Source: Lachnospiraceae bacterium UBA6998 (GTDB lineage Bacteria; Bacillota; Clostridia; Lachnospirales; Lachnospiraceae). From it: a stretch of 52,160 nucleotides of DNA. Of this stretch, positions 1 through 52,160 are shown one piece after another (the first letter of the stretch is position 1; the number at the start of each line of letters is the position of its first letter). The position numbers and the translations under genes are program-made. The stretch covers positions 1 through 52,160 of the forward strand of contig DJXS01000053.1 in the NCBI GenBank assembly GCA_002448395.1, in the 5' to 3' direction. The notes below the pieces were generated by a model. The model was not told where the DNA came from and ran no database searches. It saw nothing but the letters and a program-made list of their open reading frames with translations.

Positions 1-6
1 TATACT

Positions 7-25
7 AGTAATTATAGGGATTTCT
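7..25. repeat. attL core, 19-bp direct repeat
   Basis: The sequence agtaattatagggatttct here is identical to 7374-7392. The left chromosome flank is almost entirely outside the window, with only positions 1-6 visible. After position 25 the two copies diverge, as expected at a recombination junction. Confidence 0.88.
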
Positions 26-128
26 TGGATTATTTCCACCATTTTTTATAAAGCGTTATTTCGCCCGATAAACAAAGGCTTTTCAAGAAATTATCGTTTA
101 CCTATTCTTATGTTTCATTATCAAAGAA

Positions 129-152
129 TTGTGTACCGAGTTGTGTACTACA
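129..152 (+). repeat. Integrase arm-type sites, left pair
   Basis: TTGTGTAC occurs twice, at 129-136 and 141-148, spaced 12 bp start to start. The same octamer pair occurs at the other end (7274-7298) in the same orientation. Tyrosine integrases with an amino-terminal arm-binding domain, such as those of Tn916 and lambda, bind such direct repeats near the element ends. The match between ends is seen directly; the binding role is inferred. Confidence 0.7.
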
Positions 153-197
153 CGGAGAATCTACGGCATCCGAAATGGTGGTTACAGGAAATCAGAA

Positions 198-309
198 GCT
201 CATAATGAGCCACTGAAAACGCAGAGTGACCAATGGTCAATCTGATAATTTCCCCCAAAAAATGGCTCATTATGAGCCAGTTACCACACAGGATGCGACC
301 AATGGTCGC
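198..309. repeat. Four alternating palindromes A-B-A'-B'
   Basis: Two palindrome types alternate. Type A: GCTCATAATGAGC (198-210) and TGGCTCATTATGAGCCA (263-279). Type B: TGACCAATGGTCA (227-239) and GCGACCAATGGTCGC (295-309). Each has a single central A or T between perfect arms. Centres of the two A copies lie 67 bp apart and those of the two B copies 69 bp apart, so A and B occur as a repeated pair although the sequence between them is not conserved. They could be binding sites for element-encoded proteins, or cruciforms at an origin or packaging site. No function can be assigned from sequence. Confidence 0.8.
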
Positions 310-533
310 AAGCAAAAATGACTTTCAGGAAATTTTTCCACAAGGTAGAACAAGATTCTTCTGAGTATTCCGAAGCAGACAGGGAATCAGTACACAAACG
401 CTTCTTCCGAACGGTTGGAAAAAGCAAAATCCAAAGCAGAAACAATCACAATGTCAAAAAAGACCTATAAAACCCCATAGGACAGACCCGATCCGAGCGA
501 GAAAAAGCCGTTTTGAAGTCAAAATAGCAATAA

Positions 534-1079
534 TCACCCTTTGTCAACCTCACGCAGTATCGTTTCATGTCGTTGATGCCGTTCCGCTATATCTGCCAAT
601 TTCACAAATTGGTCATGTGCCGTTAGGAGACTATTCAAAAGCACATCAAGATATTCGCCCTTGTAATCGTCCAATTCATCTGTATCAGATTCAAATAACG
701 GTTGTCTACCGTGCCGTGATAGTAGCATTGCAATCAATTGTTCATCTCTTGCTACAAAATTATTAGCAATCGTCATTTCGTCCTGATGCTGAGTTTTATA
801 AGATGAACGTCCATCAGTACCGATAATTTCCCAAACGTCAACATTAAGCACATCTGCAAGCCGTTTTGCCATGTCCTCAGGTATAGGACGCTGAGATTTT
901 CGCCCCATCCAATTTTTCACCGATTCAACCGAAATACCTATTTCTTCCGCAAGTTTTTCTTGCGTATACCCCATGTCTTTATATACATCCTTGAAGTGTT
1001 CCACGTATAGGTAATTTTTGCCCTTAATTCTTGCCACATTTGCCCCCTTGCTAGGCTTAGAAATGCCGTTAAATGCCAT
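534..1079 (-). CDS. XRE-family helix-turn-helix repressor
   Basis: A 181-residue protein with an XRE/Cro-CI helix-turn-helix at about residues 33-90 (GYTQEKLAEEIGISVESVKN and the following recognition helix). The C-terminal half, from about residue 95, is unrecognised and ends in a Glu/His/Arg-rich helical stretch. It is divergent from the excisionase-like gene, the arrangement of a lysogeny-type switch, so it is probably the element's maintenance repressor acting on the 1080-1175 promoter region. Start choice is uncertain: the ATG at 1079 has no visible ribosome binding site, whereas an in-frame GTG at 1037 (codon 15) is preceded by AAGGGGG at good spacing, the same signal used by the integrase. 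The shorter form would be 167 residues and keeps the whole DNA-binding domain. Confidence 0.8.
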   Translation of the reverse strand: MAFNGISKPSKGANVARIKGKNYLYVEHFKDVYKDMGYTQEKLAEEIGISVESVKNWMGRKSQRPIPEDMAKRLADVLNVDVWEIIGTDGRSSYKTQHQDEMTIANNFVARDEQLIAMLLSRHGRQPLFESDTDELDDYKGEYLDVLLNSLLTAHDQFVKLADIAERHQRHETILREVDKG

Positions 1080-1093
1080 TTAAAAAGTGTTTT

Positions 1094-1108
1094 CATTTAC
1101 TGTAAATG
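1094..1108. promoter_or_regulatory. Candidate repressor operator
   Basis: CATTTACTGTAAATG is a perfect 7-1-7 inverted repeat in the 96-bp divergent region between the repressor and the excisionase-like gene. Position and symmetry fit an operator for the XRE repressor. No second copy of equal quality was seen between these genes. Confidence 0.5.
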
Positions 1109-1175
1109 TAACTTAGTGCCTTTTAAGATGCAATTGTAGTAGTTAATAACATTTGCTAGAGAAAGGACATGAATT

Positions 1176-1424
1176 ATGACAGATTTAGCAAAAACCAAGA
1201 AACGCAGACCGAGAACCGCACCCATCAGGGGTGATTTTTCTTCAAGGTTGATGACCATTGAACAGACTTGCCAATACCTTAATCGTGGTAAGACACGCAC
1301 AAGGCAGTTTTGCGACTCCATTAACGCAACAATCAAAATGGGTGAAAGGTGTGTGCGGTTTGACCGAACCATTATTGATAAGGCATTGGATGAAATGACA
1401 ACGGCAACGAATGAAGCAATCTAA
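1176..1424 (+). CDS. Excisionase-like small DNA-binding protein
   Basis: An 82-residue basic protein. Residues 27-75 (LMTIEQTCQYLNRGKTRTRQF, then a short wing ending in VRFDRTIIDKALDEM) have the pattern of the excisionase/MerR-like winged helix domain of element directionality factors. It is the first gene of the plus-strand operon, divergent from the repressor. An AAAGGA ribosome binding site lies 8 bases before the ATG; another ATG at 1169 is out of frame. Its likely role is to bind near the ends and direct integrase toward excision, or to control the operon. A purely regulatory protein is the alternative. Confidence 0.65.
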   Translation: MTDLAKTKKRRPRTAPIRGDFSSRLMTIEQTCQYLNRGKTRTRQFCDSINATIKMGERCVRFDRTIIDKALDEMTTATNEAI

Positions 1425-1462
1425 TGTACAGAAAGCAAGGAACTGACAAGCGATAAGGACGC

Positions 1463-3352
1463 TTGCCACAACCCCGAACAGTTGAGGGCAAAGACTTGGA
1501 TATTTTTGTTACTTACTACGATGAACACAGGACGCAGAAGCCAAACAAGCCACAAACTGGTGCTATCTGCAAAGAGTGTTCAAAACCACAATATGTTGAT
1601 ACCGATAAATGGTTGTCAATTCTGCTACATGGTGGAACTACACGGCCTTGTGCAATTAATGGCACACATGATTATCAGTTTGTAAGCGGTCAATCTTTTA
1701 TTATCGACATTGACAATGAGGACAAGGACAAAAAGCCATTGCCAAAGGACAAGCAGTTGAAACCTGACCAAGCATTGCAGTTGTCACTTGATAATGGACT
1801 ACTTCCGTTTTTTATTTACTACTCTTTCAATAGCACTGAAGATTGCCCACGCTATAGAATCGGCTTTATTGCCGACAAGCCATTAACAGATGCTGACCAG
1901 TGGAAATACTGCCAATTGAAGATATTTAGCATCTTCCCACATGGAACGGCAGACCCTAGAACGAATCACCCAAGCAGAATGTTTTTCGGAACAAGCAAGG
2001 GATTGTTTTACAAGGATGTAACCGCCACAGTTTCTGTTAATGACCTTTTGTCCGGTTATACAAAGCCACAGGCAAAGCCTAGAAGCACCACGGCACGAAA
2101 ATCAAACCCCAAAAAAGGGAGCAAGCCGAACAGAGTAGCACAAGCCATTGCCGACCATGATTCTGCATACATAAGGCGATACATGGGGAGAGGCAAAAAG
2201 ATTGTTTTTGACAACCGTCAACAGTTTTATGACTACATTTACAAAACGGTTAGCCTTGCAGATTTTTTAGGAGTTGACGAACAGACCCCTTTTAGTTGCA
2301 TATTGCCAACACATGGAAGTGCAGACGAACACCCATCAGCAAGCGTGTTTGTTTCAAGAAGCGGAGCATGGCTTTATAAGTGTTTTGCCGAGGATGTTAC
2401 GCTCAACATAAAAAAGATTGTTGAGATGCTAGGAAACTATGATTCTGAGTATCAGGCACTGGAGTTTTTAAAAGATGCACTGAATCTGAAAATAAAAGAA
2501 ACCCAGTGGGCAATTGAGCAACGTGAAAACATTGATTCTATTGTCAGTTGCTTGTGTGGTACGGATGAAAACGCTTTTTCTAGTATCTGCCCTATGGCAT
2601 CGCACAATCTGAGAAACTGCAAAATGTTACTCTTGCAAATTCTCTGTATTGCTAGAAATTGCATATACCCCGAACGAGCATCCAAGGATCGAAACATCAT
2701 TTTCTATATGAGTGTTCGCAGACTTGCAAAAGACATGGGTAAAAAGTCAACAGACCAGATTGAACGGAATTTAAAGATGCTGACATATCACAAGGTAATC
2801 GTTGAACTGTCCGATGAAGAAATACCACCGCAGTTTTTGGAAAAGGCAAACGCTAACCGTCAGCAAGGACATAGGCGAGTTTCGTTCTATGAAATCCCAT
2901 CGTGGGTAGTACAACGCACACAACTGATTGAACAACAGGGTAGAAAGTGGAAAGAACACGGTTATCGCATCCGTGGTATTAGTTATGAGATGTTCCTACG
3001 AAATGAGGGGCAAGCAGTAGCAACGTGGATGTATCCGCAACACTCACGCATTACCACCAGGAACGGCATTATAGACCGCAAAACAAGCCGTAAATCTGAT
3101 GAGATGCACGAAGAAATCACCGATGTTGTAACCGCCTTGATTATGGAAAAGGGCTATTGTACCGAAAGCGAAATTGCAGAATGTTTTGAAAAAAAGCACG
3201 GTAAAAACATTACTGATTTGCAGATTAAACGGAGCATAGGCGATGTTATGACTGCAAATAATCTACACAAGCAAAAGTGCAATAAAGCACTTAAACAAAG
3301 GCTTTCTATTGAATCTAAGGGCTATCCGATAGTCATTATACAAAATGAATAA
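1463..3352 (+). CDS. Replication protein with primase-polymerase-like domain
   Basis: A 629-residue protein. The N-terminal 200 residues contain IDID (D82 and D84) after a hydrophobic strand, and later a TNHPSRMFFG segment at 167-176. Spacing and motifs resemble archaeo-eukaryotic primase/PrimPol domains of phage and plasmid replication proteins. A basic linker at about 202-225 leads to a segment at 275-310 with C279, H284, a HPSASVF stretch and C307, which looks like a degenerate CHC2 primase zinc finger. The C-terminal part (about 350-629) is probably helical with winged-helix character and has no Walker motif that I can see, so no helicase. It probably primes element replication. The start is TTG at 1463; a stop at 1454-1456 bars anything longer. 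AAGGA lies only 3 bases before it, so a TTG at 1496 is possible. The gene overlaps HNH by 8 bases. Confidence 0.7.
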   Translation: MPQPRTVEGKDLDIFVTYYDEHRTQKPNKPQTGAICKECSKPQYVDTDKWLSILLHGGTTRPCAINGTHDYQFVSGQSFIIDIDNEDKDKKPLPKDKQLKPDQALQLSLDNGLLPFFIYYSFNSTEDCPRYRIGFIADKPLTDADQWKYCQLKIFSIFPHGTADPRTNHPSRMFFGTSKGLFYKDVTATVSVNDLLSGYTKPQAKPRSTTARKSNPKKGSKPNRVAQAIADHDSAYIRRYMGRGKKIVFDNRQQFYDYIYKTVSLADFLGVDEQTPFSCILPTHGSADEHPSASVFVSRSGAWLYKCFAEDVTLNIKKIVEMLGNYDSEYQALEFLKDALNLKIKETQWAIEQRENIDSIVSCLCGTDENAFSSICPMASHNLRNCKMLLLQILCIARNCIYPERASKDRNIIFYMSVRRLAKDMGKKSTDQIERNLKMLTYHKVIVELSDEEIPPQFLEKANANRQQGHRRVSFYEIPSWVVQRTQLIEQQGRKWKEHGYRIRGISYEMFLRNEGQAVATWMYPQHSRITTRNGIIDRKTSRKSDEMHEEITDVVTALIMEKGYCTESEIAECFEKKHGKNITDLQIKRSIGDVMTANNLHKQKCNKALKQRLSIESKGYPIVIIQNE

Positions 3353-3788
3353 AGGGGGTATTTTGCAGAACAATATATATATTAGGGCATATAACGTTCT
3401 GCGTTTTACCCCAAAGCAGAAAGCGAGGATAAATATTTTGACCGATTATCAAAGTTACATTCAAAGTGAAGAATGGAAAGCCAAAGCAAAGCAACGGCTA
3501 GAGATAGACGGTTTTCGATGCGTGATGTGTGGAGCAGAGGGAACACCGTGGAACGGCTTGCAATGCCACCATTTGAACTATAAGCGATTAGGTGCAGAGG
3601 ATGTTGATGTAGACCTTGTGACGTTATGCGATTGTTGCCACAGGCGAGTGCACCGGCTTCTACACCGAGTTACCGACCATGGGACGGGGAGACGTGGATG
3701 GACAACAGAATTGCCCCCACTGGTACAGAAACACGTGCTAGACCTATGCGGAGAACGTTTATACATAGACGATAAGGGCAACACCTGA
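3345..3788 (+). CDS. HNH endonuclease
   Basis: A 147-residue protein with a clear HNH fold: CVMC zinc ligands near residue 60, then CHHLNY with the catalytic histidine, then LVTLCDCCHRRVH with the second cysteine pair and final histidine. The N-terminal 45 residues are a basic helix (SEEWKAKAKQRLE) typical of phage HNH proteins that sit beside terminase genes. In cos-type phages and some satellites such HNH proteins are required with terminase for cleavage at packaging. Here it lies directly upstream of a TerS-like gene, which favours that role over a homing nuclease. ATG 3345 overlaps the upstream gene and has no ribosome binding site; the in-frame TTG at 3363 follows AAAGGGGG and may be the true start. 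Confidence 0.85.
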   Translation: MNKGGILQNNIYIRAYNVLRFTPKQKARINILTDYQSYIQSEEWKAKAKQRLEIDGFRCVMCGAEGTPWNGLQCHHLNYKRLGAEDVDVDLVTLCDCCHRRVHRLLHRVTDHGTGRRGWTTELPPLVQKHVLDLCGERLYIDDKGNT

Positions 3789-3893
3789 CCATAAATTGTA
3801 ACACGAAAAAAACCACAATTTTAAAGTGGTGGTCAACTTGAGTTTTTGGGGCAGTTGGAATAGCACCGCTGCCCTGATGCTAGAAAGGATAAT

Positions 3894-4454
3894 ATGAGCA
3901 ACCGAGTTAAGCCATTCCGAAACAAAAATGAATGTCTGCTGACAGAATCCGATGATTTACAAGGTATAACGTCACTATGTATTGAGAGTTTGAAAAAGCA
4001 CAAAGGGAAACAAGCAATATATGGTTTAAATGAATTGCCGAGATTCATAGAAGATGTAACCGCATACTTCCAAATGTTACATGACTGCAATGAGGACTTA
4101 GACCCAAACAAGCAATTGTTTCCATCAATTGAGGGATTGTGTGCATTTTTGGGGATGACTCGAAAAACATTTTCGGCTTATGCAAAACGTAATGCCGAGT
4201 GGAATGAAGCAATAGAACAGACAAGAAACCTGATTGCAAGCGTGAAAATCCAACTTGCAAGTCATGGACGTATACCGGCATTAGTTTTTGTTTTTGACAT
4301 GACAAACAACTGCGATTATTACAACACGAGTGAGTTTCGCCTATCAACCGAACCGCCACGAGAAGAGGTTTCGCCTAGGATCGATAGCAAGATTTTGGCG
4401 GAGATTGCCGATACCGCTACAGTACCGCCACAGATGCCACAGTTACCCGAATGA
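3894..4454 (+). CDS. Phage terminase small subunit-like protein
   Basis: A 186-residue protein. Residues 70-145 read as a helix-turn-helix (PSIEGLCAFLGMTRKTFSAY) followed by a long helix (AEWNEAIEQTRNLIASVKIQ), then ASHGRIPALVFVFDMTNNCDY. This order of HTH, helix, G.(I/N)PA..(I/F).(L/F)...N is the pattern of P22 gp3-type and related terminase small subunits. The tail after about residue 150 is Pro/Glu-rich and not conserved. A small subunit without a large subunit is a hallmark of satellites that redirect a helper phage's packaging motor to their own DNA. A good AGAAAGGA ribosome binding site precedes the ATG. Assignment rests on pattern recognition only; a generic HTH regulator remains possible. 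Confidence 0.55.
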   Translation: MSNRVKPFRNKNECLLTESDDLQGITSLCIESLKKHKGKQAIYGLNELPRFIEDVTAYFQMLHDCNEDLDPNKQLFPSIEGLCAFLGMTRKTFSAYAKRNAEWNEAIEQTRNLIASVKIQLASHGRIPALVFVFDMTNNCDYYNTSEFRLSTEPPREEVSPRIDSKILAEIADTATVPPQMPQLPE

Positions 4455-4469
4455 GAGAAAGGACACATT

Positions 4470-4760
4470 ATGATGCACATTAGAAGTAATATTGATAATT
4501 TTCTTCCCGATAAAACATATGATATTACAGAAGAAGAAGCCCGAAACCTGACAGTTGAGCAATTTGATGCACTAGGACTGAGTGAGCAAATACATCTATT
4601 TCATGCGTTTCCAAGTGAATATGCACGGTTGACAGGCAAAAGTGCCGAGGATACCGCTCCCGATACTAGCGATGGTAGGAGTAAAGCAAAGGTTGCAGTT
4701 GATGAATTTGAGCAAAGATGGAACGAATACATGAACGCAATCAGAGGTCACAACGCTTGA
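4470..4760 (+). CDS. Unknown small acidic protein of the element
   Basis: A 96-residue protein I do not recognise. It is acidic, with DITEEEARNLTVEQFDALG near the N terminus suggesting short helices, and a C-terminal helix ending in WNEYMNAIRGHNA. It lies 15 bases after the TerS-like gene with its own GAAAGGA ribosome binding site, so the two are probably co-transcribed. Position next to TerS suggests a packaging or morphogenesis accessory, but nothing in the sequence proves this. Confidence 0.6.
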   Translation: MMHIRSNIDNFLPDKTYDITEEEARNLTVEQFDALGLSEQIHLFHAFPSEYARLTGKSAEDTAPDTSDGRSKAKVAVDEFEQRWNEYMNAIRGHNA

Positions 4761-5400
4761 AAAATGCCGTTTTAGGGGGCAAATAGTTGATGTTTTTTGC
4801 CATTACGCAAATGTTACGACGTTAAACGGACTCAAAAATCAATATATTGTGTATCAGGCTATATACAAACACAAGATATAGACGTATATATGAGTTACGC
4901 CGTTAAATAATGTTTTCACGACGTTATAGGCATATATTACAATATCGCATAATTCTGCAATATTTTTTTAAAATTCCCCTAGGGCATCTTATCCCACGGC
5001 ATAGCATTATCAGGTGTAACCGAGGACTAACCGCCAAGCGGAACAAGCAGAAATCAATGATTTTACCGTGATGGGGGGAGGGGTGTTAGTCACAATTAAC
5101 CTCGGCGTTAGTGAGTATCCTGAGTAGCCCCGAAAAGCAAAAAGACCTCTCCCACCGCACAGGACGCTAGAAGCCGTTTTAAGGGCATTTAAGCCATACA
5201 TGGACAAATACCCATTAATGGCATAAAAACCGCTCTACACCTCATACACAAGCCTACAAAGGCATTGTGGCTATATGCACACATAGCAATACCCCACTAC
5301 TGGAAAGCAAGGAATAAAAGAAACAGTAATGGGGCATTAGAACAGTTGACCATCTGCCTTGTCAACCGAACACTATTTAATTGCTGACAATTGTATCACA
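4761..5400. other. Long non-coding region, candidate origin
   Basis: No convincing gene lies in these 640 bases. An AT-rich stretch at 4800-4980 holds three copies of a 13-base repeat (4814-4928). Around 5292-5334 there is a stem with arms CCCCA/TGGGG and ACTG/CAGT on either side of a 21-base loop, and near 5268-5285 an imperfect palindrome (GCTAT...ATAGC). GCCGTTTTA followed by GGG occurs at about 4766 and again (with one extra base difference) at about 5173. The region could hold the replication origin, a packaging site or a small RNA. None can be chosen from sequence. Confidence 0.4.
4814..4928 (+). repeat. Three iteron-like repeats
   Basis: TTACGACGTTAAA (4814-4826), TTACGCCGTTAAA (4895-4907) and TCACGACGTTATA (4916-4928) are near-identical direct repeats in an AT-rich stretch. 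Spacing is uneven, 81 and 21 bp. They resemble iterons of a small replication origin, or operators for the adjacent regulators. Confidence 0.45.
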
Positions 5401-5613
5401 TCATTCTGAATCGTCAATGCCTATCTCTTTTTCAACACAATATCGAATAAAGGCAGAGAGAGTATACCCACGTGCTTCTGCTTCTGACTGCCAAGTATCT
5501 TTGATGCCTTTATGAAGGTCAAGCACAACTCTGTCAAAATTCTTTTTACGGTATTTGGTGACTGCTTTTATTTGGCTTTTCCTACGTGATTTAGGTATTT
5601 TTTCCTCACTCAT
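5401..5613 (-). CDS. Ribbon-helix-helix (Arc/CopG-like) DNA-binding protein
   Basis: A 70-residue protein beginning at the ATG in MSEEKIPKSRRKSQ. A very basic N-terminal arm is followed by FDRVVLDLHKGIKDTWQSEA (strand then first helix) and GYTLSAFIRYCVEKEIG (second helix), the usual RHH layout. An upstream in-frame start gives 103 residues, but the extra 33 residues look non-coding and the internal start has GGGTGG at suitable spacing. It is the only minus-strand gene in the element's right half, divergent from the gene at 5773, so it likely autoregulates and controls the integrase operon. Confidence 0.75.
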   Translation of the reverse strand: MSEEKIPKSRRKSQIKAVTKYRKKNFDRVVLDLHKGIKDTWQSEAEARGYTLSAFIRYCVEKEIGIDDSE

Positions 5614-5772
5614 ATTATCCACCCGATACATCCAATTACTGCCGAAATCCATTATTACACAGACTTGTTTCAATAGTAAAACCCAATTTTTGACTAGACT
5701 ATGCGTACACATAGACTTATAATTAAATTCTAATAGAAAACCATAAACAAACTTAAGAAAGGAACACGAAAC

Positions 5773-6042
5773 ATGACAGGCAAGGAATTATTTGAGAAGC
5801 AAATGGAAGTTCTGCAAACAATGTTGTTGACCAAGGAAACAAAGAACATACCGCAAAAAGAATGGCGTGGATTTGTTCATATTACTATCAATTGCATGAA
5901 AGATGCCTTTGAACATGGTATGTCGGGCAGCGGTACACCTGACCTGATTGCAAAGATGGAAACCGCAAATAATCCGCTTGCAACGGCGATAGCATCGGCG
6001 ATGAGGTGGAGTTACAAGCAAGGAACTATGGCAAGGGGGTAA
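5773..6042 (+). CDS. Unknown small protein upstream of integrase
   Basis: An 89-residue protein, not recognised. It is mostly helical, with KELFEKQMEVLQTMLL at the N terminus and a Gly/Ser-rich stretch (HGMSGSGTP) in the middle. It ends 3 bases before the integrase start and its last codons carry the integrase ribosome binding site, so translation is probably coupled. A GAAAGGA site precedes its ATG. Its position suggests a recombination accessory or regulator of integrase; this is inference from location only. Confidence 0.6.
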   Translation: MTGKELFEKQMEVLQTMLLTKETKNIPQKEWRGFVHITINCMKDAFEHGMSGSGTPDLIAKMETANNPLATAIASAMRWSYKQGTMARG

Positions 6043-6045
6043 ACA

Positions 6046-7209
6046 ATGGCTAAGAGAGAAACTAAATCCAAACTGCCCAAGGGCATTACATTTCGTGAAA
6101 GCAAGGGCTTATATATGTGGAGATTCCAACACAACGGAACACCATATTGCGGATACTGCAAGACGCTGACAGAAGCCAAAAAAGCCCTTGAAGATATGCG
6201 GTATGAGGTTAAACACGACAAGTACCGTAAGGAAGTGAGCGACACTTTAGATGGTTGGTTTTTTGAATGGCTCGCCACATACAAAAATCGCAAGGTTTCA
6301 ACTATCAGAACATATACGATGACTTACACAAGCATCATTTCACCAGTTTTTGGAAATATGAAGTTGAAGAGCATCAAAAAGGAACAGGCACAAAGATTTG
6401 CCAATAGGGTTGCAAAGGACTATGCCAAGTCAACCGCACAAGCAAGCATCCGGCTATTGAATGAGTGCCTTGAACGTGCCAAAAAGAACGGCATGATTAA
6501 CAGAAATCCAATGGAAGAGATAGACAACCCAAGATTTAATAAGTCTGAGCAAGTCAGAGCATTGACCGCTGAACAAGAAAGAACGTTTTTTAAATATGTC
6601 AAAGCAAGAGGTGACAGTTATTACCCCATATACCGCACACTCGCATTAACTGGAATAAGAATAGGTGAATGTTTAGGCTTGTCGTGGGAAAATGTGGACT
6701 TTGAAAATGAGTCGATATGGATAAAACAGAACTTGTGCTATACACCGCAAAATGGATTATACCTTGATACCCCAAAATCTGATTCGAGTATCCGAAGATT
6801 GAGAATGAAAAAGGGAAGTGAGTTATATACTCTCCTCAAATCGCAGAAAGTCAAACAACTAGAACAGAAATTGAAATCAGGTGATTTGTGGCAACCCATC
6901 AAAGGTTTTGAAAATCTAGTTTTCTTAACAGAATGTGGCAAACCTCACTACTCCAACAATATACGTGCCAAAATGTACCGAGTGATTAAAAGGATGCAGA
7001 AAGAGGGGTATGACATACCGAGTTTCAAACTGCACACGTTAAGACATACATTTGCTACACGTGCATTAGAAGCCGGAATGAACCCCAAGACATTGCAAAA
7101 GGCTTTAGGGCATAGCACATTTGCAATCACAATGGATATGTACGTAGATTGCATGGATGATACACTCAACAATGAAATGGACAGAGTAGCCCTTGCAATG
7201 GCACTATAA
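6046..7209 (+). CDS. int: Tyrosine recombinase (integrase)
   Basis: A 387-residue phage/Tn916-type integrase. Residues 1-58 form an arm-binding (AP2-like) domain, 65-160 the core-binding SAM-like domain, and 175-385 the catalytic domain. All catalytic residues are visible: R205 (TGIRIGE), K244 (TPKS), H330 and R333 (LHTLRHTFATR), H356 (LGH) and the nucleophile Y366 (MDMY). Length is normal for the family. It is transcribed toward attR, which lies 164 bases past its stop, and AAGGGGG precedes the ATG. The enzyme should integrate the element at the 3' end of znuB. It appears intact. Confidence 0.95.
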   Translation: MAKRETKSKLPKGITFRESKGLYMWRFQHNGTPYCGYCKTLTEAKKALEDMRYEVKHDKYRKEVSDTLDGWFFEWLATYKNRKVSTIRTYTMTYTSIISPVFGNMKLKSIKKEQAQRFANRVAKDYAKSTAQASIRLLNECLERAKKNGMINRNPMEEIDNPRFNKSEQVRALTAEQERTFFKYVKARGDSYYPIYRTLALTGIRIGECLGLSWENVDFENESIWIKQNLCYTPQNGLYLDTPKSDSSIRRLRMKKGSELYTLLKSQKVKQLEQKLKSGDLWQPIKGFENLVFLTECGKPHYSNNIRAKMYRVIKRMQKEGYDIPSFKLHTLRHTFATRALEAGMNPKTLQKALGHSTFAITMDMYVDCMDDTLNNEMDRVALAMAL

Positions 7210-7219
7210 CTAACAAGAA

Positions 7220-7256
7220 AACGGCGAGAGGAAAACTCCCCTTGCCGTTATTTTTT
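7220..7256 (+). terminator. Terminator after integrase
   Basis: Imperfect stem with arms AACGGCGAGAGG and CCCCTTGCCGTT around an AAAACT loop, followed by TTTTTT. It sits 10 bases after the integrase stop and keeps element transcription from running antisense into znuB. Confidence 0.75.
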
Positions 7257-7273
7257 GCCCATTTAAGCATGAG

Positions 7274-7298
7274 TTGTGTACTTAACTTGTGTACTTAA
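7274..7298 (+). repeat. Integrase arm-type sites, right pair
   Basis: TTGTGTACTTAA occurs at 7274-7285 and 7287-7298, a perfect 12-base repeat with 13-bp spacing. The octamer TTGTGTAC matches the left pair at 129-152 in the same orientation. This pair lies between integrase and attR, where arm sites of this integrase class are expected. Confidence 0.72.
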
Positions 7299-7373
7299 TC
7301 AGTTTCCAAAGCACCGACTACCGAAAAAGCCTATAAAATAAAGGTTTTTTGAGATGCTAAAGGCAAAATGATA

Positions 7374-7392
7374 AGTAATTATAGGGATTTCT
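7374..7392. repeat. attR core, 19-bp direct repeat
   Basis: Identical to 7-25. On the minus strand bases 7379-7392 are the last codons and stop of znuB (ending KSL then TAA), so this is the copy that completes the gene. Confidence 0.88.
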
Positions 7393-8221
7393 CTCTACTT
7401 TGCAAGCATTCCCTCCCCTTCTGCACCGCTGCGAAAAGAATGAATGCCGCTATGTTGCACAACACGATGCTGGCCCCGGTCGGCGCAGCGTACAGGTAGG
7501 AGATCACAAGGCCCGTCACCAGGCAGATCGTCGAGACGACTGCCGAACAGATCATGACGGAGCGGAAAGTGATGCAAGTCCGCATGCTGGTAACGGCCGG
7601 GAATACGACAAGGCTTGAGATCAGGAGCGACCCCATCATCCGCATTCCGACAACTATGATCAGCGCTGTCAAAACAGCGATCACCGTATTGTAAAGCTTC
7701 GCGTTCAGTCCCGTCGCCCGGGCGAAGGTCTCGTCAAAAGTCACCGCAAAGATCCTGTTGTAGAAGAAAACGAACATGACCAGGATCACCGCGGACACCG
7801 TTCCGGTCAGCACCACATCTCCATGAGACATGCTCAGGATACTGCCGAACAGATAATTATAAACATCCGTATTCATGCCTGTGGTCATCGACACCACCAT
7901 GACGCCGATAGCCAGTGCACCGGTGGAGATCAGGGCGACGGCGGCGTCTCCCTTGATCTTGCTGTTCTCCGTCAGACGAAGAAGCAGAAAGGCTGCCGCG
8001 ATGACCACCGGAATAGCTACCGCCAAAGGCGCGGCGTTCATTGCCGTCGCAATAGCAAGGGCACCGAATCCCACATGGGAAAGACCGTCTCCGATCATGG
8101 AGTATCTCTTGAGGACCAGCGTCACGCCTAAAAGCGCTGAGCAGACTGCCACCAGGACGCCCATGCAGAGAGCCCGCACCATAAACGAGTAGGTAAACAT
8201 CTCTAATATTAAGCCGAACAT
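7379..8221 (-). CDS. znuB: Zinc ABC transporter permease
   Basis: A 280-residue membrane protein of the ABC-3 metal permease family (ZnuB/AdcB/MntB), with about eight hydrophobic segments spread over the whole length. Motifs typical of the family include YSMIGDGLSHVGFGALAI near the N terminus and a conserved GMRMMGSLLISSLVVFPA segment near residue 190. It forms the membrane channel with ZnuC and takes zinc from ZnuA. Its start overlaps the ZnuC stop by one base. The neighbouring Zur points to zinc rather than manganese. The 3' end carries the element's attR, yet length and C terminus look normal, so the gene is functional after integration. Confidence 0.92.
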   Translation of the reverse strand: MFGLILEMFTYSFMVRALCMGVLVAVCSALLGVTLVLKRYSMIGDGLSHVGFGALAIATAMNAAPLAVAIPVVIAAAFLLLRLTENSKIKGDAAVALISTGALAIGVMVVSMTTGMNTDVYNYLFGSILSMSHGDVVLTGTVSAVILVMFVFFYNRIFAVTFDETFARATGLNAKLYNTVIAVLTALIIVVGMRMMGSLLISSLVVFPAVTSMRTCITFRSVMICSAVVSTICLVTGLVISYLYAAPTGASIVLCNIAAFILFAAVQKGRECLQSREKSL

Positions 8222-9033
8222 TACTGCTGTACCTCTTTCTCTTGTTCTTCTCTCTTTGTCTCCGGTTCAGGGTTCGCGGCCCGCGGCTTTTTCTCTTTGC
8301 CGGCGGCCTTCTTCCAGATGTGGACGGCTTTCTCCCCGTCCATAAAAGTATGGAACGCGGCAGTGTGTCTGTATTCCTCACAGGTTCCGAAGAAGAGCTG
8401 CCTGTCTTCTCCCAGATGCAGAATGTGAGAGGCGTACTTTGTCGCCGCCTGCATGTCATGGGAGACCATTATGACAGTGATCCCCATCTCTTTGTTGATC
8501 CTCTCGATCAGCCTGTACATATTGATCGTCACAAGCGGATCCAGCCCCGCCACAGGCTCGTCAAGAAGGATCACCTTCCCCGTGGCGCACAGCGCTCTCG
8601 CCAGCAGGACTCTCTGCTGCTGCCCTCCGGAGAGGTCCCTGTAGCATCGGTCCTTCAGGTCCGTGATCTCGAGAGCCTCCATGTTGCGGTCCGCCCTGGC
8701 CTTTTCCTCTTTTCCGTAAAACGGGCGCATACCCATTCCGGACAGGCAGCCCGACAGGACCACTTCCTGCACGCTGGCGGGGAAATCTTTCTGAACCGGC
8801 GTCTGCTGGGGAAGGTATCCGATCTCCTTCGCCCGGAGATCGTCTCCGAAAGTAACGGTGCCCGCCGAAGGTTTCTTGAGGCCCAGAAGTCCCTTCATAA
8901 GTGTACTCTTGCCCGCTCCGTTTTCTCCCAGAATGCAGAGATAGTCGCCCTGCTCTATTTTGAAAGTGAGATGCCGCAGCACTGTCACGCCGTCATAGGC
9001 GAATGCGAGATCTTCACATGTGATCAGACTCAT
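8221..9033 (-). CDS. znuC: Zinc ABC transporter ATP-binding protein
   Basis: A 270-residue ABC ATPase. Walker A is GENGAGKST at about residues 37-45, the Q loop lies in YLPQQTP, the signature is LSGGQQQR at about 138, Walker B is VILLDEP and the switch histidine is in VSHD. The last 40 residues are a charged Lys/Glu-rich tail (KKPRAANPEPETKREEQEKEV) not needed for catalysis. It powers zinc uptake with ZnuB. The start overlaps the znuA stop by four bases (ATGA), indicating translational coupling in the zur-znuACB operon. Confidence 0.93.
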   Translation of the reverse strand: MSLITCEDLAFAYDGVTVLRHLTFKIEQGDYLCILGENGAGKSTLMKGLLGLKKPSAGTVTFGDDLRAKEIGYLPQQTPVQKDFPASVQEVVLSGCLSGMGMRPFYGKEEKARADRNMEALEITDLKDRCYRDLSGGQQQRVLLARALCATGKVILLDEPVAGLDPLVTINMYRLIERINKEMGITVIMVSHDMQAATKYASHILHLGEDRQLFFGTCEEYRHTAAFHTFMDGEKAVHIWKKAAGKEKKPRAANPEPETKREEQEKEVQQ

Positions 9034-10121
9034 TTTTTTACTCCTTCTCCGAGTGCTTCCCGAATCGTCTCCAGGTTCCCGCTCATCAGCGATACATAAG
9101 TTTCGCCGTTTTCCATCTGCTCCTTTGTCACGTTATGGCAGGAATGGTATGTGCGCTGCACAGCTCCCGTGCTCTCGCAGATCGCCCGTGCAATGTTCCC
9201 GTTGGAAAACTCGATGGAGAACACCACCGGGATCTGTTCCTCCCGGACCTTGTCGATCAGGAAGGCCAGCGTCGACGCGCTGGGCTCCGATTCCGACGAG
9301 CAGCCCGGAAACGCGGCAAAATAGTCCAGCCCGTACTCCTCGGCAAAATACCGGATCGGAAACCTGTCTCCGAACACCAGGACCTTCCGCTCCGCGTTCG
9401 CCGCGATCTCCCTGAACTGAGCGTCCAGTTCCAGGATCTTCGCCTCGTAATCCCGCGCATTGGCAAGGTAACCGTCCGCGTTCGCCGGATCGATCTCCGC
9501 CATCTTCTGCGCGATCGCTTCTGTGATCTCCGCCGCTTTCACAGGGGATGTCCACACATGTTCATCCGCCTCTTCGTGCTCTTCATGGGAAGAATCGCCG
9601 CCGTGAGCGTGTTCCTCCCCGGCTTCGTGATTGTGATCTTCCTCTTCTTCATGGGCTTCTTCGTGATCGTGGCCCTTTTCTTCCATCATGCCTTCCACGG
9701 ATTCCTCAGCCACTGTCTCTGTAAGATCTACCAGACGCAGTGTTTCCGGTCTTTTGTCTCCCATATTCTCGAGGATCCGGTCCACCCACACATCGTTCTC
9801 ACTGCCTGTATAGATGAAAAGATCGCAATTCTGTATTTCCTTGATATCCAGCGGAGTCGGTTCGTAGGAGTGCACTTCTTCTCCGGGCGAGAGAAGCATC
9901 CTGGCACTGACGGTCCCCGTGTCACCCGCGATCGCTCTGACAAAGTCGTACTGCGGGAAGATCGTCGTCACGATCTTCAGTCTCCCGTCATCCGGCTCCT
10001 CCTGCTTCACCGCGCAGCCCGTGGCTGCGGCCGCCGCAATGCCCGCTGCCAGAACCATCGCCATCAGCCGGGCACCGAACCGCCTTTTCCGGTTCTTCAC
10101 TTCGGTCCCTCTTTCTTTCAC
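9030..10121 (-). CDS. znuA: Zinc-binding lipoprotein of the ABC transporter
   Basis: A 363-residue cluster A-I solute-binding protein. A basic N terminus and hydrophobic stretch end in the lipobox ATGC (lipid-anchored C36). The N lobe begins with IVTTIFPQYDFVRAIAG, and EVHSYEPTP carries the first metal histidine. Residues about 145-190 are a His/Glu-rich loop with many HDHEE-type repeats, the zinc-collecting loop of ZnuA/AdcA proteins. The C lobe has FGDRFPIRYFAEEYGL where many homologues have a histidine motif, so one ligand is probably supplied differently. It captures zinc outside the membrane for ZnuBC. Its start overlaps the zur stop by four bases. Confidence 0.92.
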   Translation of the reverse strand: MKERGTEVKNRKRRFGARLMAMVLAAGIAAAAATGCAVKQEEPDDGRLKIVTTIFPQYDFVRAIAGDTGTVSARMLLSPGEEVHSYEPTPLDIKEIQNCDLFIYTGSENDVWVDRILENMGDKRPETLRLVDLTETVAEESVEGMMEEKGHDHEEAHEEEEDHNHEAGEEHAHGGDSSHEEHEEADEHVWTSPVKAAEITEAIAQKMAEIDPANADGYLANARDYEAKILELDAQFREIAANAERKVLVFGDRFPIRYFAEEYGLDYFAAFPGCSSESEPSASTLAFLIDKVREEQIPVVFSIEFSNGNIARAICESTGAVQRTYHSCHNVTKEQMENGETYVSLMSGNLETIREALGEGVKK

Positions 10122-10531
10122 TTCGTCCTCCTGCAGTCCTCGCAGATTCCGTAAAACAGCGTGCGCGTGCAGTCCAGTTCAAATCCGCCGCCTGAAAAGC
10201 CTTGCATCGCGGTTTCCACTGCTTTCCTCTCAATGTGGACCACTTTCCCGCACTTCTCGCATTTTCCGTGCACATAAGCGGATTTTTCTTCGTGTCCGTC
10301 CCTGAACTCATAGCAGGCTCCGGTCACTGCATCCACCATATACTTGTTGACGGCGCCTTCTTCAACCAGCCGGTCCAGCTGCCGGTAGATCGTCGCTACT
10401 CCTATAGACACCCCTCGCGCTTTGAGTTCGTCCAGGATCTGCCCCGCCGTCATGTGTTCTCTTTCGTTTTCCTGAAGGATCTCCAGGATCTCGTCTCTAT
10501 GTTTTGTCTTATAAGATGTTCTTGCGCCCAC
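10118..10531 (-). CDS. zur: Fur-family zinc uptake regulator
   Basis: A 137-residue Fur-family repressor. The winged helix covers residues 10-80 (MTAGQILDELKARGVSIGVATIYRQLDRLVEEG). The dimerisation half has HVHGKCEKC at about 93 and CEDC near the C terminus, the two CxxC pairs that hold structural zinc. As the first gene of an operon with znuACB, it is most simply a Zur that represses zinc uptake when zinc is ample. An operator-like palindrome lies 33 bases upstream. A Fur or PerR role cannot be excluded by sequence alone but context argues against it. Confidence 0.88.
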   Translation of the reverse strand: MGARTSYKTKHRDEILEILQENEREHMTAGQILDELKARGVSIGVATIYRQLDRLVEEGAVNKYMVDAVTGACYEFRDGHEEKSAYVHGKCEKCGKVVHIERKAVETAMQGFSGGGFELDCTRTLFYGICEDCRRTK

Positions 10532-10563
10532 CGGTTAAATGCCCCCTGCTCAACACAAAATCG

Positions 10564-10580
10564 AAAATGATTCTCATTTT
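10564..10580 (-). promoter_or_regulatory. Candidate Zur/Fur operator
   Basis: AAAATGATTCTCATTTT is a perfect 7-3-7 inverted repeat just upstream of zur, with the TGA..TCA core seen in Fur-family boxes. It is well placed to let Zur repress its own operon. Confidence 0.7.
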
Positions 10581-10696
10581 TATTTTCAGAATTCTAATTA
10601 TAGTGAAAACCCTTCCGCTGTCAATACTATTTTCTCCTTGTCATTTTCTTTTGAACGCAATAACATATGACTGAGTTTAAGAAAAAGGAGATCATC

Positions 10697-11569
10697 ATGG
10701 CACGGACAATCAACGGAAAGACCACTACCCTCGCTCTGATCGGCGACCCGGTAGGCCACTCCCTCTCGCCCCAGATGCACAACTACGCCTGTGAGCTTCT
10801 GGGCCTGAATTACGTATATGTAGCTTACACAGTCAAAGAGGAAGACGTTCCCGCCGCTTTTGACGCGATGCGCGCGCTCGGCATCCGGGGCTTTAATGTA
10901 ACCATGCCCTGTAAGATCGCCGCTTTTGAAAACGTCGACAAGCGCTCGGAAGCCGCCGAGATCATGGGCGCCTGCAACACCGTCATCAACGACGGCGGCG
11001 TACTCACAGGACACATTACAGATGGTGAAGGCTATGTCAACATGCTCCGCGACAAGGGCATAGAGGTCGCGGGCAAAAAAGTGATCGTCTGCGGCGCAGG
11101 CGGCGCAGGGACGGCGATCGATGTCCAGTGCGCTTTGGACGGCGCGCGGGCTGTTTCCATCTTCAACCGCAGGTCCCGGTCCTGGGACAGGGCTCTCGAG
11201 ACGGCTGAAAAGATCAGAAAAGTCCGTCCCGGCTGCGCGGTCAAGGTCTGTGACCTCGCGGATCAGGCCCTGCTCGCCGAAGAGATCGCGGATGGCGATA
11301 TTTTGGCAAACGGTACAAGTCTCGGTATGAAGCCTCACGAAGACCTGATGGTAGTGGAAGACCCTTCTGTTTTCCGCCCCGGTCTGGTTGTTACGGACGC
11401 GGTCTACAACCCGGTGGAGACCAGAATGCTCAGACTTGCAAAGGAAGCCGGGTGCGTCACCTTCGGGGGCAAAGGAATGCTGCTGTGGCAGGGCGTGGCC
11501 GCTTTCAAGCTGTTCACGGGCCGGGATATGCCGGTGGAAGAAGTGAAAGCCAGGTTTTTCGCAGACTGA
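10697..11569 (+). CDS. aroE: Shikimate (or quinate/shikimate) dehydrogenase family protein
   Basis: A 290-residue NAD(P)-dependent dehydrogenase that reduces 3-dehydroshikimate in aromatic amino acid synthesis. GDPVGHSLSPQMHN near the N terminus is the shikimate-binding motif; the catalytic pair is K in NVTMPCK and D in TDGEGY; GAGGAGTA at about 125-132 is the cofactor loop, followed by NRRS. Classical AroE has NVTxPHK, so H to C before the catalytic Lys is a variation, and the family member may be the YdiB-like type. ATG 10697 is chosen because AAAGGAG lies 6 bases before it; an upstream ATG at 10667 adds ten unlikely residues. It stands alone, divergent from zur and convergent with copA. 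Confidence 0.85.
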   Translation: MARTINGKTTTLALIGDPVGHSLSPQMHNYACELLGLNYVYVAYTVKEEDVPAAFDAMRALGIRGFNVTMPCKIAAFENVDKRSEAAEIMGACNTVINDGGVLTGHITDGEGYVNMLRDKGIEVAGKKVIVCGAGGAGTAIDVQCALDGARAVSIFNRRSRSWDRALETAEKIRKVRPGCAVKVCDLADQALLAEEIADGDILANGTSLGMKPHEDLMVVEDPSVFRPGLVVTDAVYNPVETRMLRLAKEAGCVTFGGKGMLLWQGVAAFKLFTGRDMPVEEVKARFFAD

Positions 11570-11590
11570 ATGATCAAAACCGATATAAAA

Positions 11591-11626
11591 AGAGGGACAG
11601 TGAAATCATGTCTTCACTGTCCCTCT
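11591..11626. terminator. Bidirectional terminator between aroE and copA
   Basis: A perfect 14-bp stem (AGAGGGACAGTGAA and its complement) with an 8-base loop. A-rich sequence precedes it and a T-rich run follows, so it can serve both convergent genes. Confidence 0.85.
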
Positions 11627-11650
11627 TCTATGTTTTGATATGTATTTCCT

Positions 11651-11860
11651 TTACGCGATGGAAACCACCTTGTAATCGCGGTCCTCAACGGCCTCTTTGA
11701 GCTTCTCGTCAGCGACATCTGCGCTCAGCGTGACAACAGCCGTGCCTTCCTTGTGGCTTACGTCTGCGGATGCGACGCCGTCGATCTTCTCGAGAACCTT
11801 CTTCACGGTCGCCTCACAGTGCTCGCACATCATACCTTCGATCTTCATTGTCTTTGTCAT
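11651..11860 (-). CDS. copZ: Possible separately translated CopZ-like copper chaperone inside copA
   Basis: Within the copA frame, an ATG at 11860 begins a 69-residue complete heavy-metal-associated domain: MTKTMKIEGMMCEHC, then EATVKKVLEKIDGV and the standard beta-alpha-beta pattern to the stop. AGAAAGGA lies 7 bases before this ATG, a better ribosome binding site than an internal codon should have by chance. Free CopZ in Firmicutes is about 68-70 residues and starts almost identically. Either copA and copZ fused by loss of the stop codon between them while the start signal survived, or both fusion and free chaperone are made. The separate product is inference. Confidence 0.55.
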   Translation of the reverse strand: MTKTMKIEGMMCEHCEATVKKVLEKIDGVASADVSHKEGTAVVTLSADVADEKLKEAVEDRDYKVVSIA

Positions 11861-14278
11861 AGTAGCTTCCTTTCTGCTGCGCTCCGCAGCTTCCCTTTCT
11901 TTGGTATATTCCGATAAAAGCTTTCCGTCCGCATCCGTCTGCACCGGATTCTTAAGCTTTACATCCTTATCTGCGCTTCTCATGTCAAATCCGTTGAGCC
12001 GCAGCGCATTGGTGACCACGCAGAAACTGGACAGGCTCATAGCCAGAGCGCCCAGCATCGGACCCATGGTGATCCCTAAAGGGCTCAGCGCGCCCGCCGC
12101 GACAGGGATCAGGATCGAGTTGTAGATCAGCGCCCAGAAAAGGCCCCACAGGATCGTCTTGTAGGTCTTGCGGCTCAGCCTCACAGCTGCGCTCACGTCC
12201 GTCAGGCGGCTGTTCATCAGTACTACATCCGCGGCGTCGATCGCGACGTCTGTACCCGCGCCGATCGCGATTCCGATATCCGCTCTGGTCAGTGCCGGCG
12301 CATCGTTGATACCGTCGCCCACCATCGCTACTTTGCCCTTTTCCTGCAGGCGGCGGATGATCTCCTCCTTGCCGTCAGGCAGCACACCCGCTACGACTTC
12401 GCTGACGCCGGCCAGCTTTCCGATGGCTTCTGCCGTTTTCTGATTGTCGCCTGTGAGCATGACCACGTGAATGCCCATGTTCTGCAGTTCTCTGACCGCC
12501 TGCGCGCTGTCCTCTTTGATCGGATCCGCCACCGCGATGATTCCCAGCAGCTGTCCTTCTTTGGCAAAATACAGCGGCGTCTTGCCTTCTTCCGCCAGCC
12601 GGTCGGTCAGATCCGCGAGGTACTTAAGCCATTTGACAAGGTCTCCTGACTTCCCGCGCTGGGCGGAAAGCCTGGTCATGATGAATTTCTGATTGCCGCT
12701 GCTGATCAGCGCTCCGTCGATCACGGCTGAGAGACCGTTTCCGGGAAGCGCCCTGAAATCCTGTATCTCTCTGGCCTTCACTCCGCCGGTGTATTCCACG
12801 ATCGCCCTCGCCAGAGGGTGTTCGCTCTGCGCTTCGAGCGCGCCTGCAAGATACAGAAGTTCTTCTTCTGTCACGCCTTCGGCCGGGATCACCTCTGTCA
12901 CGATCGGATGCCCGCTTGTGATCGTTCCGGTCTTATCCAGTGCCACGATCTGCATATTGCCGGTCTCCTGCAGTGCTTCCGCAGTCTTGAACAGGATTCC
13001 GTGCTTCGCGCCCATGCCGTTGCCGACCATGATCGCGACGGGCGTCGCAAGGCCGAGAGCGCAGGGACAGCTGACGACGAGGACCGAAATACCCCTTGCC
13101 AGTGCTGTTCCGACCGGCGCCTTCACGACAAAGAGCCAGATCAGTGTCACCGCGACCGCAATGACGATGACCGCAGGGACAAAGACACCGGAGATGGTAT
13201 CCGCTATTTTGGCAATAGGCGCCTTTGTGGCCGCCGCGTCGCTGACCATCTTGATGACCTGGGACAGGCTCGTATCTTCACCTACGCGGGTCGCCTGGCA
13301 GCGCAGAAATCCCGACTGATTGAGAGTCGCTGAGGAAACAGGCGATCCGGGCTCCTTGTCGACCGGGATGGATTCCCCGGTCAGGGCAGCCTCATTGACC
13401 GCGCTCTCGCCTTCGATGACAATGCCGTCGACGGGGATCGTCTCGCCGGGTCTTACGACAAAGATATCTCCCTTCTGCACGAGATCGATGTCGATGGTCT
13501 CCTCGACGCCGTTTCTCTCGACATTTGCCGTTTTGGGAGCGAGCTTCATCAGCGATTTGAGCGCGTCCGTCGTCTTGCCCTTGGATCTTGCCTCCAGCAT
13601 CTTTCCGACCGTGATCAGCGTCAGGATCATCGCTGCGGATTCAAAATAGAATTCCATCATGTATCTCATGACAGCTTCATGATTTCCGTCCACCTGCGCT
13701 CTCGTCATTGCCAGCAACATGACTGTGGAATACACAAAGGCCGCACCCGATCCCATCGCGATCAACGTGTCCATGTTGGGCGCGCCGTGGAACAGGCTCT
13801 TAAACCCGCTGATAAAGAACTTCTGGTTGATCACCATGACGATGCCGGCCAGCAGCATCTGTACGATTCCCATCGCCACATGGTTGCCGTCGAAAAACGC
13901 CGGCAGGGGCCATCCGAACATCATATGGCCCATCGAGAAATACATGAGCACCAGCAAAAATCCGAGCGATGCGATCAGTCTCTTCTTGAGGACCGGCGTC
14001 TCATGGTCTTTGAGGGCTTCTTCCTCCGCCGCGATCTTGGCCGTCAGGCTTCCCGCCTGTCTTCCGCTTTCCTGGCCCGCTCCCTTCGGCGACGCCCCAT
14101 ATCCGGCGTCTTCCACAGCTTTCATGATGTCCGCAGGCGAAGCGGTCCCTTCCACGCCCATCGTATTCGTCAGAAGGCTGACATTGCAGGATTCCACGCC
14201 CGGAACCTTATTCACCGCCTTCTCCACGCGCGCCTGGCAGGCCGCGCAGCTCATTCCTGTTACTGTATATTGATCCAT
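11651..14278 (-). CDS. copA: Copper-exporting P1B-type ATPase with C-terminal CopZ-like domain
   Basis: An 875-residue P-type ATPase. An N-terminal heavy-metal domain has GMSCAAC (C11, C14). The membrane domain carries CPC in SCPCALGLATP at about residue 405, followed by the DKTGT phosphorylation site, GDGINDAPAL and the usual eight helices. After the last helices, a linker leads to a second complete heavy-metal domain at 807-875 (GMMCEHC, C818 and C821). Ending in such a domain is uncommon, since CopA proteins normally place them N-terminally. The C-terminal domain has its own ribosome binding site and start (see 11651-11860). It exports Cu(I) to protect the cell. csoR lies 109 bases upstream on the same strand. 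Confidence 0.95.
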   Translation of the reverse strand: MDQYTVTGMSCAACQARVEKAVNKVPGVESCNVSLLTNTMGVEGTASPADIMKAVEDAGYGASPKGAGQESGRQAGSLTAKIAAEEEALKDHETPVLKKRLIASLGFLLVLMYFSMGHMMFGWPLPAFFDGNHVAMGIVQMLLAGIVMVINQKFFISGFKSLFHGAPNMDTLIAMGSGAAFVYSTVMLLAMTRAQVDGNHEAVMRYMMEFYFESAAMILTLITVGKMLEARSKGKTTDALKSLMKLAPKTANVERNGVEETIDIDLVQKGDIFVVRPGETIPVDGIVIEGESAVNEAALTGESIPVDKEPGSPVSSATLNQSGFLRCQATRVGEDTSLSQVIKMVSDAAATKAPIAKIADTISGVFVPAVIVIAVAVTLIWLFVVKAPVGTALARGISVLVVSCPCALGLATPVAIMVGNGMGAKHGILFKTAEALQETGNMQIVALDKTGTITSGHPIVTEVIPAEGVTEEELLYLAGALEAQSEHPLARAIVEYTGGVKAREIQDFRALPGNGLSAVIDGALISSGNQKFIMTRLSAQRGKSGDLVKWLKYLADLTDRLAEEGKTPLYFAKEGQLLGIIAVADPIKEDSAQAVRELQNMGIHVVMLTGDNQKTAEAIGKLAGVSEVVAGVLPDGKEEIIRRLQEKGKVAMVGDGINDAPALTRADIGIAIGAGTDVAIDAADVVLMNSRLTDVSAAVRLSRKTYKTILWGLFWALIYNSILIPVAAGALSPLGITMGPMLGALAMSLSSFCVVTNALRLNGFDMRSADKDVKLKNPVQTDADGKLLSEYTKEREAAERSRKEATMTKTMKIEGMMCEHCEATVKKVLEKIDGVASADVSHKEGTAVVTLSADVADEKLKEAVEDRDYKVVSIA

Positions 14279-14325
14279 AATTCACTCCTTATTGATCACG
14301 AGGCCAACCCCGCGACCAAAAACCC

Positions 14326-14378
14326 GGAAGCTTTGCGTAGTAAAGCTTCCAAAGTTGGGCGTCCTTCCGGGCGCCCAA
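14326..14378 (-). terminator. Two hairpins between csoR and copA
   Basis: Reading on the minus strand, TTGGGCG/CGCCCAA (14355-14378) is followed at once by a 9-bp stem GGAAGCTTT/AAAGCTTCC (14326-14350) and then GGGTTTTTGG. The second looks like a leaky intrinsic terminator. It could reduce readthrough from csoR to copA, or mark a separate copA transcript. Confidence 0.55.
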
Positions 14379-14386
14379 TCTTTTGC

Positions 14387-14728
14387 TCATTTCATCAGCT
14401 TCTGCAGCGTCTTCACCAGCTCATCCACTTTCTCGCTGCTGCCCGCCTGCACGTCTTCTGTCACACAGGTGTGGATGTGATCCGCCAGTATAACTTTTGT
14501 GAAGCTGTTCAGTGCCGCGTTGACCGCTGCCACCTGATTGATGATATCGATGCAGTAGGCATCCTCCTCCACCATGCGGCGGATCCCCCTGACCTGTCCT
14601 TCGATCCTGCTCAGCCGGTTCATCAGGTCCTTATGCTCCTTCTCCGTGCGCACTTTGGTGCGGCAACAGCAGTTTTCTTTGTCCATGCTTTCTATAGTGT
14701 TATCGGAAGATTCCTTTTTCGCAGACAT
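14387..14728 (-). CDS. csoR: CsoR-family copper-sensing repressor
   Basis: A 113-residue DUF156 protein. The four-helix body starts at about residue 30 (HKDLMNRLSRIEGQVRGIRRMVEED). The copper ligands C59, H84 and C88 are present, with spacings of 25 and 4 equal to those of the founding CsoR, so it is a copper sensor and not an RcnR or FrmR type. The N terminus has an extra run of three cysteines (20-22) not usual for the family. It releases DNA when it binds Cu(I). Three matching operators lie just upstream, so it represses itself and copA. Confidence 0.92.
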   Translation of the reverse strand: MSAKKESSDNTIESMDKENCCCRTKVRTEKEHKDLMNRLSRIEGQVRGIRRMVEEDAYCIDIINQVAAVNAALNSFTKVILADHIHTCVTEDVQAGSSEKVDELVKTLQKLMK

Positions 14729-14780
14729 CAGGTTTTCTCCTCAATGATAATTGCTGTGTTTTGTTTTCCTTACCCATCAT

Positions 14781-14854
14781 ATACCCCCACCGGGTATATT
14801 GCAAGCACAAATATACAGGGTGGGGGTATTTTCTCACATACCCCACCCCGGTAT
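14781..14854 (-). promoter_or_regulatory. Cluster of three CsoR-type operators
   Basis: ATACCCCCACCGGGTAT (14781-14797), TACAGGGTGGGGGTATT (about 14813-14830) and ATACCCCACCCCGGTAT (14838-14854) are GC-tract palindromes flanked by ATA/TAT, the form of CsoR operators. The first lies 53 bases before the csoR start. Confidence 0.8.
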
Positions 14855-15240
14855 TTAAGGAGGTTTTGGGCACAGAACGGCCCATTCAGGAGTTTATACA
14901 CAAATAGTTCTTCTCATCCGGCCATTACAGTACACTCGACAAGCTATTCTTCCGTTCAACTTGCCGATTTCAACGTCAAAGCGGTCAAAAACAAACTTTT
15001 CCACGTTATTCTCTTCATTTAAGCCAGCTGGATACCTTACATATTAATCTTTCTTTGTGTACAATTCTCAAAATTCTCCATCTGTGCCCAACCGACCCTT
15101 CCGTCCACATACTTAAACGGCTTCCAACCACATACTTAAGCGGCTTCCGACCACTTCTCCGCTCAAATATGATAAACTCTTGTAAATGCATCCCGCATCG
15201 GCACTATTTTTTGCACTGATTTCGAATTGGAGATCCGAAT
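14855..15240. other. Intergenic region with a tandem repeat
   Basis: No gene is seen between the CsoR operators and the phosphoesterase start. It contains the 23-bp tandem repeat at 15105-15150 and AT-rich promoter-like sequence. The GGAG at about 15227 is the ribosome binding site for the gene at 15241. Confidence 0.5.
15105..15150 (+). repeat. 23-bp tandem repeat, two copies and a partial third
   Basis: Units 15105-15127 and 15128-15150 share CCACATACTTAA, then A or G, then CGGCTTCC and a purine-A ending; they differ at two positions. A third copy begins with CCAC at 15151 and then diverges. Purpose unknown; it could be an activator site upstream of the phosphoesterase gene. Confidence 0.75.
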
Positions 15241-15861
15241 TTGCACTATTACATCGCCGACTGTCACTTTTTTCATAACAGTCTCAATTATCAGATGGAC
15301 TGCCGCGGCTTCGCGGACGCCGAAGAAATGAACAATTACATGATCGAACAGTGGAACAAGAAGGTCCGCTGGAACGACGAGGTGGTTATCCTGGGCGACT
15401 TTTCTTACGGAAAAGCCGAAGAGACCAACAAGGTCCTGGAGCAGCTCAAGGGCATTTTGTGCCTTGTGGAAGGAAATCACGACCAGTTCGGACACCGGAA
15501 AGGCTACAATGCCGCCAGGTTCAAGTGGATCCGCCCTTATACCGAACTCAATGACAACAACCGTAAAGTGATCCTATGCCATTACCCGATCCTGTGTTAC
15601 AACGACCAGTACCTGTTCGATGGAAACGGAAATCCCAGAACCTATATGCTTTACGGCCACGTCCACAACACCTGGGACGAAGAACTGATGGCTCAGGCGC
15701 AGTCACTGGCAAAGCAGCAGGTCCGCCGCCGCAGAGATGGTACAGAGTACAACCTGCCGTGCCAGATGATCAACTGCTTCTGCATGTATTCCGACTACAC
15801 ACCGCTTACTTTGGATGAGTGGATAGAGCTTGATGCCAAAAGAAGAGGCGCACCGCAATAA
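15241..15861 (+). CDS. Calcineurin-like metallophosphoesterase
   Basis: A 206-residue protein with the phosphoesterase motifs in order: IADCHFFH (metal-binding D and H), VVILGDFSYG (GD), GNHDQ, ICHYPI and LYGHVHNT (GHxH). In the first motif DCHFFH stands for the usual DxH, so the key residues are kept. The size and the LGDF/GNHD arrangement match small stand-alone hydrolases of phages and Firmicutes whose substrates are not known. The start is TTG at 15241, directly continuing the beta strand HYYIADCH, with GGAG 8 bases upstream. It is monocistronic, ending in a terminator that overlaps its stop codon. Confidence 0.85.
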   Translation: MHYYIADCHFFHNSLNYQMDCRGFADAEEMNNYMIEQWNKKVRWNDEVVILGDFSYGKAEETNKVLEQLKGILCLVEGNHDQFGHRKGYNAARFKWIRPYTELNDNNRKVILCHYPILCYNDQYLFDGNGNPRTYMLYGHVHNTWDEELMAQAQSLAKQQVRRRRDGTEYNLPCQMINCFCMYSDYTPLTLDEWIELDAKRRGAPQ

Positions 15862-15879
15862 AGCGGTACGCCCTTTTTC
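15847..15879 (+). terminator. Terminator overlapping the phosphoesterase stop
   Basis: Arms GGCGCACCGC (15847-15856) and GCGGTACGCC (15863-15872) with one mismatch, followed by CTTTTT. The TAA stop lies in the loop. Confidence 0.75.
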
Positions 15880-15901
15880 ATCTCGCTATTGCAGGCTTTA
15901 C

Positions 15902-16156
15902 TCAGCCCTTCAGACCTCTGCTCTGCCTGTCCATGTCCTCTACGACGATGTCATAGATCTCGCCGAGAGAAGCTCCGTATTCCAGAATGAGCCAGGGCTC
16001 ATTAGTGTGGAAGTGGATCTTGATCGGATCCCCGTCTCCGCCGACAGCCAGAAGACTGTCGCCCTTGAAGTGCTCGACGATGTAGTCGAAGACCTCGTCT
16101 TCATCAAGATCATCTCCGTCGATCAGAAGCTGTGTATCATATCTGAATTCAAGCAT
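15902..16156 (-). CDS. Small stand-alone FakA/YloV C-terminal-domain-like protein
   Basis: An 84-residue acidic protein. The sequence YDTQLLIDG, then GDSLLAVGGDGDPIKIHFHTNEPWLILEYGASLGEIYDI, matches the C-terminal domain of FakA/YloV (DAK2-fusion fatty acid kinase subunit), where GDSLxVVGD and (K/R)xHxHTNxP are typical. The DhaL-type kinase domain is absent, and the protein has its own start and an AAGGAGG site, so it is a complete small gene and not a fragment. The fold in FakA follows the kinase domain; what it does alone is unknown. It lies 69 bases after ftsH on the same strand and may share its transcript. Confidence 0.65.
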   Translation of the reverse strand: MLEFRYDTQLLIDGDDLDEDEVFDYIVEHFKGDSLLAVGGDGDPIKIHFHTNEPWLILEYGASLGEIYDIVVEDMDRQSRGLKG

Positions 16157-16225
16157 TTCGAAATTTCCTCCTTAGTATCGCAAACACTTACTATATGTAC
16201 AGTTTACCGAAAAGAGGCTTCTAAA

Positions 16226-18178
16226 TCAAGTTGACTCGGGCGCTCCCTCTTCTTCAACGCCTGCCTCAGCTTCTGCTGTGAAAGCCGTATCTTCTGTGTC
16301 GCTCACATAATCTGCCTCCTCTGTGAAGACAGAACCGCTCATCGGAATCTCTTTGGGAATAGGCTTCCTTGTGAGTATCTTCATGAACTCCTCGCCGGTA
16401 ATGGTCTCGCGGAAATACAGGTACTCCGCCAGCTCGTCCATCTTGCGCTTGTTCTCCCGGAGGATATCCAGCGCTTTCTGATGCTGTCCGCGCACAAGCT
16501 CCACGACCTTCTTGTCGATCATGGACTGCGTCTCTGCCGAACAGGCAAGTGATGTGTCGCCGCCCAGATACTGGTTGTTCACCGTCTCCATGGCCACCAT
16601 GTCGAACTCATCGCTCATACCGAAGCGCGTGATCATCGAGCGCGCCAGCTTTGTCGCCTGCACGATGTCGTTGGAAGCGCCGGTCGTCACACTGCCGAAC
16701 TCCACTTCCTCCGCCGCGCGTCCGCCGCACAGTGTCGCGATCTTGTTCTCCAGCTCCTCCTTGCTCATCAGGTAATGGTTACCCTCTTCCTCCACCTGCA
16801 TGGTGTAACCCAGGGCACCGGATGTGCGGGGGATGATGGTGATCTTCTGAACCGGCGCGCTGTGAGTCTGCATAGCTGCCACCAGCGCGTGTCCGATCTC
16901 GTGATAGGAGACGATCAGTTTCTCTTTATCTGTCAAAATAGCGTTCTTCTTCTGGTAACCGGCAATAACGACTTCAATACTCTCCTCGAAGTCCGCCTGG
17001 TTGGCGAATTTTCTGCCGTCCCGCACCGCGCGCAGCGCCGCTTCATTGACGATATTGGCGAGTTCCGCGCCGGATGCGCCTGCTGCCATCCTCGCTATTT
17101 TGTTAAAATCGATGTCAGAACTGCATTTGATCTTCTTGGCGTGTACCTTGAGGATATCCTCCCTGCCCTTAAGGTCGGGGAGTTCCACAGGCACGCGTCT
17201 GTCGAAACGTCCGGGCCTTGTCAGCGCGGGGTCGAGCGCCTCAGGGCGGTTGGTCGCCGCGAGGATCACGACGCCGGTGTTCTCTTCAAAACCGTCCATC
17301 TCCGTGAGCAGCTGGTTCAGGGTCTGCTCGCGCTCGTCATTGCCGCCGACGAGAGAACCGTCACGCTTTTTGCCGATCGCGTCGATCTCGTCGATGAAGA
17401 CGATGCAGGGTGCCTTTTCCTTAGCCTGCCTGAACAGGTCGCGGACCTTTGATGCGCCCATACCTACGAACATTTCGACAAATTCCGATCCGGAAATGGA
17501 GAAGAAAGGCACATTGGATTCGCCTGCTACCGCCTTGGCCAGCATGGTCTTACCGGTTCCGGGAGGGCCCACCAGAAGGATTCCTTTGGGCATAGCCGCG
17601 CCAATCTCCTTGTACTTGGCCGGGTTATGCAGGTAATCCACAACCTCCTGCAGCGACTCTTTGGCTTCCTCTTCGCCTGCCACGTCGGAGAAGCGGATTC
17701 CCTCCGTGGACTGGACGTAGACCTTGGCGTTGCTCTTGCCCATTCCGAACATCATGGAATTAGGGCCGCCGGCCTGATTCATCATCTTCTTGCTGAGGAA
17801 GGACCAAAGTCCCCAGAAAATGAAGATCGGCACAACCCAGGAAATCAGAAAGGACAGGATCGGAGACATAGGCTGCACGATATCACTGCCGAACTTGACA
17901 TTGTGCTCGTGCAGGCGGTTTGCCAGATCCAGGTCCGTGACCGGAGCCGTCGCGTAAGCCTTTCCATCGTTGTCGGTAAACAGAATCTGCGAGGAAGTGA
18001 TCTCTACTTCCTTTATCTGGTCATTCTCTGTCATAGTGATGAAAGTGTTGTAATCCGTCTCCGTGATCTGCGCCTGTTTGAGCGACGGCATGATCATGCT
18101 GTTAAGAAGGATCATCACAACGGCCACCAATATGATATATGTGATCAATTGCTTTTTTGGCTGCTTTATTTCGTTCAT
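16226..18178 (-). CDS. ftsH: ATP-dependent membrane zinc protease FtsH
   Basis: A 650-residue FtsH. Membrane segments lie at about 11-33 and 105-128 with a short extracytoplasmic domain between. The AAA domain has Walker A GPPGTGKT (204-211), Walker B in [12 protein letters not shown], the pore loop FVGMGA and the second region of homology [20 protein letters not shown]. The peptidase domain has HEIGH at 426-430. It degrades misassembled membrane proteins and regulators as a hexamer. The C terminus is a long acidic tail of about 40 residues. A GAAAGGAG site precedes the ATG. Gut Clostridia often have more than one FtsH, so this may be a paralogue; the hpt/tilS neighbours usual for the main copy are absent. 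Confidence 0.95.
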
Positions 18179-18294
18179 ATATAAACTCCTTTCGAATAAG
18201 ATATATTATCACCATGTCCGAAAAAGTGTAGAAACAATTCCGAAAATGTATCTTAAAAAAGGATAAACACGCCTAACTTCCCCTCTTCCGGCTT

Positions 18295-21200
18295 TTATTT
18301 ATCAAATTCTTTGGCCAGTACCCTGAACAGTTCTTCTGTATCGATCGGTTTTTTGAGGTATCCGTCCATGCCTGCATTCAGGCACTTCCCCTCAAGATCG
18401 TCATAGGCGTCCGCCGTGAGTGCGATGATCGGAATCGTCAGGGCGTCCGCAGTTCCGCTCTCTCTGATCGCCTTAGCCGCTTCCTGTCCGTCAAGAAGAG
18501 GCATCATCAGATCCATGAGCACTGCCTGGTAGTGGTAGGACCCTTTACTGCAGAACATCTCCACGGCTTCCCTTCCGTCCCTTGCCAGTTCCGAATGAAC
18601 GCCCCTGTTCTCCAGGATCTTCATGATGACTTCAGCGTTGATACTGTTATCCTCGGCTACCAGCACGTTTTTCCCATACAGGACGTTATCCTCGTATGTG
18701 GTGAATTTCTTTCTATGAAGGCGGATCTGCTCCTCCGACGCCAGTTCGTACTCCAGCACAACAGTAAATGTTGTCCCTTTTCCCTTCACGCTCTCGCAGT
18801 TGATGGTGCCCTGCAGCAGGTCCACCAGGTTCTTGCAGATGTAAAGGCCCAGTCCCTGTCCGTCTCTCAGCGCGATATTCTCGCGGTTTTCCTGCTCAAA
18901 GGGCATGAACATCTTCTTGCGGAATTCCTCGCTGATCCCCATTCCATTGTCCGTGATAGTGTAGACGTGTCTTGCCCTGCCGTTTTTATAGGTCACGTTG
19001 GTGACAAAATCTACCGTGCCTCCCGGTTTCGAGAACTTGACCGCATTGCTCAGAAGATTTATGAGGATCCTCTCCACATATTCCGTATCCATCATGACAT
19101 ACCGGTCTTCGCAGCCCTTGATCTTTGCTCTGAACAGAAGGCCTTCCTCAGCCGCTTTCTGGCTGATGATCGAATTCACCTCCTCGATCACCCGGGTCTC
19201 CCTGGCGGCAACACTCACTGTTACCGCTTTGCCGGCGTTGATCCTGCTGGTCTCGAGGACCTCGTCGATAAGCCCCATAAGGTACCTGCCGGATGACTGG
19301 ATCTTCTCCAGATTTTCCTTTATCTCCGGAGTCAGTTCCTTCGACTGCAGGGCCAGCTGCACAAGACCGATGATCGCAGTCATGGGAGTCCGCATATCAT
19401 GGCTCATGTGGGACAGGAATGTCTCCTTCTCCCTGCCGGACTGGACTGCGGCGCGGAGCGCCTTGGCCATCTCCTCGATCTGCTGCTGGTCATTGACCTG
19501 CTTCGTAGTGTCCACAAATGTGATCACAAGACCTCTCAGTCCCGACTCCTCTTCCTTATCCTCAACCTCCAGTATCCGGGCGTCCGGAATATGGTAGTCT
19601 CTCTCCTTTTCCCGCTCGATCGCTTTATAGGGCGCGATCCTGACCAGGTATGTCTTGCCTGTTACGGATGCGCAGTTCTTCTCGATCGGCTTCATCGTGG
19701 CCAGCACCTGTTTGCACAGAGCGATCAGGTCGATGGTGGCAAAATTGAAAGCGATGTAGCGCAGAGACCGCCCTACATCCTGGTCTTCCATGTGGAATTC
19801 CGACGAGATGTATTCCGTGAACTTGCGGATATTCAGGTTTCTGTCAACCATGATGATACCGACAAGCGTCGTAGACAGGAAGTTGGCCATATCGTCGTTG
19901 AGGGTCGCGAGCTCGTTGACCTTGGTCTGATATTCTGAATTTACCGTATAGAGCTCCTCATTTACACTCTGAAGCTCTTCGTTGGAACTCTGCAGTTCCT
20001 CATTGGCCGTAAGGAGCTCCTCGTTGGCCGCCTGCAGCTCCGCGTTGACGCTCTCGAGTTCTGTCACAGTCTTTTTCAGATTGTCCTGCGCCACATGCAG
20101 GTCTTTCTCCAGGTCCGTGATCCTCTCCGAGGCCGCGGTATCGGCCTTATACTTCTCCAAATTGATCTCGCTGGGCTGCTCATTCGTGCGCAGGAAAGCA
20201 ATAACGGTCATCCCCGTCTCCGATCCCAGCCGGTCACGGAGCGGCTGTCCTACCAGAGAGATCGTCTCGCGATGTTCCCCGATCTTCACCGGAATGCCCT
20301 CGTAGGCCACCCGTTCCTGCTTCTCCCTGGACTCCTTGAGTGCCTTGGAAACAGCTATCTTGAGCTCCGGCTTTACGAGATTAAAAATATCCAGAGTCAC
20401 CGCACCGACCGGCAGCGTAATAAATTCCTTGCAGTTTCCGTATGTGTGGACGAGCTGGTTCTTCTCATCCACCAGGACGCTCGCCGGCATCAGCATCTCC
20501 AGGATGCGGGTATCCAGTTCTGCCGAATTATAAGACAGATCCGGTTCCGTCACATTGTGCAGGATCCCCACGGAGCCCATATTCTTCTCCACTTCCTGCA
20601 TCGTATAGGTAATATGTTCATGGGAGGGCGCCTTGCCTGACGCGTTGTGCACAAAGATCTTCTCGTTGGCGCATACAACCCTGAAGACATCGTCATAATC
20701 GATCACCGATTCGCTTCTTCCAAGAAACAGGTATCCCCTGTCATTCAAAGCCATATGGAAAATCGCGAACAGGTTTCTCTGAAGTATATTCTGGAAATAG
20801 ATCAGCAGATTCCGGCAGCTGATCAGGTCAAGTTTTCCGAAAGGCGGATCCTGGAAAACATTGTGCTGCGCGAACACGATCATCTTGCGGATCTCGTGGC
20901 CGACCACATAGCGGTTCCCCTTGCGGGTAAAATACCGGCTAAGGCGCGTCACGCTCACATCCTCACTGATGTTGTCGCCGTAGATGCCTCTGCCTGCCAC
21001 AGCTATGGAATCCGCGTCCAGATCCGTAGCAAAGATCTTCACGTCTCTTCTCACGCCCAGTTCTTCCATTACTTCCGCGAACAGGATCGCTATCGAATAA
21101 GCTTCCTCACCCGTGGAGCAGCCCGTCACCCAGACACGAAGCTGGTCTGTCGGCGTCGCGTTTTTGACCAGGTCGTAGATCACCCGGTCTTTGAGCACTT

Positions 21201-22101
21201 CAAAATAGTCAGGATCCCTGAAGAAACTGGTCACGCCGATCAGGACTTCCTTGGCCAGAAGCCTCGCCTCGTCCGGGTTGTTGGACAGATACTTCACGTA
21301 TTCCTGAAGGTTCCGGTTATGAGTGACCACAATACGCCTTTCTATGCGGCGCAGGATCGTAGTCTGTTTGTAATAGGTATAATTGACATTTGTGACATTG
21401 CGAAGGATCGAGAATACCTGCACCATCAGGTCGCCGTCGCTCAGCTGCAGCCTGTTGCCTGCATCCACCGTGGAAGCCGCGATGTGTCTCATCTCTCTCG
21501 CGATGCTGTCCGGCGTCAGGACCATGTCCACAAAACCGGTGGCGATGGCGTTTCTCGGCATACCGTCAAATTTGGCGCTTTCCGGCGCCTGCACGATGAT
21601 AACGCCGTTTTTGTCTTTTATAGAGCGGATCCCGTTTGTGCCGTCTGATCCCGTTCCGGACAGGATGACCGCTACCGCTCTGTTCTCATAAGCCGCAGCC
21701 AGAGAACGGAAAAAGACATCAATCGGATGATTGATATTCCTGTGGTTATATTCTTTTAGGCGGAGCACATCGGAGACGATCTCCAGATTGTACTTGGGCG
21801 GGATCATATAGATATGGTTGCGCTTTACGCGCATTCCATCCTGCGCTTCCACCACGGGCATAGCCGTGTCCTTGCTCAAAATATCCGCCAAAAGGCTCTT
21901 GTGATCGGGCGACAGATGCTGAATGATGACGAAGGCCATGCCCGTATCGCCGGGAAGGAAGGTAAGAAACTGCTGCAGCGCTTCCAATCCTCCTGCCGAA
22001 GCCCCTATTCCAACTACGCAGCTGGGCTGCGCGTCTCTATCCATTTTCTGATAATCTGTGTTTTCGCTCATTAAAGTAACACCGCTTTCCATGAAGGCCA
22101 T
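18295..22101 (-). CDS. CheB-CheR-PAS-histidine kinase-receiver hybrid sensor
   Basis: A 1268-residue fusion. Residues 25-210 are a CheB methylesterase with catalytic S35 (GIGASAGG), H62 (IIQHLSPDH) and D153 (SGTGSDG). About 220-480 are a CheR methyltransferase with VWVTGCSTGEEAYSIA. A coiled coil of repeated (L/S)xxxNEEL units at about 650-735 leads to a PAS-type domain (NFLSTTLVGIIMVDRNLNIRKFT). The kinase core has H901 (SHMSHDMRTP), an N box NLLSNAVKF and DNGMGIS. A receiver domain holds D1197 (LMDLMMP). No chemotaxis cluster is nearby. Related CheB/CheR-PAS kinases are known, but signal and output here are unknown. Starts at 22101, 22092 and 22071 are all possible; MSENTD at 22071 looks most natural. 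Confidence 0.88.
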   Translation of the reverse strand: MAFMESGVTLMSENTDYQKMDRDAQPSCVVGIGASAGGLEALQQFLTFLPGDTGMAFVIIQHLSPDHKSLLADILSKDTAMPVVEAQDGMRVKRNHIYMIPPKYNLEIVSDVLRLKEYNHRNINHPIDVFFRSLAAAYENRAVAVILSGTGSDGTNGIRSIKDKNGVIIVQAPESAKFDGMPRNAIATGFVDMVLTPDSIAREMRHIAASTVDAGNRLQLSDGDLMVQVFSILRNVTNVNYTYYKQTTILRRIERRIVVTHNRNLQEYVKYLSNNPDEARLLAKEVLIGVTSFFRDPDYFEVLKDRVIYDLVKNATPTDQLRVWVTGCSTGEEAYSIAILFAEVMEELGVRRDVKIFATDLDADSIAVAGRGIYGDNISEDVSVTRLSRYFTRKGNRYVVGHEIRKMIVFAQHNVFQDPPFGKLDLISCRNLLIYFQNILQRNLFAIFHMALNDRGYLFLGRSESVIDYDDVFRVVCANEKIFVHNASGKAPSHEHITYTMQEVEKNMGSVGILHNVTEPDLSYNSAELDTRILEMLMPASVLVDEKNQLVHTYGNCKEFITLPVGAVTLDIFNLVKPELKIAVSKALKESREKQERVAYEGIPVKIGEHRETISLVGQPLRDRLGSETGMTVIAFLRTNEQPSEINLEKYKADTAASERITDLEKDLHVAQDNLKKTVTELESVNAELQAANEELLTANEELQSSNEELQSVNEELYTVNSEYQTKVNELATLNDDMANFLSTTLVGIIMVDRNLNIRKFTEYISSEFHMEDQDVGRSLRYIAFNFATIDLIALCKQVLATMKPIEKNCASVTGKTYLVRIAPYKAIEREKERDYHIPDARILEVEDKEEESGLRGLVITFVDTTKQVNDQQQIEEMAKALRAAVQSGREKETFLSHMSHDMRTPMTAIIGLVQLALQSKELTPEIKENLEKIQSSGRYLMGLIDEVLETSRINAGKAVTVSVAARETRVIEEVNSIISQKAAEEGLLFRAKIKGCEDRYVMMDTEYVERILINLLSNAVKFSKPGGTVDFVTNVTYKNGRARHVYTITDNGMGISEEFRKKMFMPFEQENRENIALRDGQGLGLYICKNLVDLLQGTINCESVKGKGTTFTVVLEYELASEEQIRLHRKKFTTYEDNVLYGKNVLVAEDNSINAEVIMKILENRGVHSELARDGREAVEMFCSKGSYHYQAVLMDLMMPLLDGQEAAKAIRESGTADALTIPIIALTADAYDDLEGKCLNAGMDGYLKKPIDTEELFRVLAKEFDK

Positions 22102-22215
22102 TTAAAGAGGCCGGTTGTAATGCTGCTTCTGTCTAAAACTGAATTCCACTCCATTCTCATTCTATCTCTTTTGGGAAAAAAATGGTACTATGGACAGAAG
22201 AAAGGAATCAAGATC

Positions 22216-23160
22216 ATGCTCTTATCACTTATCGTACCCTGCTATAATGAACAAGATGCACTCCCTCTTTTTTACCGGGAAACTATATCTGTCCTCAAGA
22301 ATATGGACTGCGATTATGAGCTTATTCTGATCAATGACGGTTCAAAGGATAAGACTCTGTCCGTCATGAAGGAACTGGCCGCGTCAGATCCCTGTGTGTT
22401 CTACTACTCCTTTTCCAGAAACTTCGGTAAAGAAGCCGCCATGTACGCCGGATTCTGCAACGCGCGGGGCGATTACGTCGCTGTCATGGACGCCGATCTG
22501 CAGGATCCGCCGTCCCTTCTCCCCGAAATGGTACGGATACTGGAGTCAGGCGAATACGACAGTGTTGCGACAAGGCGCGCAGACAGGGCAGGCGAGCCGC
22601 CGGTCCGAAGCTGGTTCGCCCGCAGATTCTACAGCCTGATCAACAGGATCTCCGACGCGGATATCGTGGACGGAGCGAGAGATTTCCGGCTGATGACCCG
22701 GGACATGAAAGAGGCCATTCTCTCCATGGGTGAATACAACCGCTTTTCCAAGGGGATTTTCGGCTGGGTCGGCTTTAAGACCTACTGGCTTCCCTATGAG
22801 AATGTAGAACGCGTCGCGGGGGAGACCAAGTGGAGTTTCTGGAAACTGTTCAAATATGCCATTGACGGCATCATCAATTTTTCCAACGCACCGCTCAGCA
22901 TCGCCTCCTGGTTCGGAATAATGATGACTTTCTTTTCCTTCCTCTTCCTGGTCATTATCGTTATCCGCCGGCTGATCTGGGGCGATCCCGTCGCGGGCTG
23001 GGCCTCCACGATCTGCGTGATCATCTTTATAGGGGGCCTGCAGCTCTTCTGCCTGGGGATCATCGGGCAGTATCTGGCCAAGACCTACTTGGAAACCAAA
23101 CACCGGCCTCACTACATCATTTCCGACACCAATGCGGAACATGCGCAGAAGATCCGGTGA
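22216..23160 (+). CDS. Polyprenyl-phosphate glycosyltransferase (GT2, GtrB/DPM1-like)
   Basis: A 314-residue GT2 enzyme. The N terminus SLIVPCYNEQDALPLF, then LINDGSKDKT and the metal-binding MDADLQDPP, are those of the DPM1/GtrB class that moves a sugar from a nucleotide donor onto undecaprenyl phosphate. Two C-terminal membrane helices lie at about 225-255 and 265-290. ATG 22216 is preceded by GAAAGGA at ideal spacing; the open frame extends to 22120 but those 32 residues have no signal and the domain starts at once after the chosen Met. It is divergent from the hybrid kinase and appears monocistronic. The sugar is not predictable; glucose is common for such enzymes. Confidence 0.88.
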   Translation: MLLSLIVPCYNEQDALPLFYRETISVLKNMDCDYELILINDGSKDKTLSVMKELAASDPCVFYYSFSRNFGKEAAMYAGFCNARGDYVAVMDADLQDPPSLLPEMVRILESGEYDSVATRRADRAGEPPVRSWFARRFYSLINRISDADIVDGARDFRLMTRDMKEAILSMGEYNRFSKGIFGWVGFKTYWLPYENVERVAGETKWSFWKLFKYAIDGIINFSNAPLSIASWFGIMMTFFSFLFLVIIVIRRLIWGDPVAGWASTICVIIFIGGLQLFCLGIIGQYLAKTYLETKHRPHYIISDTNAEHAQKIR

Positions 23161-23181
23161 TCATCCGTACAAAATAAGCGA

Positions 23182-23217
23182 ACGGACCGGACTCCCCGGG
23201 GAGCCGGTCCGTTTTTA
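23182..23217 (+). terminator. Terminator after the GT2 gene
   Basis: A 15-bp GC-rich stem (ACGGACCGG ... CCGGTCCGT with one bulged A) followed by TTTTT, 21 bases after the stop. It lies between convergent genes. Confidence 0.85.
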
Positions 23218-23222
23218 TCATA

Positions 23223-23726
23223 TCAGCCTTTATCCAGGATCGTCAGGATCTTGACGACAACATCTTCCGCGTCCCCGGTCTCCTCAATGACCGTGTCCGC
23301 GTATTTCTCATACAGGACCACCCTTTCGTCGTAAAGGTCCCGCAGAGTCTGCCCTTTCTTAAGCGCAACTCCTCTCTTTTTTATATTCTTAAGCCTCTTG
23401 CTGATCGTCTCATAATCCGTTTTCAGGTACATAATGTGCCCGATCTTCTTAAAGTGGCGCATCGCCTCCTCTCCATAGACGGCGCTGCCTCCCGTAGCGA
23501 TCACGCAGTGGTCCGCCTCGACTGCCGCGTTCACCCTGTTCTCCACTTCGAGAAAGCCGTCGACGCCGATCTCCTCGATGATCTGGGACAGGCGCTTCTT
23601 CTCCGCTTTCTGGATCATGATATCCGTATCTATAAAGTCGTAGCCGATCACCTTCGCCAGAATGACGCCGACCGTGCTCTTTCCGGAAGCCGGCATCCCT
23701 ATCAGGACCAGATTCGTTCTCCCCAT
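23223..23726 (-). CDS. Shikimate kinase-like P-loop kinase
   Basis: A 167-residue protein with Walker A GMPASGKST at about residues 10-18, DTDIMIQ (the shikimate-contacting Asp of DTD), and ATGGSAV for the usual ATGGG. The stretch GVDGFLEVENRV replaces the normal FRxxE, so the arginine that binds the shikimate carboxylate is a leucine, while the lid arginine may be one in KRLKNIKKRG and the late DERVVLYEKYAD is kept. It may therefore be a shikimate kinase variant or act on another substrate. The start at 23726 is chosen over 23807 because the domain begins there and GGAGG/AGGA lie just upstream; the longer form adds 27 unlikely residues. Confidence 0.75.
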   Translation of the reverse strand: MGRTNLVLIGMPASGKSTVGVILAKVIGYDFIDTDIMIQKAEKKRLSQIIEEIGVDGFLEVENRVNAAVEADHCVIATGGSAVYGEEAMRHFKKIGHIMYLKTDYETISKRLKNIKKRGVALKKGQTLRDLYDERVVLYEKYADTVIEETGDAEDVVVKILTILDKG

Positions 23727-23790
23727 TTTTCCTGCTGCCTCCGTTTCTGTATCGATCCCTGATTGTTCCTTCCATACCAGTATATAACAT

Positions 23791-23805
23791 CTCATTAGCA
23801 AGTGC
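23791..23805 (+). promoter_or_regulatory. Shared 15-base promoter-region motif, copy 1
   Basis: CTCATTAGCAAGTGC, identical to 26058-26072. It lies in the divergent region between the shikimate-kinase-like gene and the amidase, 63 bases before the amidase start. Its role is unknown; a common regulator site is the simplest guess. Confidence 0.45.
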
Positions 23806-23868
23806 ACGAAACGGGAAACTGTTGTAGAATAATATAGTTATGTTTTCAATCTGTTTCGAAAGGATCCT

Positions 23869-25218
23869 ATGAAGCCAAAATATCGGACTCTGTTTTTTGT
23901 CCTCATTCTCCTCTTCATGACCGTCCTGCCCGGGCGAAGAGTCTCTGCCGCGCCCGTCGCGTCAGCTGCACAGCAGCATTCCTCTCTGCAGCTTGTCAGT
24001 CTGAGCGCCGCTGCCGGTACAGGCTGGCAGTATAAAAACGGCATCTGGTACTATTATGACCCTGACGGCAGCATGCACACCGGATGGCTGTATTACCGCG
24101 GAGCGTGGTACTATCTGGACAGTTCCGGCGCCATGAAAACGGGATGGCTCAAAGATAACGGATCATGGTATTTCCTGGACACTTCCGGCGCTATGAAAAC
24201 CGGGTGGCTCAAAGACCGCGGAAAATGGTACTTCCTGAAAGATAACGGAGCCATGGTGACCGGATGGCTTGATCACAACGGATCGCGGTATTATCTGGAT
24301 GCTTCCGGCGCCCTGAAGACAGGATGGCTGAAAACAGACGGTAAATGGTATTATTTAAGCTCTGCCGGAGCAGTACAGACAGGCTGGCAATATATCAGCC
24401 GCAAATGGTATTACCTGTCAGGGAAGGACAATGGAGCAATGCTGACCGGATGGCAGGAAATCGGTGGCAAGCAGTATTATCTCAATCCGTCCGGCGACAT
24501 GGCAGACGGATTCCGTATCCTGAACGGCAAAGCTTACTATTTTGGCTCTGACGGAGCGCTCAAAAAAGACTGGGCATCGAAAAACGTGATCGTCATCGAT
24601 CCCGGCCACTCCTCCGAGATCCCGGCCGGACAGGTGCCGCTCGGCCCCGGCTCCGACGAAATGAAGGACGCCGATAACTACGGCGCCGTCAGCGTCACGA
24701 CCGGTCTTCATGAGTACGAACTTGTCCTCGACGTCTCTCTCATGCTCAGGGATAAACTGGAGGCCAGAGGCTACAAGGTCGTCATGGTCCGCACGACCAA
24801 CACCGGCAAATACAGCTGCCTTGACCGCGCGAAAGTCGCAAATGACAATAACGCGGCGATTTTTCTGCGGGTCCATGCCAACGCGGCTCCTAAAGATCAT
24901 TCCAAGAACGGCGCAATGACGATCTGTATCACCAAAGATAACGAATTTATCCCCTCAATGTACAAGAAGTCCCGGCTTCTGTCCGATATGATCCTGAATA
25001 ATTATGTCGCAACGGTTGGCTGCTACAACGAGGGCGTATGGGAAAGGGACGATATGGTCGCGAACAATTGGAGCAAAGTCCCCACTACTCTGGTGGAGCT
25101 CGGCTATATGACCAATGAAAGAGAAGACCGGCTGATGCAGACAGACGCTTATAAAGAAAAAATGGCGAACGGCCTCTTATACGGCGTCGACGCTTATTTC
25201 AAGGCGGTGCTGAAGTGA
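23869..25218 (+). CDS. N-acetylmuramoyl-L-alanine amidase with cell-wall-binding repeats
   Basis: A 449-residue secreted protein. A signal peptide of about 28 residues (LFFVLILLFMTVLPG core, ending near VSA) is followed by about nine choline-binding-type (CW) repeats of the GWxxxxGxWYYLdxsGaM form at 50-235, and then an Amidase_3 domain at 240-449. The zinc ligands are visible as H in IDPGH, E in LHEYELVLD, H in RVHANA, with the catalytic E in VELGYMTN. It cleaves the amide between MurNAc and the stem peptide. Repeats anchor it to wall polymers. It belongs with three other repeat-bearing proteins in this window, at 31543, 48866 and 51904. Confidence 0.93.
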   Translation: MKPKYRTLFFVLILLFMTVLPGRRVSAAPVASAAQQHSSLQLVSLSAAAGTGWQYKNGIWYYYDPDGSMHTGWLYYRGAWYYLDSSGAMKTGWLKDNGSWYFLDTSGAMKTGWLKDRGKWYFLKDNGAMVTGWLDHNGSRYYLDASGALKTGWLKTDGKWYYLSSAGAVQTGWQYISRKWYYLSGKDNGAMLTGWQEIGGKQYYLNPSGDMADGFRILNGKAYYFGSDGALKKDWASKNVIVIDPGHSSEIPAGQVPLGPGSDEMKDADNYGAVSVTTGLHEYELVLDVSLMLRDKLEARGYKVVMVRTTNTGKYSCLDRAKVANDNNAAIFLRVHANAAPKDHSKNGAMTICITKDNEFIPSMYKKSRLLSDMILNNYVATVGCYNEGVWERDDMVANNWSKVPTTLVELGYMTNEREDRLMQTDAYKEKMANGLLYGVDAYFKAVLK

Positions 25219-25243
25219 CCGGCGCTGTCAGAACATAAATAAG

Positions 25244-25276
25244 AGCAGGATTTCGACTGATGAAATCCTGCTTTTA
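25244..25276. terminator. Terminator between amidase and kinase genes
   Basis: An 11-bp perfect stem AGCAGGATTTC/GAAATCCTGCT with a 7-base loop followed by TTTTA. It lies between convergent genes. Confidence 0.85.
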
Positions 25277-25314
25277 TATTGCCTTTTATTATGGACTGCT
25301 CCGCTCAGAGGTCC

Positions 25315-25962
25315 TTACCTTGCGCCTCTTTCCTCCGCGTCGGTGAGGATATGCCGGATCCTGCCAAATACCCGGGAAAGCTTTTTCCGGTTCTCGTCCT
25401 CCTTGCAGATTTCCAGCACACGGGAATCTCTTCCGTAGGCTTTCCGCAGCCTCTCATACTCATTCGCGAATTCGTCCTGCTCCTCAGATGCAGACTCACA
25501 AGAGATCACAAGCCTTGCGCTGCGTACTCCCTTCTCCGATGCTGCGGCCATCTTCCTGAAAGCGTCATCCGCGATCCTGTGATCCGCACAGAACATCATC
25601 AGCGTATGCAGCATTCCCTCGTCGAACAGAAAGATCCTGTGGGATCTGATCATTCTCCGATACCAGAATGAATAGGCCGCCAGATTCCTGAACACGCGCT
25701 TTTCATTTTCATAAACTCCAAAGCTGCCGGCCGGCTCCTCCTTCTGCAGGATCCCCCGCAGCCTGTCGCGCAGCCATCGCGCGTCAGCGCTCAGGAAGAT
25801 CAGCGCGCCCGCTATTACTCTCAATAACTTCCAGCCGATGCTGTGCCTCAGTTTGGCAGAGACGTTGACATAGTCGACTTCTCTGCGTTTCAGTTCCTTC
25901 TCGATCAGCTCTGTGAGCTCTGTCTTTCCGCTCCCGGGAAGACCAATACATTCAATTACCAT
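25315..25962 (-). CDS. P-loop kinase of unknown substrate
   Basis: A 215-residue protein starting MVIECIGLPGSGKTELTE, with Walker A GLPGSGKT at residues 7-14. A hydrophobic segment at about 50-60 (VIAGALIFL) and a thymidylate/deoxynucleoside-kinase-like middle with IFLFDEGMLHTLMM at about 110 follow, then LVISCESASEE. The late region is Arg/Lys-rich. The pattern fits AAA_33-type or dNK-like kinases but no substrate can be named. ATG 25962 has GGAGG 6 bases upstream; the longer frame to 26031 adds 23 low-complexity residues. It is divergent from the aminosugar cluster and might act on a sugar or nucleotide in it; this is speculative. Confidence 0.65.
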   Translation of the reverse strand: MVIECIGLPGSGKTELTELIEKELKRREVDYVNVSAKLRHSIGWKLLRVIAGALIFLSADARWLRDRLRGILQKEEPAGSFGVYENEKRVFRNLAAYSFWYRRMIRSHRIFLFDEGMLHTLMMFCADHRIADDAFRKMAAASEKGVRSARLVISCESASEEQDEFANEYERLRKAYGRDSRVLEICKEDENRKKLSRVFGRIRHILTDAEERGAR

Positions 25963-26057
25963 CCCTTGCCTCCGGCCGGATCCATCTCCGGTCACAATCG
26001 TAATTCTACCGTATGCTCCCGATGAAAGCAAGCCGGCAAAACAGTCCCCGATCCTTC

Positions 26058-26072
26058 CTCATTAGCAAGTGC
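26058..26072 (+). promoter_or_regulatory. Shared 15-base promoter-region motif, copy 2
   Basis: CTCATTAGCAAGTGC, identical to 23791-23805, in the divergent region before the aminosugar cluster. An AT-rich TATAAT-containing stretch lies at about 26126-26142 between it and the start at 26175. Confidence 0.45.
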
Positions 26073-26174
26073 GCCATATGGCAGACGAATTTCAATCGTT
26101 AAGAAACATATAGGAAAATCCGTTTTATAATAGTATAATGACGATAATGTAATAAGAAAGAGGCATTATAACAT

Positions 26175-27308
26175 ATGGCAAAAATACCCTTTAATATTCC
26201 GCCCTTCATCGGCACGGAACTTCAATATGTACAAGAAGCCGTCGACGCGCACAAGATCTGCGGAGACGGCCAGTTTACAAAGAAATGCAACGCCTGGATT
26301 GAAAAGCGCTTCGGCGCGGTCGGCGCTCTTTTGACCACCAGCGGCACCACAGCTCTGGAAATGGCGACACTGCTGTGCGGCCTGGAAAAAGGCGACGAAG
26401 TGATCCTTCCGAGTTTTACCTTTTCGAGCACTGCCACATCTATCGTACTTACAGGCGCTACACCGGTATTCATCGATATTCGTCCCGACACAATGAATAT
26501 TGATGAGACTAAGATAGAGCAAGCCATCACAGATAAGACCAAGGCTATCATGGCTGTTCACTATGCAGGCGTATCCTGTGAAATGGATACGATCATGGAG
26601 ATCGCCCGCAAACACGGGCTCAAAGTCATCGAAGACGCGGCACAGGGCGTCATGTCCACCTACAAAGGGAAAGCTCTCGGCACGATCGGTGATTTCGGCT
26701 GCTATTCTTTCCATGAGACCAAGAACTACTCTATGGGCGAAGGCGGCGCGCTGGTCCTTAATCACAGAGAAGACCTTGAACCCGCCGAGATCCTCAGAGA
26801 AAAGGGAACTGACAGAGCCCGCTTCTTCAGAGGACAAGTGGACAAGTACACCTGGGTTGAATACGGCAGCAGTTACCTGCCCAGCGACATGAACGCCGCC
26901 TATCTCTGGGCGCAGCTTCAGGAAGCGGACCGCATTAATGAAAACCGGCTCGCGACATGGAATGCTTACAACGAGGCATTCTCCCCCCTGGCCGCAGAGG
27001 GCAAGCTGATTCTTCCCACGATCCCTGAAGAGTGCGTGCACAATGCTCACATGTATTATGTAAAACTCAAAGATCTGCGCCAGAGGACAGACTTTATTAA
27101 CTATCTCCGGGACCGCGATATCAGCAGCGTATTCCATTATGTGCCGCTGCACTCCTCCCCGGCCGGCAGGCGTTTCGGACGCTTCTGCGGAGAAGACGTC
27201 TACACTACCGCTGAGAGCGACCGCCTGACCAGACTTCCGCTGTACTACGGCATGACCGCCGAAGACCGCGACAGGGTAATCGATACCGTTCTTTCCTATT
27301 TTGCATAA
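26175..27308 (+). CDS. wecE: dTDP-4-amino-4,6-dideoxygalactose transaminase-like (DegT/DnrJ family)
   Basis: A 377-residue PLP aminotransferase. The N terminus IPFNIPPFIGTELQYVQEAV and the active site SFHETKNYSMGEGGAL with Schiff-base lysine K183 are characteristic of WecE/RffA; TSGTTALEMA binds the cofactor phosphate and EDAAQG the pyridine ring (D154). WecE converts dTDP-4-keto-6-deoxyglucose plus glutamate to dTDP-4-amino-4,6-dideoxygalactose. The keto sugar is the product of RfbB, whose gene is at 30378-31397. First gene of a tight five-gene operon; the next starts 15 bases on. Length and residues are complete. Confidence 0.9.
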   Translation: MAKIPFNIPPFIGTELQYVQEAVDAHKICGDGQFTKKCNAWIEKRFGAVGALLTTSGTTALEMATLLCGLEKGDEVILPSFTFSSTATSIVLTGATPVFIDIRPDTMNIDETKIEQAITDKTKAIMAVHYAGVSCEMDTIMEIARKHGLKVIEDAAQGVMSTYKGKALGTIGDFGCYSFHETKNYSMGEGGALVLNHREDLEPAEILREKGTDRARFFRGQVDKYTWVEYGSSYLPSDMNAAYLWAQLQEADRINENRLATWNAYNEAFSPLAAEGKLILPTIPEECVHNAHMYYVKLKDLRQRTDFINYLRDRDISSVFHYVPLHSSPAGRRFGRFCGEDVYTTAESDRLTRLPLYYGMTAEDRDRVIDTVLSYFA

Positions 27309-27323
27309 GAACAGGAGTCACAC

Positions 27324-28307
27324 GTGAATATTGACATGATTCATAAAAGCGGTAAGAAACTCATCAGTTTCGTCATTCCGTGCTATCACAGCGAAGGGTC
27401 CGTAGGACTCGTCATAGATGAAATTCGTCAGGTCGTCTCGGAACGGCCTGATTTTACTTATCAAATCATTGCCGTCAACGACTGCTCCCCGGACAATCTG
27501 CTCGAAGTCATCAAAAGAGAGGCGGAGAATGATCCGCAGGTCATCGCCATTGACCTGGCCAAAAACGGCGGGCGGCACAACGCGCTGATCTGCGGCTGTC
27601 ACTTTGCCGACGGCGATTACGTCGTCTTCATCGATGATGACCAGCAGTGTCCCACCGACAGGCTCTGGGATCTCATGGATCCCCTCCTGAACGGAAACGC
27701 CGACGTCGCTATTGCCAAATACCCTCACAAGACCCAGTCCGCCTTCAAGAATTTCGGCTCCAAAGTCAACGACGCAGTGGCCACATGGCTCCTGGGCAAG
27801 GACAAAGACCTGAAATTCTCAAATTTCTCCGTTATGAAGCGCTTTGTCAAGGATGAGGTCATCAAGTACAAGAACCCCTATCCCTATCTCTCGGGCCTCA
27901 TGCTCCGCTCCACGAAGAACGTGGTGAATGTAGAGATGGAGGAGCGGGAGCGCACGATCGGGGTCGGCCACTACAGCTTCAGGAAGTCTTTTGCCCTGTG
28001 GATGAACAGTTTCACGGCCTTTTCCGTCAAACCCCTCCGCTTTGCGACAACCTGCGGTATCACCTTTGCCTTCATCGGCATGCTGATGGTCGTATACACG
28101 GTCATCCACAAGCTCGTCAATCCCAATGTGGCGATCGGGTACAGTTCCCTCATGTCCATCATCCTGTTCATCGGCGGAATGATCATGTTCATGCTGGGGC
28201 TGATCGGCGAATACATAGGAAGGATCTACATCTCCCTGAATAACTCCCCTCAGTTCGTGATCCGCGACATCTACGGGCAGACTGACGGAAAGAAAGAGGA
28301 TACATAA
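27324..28307 (+). CDS. Undecaprenyl-phosphate aminosugar transferase-like GT2 (ArnC/GtrB-like)
   Basis: A 327-residue GT2 enzyme. FVIPCYHSEGSVGLVIDEI, then VNDCSPDNL and FIDDDQQCP give the nucleotide- and metal-binding motifs; GGRHNALICG is the segment typical of ArnC-type transferases. Two C-terminal membrane helices lie at about 237-260 and 270-300, ending GLIGEYIGRIYISLNNSPQFVI as in ArnC/GtrB. It should place the aminosugar made by the WecE-like enzyme on undecaprenyl phosphate at the inner membrane face. The start is GTG with AGGAG 6 bases before it. The gene abuts the ATP-grasp gene. Confidence 0.85.
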   Translation: MNIDMIHKSGKKLISFVIPCYHSEGSVGLVIDEIRQVVSERPDFTYQIIAVNDCSPDNLLEVIKREAENDPQVIAIDLAKNGGRHNALICGCHFADGDYVVFIDDDQQCPTDRLWDLMDPLLNGNADVAIAKYPHKTQSAFKNFGSKVNDAVATWLLGKDKDLKFSNFSVMKRFVKDEVIKYKNPYPYLSGLMLRSTKNVVNVEMEERERTIGVGHYSFRKSFALWMNSFTAFSVKPLRFATTCGITFAFIGMLMVVYTVIHKLVNPNVAIGYSSLMSIILFIGGMIMFMLGLIGEYIGRIYISLNNSPQFVIRDIYGQTDGKKEDT

Positions 28308-29531
28308 ATGCAGAACATACTTATAATCGGAGCAGGCGATTTCCAGCTTCCGCTGGTGCAGAGGGCATCTCAGTCCTACAACGTCCTGCTCGCCGCGCCG
28401 GTGATCTCCGACGCGTTTAAACCATATATCACAGATTCCCTGCTCATCGATGTCCGCGACGAAGAAGCGATCCTTGCTTACGCGCGCGAGCATTCGATCT
28501 GCGGCGTAATAACCGATCAGACCGATATTGCGGTCCGTTCTGTCGCTTACGTGGCGGAGAATCTGGGGCTTCCCGGAATCGGCTCCGAGACCGGCCGCCT
28601 CTTCACTGACAAGAGCCTCATGAGGGACCGCATGGCGCAGCTCGGCATTAAGCTGCTGCCTCACCGCACAGTTTCCTCTGAGAAAGAGGGGCTGCAGTTC
28701 TACAGGGAGATCGGCGGAGACATCATTATAAAGCCCCTGGATACCCAGGGAAGCAGAGGTGTGCAGATCTGCCGCGGCGAAGAGGAACTCCGGTCAAAAT
28801 ATGCAGAGGCCGCCCGCTGGTCCTCAAATCACCAGGTCTTAATCGAGCGCTATGCGACCGGACGTGAATTTGTGGTAGAAGGCATTGCCGTTGACTACGA
28901 ATTTCAAAACGCATGTATCGGCGATACTCTCTATTTTGACCTTCCCGACGCTTTTGCTGCCAAAAGCCGCATTTTCCCCACAACGGCAGACGACGAACTT
29001 CGTCAGCGCGTTCTCGACCTGAACACGAAGATCATCACCGGCTTTGGCCTCAGACAGGGGCTCACTCACAGCGAGTTCATCATGGACGGCGACGACATCT
29101 ATCTGATCGAGACAGCCGCAAGGGGCGGCGGAGTGTTCATCTCCTCCGACCTGATCCACTACTCCTGCGGTCTCGACACAGAAGGCTTCCTTCTCGATAT
29201 CGCCACCGGCAAACAGAAAGGCCTTCCTGAAATTCTTCCCCAGCAGTGTGTCTGCGGATACCTTGCATTCTATATTCCGACAGGCAAGGTCCTGAGTGTA
29301 CAGGGCGTAGAGGAAGTGCAGGCCCTTCCTTATGTTCACCGAAATCAGCTCGGCAAGCTCAAAGCCGACATCGAAAACAAAGACGGCCACACCGACAAGA
29401 CATCCCGGCTGGCTCTGATCATCAGCGCGCCGGACCGCGATACTTTCAAAGAGCGTGCCGCGCACGTCCGCGAACTGCTTCAGGTCGAAACTGAAACCGC
29501 TGACGGCATTAAACCCCTTATTTGGGAGTGA
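28308..29531 (+). CDS. ATP-grasp ligase of the aminosugar cluster
   Basis: A 407-residue ATP-grasp enzyme. An N-terminal Rossmann-like domain (ILIIGAGDFQLPLVQRA) is followed by the ATP-grasp core at about 110-310: KSLMRDRMAQLGI, IIKPLDTQGSRGV (ATP-binding lysine and glycine loop), VLIERYATGREFVVEG and IYLIETAARGGG (magnesium-binding E). The C-terminal 90 residues resemble the PurK/biotin-carboxylase-like tail. Such enzymes join a carboxylate to an amine through an acyl phosphate. Between an aminosugar transferase and a flippase pair, it could attach an amino acid or other acid to the free 4-amine of the sugar. The substrate is inference. Its start immediately follows the GT2 stop. Confidence 0.85.
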   Translation: MQNILIIGAGDFQLPLVQRASQSYNVLLAAPVISDAFKPYITDSLLIDVRDEEAILAYAREHSICGVITDQTDIAVRSVAYVAENLGLPGIGSETGRLFTDKSLMRDRMAQLGIKLLPHRTVSSEKEGLQFYREIGGDIIIKPLDTQGSRGVQICRGEEELRSKYAEAARWSSNHQVLIERYATGREFVVEGIAVDYEFQNACIGDTLYFDLPDAFAAKSRIFPTTADDELRQRVLDLNTKIITGFGLRQGLTHSEFIMDGDDIYLIETAARGGGVFISSDLIHYSCGLDTEGFLLDIATGKQKGLPEILPQQCVCGYLAFYIPTGKVLSVQGVEEVQALPYVHRNQLGKLKADIENKDGHTDKTSRLALIISAPDRDTFKERAAHVRELLQVETETADGIKPLIWE

Positions 29532-29540
29532 GGTTCATAC

Positions 29541-29906
29541 GTGTTAGATAATTTTCTGAGTAAAAGAAGTAATATTATTCTTCTGGCGATCGTCGCCGTA
29601 TTTATGGAGAGCCTGACCTCTCCCTGTCTCAAGCTTGGCGGCAGGTACCCTTTCATGTCCGCCGGCTACATCGCCTGGTTCTGTCTTGCCGTGCTGATTC
29701 TGGGCTTTTACGCTGTCTGCTGGCAGCTGATCCTGGAAAAGCTGCCGCTGACCACCGCTTACCTCAGAAGAGGTTTCAGCTACATCCTGATCTTCGTATG
29801 GGCCAGAGTGATCTTTCATGAGGCAATTACCTGGAAACAGATCCTTGGCATCCTTGTCATTACGATCGGAATGGTCATCAGCATCAGTGACGAGAAATCG
29901 AACTGA
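29541..29906 (+). CDS. Small EmrE/DMT-like membrane protein (ArnE/F-like), subunit 1
   Basis: A 121-residue protein with four predicted membrane helices, at about 11-30, 42-65, 72-90 and 97-115. It has EmrE-type features including VFMESLTSPCLKLGG with a membrane-embedded glutamate, PLTTAYLRRGFSYILIF in helix 3 and GILVITIGMVIS in helix 4. It is half of a pair with the next gene, like ArnE/ArnF, which flip undecaprenyl-phosphate aminoarabinose across the membrane. The start is GTG with TGAGG 7 bases upstream, the TGA being the ATP-grasp stop. Confidence 0.8.
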   Translation: MLDNFLSKRSNIILLAIVAVFMESLTSPCLKLGGRYPFMSAGYIAWFCLAVLILGFYAVCWQLILEKLPLTTAYLRRGFSYILIFVWARVIFHEAITWKQILGILVITIGMVISISDEKSN

Positions 29907-29938
29907 CCGCTCCCGCAGAATCCCAAATGGAGGAAACT

Positions 29939-30304
29939 ATGAATTCCGAACTTTTTACCCCGGCCTTCTGTTACGGAGCTGCCATCTTCGCCGCTTTCGT
30001 CACAGCTCTGAGCCAGATCATCCTCAAAAAACAGGCCAATATCACGGAAGCCCGTAAGAGCGGCTTTTTCAGCAAATTTCTGAATCCCCGCGTCATCATA
30101 TCTTACGGCCTTCTCTTCTCAACACTTGTGATCAACCAGGTAGCACTGATCCATGTACCGGTATCAGTAATGCCTTGTATCACGGCGACCAGTTTTGTCT
30201 GGGTCTTCATCATGGGAGTCCTGATCCTCGGCGAGAAGGTATCCCGCCGCAAGGCTCTGGGCGTCGCCATCATCATTCTGGGAGTAATCGTCTCCCGCCT
30301 GTAA
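29939..30304 (+). CDS. Small EmrE/DMT-like membrane protein (ArnE/F-like), subunit 2
   Basis: A 121-residue four-helix protein, partner of the preceding gene. Motifs: AAIFAAFVTALSQIILKKQA (helix 1), VINQVALIHVPVSVMPCIT (helix 3 region) and LILGEKVSRRKALGVAIIILGVIVS (helix 4). The start at 29939 is chosen because GGAGG lies 5 bases upstream; an earlier ATG at 29927 precedes that site. The two subunits differ in sequence, as expected for a heterodimer of opposed topology. Last gene of the operon, ended by the terminator at 30341-30372. Confidence 0.8.
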   Translation: MNSELFTPAFCYGAAIFAAFVTALSQIILKKQANITEARKSGFFSKFLNPRVIISYGLLFSTLVINQVALIHVPVSVMPCITATSFVWVFIMGVLILGEKVSRRKALGVAIIILGVIVSRL

Positions 30305-30340
30305 ACCGCTCTGCCGGTTCATATAACAGCGCATAATAAT

Positions 30341-30372
30341 AGACCTCAGAAACCTTTCGATTTCTGAGGTCT
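30341..30372. terminator. Bidirectional terminator between aminosugar operon and rfbB
   Basis: A perfect 12-bp stem AGACCTCAGAAA/TTTCTGAGGTCT with an 8-base loop, then TTTTT on the plus strand, between convergent genes. Confidence 0.88.
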
Positions 30373-30377
30373 TTTTA

Positions 30378-31397
30378 TCATCGATTTCCGTACATCTTCT
30401 CGTAGTAGTTCCGGTACTCCCCTGAGCGGATCGTCTCCCACCACTCCTGATTGTCCAGATACCAGTGAATCGTCTTCTTAATGCCGTCCTTAAACATTGT
30501 CTCCGGCAGCCATCCCAATTCCGCGTGGATCTTGGCGGGATCAATGGCGTAGCGCTGGTCATGTCCCTTGCGGTCAGTTACATAAGTGATAAGGCTCTCC
30601 GGCTTTCCGAGTTCCGCGCAGATCAATTTAACAATATCGATATTCCTCATCTCGTTGTGGCCGCCGATATTGTAAACCTCTCCGACCCGTCCTCCCCGGA
30701 GGATAAGATCGATCGCCTTACAATGATCCTCTACATACAGCCAGTCTCTGACGTTGAGCCCCTCTCCGTATACGGGCAGCGGCTGGTCATGCAGTGCATT
30801 GGCGATCATCAGAGGAATCAGTTTCTCAGGAAACTGGTAAGGTCCATAGTTATTGGAGCATCTGCTGATCGTCACAGGAAGGCCGTAAGTCCTGTGGTAT
30901 GCCAGAACAAGCAGATCGGCGGAAGCCTTCGAAGTGCTGTACGGGCTGCTGGTGTGGATCGGCGTCTCTTCCGTAAAGAAGAGATCCGGTCTGTCCAGCG
31001 GAAGATCTCCGTATACTTCATCAGTAGATACCTGATGGAACCTGCCGATCCCGTATTTCCTGCAGGCATCCATAAGAACGGCTGTCCCCATTATATTTGT
31101 CTCAAGGAAAATGCCGGGATTTTCAATAGAGCGGTCTACATGAGATTCCGCGGCAAAATTTACCACGACCTCCGGCTTTTCCTCCGCAAACAGGCGGTCT
31201 ACACCTTCTCTGTCGCGGATATCAAGTTTCACAAAGCGAAACTGCGGATGATCCATCACAGATTCCAATGTAGACAGGTTGCCGGCATAGGTAAGGCTGT
31301 CCACACATATGATCCTGTCCTCAGGATGTTTCTCCAGCATATAAAAAACGAAATTGGATCCGATAAAACCGGCTCCTCCTGTCACGATAATATTCAA
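30378..31397 (-). CDS. rfbB: dTDP-glucose 4,6-dehydratase
   Basis: A 339-residue extended short-chain dehydrogenase. GGAGFIGSN (7-15) binds NAD; the catalytic T125-D126-E127 lies in VSTDEVYGD and Y153 with K157 in YSTSK. It converts dTDP-glucose to dTDP-4-keto-6-deoxyglucose. The usual rfbA, rfbC and rfbD partners for rhamnose are not adjacent, and the convergent neighbour operon begins with a WecE-like enzyme that uses the same product. The start is a TTG with AGGAGG 7 bases upstream, which fits the immediate strand NIIVTGGAGFIG. Confidence 0.93.
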   Translation of the reverse strand: MNIIVTGGAGFIGSNFVFYMLEKHPEDRIICVDSLTYAGNLSTLESVMDHPQFRFVKLDIRDREGVDRLFAEEKPEVVVNFAAESHVDRSIENPGIFLETNIMGTAVLMDACRKYGIGRFHQVSTDEVYGDLPLDRPDLFFTEETPIHTSSPYSTSKASADLLVLAYHRTYGLPVTISRCSNNYGPYQFPEKLIPLMIANALHDQPLPVYGEGLNVRDWLYVEDHCKAIDLILRGGRVGEVYNIGGHNEMRNIDIVKLICAELGKPESLITYVTDRKGHDQRYAIDPAKIHAELGWLPETMFKDGIKKTIHWYLDNQEWWETIRSGEYRNYYEKMYGNR

Positions 31398-31483
31398 GAT
31401 CTGTCCTCCTGTCTTGTTATTAATCTCAGTGCTTTATTCATTATAACTAAAAAGCGCCCTCAAGCCAATACAGCAGAGAAAAA

Positions 31484-31513
31484 GATGGTGCTGTCCTGCA
31501 GGACAGCACCATC
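31484..31513 (-). terminator. Terminator after the L,D-transpeptidase gene
   Basis: A 30-base perfect palindrome (arms start GATGGTGCTGTCC) followed by TTTTTCTC on the minus strand, 29 bases past the stop. Confidence 0.85.
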
Positions 31514-31542
31514 CGTTATTCTTCTTATGATTGATTCTGCGA

Positions 31543-33405
31543 TCAGGAATTGTAAACAACAACCTTTGTTCCGAAAGGAATGTTGTCCCATACCCACTCA
31601 GCATTCTCAAGTTCAAGTCTGATGCAGCCATGAGAATAGGTTGTTCTCAGCTCATCATCAAGGATCTTCCAGCTCTGCTCGTACGGATTGCCTCTGGTTC
31701 CTTTGTTGAACAGGATCGAATGGAAATAGTTTCCTGCGGAAATGTGGCAGGCAAATGCAGCACTGGAGAAGTCAAAGTCTGCCCAGCCCCATGTCGCGTC
31801 ACGCTTTGTGACATGATCATCAATGGTAAATACACCGTTAGGCGTATCTGATCCGCCATGTGTGCAGTCCCAATCCTTGATTCGTTTCCAGTTGTTCTTG
31901 CTTCCCTTATAAACACGGACTTTAAATGTGGACTTATCCACAAGGATCAGATAGTTGGTGCCGCTGGAATAGCCCTGGGCTTTATTATCCATGAGATCGC
32001 CCCATCTGCCGTATTCATCGAGATAGTAGCTCTTACCGTTTTCCTTGATCGTTGTATCTCTGTAGAGAGTACCATCTGCATGTGTGTAATACCAGTAAGC
32101 GCCATTCTTCTTCCAACCTTTTCCGGTACCCATCTTTCCGTTTGTATAGAAGAAGTAATAATCATTTGCCGTGTTGCCAGCTGTCTTGCAATATCTGGGA
32201 GTTGTAGCCATTGCTCCTCCCTTGGCAGGATCCAGGTAGTACCAGTATCCTTTGTACGGTACCCAAAGGGTTGCCATGGAGCCGCTTGAGAACATAAAGT
32301 ACCAATTATTATTTATTTCATTCCAACCGGTCGCCATAATGCCGTTGGTTTTTAAGTAATACCAGTTTCCGTTAACCTGCCTCCAGCCTTTTGCCATAGA
32401 TCCTGAAGGATCGAAGTAATACCACTTGCCATCAATTTTCTTCCAGCCGGTGATCATTCCTCCATCCTCCGGGGACAGATAATACCACTTGCCATCAATC
32501 TTCTGCCAGCCGGTCTGCATTCCGCCGCCGGTACTGAAATGACGCCATTTGCCGTCAATCTTCTGCCAGCCGGTCACCATTTTTCCGCTGGGATCAAAAT
32601 AATAGTTCCAGTTGCCAAGTTTCTGCCAGCCGATCTGCATCGCTCCGTTTCCATCGAAGTGATACCACTTGCCGTCGATCTGCTGCCAGTCTTTGAGCAT
32701 GGCGCCGCCCGGGCCGAAGAAGTACCAGTTTCCGTCAATCTTCTGCCATTTGGTCACCATTTTTCCGCTGGGATCGAAATAATAGCGATGGCCGTTCAAA
32801 TCCTGCCAGCCGATATGCATCGCTCCGTTTTCATCGAAGTGATACCACTTGCCGTCGATCTGCTGCCAGTTTTTCTGCATTACGCCGTTAGCATCAAAAT
32901 AATACCAACTGCCGTCAATCTTCTTCCAACTGGTTACAGGCTTTCCTTCGCTGCCATAATAATACTTGTTGGAACCCTCTTCTACCCAGCCTGTATTAAT
33001 GGATGCGTCAGTCGAAGCGTCCTGCTTGGCGTCCTTTACATCCACAACTACTTCAGGCTCTACAACTGCAGCGATCTCGGTGTCTGTAATACCTTCTGCC
33101 GCATTTTCAATGTCTTCAGCTGTAGACTCTGCCGCTGCGTTCTCTTCCTTCGTTTCAGTAACTACCTGTGCTTCCTGGCCTGTGGTGGTTCCCTCGTCAG
33201 CAGCTGTCTCATCCTTTCCTTTTTCCGTAGGAACAACAGCTTCTTCCTCAACCGAAACGCCCTCACCGGGAATCTCTTCCGGAGCTGCCTCTGTCACGAC
33301 TTCTGTGGTTGCAGTTGCAGCTGTCTCTGCTGCGCCTGCACCGGCGACAGGAATCGAAGCAAACGTAAGAGATAACGCCAGCAATAATGCCCATCTACGT
33401 TTCAT
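31543..33405 (-). CDS. L,D-transpeptidase (YkuD) with cell-wall-binding repeats
   Basis: A 620-residue secreted protein. A signal peptide (about 1-26) precedes an Ala/Glu/Thr-rich acidic linker to about residue 135, then about 14 CW repeats (138-470) of the form GWQKIDGKWYYFDPSGKM. The YkuD domain covers 495-620: NYLILVDKSTFKVRVYKG, TPNGVFTI, and the catalytic motif SHGCIRL with C594 and H592. Such enzymes make 3-3 peptidoglycan crosslinks or anchor proteins. The repeats are nearly identical at DNA level over 32550-32900, for example the pairs around 32560/32740 and 32640/32820, implying recent internal duplication. Confidence 0.92.
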   Translation of the reverse strand: MKRRWALLLALSLTFASIPVAGAGAAETAATATTEVVTEAAPEEIPGEGVSVEEEAVVPTEKGKDETAADEGTTTGQEAQVVTETKEENAAAESTAEDIENAAEGITDTEIAAVVEPEVVVDVKDAKQDASTDASINTGWVEEGSNKYYYGSEGKPVTSWKKIDGSWYYFDANGVMQKNWQQIDGKWYHFDENGAMHIGWQDLNGHRYYFDPSGKMVTKWQKIDGNWYFFGPGGAMLKDWQQIDGKWYHFDGNGAMQIGWQKLGNWNYYFDPSGKMVTGWQKIDGKWRHFSTGGGMQTGWQKIDGKWYYLSPEDGGMITGWKKIDGKWYYFDPSGSMAKGWRQVNGNWYYLKTNGIMATGWNEINNNWYFMFSSGSMATLWVPYKGYWYYLDPAKGGAMATTPRYCKTAGNTANDYYFFYTNGKMGTGKGWKKNGAYWYYTHADGTLYRDTTIKENGKSYYLDEYGRWGDLMDNKAQGYSSGTNYLILVDKSTFKVRVYKGSKNNWKRIKDWDCTHGGSDTPNGVFTIDDHVTKRDATWGWADFDFSSAAFACHISAGNYFHSILFNKGTRGNPYEQSWKILDDELRTTYSHGCIRLELENAEWVWDNIPFGTKVVVYNS

Positions 33406-33718
33406 TCTTTTCTCCTCTCCTGCTAAATGTTACAGAAAAATTATAATTGTTACGTTATTAATACTGCATTAATATACTACACTATTCTTTACAATAAATC
33501 CACCGTTAATTTACAAAAAATACAAAATCCTTTTTGTACTATAATTCGTACAAAAGGACTATACTCGGCCTGTGAAACAGATGACACATCAGTTTTAAGG
33601 AATAAAAAGACTGTTGCAGCTACTGATACATGATCAGTAACTGCAGCAGCCTCTCTTCTCACTATACAAAGAATACTCCCTGCTGCGGCAGTATGAGTCC
33701 CTGCCCCGGAGCCTTCCC
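33406..33718. other. Intergenic region with promoter side and telA terminator
   Basis: No gene is seen. An AT-rich stretch at 33420-33560 is the probable promoter and leader of the transpeptidase gene. At 33611-33649 an imperfect stem (CTGTTGCAG.TACTGAT with its partner ATCAGTA.CTGCAGCAG) followed on the minus strand by CTTTTTATT is a good terminator for telA. Confidence 0.65.
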
Positions 33719-34927
33719 TCAGCCTTTTGACGCCTGAAGGAGTTTCTGGCGAAGCTGTGCCTCGATCTGAGCGAGATCCTTCTGCGCCGCTGCTCTCTTC
33801 TGCTTGCCTTCGGACTGGATCTGAAGTACTTCGTCCATCGTAGAGATAAGCATTTCGTTGGTGTGCTTGAGTGTCTCGATATCCACAACGCCTCTCTCCG
33901 CTTCCTTCGCGCTCTCGACAGTCGCCTGTTTGAGCTTCTCGGCGTTCTTTCTGAGCAGGGCGTTGGTCATCTCATTAACTTCTCTCTCAGCCTTGGCTGC
34001 TCTCGAAGCGTGCTCGATGCCGATCGCGATGACCATCTGGTTCTTCCAAAGAGGAATCGTATTGACTATGGTAGACTGGATCTTCTCCGCCATTACCTGA
34101 TCGGAGGCCTGGATCATGCGGATCTGGGGACCTGTCTGCATTGCGACAGTTCTCGTGAGCTGCAGATCATAGAGTTTCTTCTCAAATCGATCGCACTGCT
34201 CCGCAAGATCCCTTGCTGCCTGCGCGTCTTCCGGAAGACCTGACTCCTCGGCTTTCTTCTGAAGTGCGGGGAGCTCATTCTCTCTGACTTCTTTCAGTTT
34301 CTTCTTTCCGGCAAGTATATACATGGTGAGCTCTTTATAATAATTGAGATTGAGCTCATACATGCGGTCAAGAAGTTCGATATCCTTGAGCAGGATCATC
34401 TGGTGCTTCTCCAGCTCTTTTGAGATCGATTCGACGTTCTTCTCTACGGACGCGTACTTGGACTTGAGTTCAGTGACCTGGTTTCCCTTCTTTTTAAAGA
34501 ATCCGAGAAGACCTTTGTCCTCTTCATCGATGTCAAAACTCTTGAGCTGTGTGACGAGTCCGGTGACCATATCACCTACTTCTCCGATATCCTTGGTCTT
34601 GACACTCTCCAGTGTCTTTTCGGAGAAATCCGCCATCTTCTTCTGCGTGCCGACGCCATATGTCAGTACAGCTTTCGAATCAGTCACATCGATCTTCTTG
34701 GAAAACTCTTCCACCATGCGAAGCTCTTCCGGTGTAAGGATATTCTCTTCCGGATCGGGCACTGCCTCTTCTTTCTTAGGGGCTTCCTGAACCTGCGCCG
34801 CCTCGCCGAATGTGAGGCTGGGGGCTCCTGCTGCCAGATCCGCAAAGGGATCTGCCTGCGCCATCGCGCCTGTAGACTGTGCCGCTCCCTCCTGACCAAA
34901 AGTCAGATCCATCTTCTCGTCTGCCAT
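33719..34927 (-). CDS. telA: TelA-family protein
   Basis: A 402-residue cytosolic, largely coiled-coil protein of the TelA/toxic anion resistance family. After an Ala/Gln-rich N-terminal 70 residues come DPEENILTPEELRMVEEFSKKIDVTDS, then GLLGFFKKK, LLDRMYELNLNYYKELTMYILAGKKKL and the highly conserved stretch MQTGPQIRMIQASDQVMAEKIQSTIVNTIPLWKNQMV. TelA is linked to tellurite, nisin and envelope stress resistance; its activity is unknown. It is the last gene of a six-gene run and is 87 bases after xpaC, its usual partner. Confidence 0.9.
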   Translation of the reverse strand: MADEKMDLTFGQEGAAQSTGAMAQADPFADLAAGAPSLTFGEAAQVQEAPKKEEAVPDPEENILTPEELRMVEEFSKKIDVTDSKAVLTYGVGTQKKMADFSEKTLESVKTKDIGEVGDMVTGLVTQLKSFDIDEEDKGLLGFFKKKGNQVTELKSKYASVEKNVESISKELEKHQMILLKDIELLDRMYELNLNYYKELTMYILAGKKKLKEVRENELPALQKKAEESGLPEDAQAARDLAEQCDRFEKKLYDLQLTRTVAMQTGPQIRMIQASDQVMAEKIQSTIVNTIPLWKNQMVIAIGIEHASRAAKAEREVNEMTNALLRKNAEKLKQATVESAKEAERGVVDIETLKHTNEMLISTMDEVLQIQSEGKQKRAAAQKDLAQIEAQLRQKLLQASKG

Positions 34928-35014
34928 AATCCCTGCTTTCTCCTTTGTACCAAGGCGTATATTTGATCGTTAATCAGTATCTTGTCAAAATAATCTGCCG
35001 TCAAGTCCCGAATG

Positions 35015-36394
35015 TCAGTCCTCTTTGGGCATTGTCTGAGCCTGGGCCTGACCGCCGCCAACAATCTCGTCGCCCCATGTGAGGGTCGTTCCGTAGACCT
35101 GCTTCTCCATGTCGCTGACGCTCTGACCCTTTTCTGCGGTCATCCCCCGTTCTGTAAGGCCGTCCTGCGCGAACATCGTCTCCATGACCGAGATATCAGA
35201 GGATACATCCCACGCCATGTTCTCGAACAGGCTGTCCAAAAGTCTCTCAAAAGCGTCATTGATCGTATCCAGCGCGTCCTCGATCTCTTTCTTGGTCTTT
35301 ACAATGTTTTCGCCATTGACAGTCTGCTTATCCAGTTCCGTATAGGCGCGGAGCAGTTTCACTGTCGTGGGAAGGTAGTAGCTTATCAGTTTACTCAGCT
35401 CAGATGCGGAATCCGGATTCTGTCTGACCTGCTCTATGATTCTGTCTACAGTGCTCTCAAGGCGGTAGAGCTTCTCAGACATCTCTACACCGGGGATCTC
35501 ATCATTGAAGTCGTGGATCGTCCTGATATACTCCTTGCCTTCTTTGATGATCTTCCTCGCCTCTTCGGGAAGATTGGCATCCGCTCCCTCTTCAGCCTCA
35601 GCCTGCTGCCTGAGGATCTCGCTCTGCTGACGGATCTCCTGATACTGCTGGTATATCTCTTCCGTGAGCATCAGTGTCGTTTGCTGCTCGTCGAGCCATG
35701 CGTTCGAAAAGACATTTTTCTCCATCAGCGCCTTGATATCAGCCAGAACCTCTTCCTTGGTCCTTCCCGTAGCCTGGGCGAGCTTGGAAATGTCAATATA
35801 TTCCGCATTTCCGATCACTTTCGCATACTCGTAATAGCGCTTTACCAGATCATGGTCTTTCTTGCCCTTGATGTACATGTACGCGAAGGCTGCCGTGATG
35901 ATCGCTGTCGCGAGAACTCCGAAGAGCGGTCCGCCCACGACCCCGTAAGCCACGAGATCAATTATATTTCCCAGCAGCATCGGAACGCTGACGAACAGTC
36001 CGCAGATACCGCCTATCATCTTGCCGAGGCCGCTCTGCTTGCTCACCAGTTTCTGCACGAAGGGAGTCTTCCAGGAGGAATACGTCCTCCTTGGCTGAGC
36101 CTGGCTGCTCATACGCTGGCCATACCCCGCTCCCGATGACTGATACCTTCTATAAGGATTGGCGCCGTAATTGGTTGCACCCTGCCCCGCAGTATTTCTG
36201 TACTGCCTGCTCCGGATATCTTCCCTCCGGTTCTTCTCGTTATACTCTCTGACATCCCGCTGGATCGTATCAGAGACTTCCTTTACTGTCTTACTTATGG
36301 TCGAACTAAGGCTTGAGAAATCATTGCGGTTCACGGCGTCATTGACCGCATCCATGATATCACTGCCCGCGCCATATAAATCATTTAAATCCAT
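35015..36394 (-). CDS. xpaC: XpaC-family protein
   Basis: A 459-residue protein of the XpaC (5-bromo-4-chloroindolyl phosphate hydrolysis) family. The N terminus MDLNDLYGAGSDIMDAVNDAVNRNDF is followed by a basic Tyr/Arg/Gln-rich region (70-115), two membrane helices at about 128-180 (MIGGICGLFVSVPMLLGNIIDL and GVLATAIITAAFAYMYI), then a long cytosolic helical part with KYYEYAKVIGNAEYIDISKLAQATGRTKEEVLADI. The real activity of XpaC is unknown; it accompanies TelA in many Firmicutes. In this cluster it follows zinc-ribbon membrane proteins. Confidence 0.85.
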   Translation of the reverse strand: MDLNDLYGAGSDIMDAVNDAVNRNDFSSLSSTISKTVKEVSDTIQRDVREYNEKNRREDIRSRQYRNTAGQGATNYGANPYRRYQSSGAGYGQRMSSQAQPRRTYSSWKTPFVQKLVSKQSGLGKMIGGICGLFVSVPMLLGNIIDLVAYGVVGGPLFGVLATAIITAAFAYMYIKGKKDHDLVKRYYEYAKVIGNAEYIDISKLAQATGRTKEEVLADIKALMEKNVFSNAWLDEQQTTLMLTEEIYQQYQEIRQQSEILRQQAEAEEGADANLPEEARKIIKEGKEYIRTIHDFNDEIPGVEMSEKLYRLESTVDRIIEQVRQNPDSASELSKLISYYLPTTVKLLRAYTELDKQTVNGENIVKTKKEIEDALDTINDAFERLLDSLFENMAWDVSSDISVMETMFAQDGLTERGMTAEKGQSVSDMEKQVYGTTLTWGDEIVGGGQAQAQTMPKED

Positions 36395-36501
36395 ACTCTA
36401 CGCCTCGTTCGCGTTCTCTGAATGAAATGCCAAAATACAAATAATATTGTAGACTATTCCTTCTCAAATGACAAACAATACAGCTCCCTTACGGGCAATT
36501 C

Positions 36502-36942
36502 TTACTCTCTGTTCAGCGCGATGCCGATCTTGGACAGCTCCGGCTCATAGATCCCGACTTTCTTTGCAGCCTCATCCATGCGCGCTTTCTGCACTGCAGC
36601 CATCTCACTGTCACCTGCCTGCAGATAAGCGTTGTAGCGGAACGCGGCATCCGCGTACCCGGCAAGCGCGGCTTCTTCCTCCGAACCCTCTTCGACCATG
36701 CCCAAAATACCGTAATCGTCATAATAGTCGATTAAAAGCGGCGCGTAATCACCTTTGTGGATATAATCCGATATGTAGTACGCATCGAACCCGCGGTTAT
36801 AATAGTGGGAGTCGTCAGTAGTGAAGAACCCGATCAGCATGAATATGCATAACGCGGCAAGCATGCCGATCACTATGTTCAGGAAAATGATGACTTTGGA
36901 CTTTTTGGGTCTGCTTTTTGCTCTGCTTATATATCTGGCCAT
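36502..36942 (-). CDS. Small membrane protein of the TelA/XpaC cluster
   Basis: A 146-residue protein, not recognised. A basic N terminus (RAKSRPKKSK) and one membrane helix (VIIFLNIVIGMLAALCIFMLIGFF, about 17-40) anchor an external helical domain with repeated Tyr/Asp (YYNRGFDAYYISDYIHKGDY), resembling a tetratricopeptide-like pair of helices. The domain is similar in style to those of the two upstream zinc-ribbon proteins, suggesting a shared fold. Its start overlaps the stop of the upstream gene by one base, so translation is coupled. Confidence 0.6.
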   Translation of the reverse strand: MARYISRAKSRPKKSKVIIFLNIVIGMLAALCIFMLIGFFTTDDSHYYNRGFDAYYISDYIHKGDYAPLLIDYYDDYGILGMVEEGSEEEAALAGYADAAFRYNAYLQAGDSEMAAVQKARMDEAAKKVGIYEPELSKIGIALNRE

Positions 36943-37772
36943 TATTTTTCCTCCTCCTGTGCCGGCTGCAGCTTCGGAAGCTCGACTGCATTCATCTCAG
37001 AGAGGCCGACTCCCGTAATGCCGACGACCCGAGCGTCCAGAGCCTGCTCGATCAGCACTTTCCTGCGGCTCTTGGAGAGACCGCGCAGGGAATCCGTATC
37101 CTCTTTGGAGAGATGAAGATATTTCTGCAGAAGGACCGCTAAATCCTGTTCCAGGTCATTATAGACCGCTTTCGTTTTTTCGGGATCGATGTCCGAGTAC
37201 GTGCTGCGATCAGTAAGGATATACTCATAAAACCGGTTTACATTCTCACTGAGGTTCTCCGCATAATAAAGGTTTCGCGTATCTTTCGCCAGATAAGCCG
37301 TTTCAATGATCCCGCGGTACGCATAATCATAGTAGTCTACAGCATAAAAGATGTCCCTGTACGCTCTGTATTTATCATTATAGTCGAGATTGTGCCTGTC
37401 TTCAAACCGGCTCAGCGCCATGAAATCCCTGTCCGCGATATATTGCTCGATCTGTTCCACATAGGCGTCATAATTTGTATTCGCCAGCCTTTTCTCTCTT
37501 CTTTCGTTGATATCGTACGGGTTCAGGCTGACCAGCATCCAGATAAATGCGATTGTAAGCGCAACGATCATTGCGAGCCGGATTCCCACCGCTGTGCTGC
37601 CGGCGCTGCTCACACTGATCTTATCGATCGCCTCCTGCTTCGTCTCCTCGAACTCGGTCTCATACTCCCGCATCTCTCTCTGATGCCGGAGCGCCTGATC
37701 CACCGGTCTTCCGCAGTGCGGGCAGAAGTGATCTTGAAGGGTTACATCGCCGCCGCAGTATTTGCATTTCAT
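36942..37772 (-). CDS. Zinc-ribbon membrane protein of the TelA/XpaC cluster, 1
   Basis: A 276-residue protein beginning with a zinc ribbon (CKYCGG ... CPHCGRP, ligands C3, C6, C17, C20). An acidic helix follows, then one membrane helix at about 63-84 (IRLAMIVALTIAFIWMLVSL), and an external helical domain rich in Tyr and Asp (YEYILTD, DIFYAVDYYDYAYRG). The ribbon lies in the cytosol. No family is recognised. The neighbour at 37783 has the same architecture. Confidence 0.65.
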   Translation of the reverse strand: MKCKYCGGDVTLQDHFCPHCGRPVDQALRHQREMREYETEFEETKQEAIDKISVSSAGSTAVGIRLAMIVALTIAFIWMLVSLNPYDINERREKRLANTNYDAYVEQIEQYIADRDFMALSRFEDRHNLDYNDKYRAYRDIFYAVDYYDYAYRGIIETAYLAKDTRNLYYAENLSENVNRFYEYILTDRSTYSDIDPEKTKAVYNDLEQDLAVLLQKYLHLSKEDTDSLRGLSKSRRKVLIEQALDARVVGITGVGLSEMNAVELPKLQPAQEEEK

Positions 37773-37782
37773 CGTCTGTTCC

Positions 37783-38589
37783 TCACCTGTTCTTTAAATA
37801 CTCTTCGCAGTCCTTCAAATAGAACTCGCCGTTGTTCCGGACAGCTGTTTTTTCAAGTTCTTCCCTTTCCCCGGGCGTAAGCGCAAATCTTGTTTCCAGA
37901 TCAGAAAGATATTCGCCGGACAATTCCTTAATGATCTCTGCATCCTCCGCCGAAACATTTCTTTTGTCAAAATACAGAAGGTTCAGTTCATCTTTAAGCA
38001 GAAATGCCAGATTATCCCGGTACTGTTTGGTATCCGTCCGGCCTTCCGCCTCAAGTTGTTCCAATATTTTGATCTCGCCGGGGATGTACTTCAGGATCCG
38101 AAGTCCGTCCAGCAGCGGATAATGCTCCCAGTCATAAAGCCCGTAATTATCCGTCTGGTCCGCGAATTCCAGAAGCCCGTCATAATCCTTACTCTCGTAA
38201 AGCGCCTCGAGTTTGGGATAGTTTTCCTGTTTCCACAGATACTCTTCTCTCTCTCTTTCCCTTCTTTTGGCGTCGCTGTTTCCGAACACGACCTGATCGA
38301 AAAAGGTCGTAACTCCGATCATCAGCAGAATAGCTGCGGCTATGGCTCCTACCACGGTCAGGACCCTTTTCATATCCCGTGCGGTTTGGACAACCTCTCT
38401 CTTCTTGTGCTCCCGCAGGACATCCTCCGGCAAATCCTCCAGTTTGTCCTTCAGTTCATCAAGATCCTCCAGGTATTCGGTCTCATCCTGGTAGTCATCG
38501 ACCGACCTGCAGTAAGGGCATCGCAGAAGACCCGCCTCGTACTGTGCCCCGCAGTTCGGGCATCGAAGCATTTTCACCTGTTTATTCAT
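37783..38589 (-). CDS. Zinc-ribbon membrane protein of the TelA/XpaC cluster, 2
   Basis: A 268-residue protein with an N-terminal zinc ribbon (LRCPNCGAQYEAGLLRCPYC), an acidic helical stretch (EYLEDLDELKDKLEDLPED), a membrane helix at about 72-92 (VLTVVGAIAAAILLMIGVTTFF) and an external helical domain with YPKLEALYESKDYDGLLEFADQ, a TPR-like pattern. Shared layout with the next gene suggests duplication or partners in a complex. Confidence 0.65.
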   Translation of the reverse strand: MNKQVKMLRCPNCGAQYEAGLLRCPYCRSVDDYQDETEYLEDLDELKDKLEDLPEDVLREHKKREVVQTARDMKRVLTVVGAIAAAILLMIGVTTFFDQVVFGNSDAKRREREREEYLWKQENYPKLEALYESKDYDGLLEFADQTDNYGLYDWEHYPLLDGLRILKYIPGEIKILEQLEAEGRTDTKQYRDNLAFLLKDELNLLYFDKRNVSAEDAEIIKELSGEYLSDLETRFALTPGEREELEKTAVRNNGEFYLKDCEEYLKNR

Positions 38590-38596
38590 CTTCTTT

Positions 38597-41029
38597 TTAT
38601 CTCTTAATAGTCTGTGTCCAGTGATTTGCCCCGTACATATCTGTGAACCTGTATGTCACAAGAGACGTTCCATCGCCGAGAGCCGTATCGCTGATCGTAA
38701 GATCCGCCGCGGAACCTGTGATCTCGAGAGGATTCCCCAGATAATAGGTGTCATTATAGTTGCCGTTGTAATCGTAAAGGTCGCAGAGAGGTTCAATGAC
38801 GTCTCCTGCCACAAGTTCCGTGATCTCCTTGCCAACGACATCGATCTCATCGTCCTTGCTGTAGTCCGAAAACGCGCCGGCCACATATCCCTTCTCATGT
38901 TCGTTGTCAAAGACGAGGATCAGATTGCTTCTCTGCCCGTTAAGCATGCACGGCACTCTTCCCGTAATAGTGTAATTTGTTCCGTCATCCAGCGTATCTA
39001 TGTGGTAATATGCCACGGGCTGACCGTTGATCGACATCCAGTACTTTCCTTCATCCGCAATGAGACTGCCTGCCTCGTCAAATTCATATACATTGTCGAG
39101 ACCCATGTCAGCATATCCTTTTCCGGTATCGTAGAAGGTGTTAAGTTCCAGATCCGTGACCATGCCCCACTGCTGCTCGGAGAGCTTAATCTTCTCCTTG
39201 CCGTCCTCTGTCACCCAGGCGAGCTGCGTCGCGTCGAAGTGATTTTCCTGCAGATACTCCAAAGTATCCTCCTGTGAGAGGGCCCTGTCAGAGAGGAAAG
39301 ATGAACCGGATGAGCTCATACCGGACACAGAACTGTAATCTCCGCCCAAAAAGCCGGTAAGCAGTGCACCGATCAGATCGCTTGTTCCGGTGCTGTCCAT
39401 TCCGCTGAAGCCTCCGGCGTAATCACCGAAGAGAGTGTCATAAGCACTTCCCGATCCGCCCTGGGCAGCCTGGCCGCTCACCTGAAGGCTCGCGAACTGT
39501 CTGATGCAGGTAGTATAGTCGGCGTCCATACCGATCTCGCTGTATGTTTTGGACATGCTGTCCACATACTTGGCGCTGCTTCTGTAAGGGAAGTAAATGG
39601 ATAATCCGTACGCATTGGACATATTTACGGATGTGCGGTTGTATTTGACTGCGCCGCGGATCGCTTTCGAGAGCGCTTCGCCCTCTTTGAGCCCGGTGTT
39701 CAGAGCCAGGTGCACCAGGTCGACCTGGTCGATCCTTGTGTTGGCCGCAAACTCTCTGGTCTGGTTTCTCGCCTGCGCGATCTGCTGATAGTTCTTATCA
39801 GAGATCTGATTGCTGATCGCCTTGGAAAAACTGCCCAGCAGCGAAGGTACCGTATTAGACAGTTCCGACAGATCCACCAGCGAAAGGGTCGTCTTCTGGC
39901 CGCGGCACTTTACTCCGCAGGTCTCCACGAAGGAATCGACGATCTTTTGACCGAGCTGCACTGTCGGGATCGATGTGTTCTTCCCGAGCGCATTGAGCCA
40001 ATCTGTGTAGAACCAGCCCACGCCGGGTTCCGTCTCTTCCGACGCGACCATGTAGTCCGCGTAATTGCTCAGCATCAGCGCAGTTTCCGTCGTCGCCATC
40101 AGGCATGCGTCGAATCCGACAAAATCGAATTTGACTCCGCCCTTTTCCAGAGCGCTCTTGATGCCGGACAGACTCATGGAGCCGCTGCTCTTATTCTTCT
40201 CGTCGTAGCCGTAGCCGCTGACAGAGCCGCTGCCGTGATCCCACAGGATCAGCTCATAGCGGTCTGCAGGGAAATTCTTCGCGGACCACTGAATGTAACT
40301 GGCGAGGTTGTCCGGGTTTGTCATGGATGCCGTGCCCGCGTCCTTGATAAGGCACTTCACGCCGCCTTCCATAACCTGATAGACCTGGTTCACCCTGCTG
40401 CTGACAATATTGTTGCGCCAGCTGCTGCAGCCGCCGGTGTAGACAAGAAGATTGACCTTGTTCCCAAGGTTTGCTGCCGCCATCTCCTGCAGGTCAGAAG
40501 TTCCCATTCCGCTTCTGGATTCCAGATCCGTGCCGCACAGATAGACCATAATCGTAACGGTATCATTGCCGCCGCCCTTGATCTTCGTGAATTTCTCTCT
40601 TGATCCGGACGCCACTTCCGTGTCAAGCTGGGTCTGAGACGCGTTCTCACCGGACCACCCGGTGGAGAGGGAGCCGTTTCCGCCGTAAGAGCTGTTATAG
40701 AAGTTGAAATTGCTGTCCCCGGAACTGGAGGTATAGTTCTCATCGACGTTCCAGTTATTTCCGGTCGAAGTATAGCTGCCGCCTCCGCTGCTGCCGCCTC
40801 CAAGCAGCCCTCCGAGAGAGCCGCCGCCGCCCAGCAGCGCAATGATGATCAGGACGATCAGCGGAAGTCCGCCCATCCCCCTGCCGTTTCTCTGTCCCGA
40901 ACCCGAACTTCCCCTTCCGGAAGTACCTGATCCAACAGGACCGGTTCCTAGTCCGTCACCTCGGAGGTTAACGCCGGAACCCCCTTCAGTCACATTTCTT
41001 TTCCTGCCGCGCGGTCTGTTATCTGCCAT
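38597..41029 (-). CDS. Clostripain-family (C11) cysteine peptidase, membrane anchored
   Basis: An 810-residue protein. Residues 1-55 are Gly/Arg/Ser-rich and basic, followed by a membrane helix at 54-67 (GLPLIVLIIIALLG) and a Gly/Ser/Asn-rich spacer to about 150. The C11 peptidase domain starts at 157 (DTVTIMVYLCGTDLES) with H265 (WDHGSGSVSG) and C309 (FDACLMAT) as the catalytic dyad. The C-terminal 200 residues are beta-rich and unrecognised. C11 enzymes cut after Arg and usually activate themselves. The protease domain is probably external. It is the first gene of the cluster; the next gene starts 8 bases on. Confidence 0.88.
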   Translation of the reverse strand: MADNRPRGRKRNVTEGGSGVNLRGDGLGTGPVGSGTSGRGSSGSGQRNGRGMGGLPLIVLIIIALLGGGGSLGGLLGGGSSGGGSYTSTGNNWNVDENYTSSSGDSNFNFYNSSYGGNGSLSTGWSGENASQTQLDTEVASGSREKFTKIKGGGNDTVTIMVYLCGTDLESRSGMGTSDLQEMAAANLGNKVNLLVYTGGCSSWRNNIVSSRVNQVYQVMEGGVKCLIKDAGTASMTNPDNLASYIQWSAKNFPADRYELILWDHGSGSVSGYGYDEKNKSSGSMSLSGIKSALEKGGVKFDFVGFDACLMATTETALMLSNYADYMVASEETEPGVGWFYTDWLNALGKNTSIPTVQLGQKIVDSFVETCGVKCRGQKTTLSLVDLSELSNTVPSLLGSFSKAISNQISDKNYQQIAQARNQTREFAANTRIDQVDLVHLALNTGLKEGEALSKAIRGAVKYNRTSVNMSNAYGLSIYFPYRSSAKYVDSMSKTYSEIGMDADYTTCIRQFASLQVSGQAAQGGSGSAYDTLFGDYAGGFSGMDSTGTSDLIGALLTGFLGGDYSSVSGMSSSGSSFLSDRALSQEDTLEYLQENHFDATQLAWVTEDGKEKIKLSEQQWGMVTDLELNTFYDTGKGYADMGLDNVYEFDEAGSLIADEGKYWMSINGQPVAYYHIDTLDDGTNYTITGRVPCMLNGQRSNLILVFDNEHEKGYVAGAFSDYSKDDEIDVVGKEITELVAGDVIEPLCDLYDYNGNYNDTYYLGNPLEITGSAADLTISDTALGDGTSLVTYRFTDMYGANHWTQTIKR

Positions 41030-41150
41030 TTCTCTTACCTCCCTGCCAACACACTTATTAAGGAAAGGATTTCTCTTTCAGATCACTGAAAACGGAGTTT
41101 TATTCAATGATATTCCGTCACAAGTATATCATAGTTTCCAGCAAATATGC

Positions 41151-42080
41151 TCACTCGGCGAACAGGGGCGTGGAAAAGTAGCGCTCTGCGGTGTCCGGCA
41201 GGACCGTGACCACGGTCTTGCCTTTTCCCAGTTTCTTCGCCAGTTTGAGTGCTGCCGCGACGTTGGTCCCCGCAGAGATCCCGACCATGAGGCCCTCTTC
41301 CCTCGCAAGGCGCTTGGAAGTCTCAAGGGCTTCCTCGTCCGTCACTATATAAATATTGTCATAGATCTCTGTGTTGAGGATGTCGGGAATGATCCCGTCA
41401 CCGATTCCCATCTGCATATGCGTCCCCACAGTGCCTCCTGCCAGGATCGCCGCATTCTCGGGCTCGACCGCCCAGATCTCGATATCGGGATACTGAGCCC
41501 GCAGCACCTCTCCGATTCCCGTGATCGTTCCTCCGGTGCCGATTCCGGAGCAGAAACCGTCGATCGGACCTGCCACCTGAGCCATGATCTCCAGTGCGGT
41601 GTACTTCTTGTGGGTCAGCGTATTGTTCGGGTTTTCAAACTGCTGCGGAACGAAAACCCTGGGATCTTCATCCCTCATCCGCAGTGCCGTCCTGAGACAC
41701 TCGTCAATACATGCCCCGATGTCACCCGCGTCATGGATCAGGACCACTTCCGCCCCGTACTGCCGCACCAGCTTCCTGCGCTCCTCGCTGACAGAATCGG
41801 GCATGATAATGATCGTCCTGTATCCTTTAACTGCGCCTACAAGAGCAAGTCCGATGCCCTGGTTGCCGCTCGTGGGCTCTACGATGATCGTATCCTTTCC
41901 GATCAGGCCGTCTCTTTCCGCCTGCTCGATCATATTCATAGCTGTCCTTGTCTTAATGGATCCGCCCACGTTCAGGGCCTCCATCTTGACCAGCACCTGC
42001 GCACTGCCCTCCTCAGGCATCCTGTTAAGCCTGATCATTGGTGTGTTCCCGATCGCCTCAAGGATATTGCCGTAAACCAT
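41151..42080 (-). CDS. cysK: Cysteine synthase (O-acetylserine sulfhydrylase) family
   Basis: A 309-residue fold-type II PLP enzyme. It has NTPMIRLNR at the N terminus, the Schiff-base lysine in GGSIKTRTA (canonical SVKDR), the substrate loop EPTSGNQG (canonical TSGNTG) and the phosphate loop GTGGTITG. The KTR and GNQG changes define a Clostridia subgroup that is usually annotated as cysteine synthase, but they lie at the active site, so substrate use may differ. The start at 42080 is chosen because the domain begins at VYGNILEAIGNTP and GGAGG lies upstream; the open frame reaches 42113 and would overlap the lysozyme gene. It lies 29 bases after that gene. Confidence 0.85.
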   Translation of the reverse strand: MVYGNILEAIGNTPMIRLNRMPEEGSAQVLVKMEALNVGGSIKTRTAMNMIEQAERDGLIGKDTIIVEPTSGNQGIGLALVGAVKGYRTIIIMPDSVSEERRKLVRQYGAEVVLIHDAGDIGACIDECLRTALRMRDEDPRVFVPQQFENPNNTLTHKKYTALEIMAQVAGPIDGFCSGIGTGGTITGIGEVLRAQYPDIEIWAVEPENAAILAGGTVGTHMQMGIGDGIIPDILNTEIYDNIYIVTDEEALETSKRLAREEGLMVGISAGTNVAAALKLAKKLGKGKTVVTVLPDTAERYFSTPLFAE

Positions 42081-42109
42081 TTTCCCGGTCCTCCTAATAC
42101 TGTTTTTTA

Positions 42110-42856
42110 TCACTGCTGCCGTCCGGTCGTAAGGTCCTCAAGACTCCTTCCCCGGTTCAGGACATTGAGGTCAATGCAGCGTTCGCCGCCCACATATCCC
42201 TCCAGCTCTGCTGTATCGCAGTACTGCCAGACAACCCAGTTTCCTCCCGCCTCGAAGGTGACCGGGTAGTAAATGCTTCTCACCCATCTGGGATACTCGC
42301 CAAAATCCTTCAGGATGTATTTCTCATATACATCCCCCGAACAGTAGATCAGCGGTCTCACATGATATTCCTTCTCAAGCGCGTCCAAAAATGCGCCGAG
42401 TTCCCGGACCACATCCTCCTTCGCAGGGGGATTCTCCTTTTTGTCGCCGTAATACTCCACATCAACCGCCGGGATCAGTTTGCCCTCCAGATCTCCCACT
42501 GTTTTGATGTAGTTGTCCGCCTGCATCTGTCCCGGACTGTCAAAAGAGAAAAAGTGGTAAGCTCCCGCGGGAAGTCCGCATTCCTGCGCGTTTTCCCAGT
42601 TTTCGGCAAACCTGCTGTCCACGTGTCCGCTGCCTTCCGTGGCCTTTATATAAATAAAATCAATACCCTGTTCCATCAGTACGGGCATATCCACGTCCGC
42701 CTGATACTCGGATATATCCACGCCGATGACGTCCCTGTCCGAGACGATCCATCTGTTGATCCGGAGCTTCTTTGTCTTTACGGCAAAGAACAACAGGATC
42801 AGAAGTCCTGCTGCCGCACCCAGAACAATGGCTGCCTGTATATATCTGTTTTTCAT
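42110..42856 (-). CDS. GH25 lysozyme, membrane anchored
   Basis: A 248-residue protein. An N-terminal helix (AAIVLGAAAGLLILLFFAV, 8-26) without an obvious cleavage site anchors a glycoside hydrolase 25 domain. GVDISEYQADVD, IKATEGSGHVDSRF, AYHFFSFD and the catalytic AVDVEYYG are typical; the fold ends with VVWQYCDTAELEGY and the conserved D of DLNVL. It cleaves the glycan strands of peptidoglycan between MurNAc and GlcNAc. It precedes cysK by 29 bases, probably on one transcript. Confidence 0.92.
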   Translation of the reverse strand: MKNRYIQAAIVLGAAAGLLILLFFAVKTKKLRINRWIVSDRDVIGVDISEYQADVDMPVLMEQGIDFIYIKATEGSGHVDSRFAENWENAQECGLPAGAYHFFSFDSPGQMQADNYIKTVGDLEGKLIPAVDVEYYGDKKENPPAKEDVVRELGAFLDALEKEYHVRPLIYCSGDVYEKYILKDFGEYPRWVRSIYYPVTFEAGGNWVVWQYCDTAELEGYVGGERCIDLNVLNRGRSLEDLTTGRQQ

Positions 42857-43018
42857 TCCGTCCTCATCTTTGTGCTGCGCTTTCCGGGCCTTAAAGTCTT
42901 CCGCTGCCCGGGGGTCACTCTGCTATTATACACGCAGAAAACCGTAAAACAAAGTGCGCCTCTGTTTAAAAACACGGATACTTCCGGACATCATTACGAA
43001 AAGTACAAAAAACCCTGC

Positions 43019-43495
43019 TCAGGCTTCATTCACCAGTTTCCCGGTCATATGCTCCGGCACCAGAGCGAACATAAAAGTTCTGGGACCCGCACTGCGGATC
43101 TCCCTTTCTATATACTCCTCGTCGCATGGAAATTTATGGCTGAGTTTCCTTGCGATCTCGTATATTTTGTCCCGGTCCTCTATAATCTCGACGCGCCCGA
43201 ACACGATCACGCTGCGGATATTCAGCGCCCACTCGCCTTCCCGTCGGTATCCGCTGTCATAGACGCAGAAAGACACCTTGTCGTGGCGCCTGATCGCGTC
43301 GGTCCTGTGTCCCTTCATCCCGGTGTGAAAATAGAGCTTTCCGTCCTCTTCACAATAAAAGTGATTGATCGGCATACCATAGGGATAATCGTCGTCTCCG
43401 AGCACTGACAGCACACCGCGCGGCTCTTCTTTGAGGATCTCAATACATTCCGCCTCGGGGATCTGTTGTTTAAAACGAAGCATTTTTCGAAACAT
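43019..43495 (-). CDS. Pyridoxamine 5'-phosphate oxidase-fold flavoprotein (NimA-like)
   Basis: A 158-residue split-barrel flavin-binding protein. GVLSVLGDDDYPYGMPINHFY, KLYFHTGMKGHRTDAI and DKVSFCVYD are the motifs of the NimA/PNPOx-like family common in anaerobes. The likely ligand is FMN or F420-type flavin; NimA relatives reduce nitroimidazoles, but housekeeping substrates are unknown. It is monocistronic, with a GAGAGAT-type ribosome binding site. Confidence 0.85.
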   Translation of the reverse strand: MFRKMLRFKQQIPEAECIEILKEEPRGVLSVLGDDDYPYGMPINHFYCEEDGKLYFHTGMKGHRTDAIRRHDKVSFCVYDSGYRREGEWALNIRSVIVFGRVEIIEDRDKIYEIARKLSHKFPCDEEYIEREIRSAGPRTFMFALVPEHMTGKLVNEA

Positions 43496-43594
43496 AAAAA
43501 TCTCTCCTTTTTCAAAGGCGCCAAAGCCATTTAAATTGATTAATTAATCATAGTATTCCTGCCCGACATTTTAGCACGTTAAAGCAGAATAAAA

Positions 43595-43632
43595 AATAGT
43601 TTTGGCAAAACACATGCTCTGCCAAAACTATT
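43595..43632 (-). terminator. Terminator after the CoA-transferase fragment
   Basis: A perfect 13-bp stem AATAGTTTTGGCA/TGCCAAAACTATT with a 12-base loop, followed on the minus strand by TTTTTTA. Confidence 0.85.
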
Positions 43633-43688
43633 CTCTATCTCACTTTCGGGTGCACAACGGCAGACAAGTAAATCCGCCCCTCGCCTTC

Positions 43689-44354
43689 TTACATATATTT
43701 TCCGAGCTCGCCCCACTTCTCGCGGAAAATCCCCTCATCCATGATTTTGAGATCCGGTGCTATGGCGGGAACAAAGTCCATCTGGTCCAAAACTTCTGTC
43801 TGCAGGTCAATCCCGGGTGCGATCTCGATCAAGGTCACTTTGTGGTCGATCAGCTTGAACACGGCTCGCTCCGTCACATACAGGACTTCCTGGGACTCGG
43901 GAGCATACTGTCCGGCAAAGGTGATCTGTCCCACCTTCTTTACAAACTTGTGGAAAGTACCTTCCTTCACTACCGTCATCTTTCCGTCGCCCGTACGAAC
44001 CTCGGCTTTGCCGGTCAGTGTGCCGGCAAAAATAACCTTGGGCGTCTTGGACGTGATGTCGATAAAGCCGCCGGGGCCGATCCTGCGTTTCCCCATCCGG
44101 CTCACGTTATTGTTTCCGTCCTCATCGATCTCACCGATTCCCAGGCAGGTGGCGTCAAGTCCGCCTCCGTCGATCAGGTCGAACATCTCATGGGGTGTAA
44201 TGATGCTCTCCGGGTTATAGGCGCTTCCGAAATTGGGCAGCGCCGAAGGAACTCCTCCGACCATGCCGCTCTCCGTGCTCATTGTCACATACTCGATCAG
44301 GCCCTCTTCCGCGATGACCTTGGCTACATCCGCGGGAACGCCGACTCCGAGGTT
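43689..44354 (-). pseudogene. 5'-truncated acyl-CoA:acetate (propionate) CoA-transferase
   Basis: Only the C-terminal part, about 220 codons, of a YdiF/Pct-type family I CoA-transferase of about 520 residues is present. In frame upstream of the apparent start, the sequence reads NLGVGVPADVAKVIAEEG and then STESGMVGGVP, which contains the catalytic glutamate motif ExGxxG. Homology stops just before NLG at 44354 and the next codon is a stop, so the N-terminal CoA-binding half is missing. A GTG at 44288 could start a 199-residue product, but it could not be an active enzyme alone. The break meets a plus-strand gene, also truncated, head to head. Confidence 0.85.
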
Positions 44355-45205
44355 TCAGCAAGCAGAGTGTGGATTACGCCAGCAACGCGGAACTGGGAAG
44401 TCTCGTGGCCGACATCATGGAGGGTAGGATCGTTAACCAAAATGAACTGGATCAGCGCATGAAACAGGTGAAGCTCATCGCCCACCGCTATTTTCACCTC
44501 ATGATCGTCTCCTTCGACCAGACAGGCAGCCGCAGCTCGATTCCCTGGAATTACGTGATCTCGCAGCTGCAGTATATTTTCCCTTACAGCAATATCACTA
44601 CTTATAACGGAGATATCCTTCTCATCATCCAGAAGAGGCAGCGCAAGAGCCGCGTCAAATTCAATGAGAAATACCTCATGAATCTCCTGGAGCAGTACAA
44701 CGGCTTTTCCTGCATGGGAAATGCGTCGGAGTTTATCATGTCCCTGCCCCCGATGTATCATCAGGTTCACGGCGCTCTTCGGATCGGCAGCCGGCTCGAT
44801 CCAAAGAGAAGGATTTATTATTATGAAGATTTCGCGATGTACCAGATCGTTGAACTGGCAGCCGACTCGGAGATCAAGCACCTCAGCAGCCGGAATCTCG
44901 CCCATTTGTGCAACAACGAGATGATCGCGCTCATCATGTACGACCAGAAATATAATACGAACATGGCGGATATTCTGCTGACTTTCCTAAGGTATGAGCG
45001 GAACACGACCAAAGCTGCGGAAGCTCTGTTCATGCACAGAAACACACTGCTGTACAAGATCAAAAAGATCGAGGAGATCATAGACCGCGATCTCGAGGAC
45101 CCGGACTTCCGCGCCAGAATGCTCTTCAGCGGATATGTGGTCAATTACATGCGAAAATATAGGAAAGAAGACATCCTTCTGCTGCAAAGGGACAGCAAAA
45201 AATAG
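44355..45205 (+). pseudogene. 5'-truncated PucR/CdaR-type transcriptional regulator
   Basis: About 283 codons of a regulator lacking its N terminus. The frame reads FSKQSVDYASNAELGSLVADIMEG at its beginning, a middle ligand-linked region with YFHLMIVSFDQ, and a C-terminal PucR-type helix-turn-helix (LLTFLRYERNTTKAAEALFMHRNTLLYKIKKIEEI). Before 44354 the frame is antisense to the CoA-transferase fragment. GTG 44369 could start a 278-residue product but has no ribosome binding site or promoter of its own. The sensor or effector part was probably lost together with the promoter. The DNA-binding end looks intact. Confidence 0.75.
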
Positions 45206-45625
45206 TCAGGATCTGCTCTCTCTCTTCTCCTTAATGATCCTGAGAATATCCGCCAGGGCAAATACCGCTATGAGGATCGCCGAACCTCTTGTAAAAGGCT
45301 TAAGCCTGACTTGACAGTGCATATTGCTCAGAAGACATATATGCACAAGTACGCCCGGAATCATAAATGTGACGACAGAAAGCGCCAGCGCAGCTGCGTC
45401 GCAGACCAGCACGACCGCCTTGTTTTTTGCAAAGGCCGCGATCGCAAAAAGAACGGCCAGACATATCCCGCACAGCGCGGCACTGATCTGTGCATTATGA
45501 CAATTCATCAACGTTCCGTCAGCTTTGGGTCCGCATGCAGAAAACAATGTCATGACCCCGGCAGCAAGCAGCAAACCGACTGCTGATGAAAGCAGTGAGA
45601 TCCCTCTGCCTTTTTTCATAATCAT
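45206..45625 (-). CDS. Four-helix membrane protein, DUF4418-like
   Basis: A 139-residue protein with four membrane helices (about 10-30, 45-65, 69-92, 108-127). The segment FSACGPKADGTLMNCHNAQISAALCGI between helices 1 and 2 has the cysteine/MxCH pattern that I associate with DUF4418, whose members lie near ABC exporters and two-component systems. Here it follows the response regulator by 57 bases and is likely in its operon. Function unknown. Confidence 0.6.
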   Translation of the reverse strand: MIMKKGRGISLLSSAVGLLLAAGVMTLFSACGPKADGTLMNCHNAQISAALCGICLAVLFAIAAFAKNKAVVLVCDAAALALSVVTFMIPGVLVHICLLSNMHCQVRLKPFTRGSAILIAVFALADILRIIKEKRESRS

Positions 45626-45682
45626 CTTTCTCCCTGTTGAAAATAACCTCTTTACTAATAGTCTTGCAACATTTTGCTTCGC

Positions 45683-46378
45683 TTACGATTTGTCGACAAA
45701 TTTGTAACCGGCTCCCCAGACGGTAAGTACATATTCCGGCTTCTGGGGGTTTTCCTCGATCTTCTCCCGGATCCTTCCTATATGGACCATGACCGTAGCG
45801 GTGTCTCCCGACGGTTCCTGCCCCCAAATACGCTGCAGCAGAGTATCCTTGGAAAACACCTTCCCCTGGTGGGCAGCAAGGAAATACAAAAGCTCGAATT
45901 CCCGGTTCTTGAGACTCACCTCTTCTCCCCGCACGGTGACTCTGCGGGATGGTACAAAAATCACAAGGTCCCTGTGCCGGATCTCCTGCTCCTCCGCGCC
46001 GGATTCCTCTAACAGGAGCTCATGGATGCGGATATGCGCTTTGACTCGGGCAACCAGCTCAGCGGGATTAAAAGGTTTCATAATATAGTCGTCCGCGCCA
46101 AGACCGAGCCCCCGGATCATATCCACATCCTCTGTCTTGGCCGTCACCATGATAATAGGTATATGCTGTATTCTCCGGATTCTCCGACAGATCTCAAACC
46201 CGCTCATTCCGGGAAGCATGATGTCGAGCAGAAGCAGGTTATATCTCCCGCTCATCGCTTTTCTATACCCTTCTTCTCCATTACTGCACAGTTCCACCTC
46301 GTAACCGGAATCCTCCAGATAATCCCTTTCCAGTTCTGCGGCCAGAAGGTCATCTTCAACGATCAGTATCTTCTGCAT
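45683..46378 (-). CDS. OmpR-family response regulator
   Basis: A 231-residue regulator: a receiver domain with phospho-acceptor D in LLLLDIMLPGMSG (about D52), conserved T and K in TAKTED and MKPFNP, and a C-terminal winged helix (REVSLKNREFELLYFLAAHQGKVFSKDTLLQRIWG). It is co-transcribed with the upstream histidine kinase, whose stop it overlaps by 23 bases; a GGGGGAG site lies inside the kinase's last codons. The target may include the membrane protein downstream. Confidence 0.92.
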   Translation of the reverse strand: MQKILIVEDDLLAAELERDYLEDSGYEVELCSNGEEGYRKAMSGRYNLLLLDIMLPGMSGFEICRRIRRIQHIPIIMVTAKTEDVDMIRGLGLGADDYIMKPFNPAELVARVKAHIRIHELLLEESGAEEQEIRHRDLVIFVPSRRVTVRGEEVSLKNREFELLYFLAAHQGKVFSKDTLLQRIWGQEPSGDTATVMVHIGRIREKIEENPQKPEYVLTVWGAGYKFVDKS

Positions 46379-47861
46379 CCTTATTCTCCCCCTTTACTGC
46401 CGGCAGTGTCATCGTGATGCACAGTCCATTTTCAGACGACGCTCTTACGTGTCCTCCCTGCCCTTCTATGATCCCCTCCACAATAGCAAGCCCGACTCCG
46501 CTGCCCCTCTCCGGCGTCGTTCTCGACTTATCCGCTCTGTAGAATGGATCGAAGAGGTGCTCAAGGTGTCTGCGGCTGACCCCGGGTCCGTCGTCTGTGA
46601 ATTTGATCTCCACACTTTCAGTATTTTGACGGACCTCAATCTCTGCTTTCGAGCTTTCCGCCGTCCGGTATCGCACGGTGTTTTCCAGAAGGTTCATGAA
46701 AACTCTCTGCATTTCCCGGATATCCAGAGATGCCTCCGCTTCCGGTGCCTGCGTCTTATAACTGACAGCCACCTTCCTGTCCGCGAGCCAGGCCTCCTTC
46801 TCTGTGAGAAATTGTTTAATATATTCATCCAGATTAACTGTTTCAAGATGCAGAAATCTGCCTCCGGTATCCATTTTAACAAGGATCGACAGACTTCCGG
46901 TCAGTCTTTCCAGATCATCCGCCCGGGTCAAAATAGCGTCGCAATACCTGGTTTTCTTTTCCTGTGTATTCGCGATCCCGTCCTTGATGCCCATCGCGTA
47001 TCCCTTTATGGATGTAAGCGGGGAGCGCAGATCATGCGTGATCCCGCGCAATATTACCCGCCGCTGATGCTCATACTGTTCCTGCCTGGCCCGCGCTTCC
47101 TTAAGCTGCCTGCGCATGCGGTCAAATTCTTCGAATACCTCTCCATATTCATCCCGCTCGTTGTATGAAATGGTATAGTCCAGGTTGCCTTCCGCCACCA
47201 TAGCGGCGCTTGTTTTCAGTCTTTCCAGCCTTCCAAGGACCATTTTTGAGATCTGCCGGGAGTAAATATTCGACACCGCCGCGACGCAGACCAGTGTGAT
47301 CAGGAAAAAACTGATGCCTATACCCCGAGGCACCATGTACATCGGCGTCACAGAGCTCTGAACCCCCTGGTCCACCCGGTCTTCATTGTAAACAGCTGTC
47401 ACATACCATTCTTTTTGGTCAAAGAGGATCCTGTCCCGCACAACAATACTATTATGAGTCATATGGCACGCTTTCTCCGGAACATCCCCGAGCTTCACCA
47501 TCATTGCCCGATCCGACGGGTCCATATTCGAAAAAGAGACTCTGTCAGGAGACTCTACCTGAATATGATATCCGAGATTCTGCAGTTCCTCTATTCTCTC
47601 CATTTCCGGCTGCAGCAGGACCTCCGCCTCATCCTCAGACAGGATAGTCTCCCAGTTCATGTCGGAGATCTCCGACTCATAGGTATAAAGGATGTTCATA
47701 AACTTTGTCAGTCTGCTGATAACCCTCGGCGACCCGTGGGCCTCATCCGGAAGCGTCTCGCTGTGAAAGTGTACATATGCTATACAGAGCGCAAGGATTA
47801 TCAGGGCGGTTATCATGGTCGCCACGATATTGCTAATCATTATTTTCTTTTGTACCGTCAT
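46356..47861 (-). CDS. Membrane histidine kinase
   Basis: A 501-residue sensor kinase. Membrane helices at about 10-30 and 170-190 flank an external domain of about 140 residues with ESEISDMNWETILSEDEAEV. A HAMP domain follows (LGRLERLKTSAAMVAEGNLDYTISYNERDEYGEV), then HisKA with the phospho-acceptor in ITHDLRSPLTSIKGY, and an ATPase domain with NLLENTVRY, DDGPGVS and GSGVGLAIV. The start at 47861 (MTVQKKIMISNIVA) has GGAG 7 bases upstream; the open frame to 47903 is less likely. The signal is unknown. Confidence 0.9.
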   Translation of the reverse strand: MTVQKKIMISNIVATMITALIILALCIAYVHFHSETLPDEAHGSPRVISRLTKFMNILYTYESEISDMNWETILSEDEAEVLLQPEMERIEELQNLGYHIQVESPDRVSFSNMDPSDRAMMVKLGDVPEKACHMTHNSIVVRDRILFDQKEWYVTAVYNEDRVDQGVQSSVTPMYMVPRGIGISFFLITLVCVAAVSNIYSRQISKMVLGRLERLKTSAAMVAEGNLDYTISYNERDEYGEVFEEFDRMRRQLKEARARQEQYEHQRRVILRGITHDLRSPLTSIKGYAMGIKDGIANTQEKKTRYCDAILTRADDLERLTGSLSILVKMDTGGRFLHLETVNLDEYIKQFLTEKEAWLADRKVAVSYKTQAPEAEASLDIREMQRVFMNLLENTVRYRTAESSKAEIEVRQNTESVEIKFTDDGPGVSRRHLEHLFDPFYRADKSRTTPERGSGVGLAIVEGIIEGQGGHVRASSENGLCITMTLPAVKGENKDAEDTDR

Positions 47862-47984
47862 GTTTTCTCCAATATATCGTTTGTTTTGCTTTAGTAATAC
47901 CATACCGTATTCTCAAACGAGTTTAAAGGATTTTATCTATGGATTGCATTTGCCGCTGCAGCGCGCCCGGCTGATCCGCCAAAA

Positions 47985-48012
47985 AAGTCTCTCCCGTTAC
48001 CGGGAGAGACTT
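47985..48012 (-). terminator. Terminator after the cytidylate-kinase-like gene
   Basis: A perfect 12-bp stem AAGTCTCTCCCG/CGGGAGAGACTT with a 4-base loop, followed on the minus strand by TTTTGG. It serves the gene at 48081. Confidence 0.8.
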
Positions 48013-48080
48013 GCTGATTACTGAATATTTAATTATGCGGCAAGGCGCCTGGTCTCACGCCTTCGCTGACCACGGGCAGA

Positions 48081-48659
48081 TCAATACAACTGTGCCAAAA
48101 TATCGACGCACTTATCGATCCCCAGTTCCCCGCTGTCCAGGCAGATATGATAATTTCTTGCATCACCCCACTTCATATCCGTGTAGAACTGATAGTAAGC
48201 CGCCCTGCGCTTATCCTTTTCTTTGCGGCGCCTCACCACAGAATCTTCGGGCACACCGTACTCTTTGGCAATTCTCTCATCGCGTATTTCCTTGTCCGCG
48301 TGAATGAAAACGGTAAGGCAGTCAGCCCTTGCCCTCAGGATGTAGTCCGCGCAGCGTCCGACGATCACGCAGGATTCCTTGTCTGCCAGTTCCGCGATGA
48401 CCTGGCACTGGACATTCCAGAGATTATCCTGGGTCGTCAGCCCCCTTGTCCGGTCCGCCAGAAACGTGGAAAAGACGCCTCCTGCCGCGGATTCTCCTTC
48501 TTCCTTGACGTAATCAGCGGAATATCCGCTCTTGTCAACGATCCGCTGGATCAGATCCGCGTCATAACAATGGATTCCCAGTTTCTCAGCAAGCTTTCTC
48601 CCTACCATGCGTCCGCCGCTGCCGTATTCACGGCTGATCGTGATGACTCTGTTCTCCAT
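48081..48659 (-). CDS. Cytidylate kinase-like family protein
   Basis: A 192-residue P-loop protein of the cytidylate-kinase-like family (AAA_26). ITISREYGSGGRMVGRKLAEKLG contains the family's modified Walker A, then HCYDADLIQRI, CVIVGRCADYILR and VRRRKEKDKRRAAYYQFYTDMKWGDARNYHICLDSG. Such proteins are common in Clostridia, and their substrate is not known. The gene stands alone with AGGAGGATT upstream. Confidence 0.85.
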   Translation of the reverse strand: MENRVITISREYGSGGRMVGRKLAEKLGIHCYDADLIQRIVDKSGYSADYVKEEGESAAGGVFSTFLADRTRGLTTQDNLWNVQCQVIAELADKESCVIVGRCADYILRARADCLTVFIHADKEIRDERIAKEYGVPEDSVVRRRKEKDKRRAAYYQFYTDMKWGDARNYHICLDSGELGIDKCVDILAQLY

Positions 48660-48865
48660 CTTGAATCCTCCTTGTTAATTCACATCTTCTCCTTGCACTC
48701 CTGAGGAACACACCCTCTTATTCTATTATAACGTATCCTTTTGCTTTGTTACAGGATTATGCGAGTAACACTGTTGACGATGTCGGAGAGTTTACTGCTA
48801 GCCTTTTTCTTCATTTTGTGGTAAACTAGACAGCCACAGTACACCCAAATTACGGAGACTATTTT

Positions 48866-51787
48866 ATGAAAAAACCCTGCTTATTAGGAATATTATTAAT
48901 ATGTTCATTGGCAACCGCAATACCCGTCCGGGCTGCTGTGGAAGTACCGGCGCCTCTTGTTACTGAAGCGACACTTGAATCGGAGGAAACGTCGAATTAC
49001 GACAGTACTGTGGAAGAAACTGCCTCATCAGGAATCGTTTCAGAAACGGCGGCAGATGCCGGGACGCAGGAATCAGCGTCGGAAGTTCAGGTTCAGGAAG
49101 ACGGGACTGAGCTTACTGCAGATTCTGCTGCAGCCCCGGCGCTCGTCGATGATCCAGGGCAGAAAGATGACACAGCGCCAGTCGGAGATGTCGAGCAGAA
49201 AAATGACGCGGCTCCTGTTGTAAACACAGAGCTTACGGACGAAACAGCTTCTGTCGAAAATGCAGAACTCAAGGATGACGCAGCTTCTATCGAAAATGCA
49301 GATCAGATAGACAACTCTGCACTGAGTGAAGATACTCCTATATCGGATGCATCCGCTGCAGAGGTCGTCGGCGAAGCGGTCTCTTCAGAGCCGGTTCCTG
49401 TTTCAGATGAGCCGGCTTCCATCACCGCGGCCGCGGAAAATGCAGTATTTTCTGTCTCGTCAAAGGCTGCCGCGAGTATAGCCGGAGAAAAGACTTTAGA
49501 TAGAATTCACTTTATCACTCTTAACGGAGTATATAGCGCCAGCGATGCAATCCTTATAGAGAGTAATGGCAAGTACGGTCTGATCGATTCATCGAATCCT
49601 TCTACCGCATCCGACGACCCGAATCTTGCCTTTACACGAGGGTATTTAGACGCAGCGGCAAACGGTGAGACCGTTGTCAGGTATCTGACCGATTTGGATA
49701 TCTCTCACTTAGAATTTGTTCTGGCTACCCACAGCCATTCCGATCATATTGGCGGAATGCCTGATATTGCGAAGTCAGGACTGGTAAACAACAAAACTGT
49801 TTATATTTACAAAGACTATTCAGCCGTTACGGGACAAGAGGACTTTCACAATGACTATTACGCCGATCTTGCGGTAGAGGCAATGAGTGCCAAGGGAGCC
49901 ACTCTTTTGAACGTCCTTGCTCCGAGCCAGAGCGCCTTGAAAGCCCTGGGTGCTGTGCAGAAAAATGTCGCGAAGAAAGAAGATGTGGGCGATCATCTTG
50001 AATTCTCGTTTGGCGATTTCCTGATAAGGCTGTTTAATCTGCATGTAGCATCTACTGTAAATGAAAACCTTAACAGTATCGTAACTACTGTGCAAAAGGG
50101 CAGCTCAGGCGCAATTCTGATGGGTGACATGGAAATGGACGAGTACATGGAATCCCGTACGGTGAATGCGATCATCCGCAATGATGTAACTTTCAGGGCA
50201 GATGTCTATAAAGCCGGACACCATGGTTTTTCCACCAGCAACTCTTATGATACCATCAATGCTCTTAAGCCGGCGAACTGCGTTGTTACCACTAACAGCC
50301 TGTCTAAAACTCCCGACAGTTACACCCTTTTCAATGTTTTTGTCGAAAAAGCCGGCGGAAAAGTATATCGGACATCAGAAAACGGTCCCGCGGTCATCGC
50401 CGAATTCGGAGATCAGGGAGTCACCATGCGGAGAGCTGCTAAGAACGCATCAACAACAGCTGTAGCCTGGAAAGCGGTGATCAGTGACGGATGGAGAGCG
50501 TGGTATCCCAATGAGGACAGTTATAACCGCACCGGTCTTAAATGGATTTATTTCAGGTCCGGATCTCCTTTAAAGGGCTGGTTCAAGGATGGTGCCAAAT
50601 GGTATCTCACTGATGATAATTACAACCCGATGTCCGGTTGGATCAACTCAAAAGACAAGTGGTATTTCCTCAGTAAAGGCGGAGCCATGCAGACCGGCTG
50701 GGTCCAGGATGACGGAAAATGGTATTATATGAACAGCAGCGGCGTCATGCAGACCGGTTGGATCAATGTTGGCGGCAAGTGGTATCTGCTCGGCAGTGAC
50801 GGTGCCATGCTTACGGGCAGGCAGATAGTCAGCGGCAAGACATATTTCTTTAATGACAACGGCGTCATGCAGACCGGCTGGTATAAATATGGCAGTAACT
50901 GGTATTTCATGGGCAGAGGCGGCGTCATGCAGACCGGCTGGATCCAGGATGGCGGCAAATGGTATCTGCTCGGCAGTGACGGTGCCATGCTGAAGGGAAG
51001 ACAGGTCTCCGGCGGCAGAACTTATTTCTTTAATGACGGCGGTGTCATGCAGACCGGCTGGTATAAATATGGCGATAAATGGTATTTCCTGAGCAGCAGC
51101 GGTGTCATGCAGACCGGCTGGATCACGATCAGCGGGAAATGGTTTCTGTTCAGCAGCAACGGTGAAATGCTCACCGGCTGGCAGCCTTACAACAACAAGG
51201 TTTATTTCTTTAGCAGCGGCGGTGTCATGCAGACCGGTTGGGTTTCCTCTAATGGAAGGTGGTACTTCCTTGACAGTAAGGGGGCTATGCAGACCGGCTG
51301 GATCACGGCCGGCGGCAAATGGTATCTGCTCGGCAGTGACGGCGCCATGCTCACAGGCTGGCAGCCTTACAAGGGCAAGGTTTATTTCTTTAGCGGCAGC
51401 GGCGTCATGCAGACCAGTTGGACTTCCTCTAATGGCAAGTGGTACTTCCTTGACAGTAAGGGGGCTATGCAGACCGGTTGGATCACAGTCGGCGGCAAGT
51501 GGTATCTGCTCGGCAGTGACGGCGCCATGCTCACAGGCAGACAGCCTTACAATGGCAAGGTTTACTTCTTTAGCGGCGGCGGTGTCATGCAGACCGGCTG
51601 GTATAAATATGGCAATAAATGGTACTATCTGGAAAGTAATGGAGCAATGGCTTCAGACAAATGGGTAGGCAATTATTACCTGAAGTCAAACGGAGAGATG
51701 GCTGTAAATGAGTGGATCGGCAAGTATTATGTCGGAGCTGACGGAAAGTGGATAAAAGGCTATACCGCTACCGCCAGTATTCAATAG
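48866..51787 (+). CDS. Metallo-beta-lactamase-fold hydrolase with cell-wall-binding repeats (Pce-like)
   Basis: A 973-residue secreted protein. A signal peptide (about 1-23, ending VRA) leads into an acidic repeat linker to about 155 with repeated NAELKDDAAS-type units. The metallo-beta-lactamase domain covers about 200-535: THSHSDHIGG at 288-296 (H289, H291, D293, H294) plus later GDMEMDEY and KAGHHGFSTS give the metal site. CW repeats run from about 545 to 940. The overall plan matches pneumococcal Pce, the choline-binding phosphorylcholine esterase of teichoic acid. Substrate by similarity only. At least fifteen repeats are present. Confidence 0.88.
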   Translation: MKKPCLLGILLICSLATAIPVRAAVEVPAPLVTEATLESEETSNYDSTVEETASSGIVSETAADAGTQESASEVQVQEDGTELTADSAAAPALVDDPGQKDDTAPVGDVEQKNDAAPVVNTELTDETASVENAELKDDAASIENADQIDNSALSEDTPISDASAAEVVGEAVSSEPVPVSDEPASITAAAENAVFSVSSKAAASIAGEKTLDRIHFITLNGVYSASDAILIESNGKYGLIDSSNPSTASDDPNLAFTRGYLDAAANGETVVRYLTDLDISHLEFVLATHSHSDHIGGMPDIAKSGLVNNKTVYIYKDYSAVTGQEDFHNDYYADLAVEAMSAKGATLLNVLAPSQSALKALGAVQKNVAKKEDVGDHLEFSFGDFLIRLFNLHVASTVNENLNSIVTTVQKGSSGAILMGDMEMDEYMESRTVNAIIRNDVTFRADVYKAGHHGFSTSNSYDTINALKPANCVVTTNSLSKTPDSYTLFNVFVEKAGGKVYRTSENGPAVIAEFGDQGVTMRRAAKNASTTAVAWKAVISDGWRAWYPNEDSYNRTGLKWIYFRSGSPLKGWFKDGAKWYLTDDNYNPMSGWINSKDKWYFLSKGGAMQTGWVQDDGKWYYMNSSGVMQTGWINVGGKWYLLGSDGAMLTGRQIVSGKTYFFNDNGVMQTGWYKYGSNWYFMGRGGVMQTGWIQDGGKWYLLGSDGAMLKGRQVSGGRTYFFNDGGVMQTGWYKYGDKWYFLSSSGVMQTGWITISGKWFLFSSNGEMLTGWQPYNNKVYFFSSGGVMQTGWVSSNGRWYFLDSKGAMQTGWITAGGKWYLLGSDGAMLTGWQPYKGKVYFFSGSGVMQTSWTSSNGKWYFLDSKGAMQTGWITVGGKWYLLGSDGAMLTGRQPYNGKVYFFSGGGVMQTGWYKYGNKWYYLESNGAMASDKWVGNYYLKSNGEMAVNEWIGKYYVGADGKWIKGYTATASIQ
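50640..51610 (+). repeat. Tandem DNA repeats encoding wall-binding motifs
   Basis: A phrase close to GTCATGCAGACCGGCTGG recurs about every 60 bases. Longer near-identical blocks of about 180 bases are seen, for example 51230-51400 against 51410-51580, in which GGAAGTGGTACTTCC-type and CGGCAGTGACGG phrases recur in the same order. This points to recent duplication and makes length variation likely. Confidence 0.85.
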
Positions 51788-51817
51788 TTAAGCATAAGGC
51801 CTGATAACCTGAAAAAG

Positions 51818-51850
51818 CGGTGTCGGAACTATCTGTTCCGGCACCGTTTT
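51818..51850. terminator. Terminator between two convergent wall-binding genes
   Basis: Stem CGGTGtCGGAAC with GTTCCGgCACCG, one mismatch, followed by TTTTTCT on the plus strand, 31 bases after the stop. Confidence 0.8.
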
Positions 51851-51903
51851 TCTATAAACAACACTATATTAAGATTTTACCGCAATTTCGTCATGTCAAT
51901 TGA

Positions 51904-52160
51904 CTATTGCGCTGTATTTGTGAGGGTGACCCTCTTTCCGTCTGCGCCGACATAATAGTCACCGATCTGCTGATTAACTGCCATCTGGCCGCTCGCTGTC
52001 AGATAATATACTTCAACCCATGTGTTTGCCGCCATGATGCCGTTGCTGTTGAAATAATACCATTTGCCGGCAATCTTCTGCCATCCCGTGAGCATAACTC
52101 CGCTTTCGTCCAGATAATACCAGCTGCCTCCGATGCGCTGCCAGCCCGTAAGCATAGCTC
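51904..52160 (-). CDS. C-terminal end of another wall-binding-repeat protein, cut by the window edge
   Basis: The minus-strand frame is open to the right edge, so only the last 85 or so codons are visible. They are CW repeats (GWQRIGGSWYYLDESGVM, GWQKIAGKWYYFNSNGIM) and an ending GDYYVGADGKRVTLTNTAQ. The terminal pattern (WV..YYL.A.GQMAVNQ..GDYYVGADGK) closely resembles the end of the neighbouring protein at 48866 (WIGKYYVGADGKWIKG), so the two genes share a common origin for their C termini. The catalytic domain is outside the window. Confidence 0.85.
   Translation of the reverse strand, partial: AMLTGWQRIGGSWYYLDESGVMLTGWQKIAGKWYYFNSNGIMAANTWVEVYYLTASGQMAVNQQIGDYYVGADGKRVTLTNTAQ

Follow-up and report, generated by a model that had tools for sequence, protein, structure and literature searches.

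The 52-kb window (the whole stretch of 52,160 nucleotides analysed here, from a Lachnospiraceae bacterium) holds near its start an island of 7,367 bp, as bounded by its att repeats, which probably represents a phage satellite that has inserted at the 3′ end of znuB and uses the large terminase (TerL), capsid and tail of a helper phage for its packaging. The case for this reading, which is a good one taken as a whole, lies in predicted genes for replication, integration and a small terminase (TerS) without TerL, portal or relaxase; since no particle-building genes were found, the island would probably spread by hijacking viruses.

Boundaries and gene complement of the island

The island ends in an exact 19-bp core repeat (Table 1), and its bounds and integration at the 3′ end of znuB, as proposed in the initial annotation, are corroborated by empty sites with a single core in three same-genus genomes (G440 with the exact core, G409 and G399 with one mismatch each). 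The znuB gene stays intact because its stop codon falls inside the attR core. If at most one mismatch is allowed, the 2.42-Mb assembly contains three cores, of which the third terminates contig C44; this contig has 25 bases at its end in common with window positions 1–25 and stops exactly at the last core base; in the three empty sites, the C44-type flank abuts znuB directly. The contig break at attL might have meant that occupied and empty sites were mixed, a reading that was rejected since there is no counterpart break at attR and G399 also breaks near there without carrying the island. The G+C content is 0.40–0.44 in the island versus 0.47–0.60 in the flank (7.5 to 20 kb). The arm-type repeat TTGTGTAC is found in six copies against 0.69 expected in the 52-kb window, five of the six being inside the island, and these are candidate integrase arm sites.

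All nine ORFs of the island are intact. The gene set first proposed is supported by Pfam matches over the cut-offs for the HTH repressor, HNH nuclease, TerS and integrase; as to the excisionase, a divergent small HTH gene is indeed present, its identity being suggested by sub-threshold DUF6462 and HTH_17 matches. Three further small genes, arm-type repeats and a likely origin come in addition; one of these genes weakly matches phrog_13890, a PHROG family of unknown function. The stated absence of structural and conjugation genes also stood: among the nine ORFs, Pfam and PHROGs revealed none of these families, apart from TerS and from terminase-labelled families that the HTH and HNH proteins cross-matched weakly (the PHROG screen of the repressor covering the best 25 of 36 matches). 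No ORF has a Pfam relaxase match, and neither TerL nor portal was found in the island by Pfam, PHROGs or profile search. Rfam gave no match to the island, PADLOC gave weak partial matches only, and promoter and terminator scans yielded about as much as shuffled sequence. The exact 11-bp core of palindrome CATTTACTGTAAATG is unique to 1094..1108 in the 52-kb window, and this palindrome is a candidate repressor operator. The cores of the A and B palindromes occur, among 115 loci, only in two, both being the island stretch itself; they possibly form a cis-acting packaging, replication or regulatory site.

The replication protein has no Pfam family over cut-off, but the primase call is upheld by fold. 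Its AF2 model (pLDDT 86.8) has as top Foldseek match the AEP domain of the S-2L PrimPol (6zp9; probability 1.00, E 1.5e-4, target TM 0.52), and D82 and D84 are invariant in a 51-row alignment. An AEP fold with a DxD motif, based on one domain match, makes primase–polymerase the predicted activity. The iteron-like repeats sit inside a 640-bp gap that would likely contain the replication origin.

Table 1. Features of the island and of its integration site (positions in the window)
Feature	Position	Strand	Basis
attL core AGTAATTATAGGGATTTCT	7..25	+	exact 19-bp repeat
Arm-type repeats x2 TTGTGTAC near attL	129..148	+	repeat count; putative integrase-arm role
Alternating palindromes x4 (A 198-210, B 227-239, A 263-279, B 294-310)	198..310		candidate cis site
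Arm-type repeat, third copy near attL	390-397	-	
HTH_3 repressor, divergent from next gene	534..1079	-	PF01381 28.9 bits vs cut-off 23
Palindrome CATTTACTGTAAATG in divergent gap, candidate operator	1094..1108		palindrome search
Excisionase-like small HTH protein	1176..1424	+	DUF6462 E 0.0087, HTH_17 E 0.018, both sub-threshold
Replication protein, AEP PrimPol domain	1463..3352	+	fold match; phrog_25531 E 5.7e-62
HNH nuclease, paired with TerS	3345..3788	+	PF01844 21.7 bits vs cut-off 21.4
TerS, P22 gp3 type	3894..4454	+	PF16677 33.7 bits vs cut-off 29.4; P22 TerS fold
Small protein without Pfam/PHROG match	4470..4760	+	
Iteron-like 14-nt repeats x3 (GTTACGNCGTTAAA)	4813..4928	+	two exact copies, third 79% alike
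Ribbon-helix-helix-like small regulator, weak	5401..5712	-	phrog_13890 E 9.6e-6; Arc-like phrog_582 E 0.048
Small protein without Pfam/PHROG match	5773..6042	+	
Tyrosine integrase	6046..7209	+	PF00589 84.4 bits vs cut-off 27.1; PF14659 40.4 bits
Arm-type repeats x2 TTGTGTAC near attR	7274..7294	+	
attR core	7374..7392	+	exact 19-bp repeat; spans znuB stop codon
znuB	7379-8221	-	stop codon inside attR core

TerS and its pairing with an HNH nuclease

By Pfam family and fold, TerS is a predicted small terminase of the P22 gp3 type. In the structure check set beforehand, its model showed the P22 TerS fold and no other, with Foldseek E values of 0.07–0.3 that are weak on their own. Its relatives (44–91% identical) are full-length in 9 out of 10 cases, the tenth covering 83%, and phages with related TerS carry a TerL of the Terminase_3/6 or T7-RNaseH-like type. 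One relative (L017) is encoded by a ~9.9-kb circular plasmid that also has a ParA-like gene and a Rep_3 domain. Searches of plasmids with the island TerS, and with that of the related island L052, gave no match; no relative turned up in IMG/VR when the Rep and TerS proteins were each used singly as query, and a nucleotide search of 50,697 phage records with the island found no match. The records MT839202, MT837742 and MT836871 from human faecal samples were set aside as proof of packaging, as they carry TerS but could be phage fragments. Among the best 120 of 834 TerS matches, contigs >8.1 kb account for 0 of 24 with window-type TerS (≥42% identical, the window's own excluded) versus 37 of 95 others. 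Such contig sizes would suit free 7–8 kb forms, but these were not accepted on that basis, the comparison set including phages and most contigs being short, and a size ceiling is countered by Rep relatives (67–69% identical), whose contigs range from 13 to 135 kb.

The HNH gene ends 105 bp upstream of TerS, a pairing that related islands repeat and that was absent from the related viruses examined. As judged with an HNH profile, it occurs in 11 of 14 TerL-less loci versus none of 19 TerL-bearing ones (Fisher 1.9e-6), TerL absence being scored within 7.5–17 kb stretches by profiles from one to five sequences; the HNH profile was built from 6 of the 11 positive loci, and 5 of the 8 non-builder loci are positive. 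This count omits L118 (the same as L053), the near-duplicates L081, L087, L088, L089 and L093, the unclassified short or mixed loci L008, L016, L017, L079, L080, L110 and L111, L125 (TerL, no TerS match at threshold) and the G146 and G358 matches. L050, with a TerS remnant only, was entered as TerL-less, as was L121, which extends ~490 bp beyond TerS and owes its status to its likeness to L122; L058 was excluded from this group by its TerL and portal. The HNH–TerS gaps span 39–472 bp across 10 elements (remnant L050 excluded), and in the TerS tree the HNH is tied to TerS in two lineages (P0011, tagged ‘sat’ there, being excluded from the one-clade test). In L051 the HNH was detected by profile, while the phage L112 has other HNH-type genes (NUMOD4-like) beside TerS, without match to that profile. 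L120 and L052 have the same gene order (minus-strand gene, primase, HNH, TerS, sigma factor, integrase), L052 being bounded by 20-bp direct repeats. L122 is a TerL-less relative without HNH, with 70-bp matching ends, as expected of a circle.

Packaging and competing explanations

In the proposed mechanism, repression would be lifted by a helper phage, the island would be excised by integrase and the Xis-like protein, and it would be copied from the iteron region by the PrimPol-type protein, as fold and layout suggest. Its DNA would then be marked by its own P22-type TerS and packaged through the helper's TerL, capsid and tail. Because its pairing with TerS recurs, the HNH most likely acts with TerS in packaging, whether as co-factor or as cutter. 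A TerL of the Terminase_3 kind, as in the resident prophages, is the tentative partner, two such genes being present in the genome. A wider proposal is possible though doubtful: that the HNH–TerS islands found in gut Clostridia form a satellite type of their own, whose packaging switch has two parts, HNH and P22-type TerS, which together make the helper TerL begin, and perhaps cut, on island DNA, and that two or more TerS lineages acquired the pair independently. Independent formation would imply that the HNH provides something required by the satellite but not by its phage relatives.

An HNH next to TerS without TerL was initially held to be what would make a cos-type hijack, whereby the two proteins direct the cos-type TerL of a helper to a cos site on the island, which it then cuts. 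The position of the HNH just upstream of TerS, an order known from cos phages, fits this idea, as do the TerS proteins that act on cos (PaP3, lambda) and the several related phages with T7-RNaseH-like TerL, a type that does not point to headful packaging. However, the island TerS is of the type of P22, a headful packager, and the TerL-bearing relatives lack such an HNH beside TerS. The genome has no match to the PF03354 TerL, which we take to be the kind found beside HNH in cos phages, and the island has no DNA match above chance to the resident prophages C114 and C37:1-38000 (best 20–23 bp, E 1.7), although the helper may not be resident. A cos-type hijack thus appears unlikely. Somewhat less unlikely, but still not favoured, is the same kind of satellite with an HNH acting against the helper. 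The PLE protein NixI is an anti-helper nickase, HNH proteins often target invaders, and the island HNH has a weak PADLOC match to DpdF (E 2.4e-6, 24 bits, 54 residues); its link to TerS in two lineages, at gaps of 39–472 bp in 10 elements, speaks against this reading.

It is very improbable that the island is an integrative mobilizable element or integrative plasmid whose TerS-like protein is a mere DNA-binding regulator: the plasmid-borne TerS relative would suit such an origin, but none of the nine ORFs has a relaxase match in Pfam, and TerS keeps its P22-like fold with a recurrent HNH alongside. A degraded prophage remnant is the least credible explanation: true phages carry this TerS family, but the ORFs are intact, the att sites exact and the sister-genome sites empty, and other islands have similar gene sets.

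Comparison with known satellites and significance

As described in the available portions of PMC6092414, PICIs, including SaPIs, resemble the island in their site-specific att sites, a repressor divergent from a xis-like gene, a primase followed by origin-like repeats, terS, and no structural or lytic genes, none of which were found here either; for the order xis, primase/rep, origin, the island shows a PrimPol fold, iteron-like repeats and a weakly matched candidate Xis. In contrast, the integrase (6046-7209, +) lies at the opposite end from the repressor (534-1079, -), co-directional with the replication genes, instead of being co-transcribed beside it (same portions of PMC6092414), and the PrimPol-type replicase and own HNH paired with TerS set the island apart as well. 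Gram-positive PICIs are typically around 15 kb, a typical rather than strict feature, versus 7.4 kb here (PMC6092414, in part). What is supported is a phage-satellite-like island with a P22-type TerS, in which neither structural nor conjugation genes turned up; the PICI label in the strict sense fails on integrase position. Among relatives, the integrase is beside the repressor in L054, by BLASTP to both proteins; for L053 and L117 this is judged from position alone.

Cos-type SaPIs such as SaPIbov5 are likewise small, thought to use helper capsids and involve an HNH; that HNH is reportedly phage-encoded, whereas the island itself encodes both an HNH and a TerS and shows no cos-like match to the resident prophages. 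The cf-PICIs carry portal, capsid, protease and TerL, none of which were found in the island; L020, an island of the same bacterial family, has the cf-PICI layout and a similar Rep stretch (155 residues, 28%). P22-like headful phages have the TerS fold and Pfam family in common with the island, but possess TerL and heads. PICMIs, in the accessible part of PMC10803314, are also very small satellites with a replication/excision core and no capsid genes, but no terS homologue was found in the PICMI, and their hosts and integration site differ.

The best-described satellites are those of cocci, enterobacteria and vibrios (PMC6092414, PMC10803314, each in part). The initial statement that no satellite of this gene order is known from Lachnospiraceae agrees with the open-licence full-text literature, in the accessible part of which no satellite of this family was found. 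If the present reading is true, small phage parasites also live in a large Clostridia family, the recurrent HNH–TerS pair without TerL would be a simple sequence marker for such islands, and this pair would add to packaging redirection a new step that can be tested.

Limits, genes and classification of the island

The satellite candidate at the 3′ end of znuB is bounded by an exact 19-bp repeat, the att core. Its own assembly (G000; 2.42 Mb in 138 contigs, 73% complete, including the window as contig C103) holds three copies of this core with at most one mismatch: two bound the island and one sits at an end of contig C44, which has 25 end bases in common with the window start. The znuB stretch was matched in 30 of 51 genomes of the same genus (own genome and partial matches counted), and the flank was inspected in the nine best other genomes among these. 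The core is exact in G440, has one mismatch in G409 and G399 and three in G439, and is absent, at up to four mismatches, from the remaining five flanks inspected. In G440, G409 and G399, one core only lies between a C44-type flank and znuB, directly joined; from these junctions and the repeated core, the island measures 7,367 bp core to core. The znuB stop codon falls within the core and is thus retained. Of six copies of the motif TTGTGTAC in the window (0.69 expected), five lie in the island, four of these no more than 150 bp from an att core, and one lies outside it; judged by sequence, these repeats look like candidate integrase arm sites. Four non-coding palindromes adjoining attL, alternating A-B-A-B with a repeat spacing of ~67 bp, are absent from every other locus compared. 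Elsewhere in the assembly, a likely integrative conjugative element was recognized by eye from its gene make-up beside an integrase.

Coordinates of the island, its parts and features of other loci (L, loci with related genes; G, genomes; C, contigs)
Feature	Sequence	Positions	Remark
Island	window	7-7392	nine ORFs
attL / attR cores	window	7-25 / 7374-7392	
Palindromes	window	198-310	
PrimPol-type protein	window	1463-3352	629 aa
HNH	window	3345-3788	
TerS	window	3894-4454	
Tape-measure protein	L116	7541-10627	1028 aa; phrog_1535, E 2.1e-32
Sigma-70 family factor	L052	9719-10600	Pfam
Sigma-70 family factor	L054	10547-11470	Pfam
Sigma-70 family factor	L119	6356-7288	Pfam
cf-PICI-like island	L020 (G058:C19:9000-26000)	5333-15773	same bacterial family
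Likely integrative conjugative element	L022	G000:C20:36000-55999	
Prophage	G000:C37	~4000-30800	extent by eye
Prophage	G000:C114	1-39268	extent by eye

When the nine ORFs were scanned against Pfam and PHROG, the repressor and integrase received clear assignments, the Xis-like protein a weak match, and HNH a match barely above the Pfam cut-off. The 629-aa protein had no Pfam match above cut-off; its AlphaFold model (pLDDT 86.8, 51 alignment rows) gives a structural match to the AEP domain of PrimPol from cyanophage S-2L (prob 1.00, E 1.5e-4, target TM 0.52), and D82 and D84 are invariant. Because of this predicted fold and these residues, the label 'primase' in the initial annotation is right in kind.

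Set against the PICI definition in PMC6092414, the island agrees in its att sites and its lack of structural genes, and departs in integrase position and typical size; it is classed here as a PICI-like satellite, not a PICI. It carries its own TerS, whereas no terS homologue was found in the PICMI (PMC10803314). A full-text literature search of open-licence papers returned no description of a phage satellite or PICI in Lachnospiraceae, a weak absence; PICIs get passing mention only in PMC12946183 and PMC11318856. One TerS relative among the matches listed carries the name 'Lachnospiraceae bacterium'. The cf-PICI-like island L020 comprises integrase, HTH and xis-like genes, all three recognized by BLASTP or by eye, together with genes for a D5 primase, a portal, a protease-capsid fusion, a PF03354 TerL and head closure.

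Distribution of the HNH–TerS pair and accompanying genes

Whole-genome profile searches found TerS in 6/397 family and 5/392 order genomes, and in 13/397 family genomes when the profile was built from five relatives (own counted throughout). Six of these 13 TerS lie in loci without a large terminase gene (G000, G114, G136, G220, G264 and G322) and three have TerL nearby (G232, G239 and G314); the others are on short contigs (G133, G217) or were left out (G146, G358). Scans of IMG/VR gave 1, 16 and 11 loci. Profile matches to HNH, to TerS, to portal and to three kinds of TerL allowed 14 distinct TerL-less loci to be told from 19 distinct loci with TerL. Of the 14 TerL-less loci, 11 carry HNH (the exceptions are L109, L121 and L122). 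Six of these 11 served to build the HNH profile, and five of the eight TerL-less loci outside the profile set are still HNH-positive. In contrast, it adjoins TerS in none of the 19 TerL-bearing loci; one of these, L084, has a weak HNH match ~4.0 kb from TerS. The association of HNH with TerL absence gives a Fisher p of 1.9e-6 over loci that are related, hence not independent. Across 10 islands, the HNH–TerS gap is 39-472 bp.

Among the 13 TerL-less relatives, a D5 or VapE primase-helicase was recognized by Pfam in five (L051-L054, L119) and by BLASTP in five (L116, L117, L120-L122); L109 has an AAA_25 protein, and none was recognized in L057 or the remnant L050. The window-type PrimPol was found in 0/13 by BLASTP, and L053 and L117 encode a small protein resembling its C-terminal end. 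A perfect 20-bp repeat flanks L052, inside a presumed lysS (named by eye).

Several further genes were observed. An extra protein of ~75-95 aa, in which a YWxLYxDVWxFHKKY-like motif was recognized by eye, adjoins HNH or TerS in L051-L054 and L117, all D5/VapE-type islands, and the L054 copy is phrog_3745. Several TerL-less islands encode a sigma-70 family factor, identified by Pfam in L052, L054 and L119 and by BLASTP also in L116, L117, L118, L120 and L122; none occurs among the nine window-island ORFs. The HNH–TerS island contig L116, with neither TerL nor portal by profile, carries a tail tape-measure gene, possibly serving a tail-length hijack. L122 combines integrase, VapE-type protein, TerS, resolvase and sigma factor on a circle-like 13,530-bp contig with 70-bp matching ends. 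L017, a ~9.9-kb circular plasmid whose two ends match over at least 100 bp (141 by position), may be a packageable plasmid; it encodes a Rep_3 domain, a resolvase and a window-family TerS, and its ends were judged ParA-like by eye.

Packaging mode and candidate helpers

The initial annotation proposed that HNH and TerS redirect a helper by cos-type packaging. In a TerS review (PMC9611059), headful packaging is ascribed to P22, Sf6, SPP1 and SF6, and cos packaging to PaP3 and lambda. Nine TerL proteins were scanned, all from loci with related TerS: three exceed the cut-off for Terminase_3 or _6 (L055, L056, L095), one has a weak Terminase_3 match (L085), and five show a T7-RNaseH-like domain at or just below cut-off (L058, L082, L083, L084, L094). 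This last type is no argument for headful packaging, and its presence in related loci slightly raises the weight given to a cos-type hijack, which nonetheless appears improbable.

Within the island's own genome, Terminase_3 is matched twice above cut-off, on C37 and C114, and PF03354 not at all. Both matches are the TerL of prophages, candidate helpers to which the island shows no similarity at the DNA level: word-7 blastn of the island against C114 or C37:1-38000 gave nothing better than E 1.7. The island TerS had no BLASTP match at E 1 to the TerS of either prophage, identified via PF10668 in C114 and by position only in C37.

Two TerS lineages beside HNH

In a 40-row TerS tree, the proteins of 12 relatives cluster together (94/87, not starred), apart from the window type (100/100), with seven phage rows grouping on the window-type side (99/95). 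A single clade of the 13 island rows plus four window-type proteins, the latter taken from a database as sequences only, was rejected (p-AU 0.00077) on a short alignment (194 columns) with two long phage rows. This can be read as two separate pairings of HNH with TerS or as replacement of TerS next to an HNH already in place, and both readings point to a functional tie between the two proteins.
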